Positions 1 through 31,069 of a stretch of 31,069 nt of DNA are shown in pieces; positions within the stretch are counted from its first letter, which is position 1, and each line of letters starts with the position of its first letter. The notes under the pieces were generated by a model. That model had not been told where the DNA came from. It made no database searches and was given only the letters and a program-made list of their open reading frames with translations. The stretch lies in the IMG/VR virus record IMGVR_UViG_3300037108_000013, positions 1 through 31,069 of that record. One strand, written 5' to 3'. This DNA comes from a virus. The translations under genes and the position numbers were made by a program.

Positions 1-258
1 GCCCGCTTTGAGGTCCAAAGACCCCTCCCCATACTTGGTTAACATTTTATCAATCAGTTCATTTTCCATCTTTTGAAGGGACAACCATTCATCCCTCAAT
101 TTTATCTCTTGTTCATTAAGAGTTTTTATTGAAGCTTCAACTTGCATTTTCTGCAAATAAAGCTGGCCCAACTGGAAAACTTTCTGTTGGAATTTCTCTT
201 GAAGAAGCTTAATTTCCAGTATTTCACTATCCGTCATTTTAATTTTTTCATCACTCAT
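1..258 (-). CDS. Partial coiled-coil hypothetical protein, C-terminus outside window
   Basis: The ATG at 258 opens a frame that runs to the left edge (86 residues seen). The product is rich in Glu, Lys, Gln and Leu and looks like a continuous amphipathic helix or coiled coil (MSDEKIKMTDSEILEIKLLQ...), ending in view with K-Y-G-E-G-S-L-D-L. No signal peptide, membrane segment or catalytic motif is visible. A purine-rich stretch (AGAAAG) precedes the start. It follows the tail-fibre genes on the same strand, 42 nt after the last one. Small coiled-coil proteins of this kind are common in phage late regions, but I do not recognise the family and assign no function. Confidence 0.7.
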   Translation of the reverse strand, partial: MSDEKIKMTDSEILEIKLLQEKFQQKVFQLGQLYLQKMQVEASIKTLNEQEIKLRDEWLSLQKMENELIDKMLTKYGEGSLDLKAG

Positions 259-300
259 AACTTTTCTTTCTGTTGTTTTGATTTCATTCAGGAGACGTAA

Positions 301-1056
301 TTAAGTTGTAATCCCATAACTACTCTGAAAATAACTACGAAGGTTAGTTAATTCGGTTCCTGTAACAATCTTGTTGTATGCTACAATGCGTGCAATTCCA
401 CCATACCAACCATAAGTTGCAGGTACACCATCACAACGACTTCCGAAGGTAAAACCGTAACATCCTTCGGTCCCAAGATTTCCTGTAATTAAACTTACTC
501 CTGTATTTATAATTGCTGATGAGGCTCCATTAAACTCAACTTCCCACAAATACCACAGTGTAGATGTGGTTGTCCAAGGCCAGTTTCCAGTAATACCATA
601 TGTATTACCACCAACTGCGACGGTTGTTTGTCCTCCTACCTGCATAAAAATCATTCGTGCCTGAGTTGAAGTATAGCCATCAAACAAAAAACGGTTTAGA
701 TTTGTAGAAGTGTTCCATTTTGCTATTACAAAAAAATGAGCTGGTTGAGATAAGACAGTAGAGCTACTACTACTAGCTAAGTATTGAGCACCAGTAAAAC
801 TAGCATATGGTCTGCCTCCTAGTTCTGTAGCACTGATTACATTAGTAGGTGCTACTCCACCACTAAGGTTTCTACCATTGCCACTCATGTCTGTAATCGA
901 CGATAAAGAGGCTCCATTGGTCAATCCCATTGCTGCAACATCATAATCAAGGATATAATTAGAAATACTAGATGGATAATAGTCGTCGGATAATGAAGTA
1001 ATATCATTCAACTCGTACCGTCTTCCTCCCCGATGTAATGTATTAATTTGTGTCAT
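301..1056 (-). CDS. Short fibre/adhesin protein with LamG-like lectin domain
   Basis: 251 residues. The first 14 (MTQINTLHRGGRRY) are identical to those of the gene just upstream (1060-1959), so both share an attachment module but then diverge. The remainder looks like a concanavalin A/LamG-type beta-sandwich: D-M-S-G-N-G-R-N near residue 57, then G-G-R-P-Y-A-S-F-T-G-A-Q-Y-L, a strand F-F-V-I-A-K-W, and a C-terminal R-I-V-A-Y-N-K-I-V-T-G-T-E-L repeat-end helix, the usual signature of phage receptor-binding lectin domains. It lacks the C-terminal GGGYV tail of its paralogues and is the last gene of the array. Probable role: receptor or surface-glycan binding at the tail tip. The lectin call is by pattern only. 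Confidence 0.75.
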   Translation of the reverse strand: MTQINTLHRGGRRYELNDITSLSDDYYPSSISNYILDYDVAAMGLTNGASLSSITDMSGNGRNLSGGVAPTNVISATELGGRPYASFTGAQYLASSSSSTVLSQPAHFFVIAKWNTSTNLNRFLFDGYTSTQARMIFMQVGGQTTVAVGGNTYGITGNWPWTTTSTLWYLWEVEFNGASSAIINTGVSLITGNLGTEGCYGFTFGSRCDGVPATYGWYGGIARIVAYNKIVTGTELTNLRSYFQSSYGITT

Positions 1057-1088
1057 AACTTATACATATCCTCCACCTAGATTTTGTC
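1019..1088. repeat. 70-bp direct repeat, copy 1
   Basis: Identical over 70 nt to 1922-1991. It covers the end of one fibre gene (GGGYV and stop), its ribosome site, and the first 14 codons of the next gene. The two copies bracket the 1060-1959 gene. Confidence 0.95.
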
Positions 1089-1959
1089 TTAATGCTTGAA
1101 CACCGTTGAATAAAGCCCTTGCTTCCGATGTCGTAAGTCCTCGATGCAAGGCACCAAAAGATAACATCGCTTCACAAGTAGGAGTCCCTACATAAGAATT
1201 CTGAGCATTATTGTAAGTATAAACAATTACCGAAGCTCCATACGCTGTTGATGATGGTGTAATTGCCGCCCCACTTTGAGCAACACCATTTCCAAAAGAA
1301 GATGTAAATGGGGAATTACTACTTCCTCCATAAATTGCAATACTCGTGGCAGAAGTTCTATTACCCGATATAAAGCCGGTTCCCGGAACACCAGAAACAT
1401 TATCTTGTCCAACATTCACAAATCTCCACGCATTAAAAAATCCACCACCAGAAGAACCAAGAGAAAATTGAGAAGCGTTTGCCGCCCCAGCAAGACCCAA
1501 TAACAATCCATATCCACTAGAACCGGGACTAACACAATAAACGGTCAGTCCAGCAGTATCGGTCATTTCATAACTATACGGACTGGGAGATACTCCTGTA
1601 TCAAGATATTTATTACTTGTATTTCCTTTCAATCCGTTTACGCTTAAATCCCCCGCAACAAAATTATAGTTAGTCCAAGGGTCTAATCCATTAGTATAAA
1701 ACAATGGTGTAATAGCTGCTATTAAATTGTCGGGAACAAAACAGTTTACTGAAATCATTTTTGCATATAATGTAGGATTGTTGTAAAATGTTTGCATGAA
1801 ACTTGTAAGAGCAATTTGAGTATTAATAGATGGTATTGATCCTCCGTTATTTACCACTCTCTGTGTCCACGCGATTACAAATGGGTCTATAACCACCGCT
1901 AGTGATTGACCCAAAGAATATCGTCTTCCTCCCCGATGTAATGTATTAATTTGTGTCAT
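1060..1959 (-). CDS. Modular tail-fibre/adhesin paralogue (short N-terminal module)
   Basis: 299 residues. It joins the MTQINTLHRGGRRY module of the 301-1056 product to the C-terminal module of the three genes upstream. After residue about 23 it reads V-I-D-P-F-V-I-A-W, G-G-S-I-P-S-I-N-T-Q-I-A-L-T-S-F, V-N-C-F-V-P-D-N-L, then N-F-V-A-G-D-L-S-V-N-G-L and a beta-rich LamG-like region, ending G-L-T-T-S-E-A-R-A-L-F and L-R-Q-N-L-G-G-G-Y-V. It is therefore a natural chimera. Bases encoding its GGGYV end also provide a GGAGG ribosome site for the next gene, which starts 3 nt after its stop codon. Likely a virion adhesin; receptor unknown. Confidence 0.75.
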   Translation of the reverse strand: MTQINTLHRGGRRYSLGQSLAVVIDPFVIAWTQRVVNNGGSIPSINTQIALTSFMQTFYNNPTLYAKMISVNCFVPDNLIAAITPLFYTNGLDPWTNYNFVAGDLSVNGLKGNTSNKYLDTGVSPSPYSYEMTDTAGLTVYCVSPGSSGYGLLLGLAGAANASQFSLGSSGGGFFNAWRFVNVGQDNVSGVPGTGFISGNRTSATSIAIYGGSSNSPFTSSFGNGVAQSGAAITPSSTAYGASVIVYTYNNAQNSYVGTPTCEAMLSFGALHRGLTTSEARALFNGVQALRQNLGGGYV

Positions 1960-1991
1960 AACTTATACATATCCTCCACCTAGATTTTGTC
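1922..1991. repeat. 70-bp direct repeat, copy 2
   Basis: Second copy of the repeat at 1019-1088, spaced 903 bp (exactly one gene plus spacer). A partial, less exact version of its stop/ribosome-site part is at about 4320-4365. Recombination between copies would remove or multiply a complete gene in frame. Confidence 0.95.
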
Positions 1992-3141
1992 GTAGGGTTT
2001 GTATTAACATAAATAGATTACTACTATCAATGGCACTAATCGCAAATCCCACAGCGGCAAAACTTAATCTACCCGGATAAAATCCAGATGGAGTACCTCC
2101 TTCATTACCAGTAAAGCAATATAAGTTATTAGTAGGAATTGTATTGTGACCACCCGTATCCGTTCCGGTAGTTGTACAAGCCGCATAGTGTGGAGTGATG
2201 CTATTTGCCTCATAAATTATTCTTGTAGTAGAAGATATTTTAGTTCCGCAAACATATCCTAGAAAATAGGTAGAATTATTCATTACACCACCCTGATACG
2301 TTGTGTCATAACAACAAAAATAATCTCCTAAAGACCCGTTGTCCCAAGAAAATCTCAAAGCCCCCGCTGCTTCGGCAGCACCCATTCGGGTACATCCGGT
2401 TGAACCAGCCAAGGTACAATAAATTATGACTGATACACTGGTTTGTGACAGATAACTGTTTGGTATAAATCCAGTATCCAAGTATTTAGTGCTTCCATCT
2501 CCTGTTAATCCATTTACTGATAAATCTCCTGAAACAAAATTATGGTTTGTCCAATTATCGCCGGTTGAAACTTTTAATAGAGGTACTGTAGCGGCAACAA
2601 GACTATCAGGAACAAAAGCGTTTACAATCAATATTTTAGAAGTAAGACCCACCGAATCCATTCCAAGCAGAAAATTGGTTAGTGCTATCAATGTATTGTT
2701 AGAGGGAATATTTCCACCAGAACGAATTATTCTAGTAACCCAATCTGTAACTCTCGGATCAATAACTACCATTGATGATTGTATTCTGTTTACGAATCCA
2801 TCCATTGTTATAACATTTGGTACTTGAGCATATGCTTGAACGGTTAACCCATTTTGGAGTATCTTTCCGTCAACCAATAACATTCTTCCAGATTTGCTCG
2901 GTATTGTATTTCTTATTACATCATTTGGTTCATTAGTACCACCCCAAAGAATACTTGTTAAGATGCTTGAAGTCGAATCATTGTAGGCGTAAATATAGCA
3001 CTCATCAGTGAATTGAGAACCTGATGGTTGAGTAGTATGAAGTAGTGTTGCTGAACCGGATGCGGTTCCAGAAATCAGTATTTGCTTTCCGTAGGAAGAG
3101 TTACTGAGAGGAACTTTTGAGTAAGTAGTAGTAGTAGCCAT
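1963..3141 (-). CDS. Modular tail-fibre/adhesin paralogue
   Basis: 392 residues in two modules. Residues 1-117 form an N-terminal domain shared with the next two genes upstream: T-Y-S-K-V-P-L-S, I-L-I-S-G-T-A-S-G-S-A-T, Y-I-Y-A-Y-N-D, S-I-L-W-G-G-T-N-E-P, I-P-S-K-S-G-R, V-D-G-K-I-L-Q-N-G and V-I-T-M-D-G-F-V-N-R-I. Such I-W-G-G-T domains occur in phage virion proteins. From about residue 127 follows the V-I-D-P-R-V-T-D-W / G-G-N-I-P-S-N-N-T / W-T-N-H-N-F / K-Y-L-D-T-G module and a Cys- and Ser-rich beta region, ending L-R-Q-N-L-G-G-G-Y-V. The upstream gene ends 5 nt before this start and supplies the ribosome site (GGGGGAT). Function inferred as receptor binding. Confidence 0.78.
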   Translation of the reverse strand: MATTTTYSKVPLSNSSYGKQILISGTASGSATLLHTTQPSGSQFTDECYIYAYNDSTSSILTSILWGGTNEPNDVIRNTIPSKSGRMLLVDGKILQNGLTVQAYAQVPNVITMDGFVNRIQSSMVVIDPRVTDWVTRIIRSGGNIPSNNTLIALTNFLLGMDSVGLTSKILIVNAFVPDSLVAATVPLLKVSTGDNWTNHNFVSGDLSVNGLTGDGSTKYLDTGFIPNSYLSQTSVSVIIYCTLAGSTGCTRMGAAEAAGALRFSWDNGSLGDYFCCYDTTYQGGVMNNSTYFLGYVCGTKISSTTRIIYEANSITPHYAACTTTGTDTGGHNTIPTNNLYCFTGNEGGTPSGFYPGRLSFAAVGFAISAIDSSNLFMLIQTLRQNLGGGYV

Positions 3142-3146
3142 ATGAC

Positions 3147-4322
3147 TTATATATATCCCCCACCTAAACTTTGTCTTAGGGTTTGAACTGCATTGTATAA
3201 TATTTGAGATTCACTTTGGGTTAGTCCCGAATGAACCGCTACAAACGAATAAACGGTGGTAGTTCCCCCATATTGACCCGACGAATTTGTAATGTAAATG
3301 CATCCAAGATAAGAATGATAGTAGTTAATAGATAGTGTTGGACCACACGAAGAAGATGTTGATATGGCAATTTGAGTGTGTGTGGTAGTAGAATTTGCAA
3401 AATACATTCTGGAATCATTATCTGCTATTCTATTCGCAGAATAATATCCATTACCTCGACTTGTTATTGATAACCTGGTGGTAACATTAAAACATTGAAA
3501 ACTCGAATTTCCACCATAATTGAGATTAAGCATAAAACTTCCTACCCCACTATAATCCGTCATTCCAAAATCATATCCACTAGTTCCAGCAATACTATAC
3601 CCATACAAAGTGATACCAGCACTTCCTGTAGTTGGGAAATTAGTTCCCGGATTAAAACCAGTATCAATGTAACCACCGTTGTTGTATATGCCATTGATTC
3701 CACTCAATGTTGCACTACCTTGCCATACACGAGAATTGCGGAATATATCAATCAACGGAGTACAAGCCGCTATAAGACTATCAGGCGCAACACAATTCAC
3801 CATCATCATTTTATTCAATAAACCAGTAGAAGAAAGAGTCTGATAAAAAACCGATAACGCACTCAGAGTATTACTGGAAGGAGTGGCACCACCGTTAGCC
3901 ACGACCGTCCTACTCCAGTTTGTAACGGCTGGGTCAATAGCAGTCGGGTCTGGAACTTGAGTAATCCTATTTACAAATCCATCAATGGTTATCATGTTAG
4001 ATGAAAAAGCATAAGCAGAAATAGACAACCCGTTATAAAGAAGTTTACCATCAACAACCAAAGTTCTTCCATTTTGTGAAGGTATAGTATATCGTGTAAC
4101 ATCATCAGGTTCTGTAGTTCCTCCCCACAGAATACTTAACTGATTACTAGAGGTTGATTCATTATAAGCGTAAAGATAAACTTCATCAAGACTTGCACTG
4201 GTTATGCTGGCTACAGAAGAATGTATTAGAGTAGCAGAACCAGATGTGGTTCCAGATACTAAAATCTGTCTGGTAGTATTACTGGCTCCCGAAAGTGGAA
4301 ATTTGCTGTATGTTGTACTCAT
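3147..4322 (-). CDS. Modular tail-fibre/adhesin paralogue
   Basis: 391 residues with the same two-module plan as 1963-3141: an S-I-L-W-G-G-T-T-E-P domain ending M-I-T-I-D-G-F-V-N-R-I near residue 119, then A-I-D-P-A-V-T-N-W / G-G-A-T-P-S-S-N-T / M-V-N-C-V-A-P-D-S-L. The sequence after that (residues about 190-350) differs more from the siblings and lacks the W-T-N-H-N-F-G-D-L-T-V-N-G-L string, reading instead W-Q-G-S-A-T-L-S-G-I-N-G-I-Y-N-N-G-G-Y-I-D-T-G. It ends L-R-Q-S-L-G-G-G-Y-I. The greater divergence in the presumed binding region fits diversification of receptor specificity. Not recognised beyond the family. Confidence 0.77.
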   Translation of the reverse strand: MSTTYSKFPLSGASNTTRQILVSGTTSGSATLIHSSVASITSASLDEVYLYAYNESTSSNQLSILWGGTTEPDDVTRYTIPSQNGRTLVVDGKLLYNGLSISAYAFSSNMITIDGFVNRITQVPDPTAIDPAVTNWSRTVVANGGATPSSNTLSALSVFYQTLSSTGLLNKMMMVNCVAPDSLIAACTPLIDIFRNSRVWQGSATLSGINGIYNNGGYIDTGFNPGTNFPTTGSAGITLYGYSIAGTSGYDFGMTDYSGVGSFMLNLNYGGNSSFQCFNVTTRLSITSRGNGYYSANRIADNDSRMYFANSTTTHTQIAISTSSSCGPTLSINYYHSYLGCIYITNSSGQYGGTTTVYSFVAVHSGLTQSESQILYNAVQTLRQSLGGGYI

Positions 4323-4325
4323 AAC

Positions 4326-5480
4326 TTATACATATCCTCCACCAAGATTTTGTCTTAGGGATTGTATTGCGTTGTAAAAAGCTAAACTTTGCGAAGATGT
4401 TAATCCACTATGAACTGCTATAAATGAAAGACGTTTGCTACTATAATACGACGGGGAACTATTTGCATTCATTGCCCACGCCCAAAGTTCTTTATTCGGT
4501 GGAGTGCCAGGCGCTCCACTACCATTAACGGCTGAGTAGTGAGTAGTAGTGGAATTAGCAACATAAATGTTTGTCGAACTACTGGAGGTTCTATTTCCAG
4601 ATACATAACCACAAAAACCGGGTAAGGAGACTGAAGTGGCTCCATCATTAAAATTCCAGCAATCGAAAGTTACTGTGCCACTGAGGTTCCAAAGTCCAGT
4701 TTGATTGGAACCATCATATGAAGCGAGTTCCGTCGAAACTTCCGAAGGGCACGTATAAAAATAAATTGTATATCCGCCCGAATTAGGTTGCCCCATAAAG
4801 CTGATAGGTATAACCCCAGTTTGTACGTATTTATTAGAAGCATTCCCGATCAGACCATTAACAGTCAAATCTCCCGATATAAAATTATGATTGGTCCAAA
4901 GACTATTTCCAATATTACAAACAAATGGTGTAAGAGATGCTGATAAATTATCCGGAACAATACAATTTACGGTAATCATCTTATCGAATAAGTTATTACT
5001 AATAAGCGAATTATAAAAACTCGTAAGAGCTATTTGAGTATTGATAGATGGAACTGCTCCACCATTAGTTACAACTCTATTAACCCAGTTGGTCACAAAC
5101 GGGTCTATAACATTGAAACTTCCCGATGTAATTCGGTTACAAAATCCATCCATTGTTATAACATTTGGTACTTGAGCATAAGCAGATACCGTTCCGTTCT
5201 GAATTAACTTCCCATCAACAATCAAAACTCTTCCGCTCTTAGGTGGTATTATAGCTCTATTTACATTGGTTGGTTCTGATATACCACCCCATAAAATACT
5301 ACATTGAACACTTGAGGTAGCATCATTATAGGCATAAATGTACAACTCATCGAGAAGATTGGTGTCACTATAGGATGTGTGTATTGGAGTTGCTGAACCC
5401 GAGGTTGTTGCGGTAATAAGGATTTGCTGACCGGAGGTGGATGTGGATAAAGGAATTTTAGAAAATGATGTTGCTGCCAT
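4326..5480 (-). CDS. Modular tail-fibre/adhesin paralogue
   Basis: 384 residues, first of the GGGYV-ending genes in transcription order. N-terminal S-I-L-W-G-G-I-S-E-P domain ends V-I-T-M-D-G-F-C-N-R-I. The second module reads V-I-D-P-F-V-T-N-W-V-N-R-V-V-T-N-G-G-A-V-P-S-I-N-T-Q and is closer to that of 1060-1959 than to the other two, which again points to module exchange. C-terminal S-G-L-T-S-S-Q-S-L-A-F-Y-N and L-R-Q-N-L-G-G-G-Y-V. Its stop lies 3 nt before the next ATG. The upstream gene ends 5 nt before this start. Likely adhesin, by context and composition. Confidence 0.77.
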   Translation of the reverse strand: MAATSFSKIPLSTSTSGQQILITATTSGSATPIHTSYSDTNLLDELYIYAYNDATSSVQCSILWGGISEPTNVNRAIIPPKSGRVLIVDGKLIQNGTVSAYAQVPNVITMDGFCNRITSGSFNVIDPFVTNWVNRVVTNGGAVPSINTQIALTSFYNSLISNNLFDKMITVNCIVPDNLSASLTPFVCNIGNSLWTNHNFISGDLTVNGLIGNASNKYVQTGVIPISFMGQPNSGGYTIYFYTCPSEVSTELASYDGSNQTGLWNLSGTVTFDCWNFNDGATSVSLPGFCGYVSGNRTSSSSTNIYVANSTTTHYSAVNGSGAPGTPPNKELWAWAMNANSSPSYYSSKRLSFIAVHSGLTSSQSLAFYNAIQSLRQNLGGGYV

Positions 5481-5485
5481 AACTT

Positions 5486-7072
5486 TTATGAAAATATTTG
5501 AACCATTAAAACATCCGTAGTTGAATTAACAGCATTTACTGCCCAACTTGCTGTAATTGGATATGTAGAACCTGAAATAAGCGAAGTTCCACCTCCGCCG
5601 CCGCCGCCATTGAGAGCGTATGACGCTGTAGTTGAATTAACAGCATTTACTGCCCAACTTGCTGTTATCGAATAAGTAGAACCTGAAATAAGCGAAGTTC
5701 CACCGCTTCCGCCGCCATTGAGAGCGTATGACGCTGTAGTAGCGTAAGAGGCACTTCCTACAAACTGTCCAAGCGCATTCACATAACTTACACCATCTAT
5801 AGTTGTGGCAAATGTGGAGTTTGAACTGCTAAATTCCAACAAATTCCCCGACTGTTGTATTGTGGTGGCTTCCGATGCTGTCGGGGAAGAAGAATAATAT
5901 GGATGTCCTCCCGGCAAATTCGCCTGCAACCCATATTTCCACAATAAATACCCCTCAATCTTTTGCCTGTCATCTGTTGAAAGAGAACCACTGTAAAATA
6001 GAAATTCTGCCATTTGACCTGTAAATGTATTGGTAGTCGTTCCTTCTGACCAACCTACGGTAAATGGATAAGGAATGGTCGGTGGGTAATAACTAGCGTT
6101 CTGGTTTAAGAGAACATTTGTTCCATTTATATATACATTTATTGTACTACCATTTTTAGTAAATTCCGCCAGCGTCCACGCAGATTCCGCAACCACGCCC
6201 CCGGTCGAATCAAATTCGTTATCACCACTAGAAGAACCAAGATGGCACGCCCATACAACTTGACCGGTACTGCCAACCGAAAATATCCATTTATTACAAT
6301 TGCCCCCGGTGGGACTATCACATGACATCAATGATTTTTCCCACCAATTAGAACTTAAAGACGTTTCTCTAAATAGCAGAAACACACTTTGATAATCTTG
6401 TCTGAAAAAGGTATCAGTATTACCAAGAGAAGCACTCATTTGGGAAGAGGCAGAAAACTCAAAAACAGGGTTTCCGTTTAAGTAGTTTGCTCTATATTTT
6501 GGGGCAGTAGTTTCCGCTCCCCCTTTGTATAGAGTTCTACCTCCGGGACCAAAATCCGTCCATGTAGGAGTGAGGTTCCCATCGGTGTATAACGTTTCTT
6601 TTTTGGCACAATACCAAGAAGCACTTACATAAGAAACATCAACCAAAGGTCTAAGGGTTGTATCTCCGATTGAATTTCCTCTTATAACCAATCCTCCGAC
6701 GCTTGGGGCACCTGTGCTTATGATTGACGGACCAGTTTGATTAGTTACGTAAAATGGAACCGATGCACTTAAACAACTTGCACTCAATGATTGACTAGCC
6801 CACGAGGCACTTGGAACTGTGGCCACTGCTGTAAATGGAGCATAAGAAGCACTCAATGATTGACTAGCCCAACTTGCACTTATAGCACTTGAAGATGGTG
6901 TTGATGGAGCATAACTTGCCGAAAGTGATTGTGAGGCCCAAGAAGCCGATATAGCTGTAGTAGATACACCTGTTAGAGCATACGATGCACTTACAGCCCA
7001 AGAAGCAGTCATAGGGCTTATAAGGACAACTTTAGTCGGGTCAAATACTACTGTATTAAGGTTATTACTCAT
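5486..7072 (-). CDS. Tail-fibre protein with SASWASQSLSASYA shaft repeats and LamG-like domain
   Basis: 528 residues. Residues about 20-110 contain several S-A-S-W-A-S-Q-S-L-S-A-S-Y-A-P units. Low-complexity Ser/Ala repeats of this type form elongated trimeric shafts in phage fibres. Residues about 145-385 look like a LamG-type lectin fold (W-Y-C-A-K-K, L-T-P-T-W-T-D-F-G-P-G-G-R, F-T-V-G-W-S-E-G, Q-K-I-E-G-Y-L-L-W-K-Y-G-L). The C-terminus returns to A-S-Y-A-L-N-G-G-G and I-T-A-S-W-A-V-N-A-V-N-S-T-T units that are duplicated at DNA level (111/108 bp), then stops abruptly after T-T-D-V-L-M-V-Q-I-F-S in mid-repeat, suggesting truncation. Start overlaps the upstream stop as ATGA. Role: distal fibre component. 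Confidence 0.8.
   Translation of the reverse strand: MSNNLNTVVFDPTKVVLISPMTASWAVSASYALTGVSTTAISASWASQSLSASYAPSTPSSSAISASWASQSLSASYAPFTAVATVPSASWASQSLSASCLSASVPFYVTNQTGPSIISTGAPSVGGLVIRGNSIGDTTLRPLVDVSYVSASWYCAKKETLYTDGNLTPTWTDFGPGGRTLYKGGAETTAPKYRANYLNGNPVFEFSASSQMSASLGNTDTFFRQDYQSVFLLFRETSLSSNWWEKSLMSCDSPTGGNCNKWIFSVGSTGQVVWACHLGSSSGDNEFDSTGGVVAESAWTLAEFTKNGSTINVYINGTNVLLNQNASYYPPTIPYPFTVGWSEGTTTNTFTGQMAEFLFYSGSLSTDDRQKIEGYLLWKYGLQANLPGGHPYYSSSPTASEATTIQQSGNLLEFSSSNSTFATTIDGVSYVNALGQFVGSASYATTASYALNGGGSGGTSLISGSTYSITASWAVNAVNSTTASYALNGGGGGGGTSLISGSTYPITASWAVNAVNSTTDVLMVQIFS
5517..5735. repeat. Tandem 111/108-bp repeat in fibre gene C-terminus
   Basis: Two adjacent units (5517-5627 and 5628-5735) encode alternating N-A-V-N-S-T-T, A-S-Y-A-L-N-G-G-G and S-L-I-S-G-S-T-Y motifs. 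They differ by a few substitutions and one glycine codon. The gene ends abruptly just beyond the unit nearest its 3' end. Confidence 0.9.
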
Positions 7073-8874
7073 AGATTATATTTGTACATGAAATAATTTT
7101 GAATAGCCGTCAAATTTGAACCCGTTTGTGCTGTATTGAATACCGCAACTTCTAATACATCACCCCATATTGGTTGTGGGCCACCTGTAACAAGAGTTCC
7201 AAAAGTATCAATATCTAATGATGGATATCCTCCCGATGTATTTCCAAGTGACCTGTCATTTTGCCCAAAATATGGGACTCCTGAAATAAAAGTGATCCAC
7301 ATTAAAGTGTATATATCAAAATTACGAAGTAAATATGGAGAATATTGAGCCCCTGGACCTCCTACATAAATGAACATATTATTACTTGATGGAACCAAAG
7401 TAAGATATTGAGTATTTGCACCGCTATTACAAAAAAATGTTTGAGCAGTACCATTATTTGTCATTGCCGACCTAAACACAACAAACAACGAGCAATTTGT
7501 TCCACAGGTTCTTACTTGAGGCAAAGACATATAACTTCCGGCATTAGAATAAAATTCAGCTCTCGGATACCCATTCGCTCCACCTTTTAATCTGAAAGTC
7601 GGTTGATAGGTTGCATTACCTTGTGTAGCTGGAGATGCAGTCACACTCTTATCAATCCAAGTACCAACTTTTTGACCATCGGTATAACTTGCAGTTAAAT
7701 CCTCTGCCCTTAACCATAATACCAAACTAGAAGTAGATATACCTCCGAATTTGTCTTCAGTTTGAGTAATAGGATACCCTCCCATATGTTTCCACGGATT
7801 TGATGATGTTAATGAACAAGATACATACATGTATGCTTGATGGTTGTCTGTCTGGAAACAAAGATTTCCTACTGTAGCTATAGATGATAATGCTAATCTT
7901 GTTGAAGAATTAGATGCTGTGTATATGACGGCAGAAGAAGTAAATGGGGCATATGAGGCAGATATAGCTGTTAATGCATTACTTGCAGATGAGGCATACG
8001 AAGCTGATGATATAGATGTAATAACACTAAGAAAGTTATTAGTACCACTAACAGGAGTTTGTCCTATAGAAAATATAACCGAACCACTATAATTTGTTAA
8101 AGTTACTGGATAAGTGTTTCCGTCATCACAATATAAATATAACAAATTACTTCCTGTGATTGATGAAAAGGCACTTGCAGTCAACGAATAGTTTGCCCAA
8201 CTTGCTGTAATTGGATATGTAGAACCTGTGGTAAGAGAAGTTCCACCGCCTCCGCTACTTGGAGCATATGAAGCACTTAAAGATTGACTTGCCCACGAGG
8301 CACTTGGCACGGATGTTACAATAATTGATGGCGCCCAACTTGATGACTGAGCGAATGAAGCACTCATTACGGTTCCAACCACGTTAGACGAACTAATGTA
8401 AGACGCAGTATCAGCCGTTGTAACTTTGACAGAAGCACTGACCCAAGATGCCGAAGCAACCGTAGTTTGAATAGTTTGTGGTGCATAGGAAGCACTTATA
8501 GATTTATCAGAGAAAGATGCTGACTCTGCCCACGTTGATGAAGAAGCATAGGAAGATGACATTTCCCAACTTGTTTGGACGGATGCTGTAAACGCATAAG
8601 AAGACGTAAGAGCATACGGAGAATATGAAGTAGATATTGATGAAGATGCCCAACTTGATGACACACTCGAACCACCGGAACCACCAGATCCGACGCCCAC
8701 AGGCGGGAAAAGTGCATAAAATGATGCCGAATCATCAGCATTTACTAGACCAGAATTATCTATGTAAATAATTCTGTTAGAACCAGATATATGTACTTCT
8801 CCATAAAAAGAATTTGTAAAATCCCTTTGTATAATTACAACATCATTGGGTTGAGGATTTGGATCACTAATCAT
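7069..8874 (-). CDS. Large tail-fibre protein, repeat shaft plus C-terminal LamG-like head
   Basis: 601 residues. The N-terminus (D-V-V-I-I-Q-R-D-F-T-N-S-F) resembles the equivalent D-V-V-I-T-Q-K-N-D-T-T-S-S-F of the 8920-9672 product, so both probably attach to the same virion site. Residues about 65-330 are Ser/Ala-rich shaft units (S-S-S-W-A-S-S-S, S-A-S-Y-A-P, S-A-S-W-A-S-Q-S-L). From about 380 a lectin-like domain begins (L-V-L-W-L-R-A-E-D-L, G-T-W-I-D-K-S, F-R-L-K-G-G-A-N-G-Y-P-R-A-E-F) ending A-I-Q-N-Y-F-M-Y-K-Y-N-L. The first gene-proximal motif TATTTAT lies 8 nt before the ATG, so it may begin a transcript. Stop and next start overlap as ATGA. Confidence 0.82.
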   Translation of the reverse strand: MISDPNPQPNDVVIIQRDFTNSFYGEVHISGSNRIIYIDNSGLVNADDSASFYALFPPVGVGSGGSGGSSVSSSWASSSISTSYSPYALTSSYAFTASVQTSWEMSSSYASSSTWAESASFSDKSISASYAPQTIQTTVASASWVSASVKVTTADTASYISSSNVVGTVMSASFAQSSSWAPSIIVTSVPSASWASQSLSASYAPSSGGGGTSLTTGSTYPITASWANYSLTASAFSSITGSNLLYLYCDDGNTYPVTLTNYSGSVIFSIGQTPVSGTNNFLSVITSISSASYASSASNALTAISASYAPFTSSAVIYTASNSSTRLALSSIATVGNLCFQTDNHQAYMYVSCSLTSSNPWKHMGGYPITQTEDKFGGISTSSLVLWLRAEDLTASYTDGQKVGTWIDKSVTASPATQGNATYQPTFRLKGGANGYPRAEFYSNAGSYMSLPQVRTCGTNCSLFVVFRSAMTNNGTAQTFFCNSGANTQYLTLVPSSNNMFIYVGGPGAQYSPYLLRNFDIYTLMWITFISGVPYFGQNDRSLGNTSGGYPSLDIDTFGTLVTGGPQPIWGDVLEVAVFNTAQTGSNLTAIQNYFMYKYNL

Positions 8875-8882
8875 ATTTACTC

Positions 8883-8889
8883 ATAAATA
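8883..8889 (-). promoter_or_regulatory. TATTTAT box before fibre gene
   Basis: TATTTAT on the minus strand, 8 nt before the ATG at 8874, in the 45-nt gap between two fibre genes, so the fibre block may be transcribed from here as well. Confidence 0.4.
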
Positions 8890-8919
8890 TATAAAAACAA
8901 AATTATTAATTTGTTATAT

Positions 8920-9672
8920 TCATGTCCTTTCTTCTATTTTTACATTATTGTCCCAATAAATATGGCCTCCCGCATTGGTCCCATATTGAGCTAAATGAGA
9001 AACATTTGTAGCTAAACTTGCACTTAGTGACTGTGATGACCACGACGAAGATACTGAAATCAACGAAGATGAATATATCATTGCAGTCACACTTGAACTA
9101 TACTCTGATTGAATTGGAGCATAGGATGCTGACAATGATTGACTTGTCCAAGAAGCACTAATCTGTTCAGTTTGTGGATATAAGTTAGGAGCCCAAGAGG
9201 CGCTTACAGATTGTGATACCCACGAAGAACTTTCTTGATACTGTTGAGGATACAGATTTGATACCCAAGAAGCCGTATTGGCATTTGATGAACTTAATGA
9301 AGAACTTGCCCACGATGATGATACTTGTTCGGTTTGAGGATATAAATTTGGAACGTATGAAGCACTAAGAGATTGACTAGTCCAACTTGCACTAATAGGA
9401 GTAGGTGACCAAGATGAACTAAAAGAACATGAAGATGAATCTGAAAATATTGAAGATGACGCCCACGAAGAAGAAAAGGATGTGTCAGCAAAAACCGTGT
9501 GTGATGATGAAATATTAGAAAAAGATTCTGTAGAAACTGATATAAGATTTTTATTAGAATCAAAAAATACAAAAGAATTAGATTCCGCGGATAATACATT
9601 TTCCTCAAACGACGAAGTTGTATCGTTTTTCTGTGTAATTACTACATCTCTGGAATTATAAATCAAACTCAT
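8920..9672 (-). CDS. Shaft-only tail-fibre protein with SASW repeats
   Basis: 250 residues, almost wholly Ser-rich. After a roughly 60-residue N-terminal module (N-S-R-D-V-V-I-T-Q-K-N-D) come alternating units S-A-S-W-T-S-Q-S-L-S-A-S-Y and N-L-Y-P-Q-T-E-Q, repeated about every 25-30 residues, ending G-G-H-I-Y-W-D-N-N-V-K-I-E-E-R-T. There is no lectin head, so it may be a proximal shaft segment or adaptor for the other fibre proteins. Its ATG overlaps the stop of a decayed homing endonuclease as ATGA. Family assigned from repeat style only. Confidence 0.75.
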   Translation of the reverse strand: MSLIYNSRDVVITQKNDTTSSFEENVLSAESNSFVFFDSNKNLISVSTESFSNISSSHTVFADTSFSSSWASSSIFSDSSSCSFSSSWSPTPISASWTSQSLSASYVPNLYPQTEQVSSSWASSSLSSSNANTASWVSNLYPQQYQESSSWVSQSVSASWAPNLYPQTEQISASWTSQSLSASYAPIQSEYSSSVTAMIYSSSLISVSSSWSSQSLSASLATNVSHLAQYGTNAGGHIYWDNNVKIEERT

Positions 9673-9925
9673 CGTATTACATTTCTAAATTGTTTGTTCA
9701 CAGAATCATACCGCCAAAACTTTTTAGGACTAAGAATGCCTATTATTTTGTTTTGTCTAACCAAATCCTTCTGTTGTTGTTTTGTTTTTGTATGATATTT
9801 ACTATCATATTCCAGTACCACATTATGTTCTTTATCATAACCATCAATATAGAACAAATTTTATTTGAATAACATCTTGGTTTTTTACAAACCGGGCAAT
9901 CAAATTGAAATATGTTATTATTCAT
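9669..9925 (-). pseudogene. Remnant of zinc-ribbon/EDxHD homing endonuclease (internal deletion and frameshift)
   Basis: The ATG at 9925 opens MNNNIFQFDCPVCKKPRCYS, the N-terminal zinc ribbon start of the endonucleases at 13585 and 23414. It soon loses frame. In another frame (ORF from 9857 to 9669) the nuclease core continues as D-G-Y-D-K-E-H-N-V-V-L-E-Y-D, K-Y-H-T-K and K-D-L-V-R-Q-N-K-I-I, closely matching the intact copies. The second Cys pair and the whole middle (roughly 130-150 residues of linker/NUMOD-like sequence) are missing. The last codons still form ATGA with the fibre gene downstream. I read it as a dead copy. A short functional nuclease made from an internal start is less likely. 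Confidence 0.75.
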
Positions 9926-9961
9926 AAATATAAGTACTTAAATGAACAGAGATGGTATTCG

Positions 9962-11128
9962 TTAGAATAAACTCAACGGTATTCTTTTCCATATATTGTT
10001 AGTAAACACGTATAAATAATCTTTATCATAAGACATATTTCCTTCTGTTCCTACAGAACTTGGAGAAGTTGGTATAGTATCACTCCACTGTATCCCCTTT
10101 CCTGATAATATATTGTCGGAAGAAATCATTATAATTGATTTGAGATTAGTTAATAAATCTATAGATATATCATTATCCCAACTCATTGCCGGAGTAGGTA
10201 TTGGTTCATCTGCTGGCAGATTTGGATAGTTTGGGTTTCTCCATTTCTGTAAGTTGTTGTCAGGTACAGCGTCTGGGTCAAATGATGTAGCAACCACTTC
10301 AACCCCCATAATAACCTTCTTTGGACTGAACCATTTGTGTGTGGTACCTGTTTTACCTTGGAATTTATCAGTAACATCAGGCAACAGATAACCATTAACC
10401 AACAAATCAAACTCCGTCTTTACCATTCTGTCTTGGTCAACTTGAAGTTCTATGGTATGAGAGAATGAGTCAATCTTGGTTCTGAACCTCAATCCTCTTT
10501 CGTCACCCCAATAATCTTCGGTTTCAAAGTTGATACGTTCTACGATGGTATTCATTTGTTCTATGTATTCTGTCCACACAATAAAATGGTAAGTGAATAC
10601 CATATGGTCTGGCATTACAACATCGTAAATTTCACGAACTGGAATATTTTTACCACATAGGGATTTGAACTTTGTGTATCGGTTTTTTTCAGAATACTGC
10701 CTCATTACAGGATAGGTCAAATAACGATTGAACATCATCATTGCCTCATCTTTTGCAGAAGTAATTCTCTGATATACTAAAGCTGGTAATACCAATTTAC
10801 CATTATAATCACGAATAACACCGTCTTTCTGTATAGATTTCCACTTTTCAGGAGAAGCGTAATACATCGGAACTTTGATTTGTTTTCCTTCGTCAGTAAC
10901 CATCAACTGAAACTTTTCAAGTTGTCTCATTATGGCAGTGTCAATGTCAATGAGTTTGACGGTGTTATCTTTCTGTTTATCGGTATCCCTTCTAACTTCA
11001 TGCGCACGGTTAATCTCCGTCTTCTTTTCACTAAGAATGGAAGATTGTTGCGCAATAGTTTCACTTATAGGCCCCTTTGCGTTACCTATACTCGGTACTG
11101 GATTATTTTTACTGCCTTGCCATGCCAT
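9962..11128 (-). CDS. 15: gp15-like tail completion / sheath stabiliser protein
   Basis: 388 residues. The core resembles T4 gp15 from memory: I-M-R-Q-L-E-K-F-Q then I-K-V-P-M-Y-Y-A-S-P-E-K-W (T4 has R-Q-L-E and I-R-V-P-I-T-Y-A-S-K-E), L-V-L-P-A-L-V-Y-Q-R-I, H-F-I-V-W-T-E-Y-I-E-Q-M-N-T-I-V-E-R-I, and F-D-L-L-V-N-G-Y-L-L-P-D. gp15 caps the tail and joins sheath and tube to the neck. It has a longer N-terminal tail (about 60 residues) and an extra C-terminal segment. The gene sits after gp14- and gp13-like genes, as in T4, but an opposite-strand endonuclease separates it from gp14, so it probably has its own promoter (TATTTAT 12 nt upstream, within a very AT-rich leader). Confidence 0.8.
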   Translation of the reverse strand: MAWQGSKNNPVPSIGNAKGPISETIAQQSSILSEKKTEINRAHEVRRDTDKQKDNTVKLIDIDTAIMRQLEKFQLMVTDEGKQIKVPMYYASPEKWKSIQKDGVIRDYNGKLVLPALVYQRITSAKDEAMMMFNRYLTYPVMRQYSEKNRYTKFKSLCGKNIPVREIYDVVMPDHMVFTYHFIVWTEYIEQMNTIVERINFETEDYWGDERGLRFRTKIDSFSHTIELQVDQDRMVKTEFDLLVNGYLLPDVTDKFQGKTGTTHKWFSPKKVIMGVEVVATSFDPDAVPDNNLQKWRNPNYPNLPADEPIPTPAMSWDNDISIDLLTNLKSIIMISSDNILSGKGIQWSDTIPTSPSSVGTEGNMSYDKDYLYVFTNNIWKRIPLSLF

Positions 11129-11140
11129 ATTTTTATATCA

Positions 11141-11147
11141 ATAAATA
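11141..11147 (-). promoter_or_regulatory. TATTTAT box before gp15-like gene
   Basis: TATTTAT on the minus strand, 12 nt before the ATG at 11128. It gives the gp15-like gene a promoter of its own, needed because an opposite-strand endonuclease lies upstream. Confidence 0.4.
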
Positions 11148-11207
11148 GAAATCTTCTATACTATTAAATATAATTACTTTTTTCTATGTTTTTTGTTTTT
11201 TGGTATA

Positions 11208-11214
11208 TACTTAT
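11208..11214 (+). promoter_or_regulatory. Variant start-proximal box (TACTTAT)
   Basis: TACTTAT, 6 nt before the ATG of the small ORF at 11221, with the same spacing as TATTTAT boxes at 18080 and 21199. No Shine-Dalgarno sequence is present. Confidence 0.4.
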
Positions 11215-11220
11215 TAGCAT

Positions 11221-11364
11221 ATGGGAAGAAAACGAATATACAAAACTAAAGAGGAAATTCTTGAATCCAGACGAAAATGGGCCAGAGAATATTATCACCG
11301 AAACCAAGAAGAGTGTAAAAGAAAAAGAATGAAAAGGTATCATGAAGAAACTAACGACAAATGA
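11221..11364 (+). CDS. Small basic protein overlapping endonuclease start
   Basis: 47 residues, strongly basic: G-R-K-R near the N-terminus, K-T-K-E-E, then R-K-W-A-R-E-Y-Y-H-R-N-Q-E-E-C-K-R-K-R-M. It is closely related to the ORF at 16434-16580 (shared W-A-R-E-Y-Y-x-R-N-Q-E-E-C-K-R-K-R-M), and both precede a DUF723-type endonuclease. Its 3' end overlaps the nuclease start in the +1 frame, 121 nt after its own ATG. A variant TACTTAT box lies 6 nt before the ATG. Conservation in two places argues that it is a real gene, probably a DNA-binding partner or a leader that couples translation. Function unknown. Confidence 0.65.
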   Translation: MGRKRIYKTKEEILESRRKWAREYYHRNQEECKRKRMKRYHEETNDK

Positions 11365-12274
11365 GTTTATTAAGAGGGCAAAAAAAGTTCATGAGAATAA
11401 ATATGACTATTCTAAGTCTGTTTATGTTGATAGATATACAAAAATTGATATAATTTGTAAAACGCATGGTATTTTTCATCAAGATGTCTATAGTCATTTG
11501 TATGGATTTGGGTGTGATAAATGTGGTGGTACTTACAAATTAGATACAAAAGAGTTTATAAAACGAGCAAAAGAAACTCATAAAAATTTTTACAACTATT
11601 CCAAATCTGATTATAAGGGGATGCATGAAAAATTAAAAATCATATGTCCAATCCACGGAGAATTTTCACAAAAAGCACAAGGACATTTAATAGGAAAGGG
11701 ATGTAGGAAATGTAAATATGATAAACACAAAATTTTAACCCGTAGCAACATTCAAGAATTTTCTAAAAAAGCCAAGAGAATACATAATGATAATTATAAT
11801 TATTCTAATTCAAATTATATAAATAGCAATACAAAAATATATATTCTATGTAATAGATGTAAAAAAATATTTAATCAAACACCACACGATCATTTAGACG
11901 GTCACGGATGTCCATATTGCCCTCACCACATCTCAAAACCAGAAATTCTTTTTTTAAATTTTCTAAAAATAACCCAACGACAAAATTATATATGTGGATA
12001 TAAAGTTGATGGTATAAAAGGAAATAAGATATTTGAATTTTTGGGAAACTACTATCACGGAAATCCAAAAATTTATAAATCAAAAGAATACAATCAGATT
12101 TGTCATAAAACATTTGGTGAATTATATAAAATTACAAAAAGAAAACTCACATTATTAAAAAACGAAGGATATAAGGTCTATTATATTTGGGAAAAAGATT
12201 GGAATGACTGGAATAACGGTATAATAAAAACATTTCCTATTAAACTTGTCTCTCAACCAATGACAACTTACTAA
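11342..12274 (+). CDS. DUF723-repeat homing endonuclease with Vsr-like nuclease core
   Basis: 310 residues. Three DUF723-type repeats of about 58 residues each cover 1-180: F-I-K-R-A-K-x-x-H, Y-D-Y-S, I-I-C-K-T-H-G-I-F, H-L-Y-G-F-G-C-D-K-C. Each has paired Cys/His that look zinc-binding. The C-terminal part (V-D-G-I-K-G-N-K-I-F-E-F-L-G-N-Y-Y-H-G, then K-R-K-L-T-L-L-K-N-E-G-Y-K-V-Y-Y-I-W-E) resembles the Vsr/EDxHD nuclease fold used by phage homing endonucleases. It lies on the opposite strand to the structural genes around it and its last 35 bases overlap the end of the gp14-like gene. Selfish DNA that targets a nearby late gene is the likely role. Confidence 0.8.
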   Translation: MKKLTTNEFIKRAKKVHENKYDYSKSVYVDRYTKIDIICKTHGIFHQDVYSHLYGFGCDKCGGTYKLDTKEFIKRAKETHKNFYNYSKSDYKGMHEKLKIICPIHGEFSQKAQGHLIGKGCRKCKYDKHKILTRSNIQEFSKKAKRIHNDNYNYSNSNYINSNTKIYILCNRCKKIFNQTPHDHLDGHGCPYCPHHISKPEILFLNFLKITQRQNYICGYKVDGIKGNKIFEFLGNYYHGNPKIYKSKEYNQICHKTFGELYKITKRKLTLLKNEGYKVYYIWEKDWNDWNNGIIKTFPIKLVSQPMTTY

Positions 12275-12713
12275 GACGAGCGTAGTGTGTATTCACTATA
12301 ATGGATAGTGATTTATCTGGCTGGCCGCCCAAAAATTGTTGTTGCACGACATTATCAATTTCAAAATATTGACGGTTAAATTCTATTACATCGGCTACTT
12401 CTGGATATAAATTTATCACTTTAAGATTATCTTCTCGGAATTTAAATACTACCGTTTGGTTACGGTCCGGCCCGAATTCATCATAACTCGTATCAATATC
12501 TGCTTTATCAATAAGACAGGTGCATTCAACGCCGGGATAGAATATCTTGCCTGAGTTAGGGTCCGATTCCCCATACACGTTAATTTTCGTTTCGGTTGCA
12601 CATATTTTGTACAGAAACACTTCTGTTTGTATAACGTCACCCATAAGTTCACCATTGATAGAAGCTATAAATCTTCTATCTCTATCTGAAAAAAATCGTC
12701 CTAATGTTGACAT
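12240..12713 (-). CDS. 14: gp14-like neck protein (short)
   Basis: 157 residues. Order (gp13-like, two small genes, this, gp15-like) and faint similarity to T4 gp14 support the call: I-N-G-E-L-M-G-D-V-I-Q-T-E-V-F-L-Y-K-I corresponds in style to the gp14 segment I-L-A-D-V-L-V-A-E-S-I, and E-F-N-R-Q-Y-F-E-I-D-N-V to S-L-F-E-I-N-W-V. It is much shorter than T4 gp14 (about 256 residues). gp14 works with gp13 to form the neck that joins head and tail. The start is one base from the upstream stop. The alternative is an unrelated head-tail connector of the same position. Confidence 0.6.
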   Translation of the reverse strand: MSTLGRFFSDRDRRFIASINGELMGDVIQTEVFLYKICATETKINVYGESDPNSGKIFYPGVECTCLIDKADIDTSYDEFGPDRNQTVVFKFREDNLKVINLYPEVADVIEFNRQYFEIDNVVQQQFLGGQPDKSLSIIVNTHYARLSKLSLVERQV

Positions 12714-12714
12714 A

Positions 12715-13143
12715 TTATACAGCCTTTTTCTTTTTAAGTCGTAACTCTACAACTATTGAATGTTCTTCTGGGTATATCCTTACTTGTCCAAGATGTTTTT
12801 CTGTAAAACCCAATAATTTTTCTAATGCTAATTGGTTCATTAACTTAAATTGTAATCTAAAAATAACCAAATCATCCTCTTCTTCGGCATGTCCACCAGA
12901 AACATTTCTTAAATCATCACCAGCAATGGCTTTCAAAAGTCGGTCAATGTATCCTTGATATGGGTTTATGGTAGGTTTTGGTCTATTATAAGGTTTTTGA
13001 ATGGGGTTTTCAGGAGGCCACTTAGATTGTTTAGCTACGTGCGCACGTCTCGGCTCACGGTGAGTTTGTGGAACTCCCTTTACATTAACTTCACTGATAC
13101 ACTTTTTGATTAGTTCTTTTAAATTATCTATCGTCGGGGTCAT
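12715..13143 (-). CDS. Hypothetical protein between neck genes
   Basis: 142 residues from the ATG at 13143, which overlaps the upstream gene by only 20 nt; the GTG at 13176 would overlap more and is less likely. N-terminal helix MTPTIDNLKELIKKCISEV places L-K-E at residues 8-10, reminiscent of the cargo leader described for the accessory block. Residues 20-60 are Pro-, Arg- and Lys-rich and look disordered. The C-terminal half (F-R-L-Q-F-K-L-M-N-Q-L-A-L-E-K-L-L-G-F and H-S-I-V-V-E-L-R-L-K-K-K-K) is folded-looking with a basic tail. I do not recognise it. Its position suggests a virion or assembly protein. Confidence 0.7.
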   Translation of the reverse strand: MTPTIDNLKELIKKCISEVNVKGVPQTHREPRRAHVAKQSKWPPENPIQKPYNRPKPTINPYQGYIDRLLKAIAGDDLRNVSGGHAEEEDDLVIFRLQFKLMNQLALEKLLGFTEKHLGQVRIYPEEHSIVVELRLKKKKAV

Positions 13144-13588
13144 AATCTCGTTCTGGTGGACTGAAATCAATACCACCTAAAATCATGTCATCAATCTTTC
13201 TCTGATTTTGACTCATGTGCGCTGAAACAGCCTTCTTTATGATTTCTTGATATTGTGGTTGTAATGAATCTGGATTAATTTCTGTCTCACCATTTACAGT
13301 CATACCAACAACCCAATAATCAAGTTCATCAATGGATGCGCTTTCACCGGGTTCTGAATTTTCTGGAGGTCCAAACATTCCTGTTGCTTCATGGCCCGGA
13401 CTAGCGGAGTATTCAATAGTAACGTTTACCACCACAGAATCGGTAGGTTGAATAATGCCGGGAATGGTAATACCATCCAATTCAATTTCATAATCCTCAT
13501 ATTCACCAGAAGATGGCATATTTCGTCTTCCGTGATAGATTTCTTTTATGATTTCCTTGATTAGTGCTTTTGCTTGATACTTTTTCAT
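13124..13588 (-). CDS. Hypothetical acidic protein between neck genes
   Basis: 154 residues from the ATG at 13588, which forms an exact ATGA overlap with the stop of the homing endonuclease upstream; a start at 13615 would lie inside that gene. N-terminus MKKYQAKALIKEIIKEIYHG is a basic amphipathic helix with L-I-K-E at 9-12, similar to T4 internal-protein leaders in style. The rest is acidic and beta-rich (Y-E-D-Y-E-I-E-L-D-G-I-T-I-P-G-I, V-V-V-N-V-T-I-E-Y, D-Y-W-V-V-G-M-T-V-N-G-E), ending in a D-Y-D-P-D-D-R tail. No known family recognised. Could be a small virion protein or a packaged protein. Confidence 0.72.
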   Translation of the reverse strand: MKKYQAKALIKEIIKEIYHGRRNMPSSGEYEDYEIELDGITIPGIIQPTDSVVVNVTIEYSASPGHEATGMFGPPENSEPGESASIDELDYWVVGMTVNGETEINPDSLQPQYQEIIKKAVSAHMSQNQRKIDDMILGGIDFSPPERDYDPDDR

Positions 13589-14259
13589 ATTATTATTTTT
13601 TGACCATATACACATTTCGTTTCTAATACATTACCATCTTTATTTAATTGGGTTCTTACAAAACTATATAATGGTTTCCCTATTGACTCAAAATATTTAA
13701 CGATGTTATTTTGTCTTATTAAATCTTTTTTTTGTTGAGTAATATTCTTATGATATGGAGTATCATATTCATACCAAATATGCTTATTTTTATCATATCC
13801 ATCTGCAGCATATCCAATTTCCATAAATATTTTCGGTTGAAAATTATATCCCAACTCATTAACTTTATTAAAAAATTCTATAGCGCCTTTATCCATACAT
13901 TGAGGAATACCTAATTTTTCTAATCTTTTTAATTTAGATATTCTAATGTTTTTTCTATATTCCGCAGAACGAATTTTTCCTTTTGCTGATTGAGATAGTT
14001 TTATTTTTGTCTCATAAGATACACCCCTAGTTTTATTCCATGTATTTTTTCCTTTCATTGCGATGGACATTTTATTCTTAGTTTCATCTGATAATTTTTG
14101 TCCTTTCATCCAAGTATTTTTTCCTATATGGGAACAAGATTTACAAGGATGATTATATTTCAATGATTCATCTAATGATTTTTTATTCTTAAATGATTGC
14201 AATCCACCACATTTTGGGCATTGTTTTTGATATAATTCGTTGATGGCTATATTATTCAT
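13585..14259 (-). CDS. Zinc-ribbon/EDxHD homing endonuclease inserted after gp13-like gene
   Basis: 224 residues from the ATG at 14259. Cys14, Cys17, Cys39 and Cys42 form an N-terminal zinc ribbon. The middle has NUMOD3-like repeats (L-S-D-E-T-K-N-K-M-S, G-V-S-Y-E-T-K-I-K-L-S). The C-terminal core D-G-Y-D-K-N-K-H-I-W-Y-E-Y-D-T-P-Y-H and K-D-L-I-R-Q-N-N-I carries the Glu-Asp-His-Asp pattern of Vsr-like EDxHD homing nucleases. It is embedded so exactly that its start overlaps the gp13-like stop (ATGA) and its stop overlaps the next start (ATGA), giving translational coupling with no loss of neighbouring coding sequence. Close paralogues are at 23414 and, decayed, at 9669. Confidence 0.85.
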   Translation of the reverse strand: MNNIAINELYQKQCPKCGGLQSFKNKKSLDESLKYNHPCKSCSHIGKNTWMKGQKLSDETKNKMSIAMKGKNTWNKTRGVSYETKIKLSQSAKGKIRSAEYRKNIRISKLKRLEKLGIPQCMDKGAIEFFNKVNELGYNFQPKIFMEIGYAADGYDKNKHIWYEYDTPYHKNITQQKKDLIRQNNIVKYFESIGKPLYSFVRTQLNKDGNVLETKCVYGQKIII

Positions 14260-15497
14260 AAAATTATACAACACATGAATGCCCAAGCCCCGATATATAT
14301 AAAAAGAGGGACACGCTTTAATACTTCCTGCATTTGTTCAGCCTGCAATGAGTCGTTTTCCATTTGTTGTTTTTGGGTAGTCAATTGAAGTGATTCTCTC
14401 AATTGTGTAATCAGGTCTGCCTTCTCTGTCTGAGCTTCATTACGCAACTCAGCACCGTCCAGCGTAACGTCAGCACCCGGAATTGGGAGAGACTGATACT
14501 TTTGACGAATACAACCAAGGATTTCTTTGCAACAGGCCAAGAAATATTTACGAATCCATTGTCTTCCAACCGAATTGATTGTGTTGTAGGTGACAAGGTT
14601 ATAAGGAATATTTGAATAATCAGAAACGTAACTGCCCGTGTAATTTGGATTATTTGCCAATGAACCACTGTATCTATCATTACGAAGCATGTAATTGAAA
14701 TAGACCTTGAATGAATAGGTTGGGATAGGAAACAGTTTTAGTTTGTTGTTGACTAACTCAAATGAGTAGGCAGATTTACGAACCATGTCGTTGAACTGAA
14801 TGGCCTGACCACGAAGCAAATCTTCAAAGATTGGTGTCATCAAGAATTGAACGGCTGGTGAATAACCACCAAAACCAAGTTCATTTAAAACGTTGGAATA
14901 ACTCATACCCGTCATGGAGAATGGGTCATAGATACGGGCAAAAGCTGGTGGGAAGTCGTGAAATACCCTCATTACTTCAATTCTATTACAGTTCTCTACT
15001 TTATCGCCCCAGAGTTCTTGAATATCATATGTTTGTTGATTTGGACGTGCAATTATAAAGCCCTTCTTCCAATCAGCATAACCACCCACGCCAACTTCAC
15101 TTCCATATCCTTTTGCAAGTTCAATAACGTAAGGTAGTGGTGTTCCTGTTACAGCTTTACCTGTAAGATTTCCAATGGTATTTAGTTGTTGTCCTTGAAA
15201 TACTTGTAGATAGTTTTGAATATTAACCTGATTAACTTGCGCTGAATATTCATTTACCGCCTCTTCGTAGGCAGCATAGAAGTTGACATCGAGCATTTCA
15301 ATATCAACCACGGGGTATCCAAGACGATAAGCGGCCCAAATAGCCGCTGCCTGCGCATCTGACTGAAATAGGTAGTCATTATCGTAAAAACCAAAAGGGG
15401 TTCTGCCTTGGACAGACGACCCCGACCCTTGCCACCTGATACGATCTTGGTCCACCAAGGTTGTAGGATTTGTAATTGGGGATACAACGTCACTCAT
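14256..15497 (-). CDS. 13: gp13-like neck protein
   Basis: 413 residues. The C-terminal third matches T4 gp13 clearly by eye: R-Q-W-I-R-K-Y...C-K-E-I-L-G-C-I-R-Q-K-Y, then I-P-G-A-D-V-T-L-D-G-A-E-L-R-N-E-A-Q-T-E-K-A-D-L (T4 has N-R-W-V-K-D-Y, K-E-L-N-G-Q-I, P-G-G-V-T-I-D-G and E-A-R-L-E-K). The middle shows I-E-V-M-R-V-F-H-D and F-E-L-V-N-N-K-L-K-L-F-P-I-P. gp13 forms the neck on the portal to which the tail docks. About 100 residues longer than T4 gp13, mostly N-terminal. The last residues (I-G-A-W-A-F-M-C-C-I-I-L) are hydrophobic and may have been altered where the downstream endonuclease inserted. Start overlaps an upstream endonuclease stop (ATGA). Confidence 0.85.
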   Translation of the reverse strand: MSDVVSPITNPTTLVDQDRIRWQGSGSSVQGRTPFGFYDNDYLFQSDAQAAAIWAAYRLGYPVVDIEMLDVNFYAAYEEAVNEYSAQVNQVNIQNYLQVFQGQQLNTIGNLTGKAVTGTPLPYVIELAKGYGSEVGVGGYADWKKGFIIARPNQQTYDIQELWGDKVENCNRIEVMRVFHDFPPAFARIYDPFSMTGMSYSNVLNELGFGGYSPAVQFLMTPIFEDLLRGQAIQFNDMVRKSAYSFELVNNKLKLFPIPTYSFKVYFNYMLRNDRYSGSLANNPNYTGSYVSDYSNIPYNLVTYNTINSVGRQWIRKYFLACCKEILGCIRQKYQSLPIPGADVTLDGAELRNEAQTEKADLITQLRESLQLTTQKQQMENDSLQAEQMQEVLKRVPLFIYIGAWAFMCCIIL

Positions 15498-16459
15498 ATT
15501 TTATTTCCATTATATTTTTTTATAGGAAATATGCTGATTTTATCTTTATTCCAAAAATTCCAGTCATTTTCCCACATATAATAAATAGAATACCCCAACC
15601 CGTTTAGTTTACTAAACTTCTCTATAGTTTTATTGTATAATTCACCAAATGTTTTATGACAAATTTGATTATAAAGGGTAGCATCATACTTTTTGGGATT
15701 TCCGTGATAATAATCACCAAGAAATTCAAATATTTTGTTATTTTTTATTCCATCAACTTTATATCCGTTTACGTATTTTTGCCGGTTGTTTATAGTGTTA
15801 GGAATTTTTAGATATTTTAAAAATTTTATTTCCGTTTTTGAAATTCTATGAACACATCTAGGACAATCATTTCCATTCATATGTTTATATGGTGATTGAT
15901 AAAAATAACCATGTTTTTTACATAATATTTTAACTTTTGTCATTGTATTCACCCAGTTTATTTTTGAGTAATCATATTTATTTTTATGGAATTTTTTGCA
16001 TCTTTTAAGAAATGTGTTTTTAGATATTTTATAATTTTTAGAACATTTAGGGCATCCACACCCATTTAAATGTTCGTTCGGTGTCTGATTGAAAACACCA
16101 TGTTTAAAACACCTTATTTTAACTTTTTGTCTATTTGGTCTTCTTTTGGAATTATAATTATTATCATATTTTACTAACGAATAATCATATGCATCACCAT
16201 GAACACTTTTTGATTTTTCAATAAAAGATACTATGTCATCAGAAAACATTTTGGACATTTTAATGTTTCTACACAAAGGACATCCACATTTTTTGTTTAT
16301 ATGGTTGTCGGGAGATTGATAGAATATACCATGCAATTGACAAATCACTGATATTTTTTTATGAGAGGTTATATACAATACATTTGAATAATCATATCTA
16401 TCACCATGCACCTTTCTAGCCTTTTCAATAAACTCATTTGTTGTTAATTTTTTTCTCAT
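15494..16459 (-). CDS. DUF723-repeat homing endonuclease upstream of gp13-like gene
   Basis: 321 residues, paralogue of the 11342-12274 product. Three DUF723 units (F-I-E-K-A-R-K-V-H-G-D-R-Y-D-Y-S ... I-C-Q-L-H-G-I-F-Y-Q-S-P ... C-G-C-P-L-C) precede the nuclease-like core V-D-G-I-K-N-N-K-I-F-E-F-L-G-D-Y-Y-H-G and the Y-Y-M-W-E-N-D-W end. The second repeat has an insert of about 7 Arg/Lys-rich residues. Its stop overlaps the gp13-like start as ATGA, while its own start is overlapped by the small basic ORF at 16434-16580. The role is presumably mobility. It is co-transcribed with neck genes. Confidence 0.83.
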   Translation of the reverse strand: MRKKLTTNEFIEKARKVHGDRYDYSNVLYITSHKKISVICQLHGIFYQSPDNHINKKCGCPLCRNIKMSKMFSDDIVSFIEKSKSVHGDAYDYSLVKYDNNYNSKRRPNRQKVKIRCFKHGVFNQTPNEHLNGCGCPKCSKNYKISKNTFLKRCKKFHKNKYDYSKINWVNTMTKVKILCKKHGYFYQSPYKHMNGNDCPRCVHRISKTEIKFLKYLKIPNTINNRQKYVNGYKVDGIKNNKIFEFLGDYYHGNPKKYDATLYNQICHKTFGELYNKTIEKFSKLNGLGYSIYYMWENDWNFWNKDKISIFPIKKYNGNKI

Positions 16460-16580
16460 AGTATCTTTCCATCCTTTTCCTTTTACACTCTTCTTGGTTT
16501 CGGTAATAATATTCTCTAGCCCATCTTTTTTGGGCTTCGTATTTTTCCTCTTCTGTTTTATATTTGATTTTCTTTGCCAT
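16434..16580 (-). CDS. Small basic protein overlapping endonuclease start
   Basis: 48 residues (begins MAKKIKYKTEEEKYEAQKRW), with the block W-A-R-E-Y-Y-Y-R-N-Q-E-E-C-K-R-K-R-M shared with the ORF at 11221-11364. The endonuclease ATG lies 121 nt into this ORF in the +1 frame, exactly the spacing seen at the other locus. A TATTTAT box ends 4 nt before its ATG and the region upstream holds the divergent start of the cargo genes, so this ORF probably begins the neck-gene transcript. Function unknown; DNA binding is plausible from the charge. Confidence 0.65.
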   Translation of the reverse strand: MAKKIKYKTEEEKYEAQKRWAREYYYRNQEECKRKRMERYYEKKINNK

Positions 16581-16584
16581 ATAG

Positions 16585-16591
16585 ATAAATA
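16585..16591 (-). promoter_or_regulatory. Start-proximal TATTTAT box
   Basis: TATTTAT on the minus strand, 4 nt before the small ORF ATG at 16580, preceded by C as in several other copies. It likely starts the neck-gene transcript, divergent from the lysozyme gene. Confidence 0.5.
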
Positions 16592-16661
16592 GATGATAGA
16601 AAACTAAAAACACAAAAATAAAAACATTTTCAATTATATTTATATATGGATTGATTTTCTC

Positions 16662-16668
16662 TATTTAT
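16662..16668 (+). promoter_or_regulatory. Start-proximal TATTTAT box
   Basis: TATTTAT, 5 nt before the lysozyme ATG at 16674. A second similar stretch (TATATTTATATATG) is about 30 nt further upstream. Confidence 0.5.
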
Positions 16669-16673
16669 TACAT

Positions 16674-17234
16674 ATGATTAAGTTGTCCCAATTGGTAAAA
16701 GAGATTATGGAAGATTTATCGGCGACACCAGCCCCATCGGCTGTGCACCAGCAATCTAGTTCAGAAATTGTTGATAATTTTGCTAATTATATAAAATCTG
16801 TAGAAAATGCCCAAAAATTAGGATACGATGAAGACAAAAAATTATGGCTTCCACATAAATCGTATGAGGGTGGTATGCCTACTATAGGATATGGCCATAA
16901 AATAAAGGATAACCAAGAACTAAAATCTTATACAAATGGTGTTCCTGATAATGTCGTTTCTAAACTTTTATTGAATGATTTGATGATTGCCAACAAAAAA
17001 GTTCACGAGTATATCAAAAGAAAGTATAAAGTTCACTTAGTTTTAAGTAAAAAACAGAATGAAATTTTGGTGGATTATGCTTTCAATTTGGGCGGACTTG
17101 ATAAGTTTCCAAAATTTGTGGATGCTGTATTAAGAAACCGATGGGACATTGCAAGAAATGAGTATGTTAGGAAATCGGGTGGAAAAGAATTGACGGGCAG
17201 GAACAAAGCATTCTATAATAGATATTTACGATGA
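16674..17234 (+). CDS. Phage lysozyme (GH24-like) with capsid-targeting-like leader
   Basis: 186 residues. Leader MIKLSQLVKE (V8, E10) then I-M-E. Residues 38-80 show the muramidase core: Glu44 (S-V-E) as likely acid catalyst, then P-H-K-S-Y-E-G-G-M-P-T-I-G-Y-G-H-K at 60-76 with Thr70. This is the E...T-I-G-Y-G-H pattern of T4-type lysozymes, in the variant with S-x-E-G-G rather than a clear second Asp. Later N-E-I-L-V-D-Y-A-F-N-L-G-G and a C-terminal T-G-R-N-K-A-F-Y-N-R-Y complete the family. It cleaves peptidoglycan. A packaged lysozyme could act on the wall from inside the virion at DNA entry, not in lysis. No signal peptide or holin is nearby. TATTTAT box 5 nt upstream. Confidence 0.85.
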   Translation: MIKLSQLVKEIMEDLSATPAPSAVHQQSSSEIVDNFANYIKSVENAQKLGYDEDKKLWLPHKSYEGGMPTIGYGHKIKDNQELKSYTNGVPDNVVSKLLLNDLMIANKKVHEYIKRKYKVHLVLSKKQNEILVDYAFNLGGLDKFPKFVDAVLRNRWDIARNEYVRKSGGKELTGRNKAFYNRYLR

Positions 17235-17242
17235 GATTAAGT

Positions 17243-17278
17243 GAAAACTCCCACGACCCTAAAGGGATAGGGGTTTTC
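17243..17278. other. Nested inverted repeat (RNA hairpin)
   Basis: GAAAAC and GTTTTC (17243-17248, 17273-17278) pair, with CCC/GGG (17250-17252, 17270-17272) after one bulged base, around a small inner CCC-TAAA-GGG hairpin. No T-run follows, so a classical terminator is doubtful. It could still stabilise the 3' end of the lysozyme mRNA or be a transcription-pausing structure. Confidence 0.5.
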
Positions 17279-17302
17279 AGGCGACACGGACTATAAAATC
17301 CA

Positions 17303-17330
17303 TTGACAATCCATAAAAATATGATATAGT
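17303..17330 (+). promoter_or_regulatory. Consensus sigma70 promoter with leaderless geometry
   Basis: TTGACA at 17303-17308, 16-bp spacer, TATAGT at 17325-17330. The -10 box ends 6 nt before the ATG at 17337, so transcription should start at or next to the A of the start codon. No Shine-Dalgarno sequence lies between. This suggests early, host-polymerase expression of the nucleotidyltransferase gene from a leaderless mRNA. Confidence 0.75.
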
Positions 17331-17336
17331 ATCACA

Positions 17337-18032
17337 ATGACTACTATTCGTATTTTTGAGGTTGGCGGGTCAATTCGTAATGAATTGCTCGGCAAGTCTG
17401 CAAAGGACAGAGATTTTGCTGTGATTGCTCCTGACTATATTACCATGCGACAATACCTTTTAGACAAAGGAGCAACATTTTACCAAGAACGACCACAATA
17501 CGTAAGTATTAGAGCAAAACTATCTCCTCTAGGAGCGGTGGATTTTACTCTTGCTAGAAAAGAGTCGTTTTACACCGACGCAAGACATCCAGACAAAGTT
17601 ACTCCGGCTCTAACCATCGAAGAAGATTTGTCACGAAGAGATTTTCGAATGAATGCTATAGCCCGAGAAATTGGTACACCGGAGTTGATTGATCCGTTTG
17701 GTGGCCAATTAGATATTACTAATAAATGTATCCAATCGGTGGGTAATGCTATAGACAGGTTTAAAGAGGACCGACTTCGTATTTTCAGGTCTATTCGATT
17801 CGCATGTCAATTAGATTTTACTATCGGTCAGGAAGTTAGCAATGCAATTGATGAGTTTAAAAATATTGTAGATTTCGAATCAGTTACAAAAGAAATGATG
17901 CAAATTGAACTTTGCAAAACTTTTAGTTCTGATTGGAGACGTGCAATATCAATTTTACAATTTCACCCGTTTTTATGGGATGTAATAGAAAATAAAGGAA
18001 TATGGTTCAAGCCTACATTAGAAGATAGATGA
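17337..18032 (+). CDS. Class II CCA-adding enzyme / poly(A) polymerase-like nucleotidyltransferase, short
   Basis: 231 residues. All head-domain motifs are visible: G-G-S at 10-12 with R-N-E-L-L-G, metal-binding Asp24 and Asp26 (D-R-D-F), a third carboxylate Asp69 (A-V-D-F), R-R-D-F-R-M-N-A-I-A at 100-109, D-P-F-G-G at 119-123, and E-D-R-L-R-I-F-R-S-I-R-F-A at 144-156. This family adds CCA or A residues to RNA 3' ends. Bacterial enzymes are usually around 400 residues, so the body and tail domains are missing. The catalytic set is intact, so a small nucleotide-adding enzyme acting on tRNA or another RNA is plausible. Unlike its neighbours it has no cargo leader and has a host-type promoter, so it probably acts early in the cytoplasm. 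Confidence 0.88.
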   Translation: MTTIRIFEVGGSIRNELLGKSAKDRDFAVIAPDYITMRQYLLDKGATFYQERPQYVSIRAKLSPLGAVDFTLARKESFYTDARHPDKVTPALTIEEDLSRRDFRMNAIAREIGTPELIDPFGGQLDITNKCIQSVGNAIDRFKEDRLRIFRSIRFACQLDFTIGQEVSNAIDEFKNIVDFESVTKEMMQIELCKTFSSDWRRAISILQFHPFLWDVIENKGIWFKPTLEDR

Positions 18033-18079
18033 TCTCAATAAATCATATCATAACAAAGGCGATATACTATAAAAACGTA

Positions 18080-18086
18080 TATTTAT
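18080..18086 (+). promoter_or_regulatory. Start-proximal TATTTAT box
   Basis: TATTTAT, 6 nt before the metalloprotease ATG at 18093, with no Shine-Dalgarno sequence between. Confidence 0.5.
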
Positions 18087-18092
18087 TAGAAT

Positions 18093-19211
18093 ATGATAAA
18101 AATGGGTCAACTTATAAAAGAAGTATTCGAACTTCCTCCTGAAATTAATACCGAAGCAGAGAGGTTGACCCAACTTATTGCGTCTATGTTTGGTAGAAGT
18201 ATCACAGGTCAGGGATTTCTTCCTTTAACCAAAAAGTATTGGAATGACAATGCTCCATTTTTCAGCATAAAAAGGTCTAATAAAGGAACAAGTTGGGGAG
18301 GGGCTCAGTATGAAATAACATCAAAGAGCGGTCTTTATTCTCCGGTTTATTTATGCGTCACTCATAGTGATGACGACGCGACTTCTGGTTATATACACAA
18401 TGATGGTGAAGCAATATACATTAAAGCTGATGAAAAACATTTTACAGAAAATTTCAAAACATCGGTGGATGAATTGAGAGAAACTATAAAACATGAGTTA
18501 AGACACTACGTTCAAATAAAACAGAAAGTTGGATTTCCTAGAAGAAAACTAATGAGTAAAACATATAATATACATGGATTTACTGATGACCCAAGGTATA
18601 AGAGAACAAGACAACCACATCATCTTAGGGATATAGAATTCAAAACTAATCTACATAGTTATGCCTATTATATAAAGAGAAGTTTACAACAATCTCTTGA
18701 TAAAGGAAGATGGGCAGACCAGTTTAGAAAAATAATTACTGGTCAGTATGATGGTGATGATAGAATTAAGAATTTTTCTGACAATCTAATTGACATGGCC
18801 AAAAGAGACCCGACAAGGTGGAAACAATTTGTTCTTGAATTGTGGAAATTGGTATTTTCATCAAAAAAGAACGTTGATGAAATAAGGAGTCCATATGAGA
18901 AACCATCATTAACTGATAAAAATAGAGGATATATAGGCATCGTTTCACATAACAGAGTTTATGGATATGAAGAAGAAGTTCCAAATGTATATGAAGTTGA
19001 TCATTCTGAAATAGAATATGGTGCCAATGACGGGCGATTTAGGTATGTAACAGAGGGCGGCATAGTATATTGGAATCATTTTCCTCCAACCGATGAAGAA
19101 AGGGAAGTTGTCGAAGAATGGTTAGGAAAGAAAAATATTAAAGTTAACTCTCATAGATGCGCATATACACAACTTCCTCCATTACCACCAATTATCAAAC
19201 CACATGATTAA
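18093..19211 (+). CDS. Zinc metalloprotease-like protein (HELRH) with capsid-targeting-like leader
   Basis: 372 residues. Leader MIKMGQLIKE (I8, E10). The segment L-R-E-T-I-K-H-E-L-R-H-Y-V-Q holds an HExxH zinc site (His134, Glu135, His138), and H-H-L-R-D-I-E-F-K-T-N around Glu182 could give the third ligand, as in gluzincins. The N-terminal part (30-110) is beta-rich. The C-terminal 150 residues are of unknown type. A peptidase that acts on a host protein after injection, or on virion proteins, is the best guess. The substrate is not evident. A TATTTAT box lies 6 nt before the ATG. Its 3' end overlaps the next gene by 8 nt, so the two are translationally linked. Confidence 0.75.
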   Translation: MIKMGQLIKEVFELPPEINTEAERLTQLIASMFGRSITGQGFLPLTKKYWNDNAPFFSIKRSNKGTSWGGAQYEITSKSGLYSPVYLCVTHSDDDATSGYIHNDGEAIYIKADEKHFTENFKTSVDELRETIKHELRHYVQIKQKVGFPRRKLMSKTYNIHGFTDDPRYKRTRQPHHLRDIEFKTNLHSYAYYIKRSLQQSLDKGRWADQFRKIITGQYDGDDRIKNFSDNLIDMAKRDPTRWKQFVLELWKLVFSSKKNVDEIRSPYEKPSLTDKNRGYIGIVSHNRVYGYEEEVPNVYEVDHSEIEYGANDGRFRYVTEGGIVYWNHFPPTDEEREVVEEWLGKKNIKVNSHRCAYTQLPPLPPIIKPHD

Positions 19212-20265
19212 ACTCAAAAATATATTGAAAGAAATTGAAGAAGAAGATGATATGGAATTCATGTATCATCTTAAAGCTTTTGAACTTCGATTGAAAGACG
19301 AATTTCCTCAAATAAATAGTTTGAGTTTAGTATTACGTCCCGGTGGCGATATTCATATTGTTTCAATAGTTATCAGAAAATCGGAAAGACGAAAGGGAAT
19401 AGGAAGAGAAGTTATCAAGAGGATACTCAAATTTGCAGATGACTATGACAAACATGTAACTCTTCATATGGTTCCACAGCCAAGATATAAGGCTAAGTTG
19501 AACAAACTCTATAGAAACTTAGGATTTAGACCAAATAGAGGAAGGCACATGATACCTCAATATTCTAACCCATTTCACGGTATAATGATGCGAAAGCCGG
19601 GTGATAAAACAAGAATTGAAGAAGGTGTTGCACGTCTTGAAAAAGGTGATACAATACTAACAATCCCAACAGAGAAGGGTGATTATAGAGTTAGGGTATT
19701 CAAGTTCAAAAGAGGCGGTATTACCAAATACAACTTCGATATAAATTCTCCACCAGACCACTATGAAAACTATGGTGGTAAACCTATGGCCGTTGGTGGA
19801 ACGTGTCATTTAGGAACTAGTGGCACCAACATAGAACAAGTATATGCAGAATTGGCAGCAACTCTAAAGAAGTTAGGTCTTCCATACGTCCAATCTTTGA
19901 AACTGAAAATCATTGATACAGAAACTCCTGAAAAGCAAGCAATGTTAGATAAACTAGAAGATGTTATAGTCGCATTTCAACAAGAAATGGAAAAGCCAGA
20001 AAATCAGCCAAAACAGTTTGGAATGGGACCGCCTGATTACAGTCAGTGGATTAGTGGCGAAGACGTAAAATATGGAAGGCTACAAAAGACCATCGAAAAC
20101 TATGGCGACTTTTTCATAGTCATCAAATGGGCACAAAGTCCAAGAGACGTAATGAAAGCCAGTGATTTTTTGAAACACTATGAACATATCATAGCAGGTA
20201 AAGAAGCGAAGGGTGACTATGCTAGGGAAGTATTTATAAGAAGTGATCCATTCAAAGGAATATGA
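19204..20265 (+). CDS. GNAT acetyltransferase fused to unknown domain, capsid-targeting-like leader
   Basis: 353 residues. Leader MIKLKNILKE (L8, E10). Residues about 17-130 form a GNAT fold: I-V-S-I-V-I-R-K-S-E then the acetyl-CoA loop R-R-K-G-I-G at 62-67, and L-N-K-L-Y-R-N-L-G-F-R-P near 110, the usual motif B. Residues 140-353 (G-D-Y-R-V-R-V-F-K-F-K, G-G-T-C-H-L-G-T-S-G-T, W-A-Q-S-P-R-D-V) are a second domain I do not recognise. Acetylation of a host protein, toxin or RNA polymerase component on entry is a possible role. No own promoter box; start overlaps the protease gene by 8 nt. Confidence 0.78.
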   Translation: MIKLKNILKEIEEEDDMEFMYHLKAFELRLKDEFPQINSLSLVLRPGGDIHIVSIVIRKSERRKGIGREVIKRILKFADDYDKHVTLHMVPQPRYKAKLNKLYRNLGFRPNRGRHMIPQYSNPFHGIMMRKPGDKTRIEEGVARLEKGDTILTIPTEKGDYRVRVFKFKRGGITKYNFDINSPPDHYENYGGKPMAVGGTCHLGTSGTNIEQVYAELAATLKKLGLPYVQSLKLKIIDTETPEKQAMLDKLEDVIVAFQQEMEKPENQPKQFGMGPPDYSQWISGEDVKYGRLQKTIENYGDFFIVIKWAQSPRDVMKASDFLKHYEHIIAGKEAKGDYAREVFIRSDPFKGI

Positions 20266-20271
20266 TAAAAC

Positions 20272-21027
20272 TCAAACCTTACCATAAAAATTTATTTTTG
20301 GATCTTTTATTCTAATTATTTTACAATTTAAAAAGTTTTTTATTTCGTTTTCTCTTAAAACGTCTTTATCTTTTAGAGTTCCATCTTTATTAAAATGGCG
20401 CCTTTCATCCCACTCATAAACAATATTATTTTCTTTATCATAACCATCCAGCCAATAACTTAATTCTTTTATAAAATATTCACCACCATTTAAAGCGTGT
20501 TGTATATTGCATTCATTTTTCTTATTTAATTGATCAAAATATTTACAAGCATTTACATTATAAGATGGATGAAAATTAGTATGAGTTTTTAATAATCTCT
20601 CTACCATTTGTTTTCTAAACAATCTTTTTAATCTATTACTTGTTTTTCTTCCTTTATTACCATATCCACATCCCGCTTTAATACATGATATACTTCGTTT
20701 TTTATTTGATTGAAAACTCATTACACGATTAGACATCATAATTTTTAGTTCTTTTGATTTTTCTTTCCCATAAATTTCTTCTAAAGTTTTACCCTTTCTA
20801 AAGTCAGCATTTTTTGGTCGTTGTCCCTTTTTAAACCACGATTTTCTCATTTTTTGCAAAGTCTTTTTTGGAACTTTACCGTTTTTGTGAATGGTTGATG
20901 GATGGCCAATTTTAGAACACGACCTACATTTTCTATTTTTACTAATAGATTCGGTCAAACTCCAACGGTCTTTATAAAACACATACTTATTACACGATGG
21001 ACAGTTTTTATAAAAATTAGTCTTCAT
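20272..21027 (-). CDS. Zinc-ribbon/EDxHD homing endonuclease
   Basis: 251 residues, opposite in strand to the cargo genes beside it and ending 6 nt from the GNAT gene stop. Cys9, Cys12, Cys34 and Cys37 form the zinc ribbon. A basic middle region (K-K-T-L-Q-K-M-R-K-S-W-F-K-K-G-Q) follows. The core W-L-D-G-Y-D-K-E-N-N-I-V-Y-E-W-D-E-R-R-H-F (Glu205, Asp207, His211) with K-D-V-L-R-E-N-E-I has the EDxHD nuclease pattern. AAGGAG 8 nt before the ATG is a good ribosome site and lies inside the small ORF 21017-21157. It is more diverged than the pair at 13585 and 23414. Confidence 0.83.
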   Translation of the reverse strand: MKTNFYKNCPSCNKYVFYKDRWSLTESISKNRKCRSCSKIGHPSTIHKNGKVPKKTLQKMRKSWFKKGQRPKNADFRKGKTLEEIYGKEKSKELKIMMSNRVMSFQSNKKRSISCIKAGCGYGNKGRKTSNRLKRLFRKQMVERLLKTHTNFHPSYNVNACKYFDQLNKKNECNIQHALNGGEYFIKELSYWLDGYDKENNIVYEWDERRHFNKDGTLKDKDVLRENEIKNFLNCKIIRIKDPKINFYGKV

Positions 21028-21157
21028 TAGATAACTCCTTTAATTTTTTCTTTTTGTTGTAATACCGCTTAGCATTTTCGGCTAATCTTTTTAGTCTCTC
21101 TTCCAACGTTTGATTGGAACGGTGTCTTCCTCTTTTTTTCTTTTCTTCCTTTATCAT
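21017..21157 (-). CDS. Small basic protein overlapping endonuclease start
   Basis: 46 residues, mostly Lys, Arg and Glu: E-E-K-K-K-R-G-R-H-R (AT-hook-like R-G-R), T-L-E-E-R-L-K-R-L-A-E-N-A-K-R-Y-Y-N-K-K-K-K. Composition and the Y-Y-N/R-N pattern recall the two small ORFs before the DUF723 nucleases, although sequence identity is low. Again the nuclease ATG overlaps it in the +1 frame. TATTTAT ends 6 nt before its ATG. Probably a leader or DNA-binding partner gene of the mobile unit. Confidence 0.6.
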   Translation of the reverse strand: MIKEEKKKRGRHRSNQTLEERLKRLAENAKRYYNKKKKLKELSNED

Positions 21158-21163
21158 ATGATA

Positions 21164-21170
21164 ATAAATA
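21164..21170 (-). promoter_or_regulatory. Start-proximal TATTTAT box
   Basis: TATTTAT on the minus strand, 6 nt before the small ORF ATG at 21157; divergent from the box at 21199. Confidence 0.5.
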
Positions 21171-21198
21171 TAAGTCAGATTAGTGAAAAAGGCAAATA

Positions 21199-21205
21199 TA
21201 TTTAT
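21199..21205 (+). promoter_or_regulatory. Start-proximal TATTTAT box
   Basis: TATTTAT, 6 nt before the ATG at 21212; it decides this start for the 2H phosphoesterase-family gene over the upstream in-frame ATG. Confidence 0.5.
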
Positions 21206-21211
21206 TGTTAT

Positions 21212-21961
21212 ATGATTAAATTGGGTGAAATGTTAACCGAAAATAGGGATTTATCTGCCCGGCGTGGATGTTTGATGTGTATGGTATCAAAAAAGGATTC
21301 TGACCTCATAGTAGAATTTGGAAAACGATTAATAAAAGATGAAGATTTGTATGTAGAAAATAATGAATATGGGCGAGAAAGTTCCCCATGTCATATAACA
21401 CTACGGTACGGATTTTTAAAGGATTTAAATGAGTTAGAAATCAGACAACTTCTTCAAAACCAAAAACCATTTATGGTAGAAATTATAGGACTGAATAAAT
21501 TTGAAAATCCACCAAAATACTCAGTTTCCGTATTTAAAGTTAATAGTCCTGTGTTAAAACAATTAAATGAAATGTCAGGTATATATTTGAATGAGAATGA
21601 TTACCCTGAATATTTGCCTCATTTAACGTTATGTTATACTAAACCGAACGCAAATATTCCTGTTAAGGAAGGACTAAAATTAAAAACTCTTATTACAGAA
21701 ATATGCTATAGCCCGATTCAGGGTGGTAAATCTTATTTCAATTTAGACGAAGGAAATATCCATCATGATATTGATAGTCAAATTGCTCGTCTTGAACAAG
21801 AATGGGAACGGTTGGATGCTATGGGTGGAAATACCGGTGGCAGACAACAGGATATAGAACAGGAACTTATACACCTTAGATACGAAAAGGAAGGTCAACC
21901 TTTGGGCCCAAATGACCCTAAATCAAAAGAACTTTGGGATAAATTGAAGCAATCAATATAA
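21212..21961 (+). CDS. 2H phosphoesterase-family protein with capsid-targeting-like leader
   Basis: 249 residues from the ATG at 21212, chosen because TATTTAT ends 6 nt upstream and the protein then starts with the leader MIKLGEMLTE (L8, E10); an in-frame ATG at 21110 lacks both. Two H-x-T-h motifs, His61-Ile-Thr-Leu and His137-Leu-Thr-Leu, about 75 residues apart, define the 2H phosphoesterase superfamily (LigT, CPDase, tRNA-ligase CPD domains, phage Acb1). Such enzymes open 2',3'-cyclic phosphates or cleave cyclic oligonucleotides. The C-terminal 60 residues are a charged helix (I-A-R-L-E-Q-E-W-E-R-L). Its stop overlaps the next start (TAATG). Confidence 0.78.
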   Translation: MIKLGEMLTENRDLSARRGCLMCMVSKKDSDLIVEFGKRLIKDEDLYVENNEYGRESSPCHITLRYGFLKDLNELEIRQLLQNQKPFMVEIIGLNKFENPPKYSVSVFKVNSPVLKQLNEMSGIYLNENDYPEYLPHLTLCYTKPNANIPVKEGLKLKTLITEICYSPIQGGKSYFNLDEGNIHHDIDSQIARLEQEWERLDAMGGNTGGRQQDIEQELIHLRYEKEGQPLGPNDPKSKELWDKLKQSI

Positions 21962-22863
21962 TGATTAAACTAAAATCACTATTAGAAGAAAATGTGTATG
22001 AATATTTCTATCATGCAACGACTCCAAATGCGTTGCCTAACATAGTAAATCGCGGTCTTATGCCTTCGGAAAATACAAATTGGGGTGGAGACTTGGGAAA
22101 ATTTAGTGAAGGAAAAATATTTGTTACCAAAAAATTCCGAACGGCGAATTATTATGGGAATATTATATGGAGAAACAACTCAAATAGATATCGTCCCATA
22201 TTAAGATTTAAATATAATAAACTTCGCTTTATACCCGATAAACGATCGACCGATGATTTTTATGTAGAATTTACACTCAAGGCGCGTTTTGAGATGTTCG
22301 TGTATAATGAAAATACTAAAATAGAAACAGAACATAATGGAGATATGTGGTTTAATGAACATACTGGACATTGGAGGCCGTTGACGAAAGAACTATCAGA
22401 GAGTATTTCAACAGGAGAATGGGATGGGGAGGAACCAGAAAATTATGAAGATTTAAAAGAAATAGAATATCCTCTTGCTAAGAAGGGCGAACTTCAATCT
22501 TATGAAGGTATGGCTGACTGGAAAGGTAAAATCGTTTGGATGTCCCCTGACAAATTCTTGAGCTTGGTTCTCCCTCTAAATTATCCAGAGGTTGATAAAT
22601 TGAAGAAAGTAACAAAACGATTAAGAAGAAATTTACCCATTGATTTTTTGGTACTAAAAGTCAACGCAGAGGAAAATAGAGTAGTGGGTCATGAGGGAAG
22701 ACATAGAGCATTAGTATCTAAAAAATTGGGAATTGAAAAGGTTCCTGTGTTAGTATATTTTGCTGAATATAACGACGCATATCCAAGAGTCCCTAAATGG
22801 ACACAACAACAGCACGACTACGCCGACAAGGCAGAATTCGAGCGTGAACGCCCACAGGAGTAA
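21961..22863 (+). CDS. ADP-ribosyltransferase-like plus ParB-like fusion, capsid-targeting-like leader
   Basis: 300 residues. Leader MIKLKSLLEE (L8, E10). Residues 15-110 look like an ART/PARP-type fold: Y-F-Y-H-A-T-T (15-21), I-V-N-R-G-L-M-P-S, G-K-I-F-V-T-K at 51-57 and A-N-Y-Y-G, then R-P-I-L-R-F-K. Residues about 195-270 match a ParB/sulfiredoxin-like domain: M-S-P-D-K-F-L-S-L, I-D-F-L-V-L-K-V, and the signature V-V-G-H-E-G-R-H-R-A (241-250) with L-G-I-E-K-V-P-V. T4 Alt is a packaged ADP-ribosyltransferase, so an injected ART is precedented. The fusion recalls phage polyvalent proteins. Catalytic competence cannot be judged by eye. Confidence 0.7.
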   Translation: MIKLKSLLEENVYEYFYHATTPNALPNIVNRGLMPSENTNWGGDLGKFSEGKIFVTKKFRTANYYGNIIWRNNSNRYRPILRFKYNKLRFIPDKRSTDDFYVEFTLKARFEMFVYNENTKIETEHNGDMWFNEHTGHWRPLTKELSESISTGEWDGEEPENYEDLKEIEYPLAKKGELQSYEGMADWKGKIVWMSPDKFLSLVLPLNYPEVDKLKKVTKRLRRNLPIDFLVLKVNAEENRVVGHEGRHRALVSKKLGIEKVPVLVYFAEYNDAYPRVPKWTQQQHDYADKAEFERERPQE

Positions 22864-22870
22864 TATTTAT
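22864..22870 (+). promoter_or_regulatory. Start-proximal TATTTAT box
   Basis: TATTTAT, 5 nt before the ATG at 22876, squeezed into the 12-nt gap after the ART-ParB-like gene. Confidence 0.5.
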
Positions 22871-22875
22871 AACCA

Positions 22876-23430
22876 ATGAAACTTGCAACATTAATCAAAA
22901 TCAATGAGTGGATTAGTCACGCCCCAGCCGTGAATGCTAATCCTGACTCTAAATTGCGTCCTGTTCCGGGCGGATGGAATGATAACTCACCTAACTGGAA
23001 TGATAGTGTAGAAAATTGGGATGGAATTATTGAGGGTGGTAAAGGACAATATTTTTGTTACGTTGAGAGTAACGATTGGGAGAAGAAGCGTTCAGGAGCC
23101 ATCGTTTATATTACAGAAGATGATAAACCTCACAAGATTTGGATGAAGATAAAGACTCACGGGCTACGCAAAAAGAACGATACCAATGAAAGCTATAAAG
23201 AACGTGTAAGAAAGCACACCAATAAGGTTGCTAAGTCTTGGATGAGTGAAGCAAAAAAATTATACAAAAACGTTGAGATTAACGAAGCAGGTAATCCAGT
23301 TCCTATTACATGGAAACAGGCTTTCCGCGAGGCAATGCAAGATGATAAGGTAAAAGAGTGGATGGCAGAGTGTGGCGAACAGGAAATAGCCCCTCTGGCC
23401 GACCCTGTGAATTTTACAAACACTGTATAG
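22876..23430 (+). CDS. Hypothetical protein with capsid-targeting-like leader
   Basis: 184 residues, unrecognised. It begins MKLATLIKINEWISHA, a slightly shifted form of the leader with I-N-E at 9-11. The body is Trp- and Lys-rich (G-G-W-N-D-N-S-P-N-W-N-D-S-V-E-N-W-D), with a beta region (Q-Y-F-C-Y-V-E, G-A-I-V-Y-I-T-E-D-D) then helical basic stretches (S-Y-K-E-R-V-R-K-H-T-N-K-V-A-K-S-W). No catalytic motif seen. TATTTAT ends 5 nt before the ATG, although the upstream gene stops only 13 nt before the ATG. The 3' end overlaps the convergent endonuclease gene by 17 nt. Confidence 0.75.
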   Translation: MKLATLIKINEWISHAPAVNANPDSKLRPVPGGWNDNSPNWNDSVENWDGIIEGGKGQYFCYVESNDWEKKRSGAIVYITEDDKPHKIWMKIKTHGLRKKNDTNESYKERVRKHTNKVAKSWMSEAKKLYKNVEINEAGNPVPITWKQAFREAMQDDKVKEWMAECGEQEIAPLADPVNFTNTV

Positions 23431-24139
23431 TTTCTATAAGATTACCTGTTTTATTTACCTTTATTCTTGTAAATTGATTTAGTGGCTTACCTATAAATTC
23501 AAAGTATTTTATGATATTATTTTGACGTATTAGGTCCTTTTTCTTTTGATGTGGTTGCCTGTGATATGGAGTATCATATTCAATCCAAATGTGTTTTTCT
23601 TTATCATAACCATCCGCCCTATAACCCCACTTCCAAAAAGTTTTTGGTTGAAAGTTACTATTTGTTTCTTTATTATATTTGGCAAACCATTCCTTAGACC
23701 CTTTATCTTCACAATCAGGAATACCCAAATTTTCCATCCTTTTTAATATTTGTATTCTTCTTTTTCTTTTCCATTCTTCAGTGTGATGCTTTCCATAAAA
23801 CGCATTTTTGACTCCTGTATTTATTTTAGATAATTTCAATTTGTGTTCCTCAGATAATATTTTACCGCTGTGAAATTTTGACATTTTTTCTTTTGTGTTT
23901 TCTGTGTGATATTTTCCTATTCTTGGACTCCATCCCTGTTTATATTTTTCCTTGGTGCCATCAGAACAACTTTTTTTGAATTCTTGGGTCATGGATTTTC
24001 CTTTATTCCAACAGGGGCGTCCCTTCATATTACAAGAATAACATTTTGTATTTTTTTCTATAGAATATTTTAATGCGTACTTATTACAATAATTTAGTTC
24101 AACCCCACACTCAGGGCAATTTCGTTTAAATTCTTTCAT
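23414..24139 (-). CDS. Zinc-ribbon/EDxHD homing endonuclease
   Basis: 241 residues from the ATG at 24139 (TATTTAT ends 4 nt upstream; an earlier in-frame ATG at 24163 encodes only a hydrophobic extension). Cys8, Cys11, Cys33 and Cys36 form the zinc ribbon. Several NUMOD3-like repeats follow (L-S-E-E-H-K-L-K-L-S, H-T-E-E-W-K-R-K-R-R). The core A-D-G-Y-D-K-E-K-H-I-W-I-E-Y-D-T-P-Y-H and K-D-L-I-R-Q-N-N-I-I-K-Y-F-E is almost the same as in the 13585 copy, so the two are recent relatives. It lies antisense between two cargo genes and overlaps the end of the upstream one. Confidence 0.85.
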   Translation of the reverse strand: MKEFKRNCPECGVELNYCNKYALKYSIEKNTKCYSCNMKGRPCWNKGKSMTQEFKKSCSDGTKEKYKQGWSPRIGKYHTENTKEKMSKFHSGKILSEEHKLKLSKINTGVKNAFYGKHHTEEWKRKRRIQILKRMENLGIPDCEDKGSKEWFAKYNKETNSNFQPKTFWKWGYRADGYDKEKHIWIEYDTPYHRQPHQKKKDLIRQNNIIKYFEFIGKPLNQFTRIKVNKTGNLIETIQCL

Positions 24140-24143
24140 AAGA

Positions 24144-24150
24144 ATAAATA
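24144..24150 (-). promoter_or_regulatory. Start-proximal TATTTAT box
   Basis: TATTTAT on the minus strand, 4 nt before the endonuclease ATG at 24139; it decides this start over 24163. Confidence 0.45.
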
Positions 24151-24217
24151 TAATGAAAAACATAAAAAAGCGTACATATCAGTAAATTTCACACCGAAAA
24201 TATAAATATTTTACTTC

Positions 24218-24224
24218 TATTTAT
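24218..24224 (+). promoter_or_regulatory. Start-proximal TATTTAT box
   Basis: TATTTAT, 4 nt before the ATG at 24229. A T4-late-like TATAAATA is also present at about 24201-24208. Confidence 0.5.
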
Positions 24225-24228
24225 AGAT

Positions 24229-24654
24229 ATGATTAAATTAAGACCATTAATAGGAGAAGTTATGATAAACAGAACAATCAGTTACTCGGCGGTGGTGTTG
24301 GACGATAGAGACAAGAAAAAATTATTAGAGATTTTTGCTGGTCAAATACCTGATAACTGGAGTAAATATGCGGAACACATGACTATAAAAATGGGTGAAC
24401 TTCCATTAGAAAAGAAACAAGATATTGGCAGTAGAGTTCAACTAACCGCATTTGAGTTTGGTAAGTCTGAGAAGGCCATAGCCGTAAAGGTAAGGGGATA
24501 TTGGACGACCAACGAAACCGCACACATCACATTAGCTGTGAATACCGACATTGGTGGTAAACCAGTAGATTCTAATAAGATTGTCCATTGGAAACCTCTC
24601 CCAAATACAATTCCTCTTACAGGCGTTGTTACCGAAATACCTTTTAGAAGGTAA
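24229..24654 (+). CDS. Small 2H phosphoesterase-like protein (Acb1-like in size) with capsid-targeting-like leader
   Basis: 141 residues. Leader MIKLRPLIGE (I8, E10). His50-Met-Thr-Ile and His99-Ile-Thr-Leu form paired H-x-T motifs in a single compact domain, with I-S-Y-S-A-V-V-L-D as the first strand and G-G-K-P-V-D-S-N after the second motif. Size and motif layout are close to T4 Acb1 (57B), a 2H enzyme that destroys CBASS signalling nucleotides, and to tRNA-ligase CPD domains. An enzyme that enters with the DNA and removes cyclic nucleotides or repairs RNA ends is the inferred role. TATTTAT ends 4 nt before the ATG. Confidence 0.75.
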   Translation: MIKLRPLIGEVMINRTISYSAVVLDDRDKKKLLEIFAGQIPDNWSKYAEHMTIKMGELPLEKKQDIGSRVQLTAFEFGKSEKAIAVKVRGYWTTNETAHITLAVNTDIGGKPVDSNKIVHWKPLPNTIPLTGVVTEIPFRR

Positions 24655-24655
24655 T

Positions 24656-24973
24656 TTATTTCAAAAATTCATTTATTCCATGTAAAATAGTATGCGCATG
24701 CTTACTATATTCTGGATTTGATTTAAAATACTCTTTTACGATTTGGGAAAAATCCTCTTTTTTTGATTGAAAATTTTCTTTTTTTATACCAAATTTCTCA
24801 CATATCAAAGATATTTCTTTTTTAGGAATGTAAACATTAACACCTTTTTCTTTGGTAATATTTAATAAATCAGACTCTTTTCCTTCTACACAATCCAAAA
24901 TTGGATTTTGTTTTTTTGGTATATCACTCATATTTTTTTCTTCCCATATAAAAAATTGGTTTTCTTTCATCAT
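24656..24973 (-). CDS. Small hypothetical protein
   Basis: 105 residues from the first ATG; an alternative ATG at 24931 (91 residues, MSDIPKKQNP...) is preceded by GGGAAG about 8 nt upstream and may be the true start. Lys/Glu/Ile-rich and apparently helical: V-Y-I-P-K-K-E-I-S-L-I-C-E-K-F-G-I then I-V-K-E-Y-F-K-S and a C-terminal I-L-H-G-I-N-E-F-L-K. It has no cargo leader and no recognised motif. It ends back to back with the small phosphoesterase gene (one base between stops) and starts 18 nt after the transglutaminase-like gene. Confidence 0.65.
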   Translation of the reverse strand: MMKENQFFIWEEKNMSDIPKKQNPILDCVEGKESDLLNITKEKGVNVYIPKKEISLICEKFGIKKENFQSKKEDFSQIVKEYFKSNPEYSKHAHTILHGINEFLK

Positions 24974-24990
24974 AACAGTAAGTATTTGTT

Positions 24991-26610
24991 TTAATCGTCA
25001 TAATAGGTTATGTTAAACGGTCCTTGTCTAGCAATATCACTTACTGCTTCAAATAGGTTACTTTTTTGCGTATGTCCTATCTTTGTTTGTAAGTATCCAC
25101 TCAATGCAGACAAGTGTTTGCAAAGACCTTCACCAATATCATATGCAGGTTTTGGTGATCTATTTATTGCTTTATTCAAACTCTTAGGCCCAATGTCACC
25201 AGCTCCTTGTTTGAAATTGTTGTGGGCAAATTTGTATCTATAATCAGGACAACTACAATCTACTTTGCATTCGAGTTCTGCGGCTTGGTCTTTTGATTGT
25301 ACTTCACCTTTTATAAATGTAATATGTCCTTGTAGTGGTTCGCCCGGGTCACCTGTAGTCCTATCTGACCTATATCTAAAATTCCACTGTTCCATCCCTT
25401 CTTCGACACTAACAGGAATGCTACGGACTCTTACGTTTTTTGACCTGTCTATACGATTTGTATTGGTATCTGGACTTCTTGGTGTATCTGCGGTAAGTTT
25501 AAGAAGTTGGTCATAAGTCATATTTTCCTGTAATCCCCTTTGAAGAAGTTTCTTGGCATCTGAGAGTTTGTATTTTCCTCTTGGCAACGTCATCAACTCT
25601 TTCGTGCTAGGCATTTTAAATCCCCACTTGGCCAAATCTTCTGGGTTACTTGAAAAAATATTTTGACCATCAACAATTCCATCTATCTGAATGAAATCGG
25701 CGGCTGGAAAGGTGGGGTCTTTGTTAACAGTCACAACTATAGTGCCATCGTTGAGTCGGGAAAGATACTGTTTGACTTGATATTCTTTAGCTTTTCTTTG
25801 CGCATCATTTGTAGTTTCTCTAACTTCGTTATCTACAGGCGGTTCCAATCGGATTTCTTTTACTATTTCCTGGAATATTTTTAAATATTCTTGTGGTGTA
25901 TATGATTTATTTATTTTGTTAGGAACATATTCTACTTCGCCTTTACTAGGGTTAAATCCCCATTGTTTCCATTGATTTTTTGTTGGGTCAAACTTTCTAC
26001 CGTCATCAAACTCAATCCACGTATGGGTTGACCAATTATCTTTATCATCTATATCATAGAAATCAGGAAAATACACCCACCCTTCAACAATCTTGAAATT
26101 CTTAATGCCTTTTTGTAGAAAATATTGTGTAGCTAAAGCAGCCGCAGACATACATGTTCCCAAATTGTGGCGGTTGAAATCCTTTGGAAACATTGACTCC
26201 TGTAGTTCTTCTTCTCTACCTGTGTTTGTATCAGAAATGTATTTACAATCTTCTTTTATTGCTAGATTTTTGATTGCGGCTAGTTGTCTGTGGTTTATAG
26301 GGTTGAATTTTGAATGCCCGTAGTGAAGAACATTACTTTCGGGATAATCAACTTTTACGATGTGGATGAAACCATATCTATACATCATACTATAAACATC
26401 CGAACTGTCTGGGTCTATATCGTGCCCCATTCTTTTTAGATAGTTTATTGCCCACTCTCTGTGTCTTTCAAATGGTACTTCGTGTGCCTCTAAATCCGGG
26501 TCCAACCACCAATGTTTTGAGAGTTTACTTATTGAAAGCGGTAATTCACCCTCTTTAATAACGCTAAAGATTACTTCCTTTATTATTTGTTTCAACTCAA
26601 TCCGCTTCAT
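24991..26610 (-). CDS. Transglutaminase-like plus SWIM zinc-finger protein with leader
   Basis: 539 residues from the ATG at 26610, which has TATTTAT 6 nt upstream; the earlier in-frame ATG at 26658 lies inside the preceding gene. Leader MKRIELKQIIKE (I10, E12), then V-I-K-E-G at 17-21. Cys153 (G-T-C-M-S-A-A), His196 (T-H-T-W-I-E-F) and Asp208 (K-F-D-P-T) are spaced like a transglutaminase/cysteine-peptidase triad. Near the C-terminus C-S-C at 452-454 and C-K-H at 497-499 make a SWIM-type C-x-C...C-x-H zinc finger, which usually binds nucleic acid or protein. The middle is unrecognised. Possible role: protein cross-linking, deamidation or proteolysis after entry. Confidence 0.72.
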   Translation of the reverse strand: MKRIELKQIIKEVIFSVIKEGELPLSISKLSKHWWLDPDLEAHEVPFERHREWAINYLKRMGHDIDPDSSDVYSMMYRYGFIHIVKVDYPESNVLHYGHSKFNPINHRQLAAIKNLAIKEDCKYISDTNTGREEELQESMFPKDFNRHNLGTCMSAAALATQYFLQKGIKNFKIVEGWVYFPDFYDIDDKDNWSTHTWIEFDDGRKFDPTKNQWKQWGFNPSKGEVEYVPNKINKSYTPQEYLKIFQEIVKEIRLEPPVDNEVRETTNDAQRKAKEYQVKQYLSRLNDGTIVVTVNKDPTFPAADFIQIDGIVDGQNIFSSNPEDLAKWGFKMPSTKELMTLPRGKYKLSDAKKLLQRGLQENMTYDQLLKLTADTPRSPDTNTNRIDRSKNVRVRSIPVSVEEGMEQWNFRYRSDRTTGDPGEPLQGHITFIKGEVQSKDQAAELECKVDCSCPDYRYKFAHNNFKQGAGDIGPKSLNKAINRSPKPAYDIGEGLCKHLSALSGYLQTKIGHTQKSNLFEAVSDIARQGPFNITYYDD

Positions 26611-26616
26611 ATGGAT

Positions 26617-26623
26617 ATAAATA
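26617..26623 (-). promoter_or_regulatory. Start-proximal TATTTAT box
   Basis: TATTTAT on the minus strand, 6 nt before the ATG at 26610, in the context GATATTTATNTCCATATG shared with 27239. Confidence 0.5.
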
Positions 26624-26635
26624 TCTAAAGCATTG

Positions 26636-27232
26636 TTAATATTTTTCTCGTTTCTCATTATTTGGGGGAAATATTTCTGTTTTGATAACTTTTATAACAT
26701 CAAACATTTTTACTATAAAAACATCTATAGTTTTTGTTACGATTTCCGGATTTGATACCAAAAGTTGATTTATATTTTCAATATCTAATTGGACGGTTAG
26801 TGTATCTCCTGTATAAGAATTTACCGAAACGTGACCTGGAAGATTTTGACTTACGCGTAGAAAATTACCATGTTGAGACATTCCGTGTGTTGCTTTAATA
26901 CCTATTTTATTTAATGCATATATTATATCACCAACGAAATCATTAATTTGAAAATTAAATGGTTCCATCGTATATTTTTTTTCACTATTTACCATACTAT
27001 TTGGAAAGTAAAAACTATTTTGATCGATCATTTCTGCCGAGTTTGTTATCGTATCACTATGAATAACATCACACATTATTCCTAATGATTTTTGATATAT
27101 ATCGAATTGAAATTCTCCCGTTGACCCCTCAATTTTATAATGAGATTTTAATTCTTCCACCCTCCGCATATAGTATTGAACTAATTCTTTAATAGAAACA
27201 GATTCTATAATGAGATTTTTAAGTTTAATCAT
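26636..27232 (-). CDS. Hypothetical protein with capsid-targeting-like leader
   Basis: 198 residues, unrecognised. Leader MIKLKNLIIE (I8, E10) followed by S-V-S-I-K-E-L-V-Q. The body alternates helix and strand (Y-Y-M-R-R-V-E-E-L-K, G-E-F-Q-F-D-I-Y-Q-K-S-L-G-I-M, I-N-D-F-V-G-D-I-I-Y-A-L-N-K-I-G-I) and ends in a C-terminal helix (F-I-V-K-M-F-D-V-I-K-V-I-K). H-G-M-S-Q-H-G-N contains two His but no known catalytic pattern. TATTTAT ends 6 nt before the ATG. It is the first gene of the minus-strand half of the cargo block, and the next gene has its own box. Confidence 0.75.
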   Translation of the reverse strand: MIKLKNLIIESVSIKELVQYYMRRVEELKSHYKIEGSTGEFQFDIYQKSLGIMCDVIHSDTITNSAEMIDQNSFYFPNSMVNSEKKYTMEPFNFQINDFVGDIIYALNKIGIKATHGMSQHGNFLRVSQNLPGHVSVNSYTGDTLTVQLDIENINQLLVSNPEIVTKTIDVFIVKMFDVIKVIKTEIFPPNNEKREKY

Positions 27233-27238
27233 ATGGAC

Positions 27239-27245
27239 ATAAATA
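27239..27245 (-). promoter_or_regulatory. Start-proximal TATTTAT box
   Basis: TATTTAT on the minus strand, 6 nt before the ATG at 27232; flanks nearly identical to those of the box at 26617. Confidence 0.5.
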
Positions 27246-27276
27246 TCGAAAGTATTAGTATCAGCGCAAAAGAAAA

Positions 27277-28029
27277 CTATACTAGTTTTCGTCTTTCACG
27301 AAGAATGGTCGCCTTGGAAGTACCGTATTTCAACTCTAACTGCGGTATGGTAAAATTGTTTGATAAAATATCTTTATGAAGGTCATTTCTGATAATTTTT
27401 AAGTGATGTTTTCTCTCTGAAATACGCTTTTTTATTTCCTCTGGCATTGGTCCTCTTTTAACACCTGAACATTTGTTATCGTATGAGTAATTCATTTTAC
27501 GATTTTTCAGCGCTGTGTTGCGGTCTTGAAATTTTTTACTACCTTTTTCATTGCCATAACGTTCTATAAACCATTCCAATGTATAACGACCTACGGATTT
27601 TTCTTTCATTTCTTTGATTGTGTTTTCATTGTGTGTTTTACCGAACATTCCGTTGCCTTCGCCGTGATTTATTATTTTCATTTTTTCTATGAAAGCTTCT
27701 TTGTTGGGGTTATGTGTTATATTATCACCACCTTCTGCTGTAGGACAAATATTATACCCAATTTTTCTTTCATATGGTTTTAGTAGATTAAGATGATACT
27801 GCTCTCTTTCCAAAAGTAAATTTTCATCTGATTTTACTTCCTCTATTACATCAAACGAAAACTTATCTTCGCCGTAAAAATCCCAAGAATGTTGTAATTT
27901 AGGATTGATGTGTCGTTTTGCTCTAAGGTCGTTCTTATGACAATACCATCTGTGTTCAATATCTTTTGAGCTTCCAACGTAAAACTTTCCATTAACCTTA
28001 TTTGTTATTTTGTATATTCCACTTTTCAT
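27277..28029 (-). CDS. GIY-YIG homing endonuclease (SegA-like)
   Basis: 250 residues from the ATG at 28029 (TATTTAT ends 4 nt upstream; an ATG 6 nt earlier lies within that box). G-I-Y at 4-6 and Y-V-G at 17-19, Arg27, and Glu76 in R-E-Q-Y-H match the GIY-YIG catalytic set. A NUMOD3 repeat (G-M-F-G-K-T-H-N-E-N-T-I-K-E-M) and another near 210 (M-P-E-E-I-K-K-R-I-S-E-R-K) bind DNA along the groove, and the end (I-P-Q-L-E-L-K-Y-G-T-S-K-A-T-I-L) looks like a helix-turn-helix. It sits right after the capsid gene, a favoured place for free-standing Seg-type nucleases in T4-like phages. Confidence 0.9.
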   Translation of the reverse strand: MKSGIYKITNKVNGKFYVGSSKDIEHRWYCHKNDLRAKRHINPKLQHSWDFYGEDKFSFDVIEEVKSDENLLLEREQYHLNLLKPYERKIGYNICPTAEGGDNITHNPNKEAFIEKMKIINHGEGNGMFGKTHNENTIKEMKEKSVGRYTLEWFIERYGNEKGSKKFQDRNTALKNRKMNYSYDNKCSGVKRGPMPEEIKKRISERKHHLKIIRNDLHKDILSNNFTIPQLELKYGTSKATILRERRKLV

Positions 28030-28033
28030 ATTC

Positions 28034-28040
28034 ATAAATA
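28034..28040 (-). promoter_or_regulatory. Start-proximal TATTTAT box
   Basis: TATTTAT on the minus strand, 4 nt before the GIY-YIG gene ATG at 28029. Confidence 0.45.
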
Positions 28041-28079
28041 TACTAAATTTTACGGAAAAGTCAACAGAATAAACGCAAG

Positions 28080-28111
28080 AAAAAGAGCCATCTTTCGACG
28101 GCTCTTTTTTT
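28080..28111 (-). terminator. Intrinsic terminator after major capsid gene
   Basis: AAAAAGAGCC (28080-28089) and GGCTCTTTTT (28100-28109) are perfect inverted repeats around a 10-nt loop that can pair two more bases. On the minus strand the stem is followed by a T-run, 25-55 nt after the capsid stop codon; on the plus strand a T-run also follows, so it may work in both directions. It would isolate capsid expression from the endonuclease gene. Confidence 0.85.
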
Positions 28112-28135
28112 GTTGACTTTTGTTAAGTGTTTAGA

Positions 28136-29986
28136 TTATACTGTGTCCAAATCTGCGACAAGTATCTTGCCATAAAACTCAGGGCGAACTATTTTCTTCG
28201 CGTAACGGGTCATTACACCACGTCTCGGCGTGAAGTTCACAGGGTCATAGACCAACGGGGTCTGAACTAGTGGAATGTATGGGGCATATACTGCACCAGT
28301 TTCCAAGAAGTTATTGCCACGGAAGCCCATGAGGATGACGTTATCCGTCATATATGGGTTCTTGTAAACTTGGAATCGACTTGCGAAGCTACCAACTCTA
28401 CTAACACCCATTGCGAACTTGGCTTGATCGCCATCTGTATTCACCACGAAGCCCGGAATAGATTCCAAGATCGTTGCTACTGCTGGTGATAGAACCATGA
28501 AGTTGGCACCACCACGAAGCGTTAGCTGGTGAATCTTGTTTGATACCTTTTGAATCTTGTTACCAAGAGTCTGATACCATGTAGCCTTGGTGTAGTAACC
28601 ACCGGTGCCTGCGACCTGCTGGTCAACTGCCATCCAAGCGCCAGAACCATTAGGAACGATTTCGCGGTTTAGGCGAGCGCTCCAACGTTCAGTCGTGTAG
28701 GCTGGAACAGTTGTAATCAACATATCAAGGATTTCCAAATCAATTTCCATAGAAACGTATTCGGAAAGCAAAGCAGTAAGTTCTGCTTCTGCGTCAATGC
28801 TGTGATAAGCATTCAAGTCTTGAGCCAATTCTGGGGTCCAGACGGCTTTCAACTTACGAGTCTTGGCGACAATAGGTTCGCTCTTCAACTCAAGGTTCAC
28901 TTCTGGGATACCAATATCGTTGTTAAGACCTAGTGTTCCACCGTTAGTATCAGCTACACCGTATTTACCTGTTGGATAGGTAAAACCACTACTATTAATA
29001 TTATTGTTAGTATTCCAGTTATTATCTTCGAAGTCACCACGATTGGCTGGTGTGGTTTGAACTGTGTAGAGAATAGTACCACCAACGACACCGAGGTTGG
29101 TAGAAATAGACGCTGATTGAGCTGATGAAGCTGAAATCACGAATGAAACTTCTCCCTGCTGAGCGCCACCCGGGCTCATACCAAAACCGCCTACGAACTT
29201 CGTAAATGGTGGGAAATAGAGAGGAGCTTGTGATATTACACTTGAACCTGTCGTTAAACCCGCTGGAACGAAAGCACGGACTGCCAACGGATCAAATGGG
29301 TTACCCTGATTTACAGTGTTTTGATAGAAGTTTGTTGAGGTAATTGTTAGAAGATTACCAGCGACCCATGAACCAGAAATGCTGTTTACAACAGTCTGAA
29401 CAGAACCGGATTGGGCAGTTTGGGTATAATAGTTGGTCAACCAATTAATATCTTCCAATGTAGCCGTAGCAACCGTGAAGGATGCTGTTACATACTTCTG
29501 ATTGATGGTATAGGCAAATCTACCTGCGCCATACAAACCACCCACTGGGAGGTCCGTTGAGCCAAGTTTCTTACCTGTGCCACCGAATAGTGATTGATAA
29601 TATGAACCAGACTGGTCAGCAGGGGCACCAAGATGGTTGGAACCATACTTGAAGTCCAAATAGAACACGAGTCCTGATGGGAGGTTCATTGGCTGAACGG
29701 AAACGAATTCCTTCGCTGCGAATTCAGCAAATACACGTCTGACCAATGGAAGGGCTACGCCGGCCCACTGTTCAGAGTTTGCGGAAGTACCAGTAGCAGT
29801 TGCTTCTTCAATCAGTTGTTTAGCCTGATTTTCCAAAAGAACTGACATATTGGACTTTTCAATATCACTCTTGATACCTTCAAGCAGACCAGTCTTATCC
29901 CACTTGGTCACAAGACCACGGGTTTCCTGCATCAAACGAGCTTGAGGATTTAGAGTGTTTGTCAATAATGATTTAATGTTATCCAT
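28136..29986 (-). CDS. 23: gp23-type major capsid protein precursor
   Basis: 616 residues. The N-terminal region is the helical delta-like arm (about 61 residues) ending L-L-E-N-Q-A-K-Q-L-I-E-E-A-T. An I-E-E/A site at 59-61 matches the L/I-x-E cleavage rule of gp21, and T4 gp23 is cut after residue 65. Then A-L-P-L-V-R-R-V-F-A-E-F-A-A-K-E-F-V-S-V-Q-P-M-N-L-P-S-G-L-V-F resembles the gp23 V-Q-P-M-N-x-P-x-G core, and later W-T-P-E-L-A-Q-D-L and E-Y-V-S-M-E-I-D-L-E-I-L are also typical. An insertion of about 100 residues (170-330) is Ser/Thr/Gly-rich. It builds the hexameric shell. A TATATAAA sequence 15 nt before the ATG may be a late promoter; terminator downstream. Confidence 0.95.
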   Translation of the reverse strand: MDNIKSLLTNTLNPQARLMQETRGLVTKWDKTGLLEGIKSDIEKSNMSVLLENQAKQLIEEATATGTSANSEQWAGVALPLVRRVFAEFAAKEFVSVQPMNLPSGLVFYLDFKYGSNHLGAPADQSGSYYQSLFGGTGKKLGSTDLPVGGLYGAGRFAYTINQKYVTASFTVATATLEDINWLTNYYTQTAQSGSVQTVVNSISGSWVAGNLLTITSTNFYQNTVNQGNPFDPLAVRAFVPAGLTTGSSVISQAPLYFPPFTKFVGGFGMSPGGAQQGEVSFVISASSAQSASISTNLGVVGGTILYTVQTTPANRGDFEDNNWNTNNNINSSGFTYPTGKYGVADTNGGTLGLNNDIGIPEVNLELKSEPIVAKTRKLKAVWTPELAQDLNAYHSIDAEAELTALLSEYVSMEIDLEILDMLITTVPAYTTERWSARLNREIVPNGSGAWMAVDQQVAGTGGYYTKATWYQTLGNKIQKVSNKIHQLTLRGGANFMVLSPAVATILESIPGFVVNTDGDQAKFAMGVSRVGSFASRFQVYKNPYMTDNVILMGFRGNNFLETGAVYAPYIPLVQTPLVYDPVNFTPRRGVMTRYAKKIVRPEFYGKILVADLDTV

Positions 29987-30000
29987 ATTGTTTGTTTTCT

Positions 30001-30012
30001 CTTTATATATGT
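30001..30012 (-). promoter_or_regulatory. Possible late promoter of capsid gene
   Basis: On the minus strand the 41-nt gap before the capsid ATG contains CATATATAAAG, resembling the T4 late element TATAAATA but not identical. It ends about 15 nt before the ATG, leaving room for a short leader. By contrast, the cargo genes have the TATTTAT box closer in. Confidence 0.4.
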
Positions 30013-30027
30013 TTCTTGCTCACTAAA

Positions 30028-31069
30028 TTACTTCTTTTCAGAAGTTTTTGGTGCTTCCTTGATTCCAGCGAGCTTCTTGAATCTTAGAGCCATCTCGTTA
30101 CCCTCAGTAATTAACTGAGAAGGTCTAGTAGATGATACCGGCTTTGATGCGAACCCTTCGGTAATCTGCCTTACAGAGGTCCTCATTGGGGCTGATTTTG
30201 CAACCTGCCTTGCTGAAGTTCTCTGCATTTGCGTACCGAAATTAAGTGATTCCGCCAATAGGGCGTAGGCCAGCTTAACTTCACGAACACTCTTCGTTAG
30301 GTCAAATGATTCGACAATCTTCATACGATATGGATCGTCCAAAACACCTGCGAATTCCTTAAACAGCTTGTTCGTGTAGAGCAGTTTAGCATTCAATAGG
30401 TTAACCTCATTAATTTGTCCACGGAGGAACTCAATGGTCTTATAAGCCTCTCTCAAAGCAATTTTATACTGAACTGCTTCTGATGTTGGCTTGCCAAGTG
30501 CGGCTGGAGCACCATGATTAGCAATACGGCCGGGGCCGCTGATATTATGGTTTTTACCTTTAAGTTGCTTCTTAGAAGCATCTTGAGGAGCCTTTGGATA
30601 ACCCCTTACGCCACCTTCAGCATCCTGACCAGCGAGTTCGTTGGTTGGAATACCATTGTTTTGTAGAGTTTCGTCCATTTCCTCTTCTTTTCCTTCGTCT
30701 TCCTCTTCTGCCTCTTCATTGAGAGCAGCGAGTAATTCTTCAAGATTGATTTCATCTTGGTCGTCTGCACCTTGACCCGGCACTCCCTGTTGTGGGAATT
30801 GACCTTGTGGTGGTGGGAATTGACCTTGTGGTGGTGGGAATTGGCCCGGTACTTGACCCGGCATACCCATTTGTGGTGGGAGTGGTTGTCCATCTGGACC
30901 CAGTTGTGGCTCTTGTTCCAAGCCGCCAGCATTCATGCCTTGTGGAACTGCACCTGCTTCCGCACCAGCTTCTGGACCAAGGTTAATATCAACCTCACTA
31001 CCCGGTTGTGCCGTTACATCCGCATCGCCCTCGGCGCCTGCTTCTGCACCGGCTTCTGCACCGGCCTCT
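30028..31069 (-). CDS. Prohead core / scaffold-like protein (gp22-like), N-terminus outside window
   Basis: Open to the right edge (346 residues seen). The frame continues upstream of the ATG at 30936 through E-A-G-A repeats, so that Met is not the start. Order of segments: Ala/Gly/Glu repeats, Pro/Gln-rich G-Q-F-P-P-P-Q repeats, a strongly acidic stretch near E-E-E-D-E-G-K-E-E-E, then a coiled coil (I-A-L-R-E-A-Y-K-T-I-E-F-L-R-G-Q-I-N-E-V-N-L-L-N-A-K). Acidic coiled-coil composition and position directly before gp23 fit the T4 order 22-23. I-T-E-G occurs twice near the C-terminus, matching gp21 cleavage sites, as expected for a core protein degraded during maturation. The low-complexity N-terminus is unlike T4 gp22. 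Confidence 0.7.
   Translation of the reverse strand, partial: EAGAEAGAEAGAEGDADVTAQPGSEVDINLGPEAGAEAGAVPQGMNAGGLEQEPQLGPDGQPLPPQMGMPGQVPGQFPPPQGQFPPPQGQFPQQGVPGQGADDQDEINLEELLAALNEEAEEEDEGKEEEMDETLQNNGIPTNELAGQDAEGGVRGYPKAPQDASKKQLKGKNHNISGPGRIANHGAPAALGKPTSEAVQYKIALREAYKTIEFLRGQINEVNLLNAKLLYTNKLFKEFAGVLDDPYRMKIVESFDLTKSVREVKLAYALLAESLNFGTQMQRTSARQVAKSAPMRTSVRQITEGFASKPVSSTRPSQLITEGNEMALRFKKLAGIKEAPKTSEKK

Follow-up and report, generated by a model that had tools for sequence, protein, structure and literature searches.

A ten-residue leader with features of a capsid-targeting propeptide on mostly unrelated proteins of an uncultured T4-like phage

Leader-bearing genes between the major capsid and neck genes

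The window analysed here, a virus fragment of 31,069 bp, comes from a large, uncultured T4-like phage of bacteria. The most similar records, all from IMG/VR, are contigs whose capsid proteins share 60–80% identity with it, the largest being jumbo contigs of 251–369 kb, and the nearest isolates, Microcystis phage Mel-JY01 and Flavobacterium phage immuto, are about 50% identical. On the short contig L014 (IMGVR_UViG_3300037129_000035), three window proteins from 24229–27232 are matched by near-identical proteins of equal length, and this contig appears to represent the same virus or a nearly identical one. The right part of the window holds the gene for the major capsid protein gp23 (28136..29986, minus strand; Pfam Gp23, 4e-72) and a gp22-like scaffold gene (30028..31069, minus) that is cut by the window end. 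Neck and tail-connector genes lie on the left (14256–15497, 12240–12713 and 9962–11128), the first neck gene (14256..15497, minus) being without a Pfam match of its own. At 1963–9672 (minus) are tail-fibre-like proteins with many SASWASQSLSASYAP-type repeats, neighbouring genes sharing a series of related C-terminal domains. The gap between gp23 and the first neck gene, 128–183 bp in several relatives, is 12.6 kb in the window because an island of putative cargo genes lies between them.

Seven proteins begin with MIK[LM]xx[LIM][LIV]xE, with Glu at residue 10, each at the place given in the earlier note. On the plus strand, the leader MIKLSQLVKE (residues 1–10) precedes a T4-lysozyme-family domain (16674..17234; Phage_lysozyme, 8.5e-07), MIKMGQLIKE a putative zinc metallopeptidase with a HELRH motif and a weak match to the DUF6782 metallopeptidases (18093..19211; 0.03), MIKLKNILKE a GNAT acetyltransferase domain and a C-terminal region (19204..20265; Acetyltransf_1, 2.2e-05), MIKLGEMLTE a 2H phosphoesterase of the 2'-5' RNA ligase/Acb1-like type (21212..21961; 2_5_RNA_ligase2, 5.8e-07), MIKLKSLLEE a YFYHAT... 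protein (21961..22863) whose likeness to ADP-ribosyltransferases is by motif only, as judged by eye, and MIKLRPLIGE a second 2H-type phosphodiesterase domain (24229..24654; tRNA_lig_CPD, 4.7e-05). The seventh, MIKLKNLIIE, stands on a protein of no recognised function (26636..27232, minus). The gene at 21212 starts at an internal ATG of a TTG-started ORF (21110–21961), and its match to Acb1 (3.7e-05) is below the family cut-off. Two proposed shifted leaders proved equally real. MKLATLIKINE, with Glu at residue 11 (I-N-E), precedes a conserved domain of no recognised function (22876..23430, plus), and MKRIELKQIIKE, with Glu at residue 12 (I-K-E), begins a protein with a transglutaminase-like Cys/His/Asp pattern discerned by eye (24991..26610, minus; also labelled 24994), for which a Pfam search returned no match; its start is the internal ATG at 26610, not 26658, of ORF 24991–26658. 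An additional, weaker candidate of the E12 kind, absent from the earlier note, is MKKYQAKALIKE, the start of a 154-aa protein encoded between neck genes (13124..13588, minus; internal ATG of ORF 13124–13615).

The leadered proteins of the window are 141–539 aa long, mostly with one recognised domain each. The peptidase (18093), transglutaminase-like (24994) and ADP-ribosyltransferase-like (21961) assignments are putative, being based on motifs picked out by eye; searches of PDB sequences with 21961 and 18093 gave nothing significant, and PADLOC assigned no cargo protein to a defence family. The AlphaFold model of 21961 (mean pLDDT 40) is too poor to interpret, and an ADP-ribosyltransferase fold is therefore not claimed. 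The model of 22876 has an N-terminal helix at residues 3–14, a low-confidence linker to residue 48 and a folded domain from about residue 50, an arrangement consistent with a handle that is attached flexibly and can be removed; its comparison with PDB structures gave no significant match. Cargo homologues that have no clear leader also exist, one on another contig (L141:17744–18559) and one in the island itself, a truncated tRNA nucleotidyltransferase-like (CCA-type) gene (17337–18032, plus) whose homologues in three relatives (G001, G013 and L011) have leader-like starts.

Homing-endonuclease-like genes of the GIY-YIG, NUMOD3 and treble-clef types are found in and around the island, at 11342–12274 (plus) and, on the minus strand, at 13585–14286, 15494–16459, 20272–21027 (by likeness only), 23414–24163 and 27277–28035; one of them runs into the end of the first neck gene (14256). 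They may take part in moving and shuffling the cargo genes. A TATTTAT box, which in reverse complement matches TATAAATA, the late box of T4, lies at most 40 nt upstream of the genes at 16674, 18093, 21212, 22876, 24229, 26610 (minus) and 27232 (minus). It is in strong excess upstream of genes clade-wide (observed against expected, 69 versus 13 in G013, 37 versus 3 in G008 and 30 versus 4 in G011), and is possibly the late promoter of the clade.

The leader as a positional rule and its association with head genes

When the N-termini of the window ORFs were scored with a position matrix, 7 of 34 passed, against 0.0 per shuffle of the N-terminal residues. In the 1577 ORFs of four related large (jumbo-phage) contigs of 251–365 kb, the pattern [LI][LIV]xE, counted by position over the first 30 residues, peaks with Glu at residue 10 (35 observed, 3.9 expected) and at residue 12 (16 observed, 3.7 expected) and nowhere else. 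ORFs picked by residues 7, 8 and 10 only have I at residue 2 in 85% of cases (background 11%), K at 3 in 73% (15%), L at 4 in 83% (12%) and K at 5 in 63% (12%), and conservation drops to near background straight after E10. The E12 peak has a counterpart in a second leader class, M-K-x-x-x-L-K-x-[LI]-[IV]-[KR]-E (for example MKKSQLKWLIKEIVKE), found in G001, G011, W02, G025 and other relatives on other protein families, also within gp21–gp23 operons. Microcystis phage Mel-JY01 has four leader matches, at 60.3–62.8 kb. A signal peptide was set aside, the leader being charged and too short.

A shared start of this kind could also come from an effect on translation initiation or at the DNA level, or from recent duplication of one 5' end, an origin to which the A-rich context of the start codons and the frequent upstream occurrence of the putative late promoter lend some colour. 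Among 63 distinct leaders, however, the conserved residues are encoded by freely varying synonymous codons and are preceded by dissimilar DNA, which argues for selection on the leader peptide; residues 7, 8 and 10 are moreover too far in and too specific for such an effect, and the same codons in scrambled order are rare and mostly not at ORF starts. We regard an origin of any of these kinds as scarcely credible. The scrambled pattern served as the control in a scan of IMG/VR viral contigs with a DNA pattern encoding the leader only, which recovered at least 120 stretches, compared with 25 for the control in the whole collection. Among the matches listed, plausible ORF starts were seen for 82 of 92 leader matches and 5 of 25 control matches.

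The contigs recovered in this way are linked to the prohead protease. A gp21-type S77 protease is encoded, among the matches listed, by 26 of 44 leader contigs and by none of the 25 contigs with a control match (p=2e-7, or p=3e-5 when the comparison is restricted to contigs of 17 kb or more); the 18 leader contigs without gp21 include records of 126 and 207 kb. Leadered ORFs lie between gp21 and gp23 in 15 of the 18 relatives' contigs that, among the matches listed, hold both genes. In the clade of the window, by contrast, it is the space separating gp23 from the first neck gene that holds the cargo, and leader density in these gaps is 13-fold that elsewhere (37 in 142 kb versus 22 in 1126 kb). 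The window itself holds no gp21-type protease gene, an absence that appears to be due to the contig stopping inside gp22, the scaffold gene; the protease is present in 21 of 23 relatives, and the virus's own gp21 is expected beyond the right end.

The leader also matches the predicted maturation site of the capsid protein. An alignment of 68 gp23 homologues shows L-[ILV]-x-E|[AST] at residues 58–62, E61 being present in 99%, and the L-[ILV]-x-E of this site equals leader residues 7–10; the predicted protease site of the window gp23 is Q-L-I-E-E61|A. We infer that gp23 of this clade is cleaved after E61. The scaffold protein of relatives begins ...LLKEAIADAK. The amphipathic pattern of the leader would also suit a helix that addresses proteins elsewhere, to a membrane, the phage nucleus or the tail, and is left uncut by the head protease, but a helix of that kind would leave unexplained the strict end of conservation at E10, the identity with the capsid cleavage motif, the association with the S77 protease and the location in head operons, and we consider it very improbable.

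Modular cargo and a proposed route into the host

That one leader is common to unrelated mature domains, as the earlier note maintained, is borne out by domain matches, by clustering of the protein bodies and by fusions, the proteins being mostly unrelated. When class-A-leadered proteins were clustered on their bodies with BLAST, 44 groups emerged, an upper estimate since the relaxed pattern lets in some chance matches, and about 19 proteins with the strict motif are singletons. The cargo set differs among relatives, whose leadered proteins include domains of ART-PolyVal (4.2e-09), tRNA nucleotidyltransferase with an HD domain, GNAT and 2H types; tblastn searches of cultured phages with three of these proteins gave few or no matches. 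In G001, a homologue of the GNAT protein 19204 is fused with the metallopeptidase-type domain of 18093 behind one leader, and G011 has two such fusions, one of GNAT with lysozyme and one joining 21961 to the end of 24994; in L011 and L015, 22876 is fused with 24229, the leader being the shifted MKLKT... form. Each fused chain has a single, N-terminal leader, while the same domains, when encoded by separate genes in the window, have one each.

The interpretation of the leader as a capsid-targeting sequence withstood every computational test set for it, namely the fixed position with conservation ending at E10, the matching gp23 site, the co-occurrence with the S77 protease relative to the scrambled control, the placement in head operons and the single leader per fused polypeptide. 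A leader of this kind might nonetheless bring to the prohead core proteins that help in head assembly or remain in the capsid, with nothing enzymatic being injected. Several leadered genes of relatives do lie inside the gp21–gp22–gp23 operon, which is the place of core proteins in T4, among them a recurring family (...HFLEIISTYG..., for example in G040 and G042). Lysozyme, GNAT and 2H phosphoesterase domains, however, are not scaffold-like, a cargo set that varies among relatives is unlike core structural genes, and T4 ejects its internal proteins (IPs) and Alt, which have leaders of this sort (PMC9026906). A purely capsid-resident role appears unlikely on these grounds.

It is highly probable, in our view, that the leader acts as a T4-type capsid-targeting propeptide, which loads a modular enzyme cargo, is cut by a gp21-type protease and accompanies cargo destined for injection. 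As an amphipathic helix with hydrophobic residues at 4 and 7, and also at 2, the leader would bind the prohead core and pull each protein inside, where the gp21-type S77 protease would cut at L/I-x-E after Glu10 (Glu11 or Glu12 in the shifted forms), as in gp23, and free the mature enzyme within the head. Packaging in virions and cleavage of the cargo are very probable by analogy with T4, and by the same analogy, with the T4 IPs and Alt, the enzymes would probably pass into the host along with the DNA and be active during the first minutes of infection. Their host targets are guesses; the activities would include lysis of the cell wall, acetylation, proteolysis, the cleavage of RNA ends or of nucleotide signals and perhaps ADP-ribosylation, and the 2H enzymes may serve in the removal of nucleotide signals.

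We also find it reasonably likely that, in a widespread and largely uncultured T4-like clade, a near-universal ten-residue loading code together with its E12 form constitutes an open platform, in which the product of any gene that gains the tag is packaged in the virion, unrelated enzymes and proteins of no known function are delivered by the dozen, and the injected proteome can be predicted from raw metagenomes by means of the tag alone. If the leader does mark such cargo, the proteins that uncultured phages bring into cells could be listed by sequence only, and among them would be many enzymes with expected effects on host defence and takeover, along with families without known function. The T4 capsid-targeting principle, known for a few small inhibitors, would then cover a large arsenal of enzymes, and a ready way of tagging foreign proteins for the heads of large phages would be at hand.

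Comparison with T4 and other known systems

Published work on T4 places the cut after L/I-x-E, and for IPIII the first ten residues suffice, targeting requiring positions 4 and 7 and processing positions 8 and 10 (PMC9026906). The conserved leader positions 4, 7, 8 and 10 are those to which IPIII genetics assigned targeting (4, 7) and processing (8, 10). The statement that T4 internal proteins start MKTYxEFIAE is correct for IPIII (MKTYQEFIAE), the only one among the T4 N-termini compared, and does not apply to IPI (MKTFKEFTSTTTPVSTITE). The layout of the leader, with hydrophobic residues at 4, 7 and 8 and Glu at 10, recurs in IPIII and also in the vertex protein gp24, whose MAKINELLRE is the closest T4 N-terminus. 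T4, KVP40, P-SSM2, Syn9 and HTVC008M (three cyano/pelagiphages among them) all lack the exact MIKLxxLLxE form, so the likeness to T4 is one of pattern, not of shared sequence, and descent from a T4 leader cannot be shown from the sequences. We found no description of a MIKLxxLLxE leader in the open-access literature, nor any virion proteomics of a phage that bears it; a paper on Baltic Flavobacterium phages contains neither immuto nor mass-spectrometry data.

Other systems share part of these features. The polyvalent proteins encoded by phages and plasmids (Iyer et al. 2017, PMC5512222) have an overlapping repertoire of ART, GNAT, metallopeptidase and 2H domains and are likewise presumed to be delivered with DNA, but they are large multi-domain chains, whereas the proteins described here are mostly separate, of one or two domains, with a shared leader predicted to be removable. 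The ejection proteins of phiKZ and SPN3US share processing by a prohead protease C-terminal to Glu and the mass of internal proteins; they differ in protease specificity, which is A-x-E in SPN3US, and in propeptides that are mostly longer than 100 residues (PMC5694885). The gp24 propeptide of T4 has a nearly identical layout, and relatives even have MAKLKKLLEES and MTKLKDLLKES, but gp24 is a capsid shell protein, unlike the cargo considered here.

The nearest parallel is provided by IPI–IPIII and Alt of T4 with gp21. Common to both are a short N-terminal propeptide, hydrophobic residues at 4, 7 and 8 with Glu10 (in IPIII), the L/I-x-E rule, unrelated mature domains and a gp21-type protease, here encoded in relatives. 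The differences lie in the leader itself (MKTYQEFIAE in T4, MIKLKxLLxE here), in the many leadered proteins that are recognisable enzymes, in the position of their genes next to gp23 or within its operon, and in number. T4 has three IPs and Alt, and the T-even phages are reported to have at least ten internal proteins in all (PMC12373910); here at least nine leadered proteins (nine or ten) are encoded by a single 31-kb fragment, and dozens in the clade. Judged by its sequence features, all of which agree where they could be tested, save a gp21 in the same genome and descent from a T4 leader, the system appears to be a much enlarged variant of T4 capsid targeting.

Follow-up and report, generated by a model that had tools for sequence, protein, structure and literature searches.

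The open reading frame (ORF) at 24229-24654 (+; 141 aa, called P0001) raises the question of which branch of the 2H phosphoesterases it belongs to, and whether its product travels in the phage head. It lies in a 31-kb virus fragment (31,069 nucleotides, the whole of the DNA analysed, here called the window). From the letters alone, it had been predicted to encode a small packaged 2H phosphoesterase resembling the anti-CBASS enzyme Acb1. The catalytic motifs named in that prediction are present exactly as described: H50-M-T52 at 24376..24384 and H99-I-T101 at 24523..24531, both on the plus strand and within a tRNA_lig_CPD/CNPase-like 2H domain (24265..24651, +) identified with PF08302, phrog_36523, a structural model and fold search. 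In an alignment of 26 homologues, H50, T52, H99 and T101 are invariant, as is a family signature, P112-V-D-S-N116 (24562..24576, +), which is preceded by K111 in most. One further homologue outside this alignment, L129, has KPKDSN at this place. Selection on the gene is strongly purifying (dN 0.17, dS about 2 versus the closest relative; dS is near saturation), and the paired H-x-[ST] motifs lie in a modelled 2H fold. The 2H identity thus holds, and the motifs are not a chance occurrence.

Scores within the enzyme family are modest. The sole Pfam match is PF08302, the fungal tRNA-ligase cyclic phosphodiesterase (CPD; 4.7e-5), and membership is by a thin margin, with 23.4 bits against a gathering cut-off of 23. 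Six of seven aligned family members match PF08302; one relative scores 24.7 bits, and others stay under the cut-off (e.g. 16.3 and 18.1). PHROGs gave one match, phrog_36523 (6.2e-8; function not annotated). In a tblastn search against phages, the relatives found were all distant (jumbo phages, e.g. Atu_ph07, Lak phages; crAss-like phages), and a scan of viral contigs with the seed alignment recovered 37 loci of the family. Cellular genomes hardly contain the family, as judged by a PVDSN-pattern search: among 84,980 there was a single partial match, which yielded no usable bacterial gene context. Sequence searches of the PDB with the single protein or a seven-member profile gave no meaningful match.

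The fold places the enzyme more precisely. A model built from the 26-member alignment has a mean pLDDT of 92.3, with low confidence only at the leader region, which appears disordered, and at the last few residues. Against the PDB, catalytic domains of CNPase come top (E 3.5e-4, TM about 0.7), followed by goldfish RICH and then fungal Trl1 (6u05, 6e-3); among the best 50 PDB matches listed, E. coli LigT is at rank 49 and Acb1 has no entry. Against viral models, giant-virus proteins are best (6e-6 and 1.2e-5), one of them named RNA ligase, and the first Acb1, from phage RisingSun, is eighth (1.3e-3; TM 0.47). Given both rankings, the likeness to Acb1 is at the level of the superfamily, and the CNPase/CPD branch is closer. 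The comparison with Acb1 proposed along with the original prediction thus returned a well-ordered 2H fold whose closest solved relative is CNPase, not Acb1. In relative L124, the enzyme domain is fused to HAD_SAK_1, a 'Swiss Army Knife' RNA-repair HAD phosphatase (5.9e-20). The tRNA-ligase CPD-like alternative, first named as equally possible, is therefore favoured by sequence, fold and domain fusion.

The enzyme is a homologue of the tRNA-ligase CPD domain, but not a tRNA ligase. It shares the two H-x-T motifs and the fold with the Trl1 CPD and vertebrate CNPase; in contrast to these it is a free-standing small domain, is about 12% identical to the solved structures and bears a leader of head-targeting type. 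The single-protein arrangement of Trl1 (CPD, polynucleotide kinase and RNA ligase) is not seen: the window enzyme stands alone, and its relatives are joined to a domain of no known family or to HAD_SAK, not to kinase or ligase.

The leader, MIKLRPLIGE (10 residues; 24229..24258, +), lines up with the T4 capsid-targeting sequence: its L4 and L7 occupy the positions used for targeting, and I8-G9-E10 those used for processing. In T4 internal proteins, a 10-residue propeptide targets the protein, with residues 4 and 7 governing targeting and residues 8 and 10 processing, and gp21 cleaves after L/I-x-E (PMC9026906). The cargo leader of the earlier prediction is thus present, and it belongs to a family whose enrichment at gene starts is significant. 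Counted over the window and its capsid-gene relatives, the pattern is found at 59 of 1,281 distinct ORF starts versus 6 of 4,197 methionines internal to ORFs (Fisher test, p about 4e-31), the pattern being derived from leaders of the window and a few relatives and so not independent, with most matches from other contigs. The window encodes a T4-type major capsid protein (gp23 family; 28136..29986, -; PF07068 4e-72, phrog_138). Each of the five long contigs from related phages has an S77 (gp21-type) prohead protease, and none was seen in the window itself, which is a fragment. The likeness to T4 IPI-IPIII and Alt thus comprises a leader of about 10 residues that is all that otherwise unrelated proteins have in common, hydrophobic positions 4 and 7, an L/I-x-E end at 8-10, the gp23-type capsid and, in relatives, the gp21-type protease. 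The leader consensus differs from T4 in its letters (MIKLKxLLxE), and the cargo here includes enzymes with RNA-related domains. By analogy with the T4 leaders, the enzyme is probably packaged in the head, as had been proposed and as the leader and phage type support well, and it would be injected with the DNA. The L129 leader (MIKLKTLITK) has no E at position 10, suggesting that cleavage may be dispensable or that its site may differ.

Further leader-bearing proteins are encoded in the window: a phage lysozyme (16674-17234), a protein with a HELRH metalloprotease-like motif (18093-19211), a GNAT acetyltransferase (19204-20265), an ADP-ribosyltransferase-like protein (21961-22863) and an unassigned protein (26636-27232, -). 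The ADP-ribosyltransferase-like assignment (21961..22863, +; leader MIKLKSLLEE...) is a weak one made by eye from a YHAT...GL start, the protein having no significant family match; similar ORFs in relatives show sub-threshold similarity to the KptA family (about 14 bits or less). In L129, GNAT-like and lysozyme-like parts are joined in one protein (5551-6513), suggesting that cargo domains are shuffled. CCA-adding-type enzymes carry a head-targeting-type leader in two relatives (L131 11575-13128, -; L130 7991-9478, -), suggesting that RNA enzymes are recurrent cargo; the window's version (17337-18032) is shorter and has no leader.

The enzyme is also the C-terminal half of a fused, leader-bearing protein of relatives. 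Upstream of it, 22876..23430 (+) encodes a 184-aa leader-bearing protein (MKLATLIKINE...; fold not assigned). This protein corresponds by homology to the N-terminal half and has a match in neither Pfam nor PHROGs. Four separate relatives (L087, L091/L008, L093, L094/L012) encode the two as one ORF of 307-333 residues (8001-8924 in L087) that starts with the leader. Between them in the window, exactly at the relatives' inter-domain linker, lies a NUMOD3 homing-type endonuclease gene (23414..24163, -; PF07460 5e-13). Homology to L087 at the DNA level ends at 23418 (...NFT), is interrupted by 850 bases that contain the NUMOD3 gene, and starts again at about 24269 in the enzyme. Both halves have dN/dS near 0.09 versus L087, with dS near saturation. 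Splicing of the halves through an intron was considered and rejected: where the endonuclease gene is inserted, Rfam matches neither a group I intron nor any other known RNA. All four fused relatives have the linker NFTPR-[LI]-x-E-[SQ] (FTPRLQE-S in L087), a gp21-type site, at which the prohead protease could separate the domains, although the support is thin, coming from four sequences related to one another and a motif of three residues. The IGE of the window leader is in register with the linker's [LI]-x-E and is preceded by MIKLRPL, so the leader looks part old linker and part new. Elsewhere the halves occur singly: L130 encodes only the N-terminal protein, which ends in NFTPRK, and L129 has the enzyme alone, its leader joined directly to the 2H domain. 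Ancestrally, a single fused leader-bearing protein would have been split by the homing endonuclease, as we infer from these arrangements.

This history bears on where translation starts. If it truly began at M12 (24262), the leader would be a by-product of the gene split and the enzyme would be unpackaged. Such a start would fit the AGGAG-type site directly before M12 (ATAGGAGAAGTT-ATG) and the presence of GGAGAA also in the ancestral linker codons. However, Shine-Dalgarno-like sites are rare at leader genes of these phages (3 of 55), the leader matches the consensus at every position, and in the closest relatives the enzyme stays behind the leader of the fused protein. Just upstream of the 24229 ATG is a promoter-like element, TATTTATA (24218..24225, +), common to other leader genes; TATTTAT, which this start has, precedes 20 of 62 leader ORFs versus 162 of 1,206 other ORFs (p=2e-4). 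The sequence context favours 24229 as the true start, and M12 is very unlikely. That the leader was taken over from a single identifiable gene was also considered and not adopted: the exact 27-base 5' cassette is found only in this virus, and a near-identical one with two differences is on a relative's lysozyme-like gene, which is suggestive only.

What the enzyme acts on is weighed among several possibilities. The original prediction was of an Acb1-like anti-CBASS nuclease, cutting cyclic oligonucleotide alarm signals on arrival. The enzyme and phage Acb1 (T4 gp57B, PF23474) do belong to one superfamily and have similar size and the same HxT/HxT catalytic pair, there is some fold likeness to Acb1 among the viral models noted above, and packaged 2H enzymes acting against signals are already an idea in the literature (PMC9503650). 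The claimed match in motif layout stands for the HxT pair and the size, but not for the spacing of the histidines, which is 49 residues here and 69 in Acb1 (H44/H113). PVDSN is absent from T4 Acb1, and around the second HxT the enzyme has NETAHITLAV, with no Acb1-type motif, versus DYTPHITLSY in T4 Acb1 and EYLPHLTLCY in a neighbouring 2H protein. PF23474 does not match 24229-24654 at E<=10; in a genome search its sole match in the window is 21482-21685, inside the neighbour's ORF. In hhalign against T4 Acb1, the enzyme family reaches 8% probability over 16 columns and the neighbour family 36%, both being weak single-sequence comparisons. With profile, fold ranking and motif all against it, and sequence, fold and domain fusion pointing to the CNPase/CPD branch, Acb1 membership was rejected. 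The anti-CBASS reading is left unsupported and is improbable; cyclic-oligonucleotide activity is conceivable at that same low level, since specificity is not readable from a sequence.

An Acb1-like, leader-bearing gene is in any case already close by. The neighbour (21212-21961, +) starts with the leader MIKLGEMLTE at 21212 within the ORF 21110-21961 and is barely like the enzyme family (16.8%). It matches PF13563 (7.9e-7) and, under the cut-off, Acb1 PF23474 (4.9e-5); four orthologues exceed the PF23474 cut-off of 27 bits (34.3, 31.7, 31.6 and 29.6) and others stay under it. In a fold search with its model (pLDDT 79), LigT is best and Acb1 7t27 is at rank 9 (7.7e-6), with a TM of 0.68 by target length for 7t26. 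On profiles and model, the neighbour is Acb1/LigT-like, not assignable to one of the two, and is a better candidate than 24229-24654 for a packaged anti-CBASS enzyme, a function that is predicted.

CNPase and plant cyclic phosphodiesterases act on small molecules of the 2',3'-cyclic nucleotide and ADP-ribose 1'',2''-cyclic phosphate type. The enzyme might likewise clear such products of RNA decay or of NAD-dependent repair or defence, rather than act on RNA ends. Such a role has been proposed for phage 2H enzymes (PMC9503650), and in three other loci an NT5C-type nucleotidase gene is next after the 2H gene, with a leader-like start common to both genes in two of them; RNA ends nevertheless fit better with the fusion to HAD_SAK and with best matches of ligase type, and a small substrate is unlikely. 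An Usb1-like RNase attacking host RNA on entry would be in line with Iyer et al. 2017, who argued that the 2H domains of packaged proteins have no link to ligases and could be RNases or degrade signal nucleotides, a view that also speaks against an RNA-end role. Usb1, however, is not among the best 50 PDB fold matches listed and the closest families are end-healing enzymes, making this reading highly implausible.

On balance, the best explanation as a whole, and a reasonably probable one, is that the product of 24229-24654 is a head-internal protein which a large T4-type phage injects to heal RNA ends. The 10-residue leader would target it into the prohead core, a gp21-type protease would cut after E10, and the mature 131-residue enzyme would be packed with the DNA and injected. 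As a 2H phosphoesterase of the CNPase/fungal tRNA-ligase CPD branch, it would open the 2',3'-cyclic phosphate of RNA with its paired H-x-T residues, leaving a linear phosphate (in known enzymes, the 2'-phosphate). It would likely serve to heal tRNA or other RNA ends produced by anticodon nucleases of the host or by toxin RNases, allowing ligases of phage or host to rejoin them from the first minutes of infection. By descent it would be the C-terminal part of a single leader-bearing protein whose linker held a protease-type site, the halves having been separated in this phage by the homing endonuclease and the enzyme now carrying its own leader.

An RNA-end function is made probable by the combination of the Pfam match, the CNPase/Trl1 fold, the giant-virus ligase matches, the HAD_SAK fusion, ligase genes and CCA-adding cargo. 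2H-superfamily proteins of jumbo phages have been described as specialised for 2',3'-cyclic phosphates (PMC7824862). The RNA ligase family PF09414 occurs in each of the same five long contigs that have the S77 protease. These ligases have no leader and were rejected as co-packaged partners; a packaged enzyme would therefore have to wait until a ligase is expressed, or depend on enzymes of the host. For the removal of the 2'-phosphate, no KptA-family partner scored above threshold, and KptA was dropped as a packaged partner, the relatives' ADP-ribosyltransferase-like cargo ORFs having only the sub-threshold similarity described above.

As the internal proteins of T4 show, phages load the host in advance with proteins that counter its defences. 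In the papers cited here, 2H domains predicted to be head-packed and injected are fused to head proteins (MuF or portal proteins) or belong to polyvalent proteins (PMC5512222, PMC9503650). In contrast, the short leader would be the means of packing here, and the 2H domain is of tRNA-ligase type. More tentatively, these phages may inject a leader-linked RNA-repair and counter-signal kit: a tRNA-ligase-type healer, an Acb1/LigT-type 2H protein and, in some relatives, a CCA-adding enzyme, part of it made as a polyprotein cut in the head by the prohead protease at a second, internal L/I-x-E site. The general idea of packaged 2H domains (PMC9503650) and the jumbo-phage 2H enzymes (PMC7824862) are already known; what is new is packaging by means of a leader, two 2H branches occurring as a pair, and the splitting of the fused protein. 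A short leader marking a whole island of enzymes, with two different 2H enzymes close together, would make injected cargo readable from sequence. It would also open to experiment the question whether phages, ahead of any expression of their own genes, mend tRNAs cut by the host or remove cyclic-nucleotide alarm signals.

About six homing-endonuclease-like genes lie among structural and cargo genes in the 31 kb (11342-12274, 13585-14286, 15494-16459, 20272-21027, 23414-24163 and 27277-28035), of NUMOD3, GIY-YIG and treble-clef types, 20272-21027 by resemblance only. In T4, acb1 (57B) directly adjoins the internal-protein gene ipI (L143 2092-2911, corresponding to T4 73591-74410). In another phage group (L112-L116; e.g. 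L115 5974-6366 and 6363-6902), a gene of the enzyme's 2H family has an NT5C-type nucleotidase gene directly after it. Both start with an M[KN]LxxLFE-like sequence, possibly a leader, which a one-pattern search of these contigs found only at these two genes.
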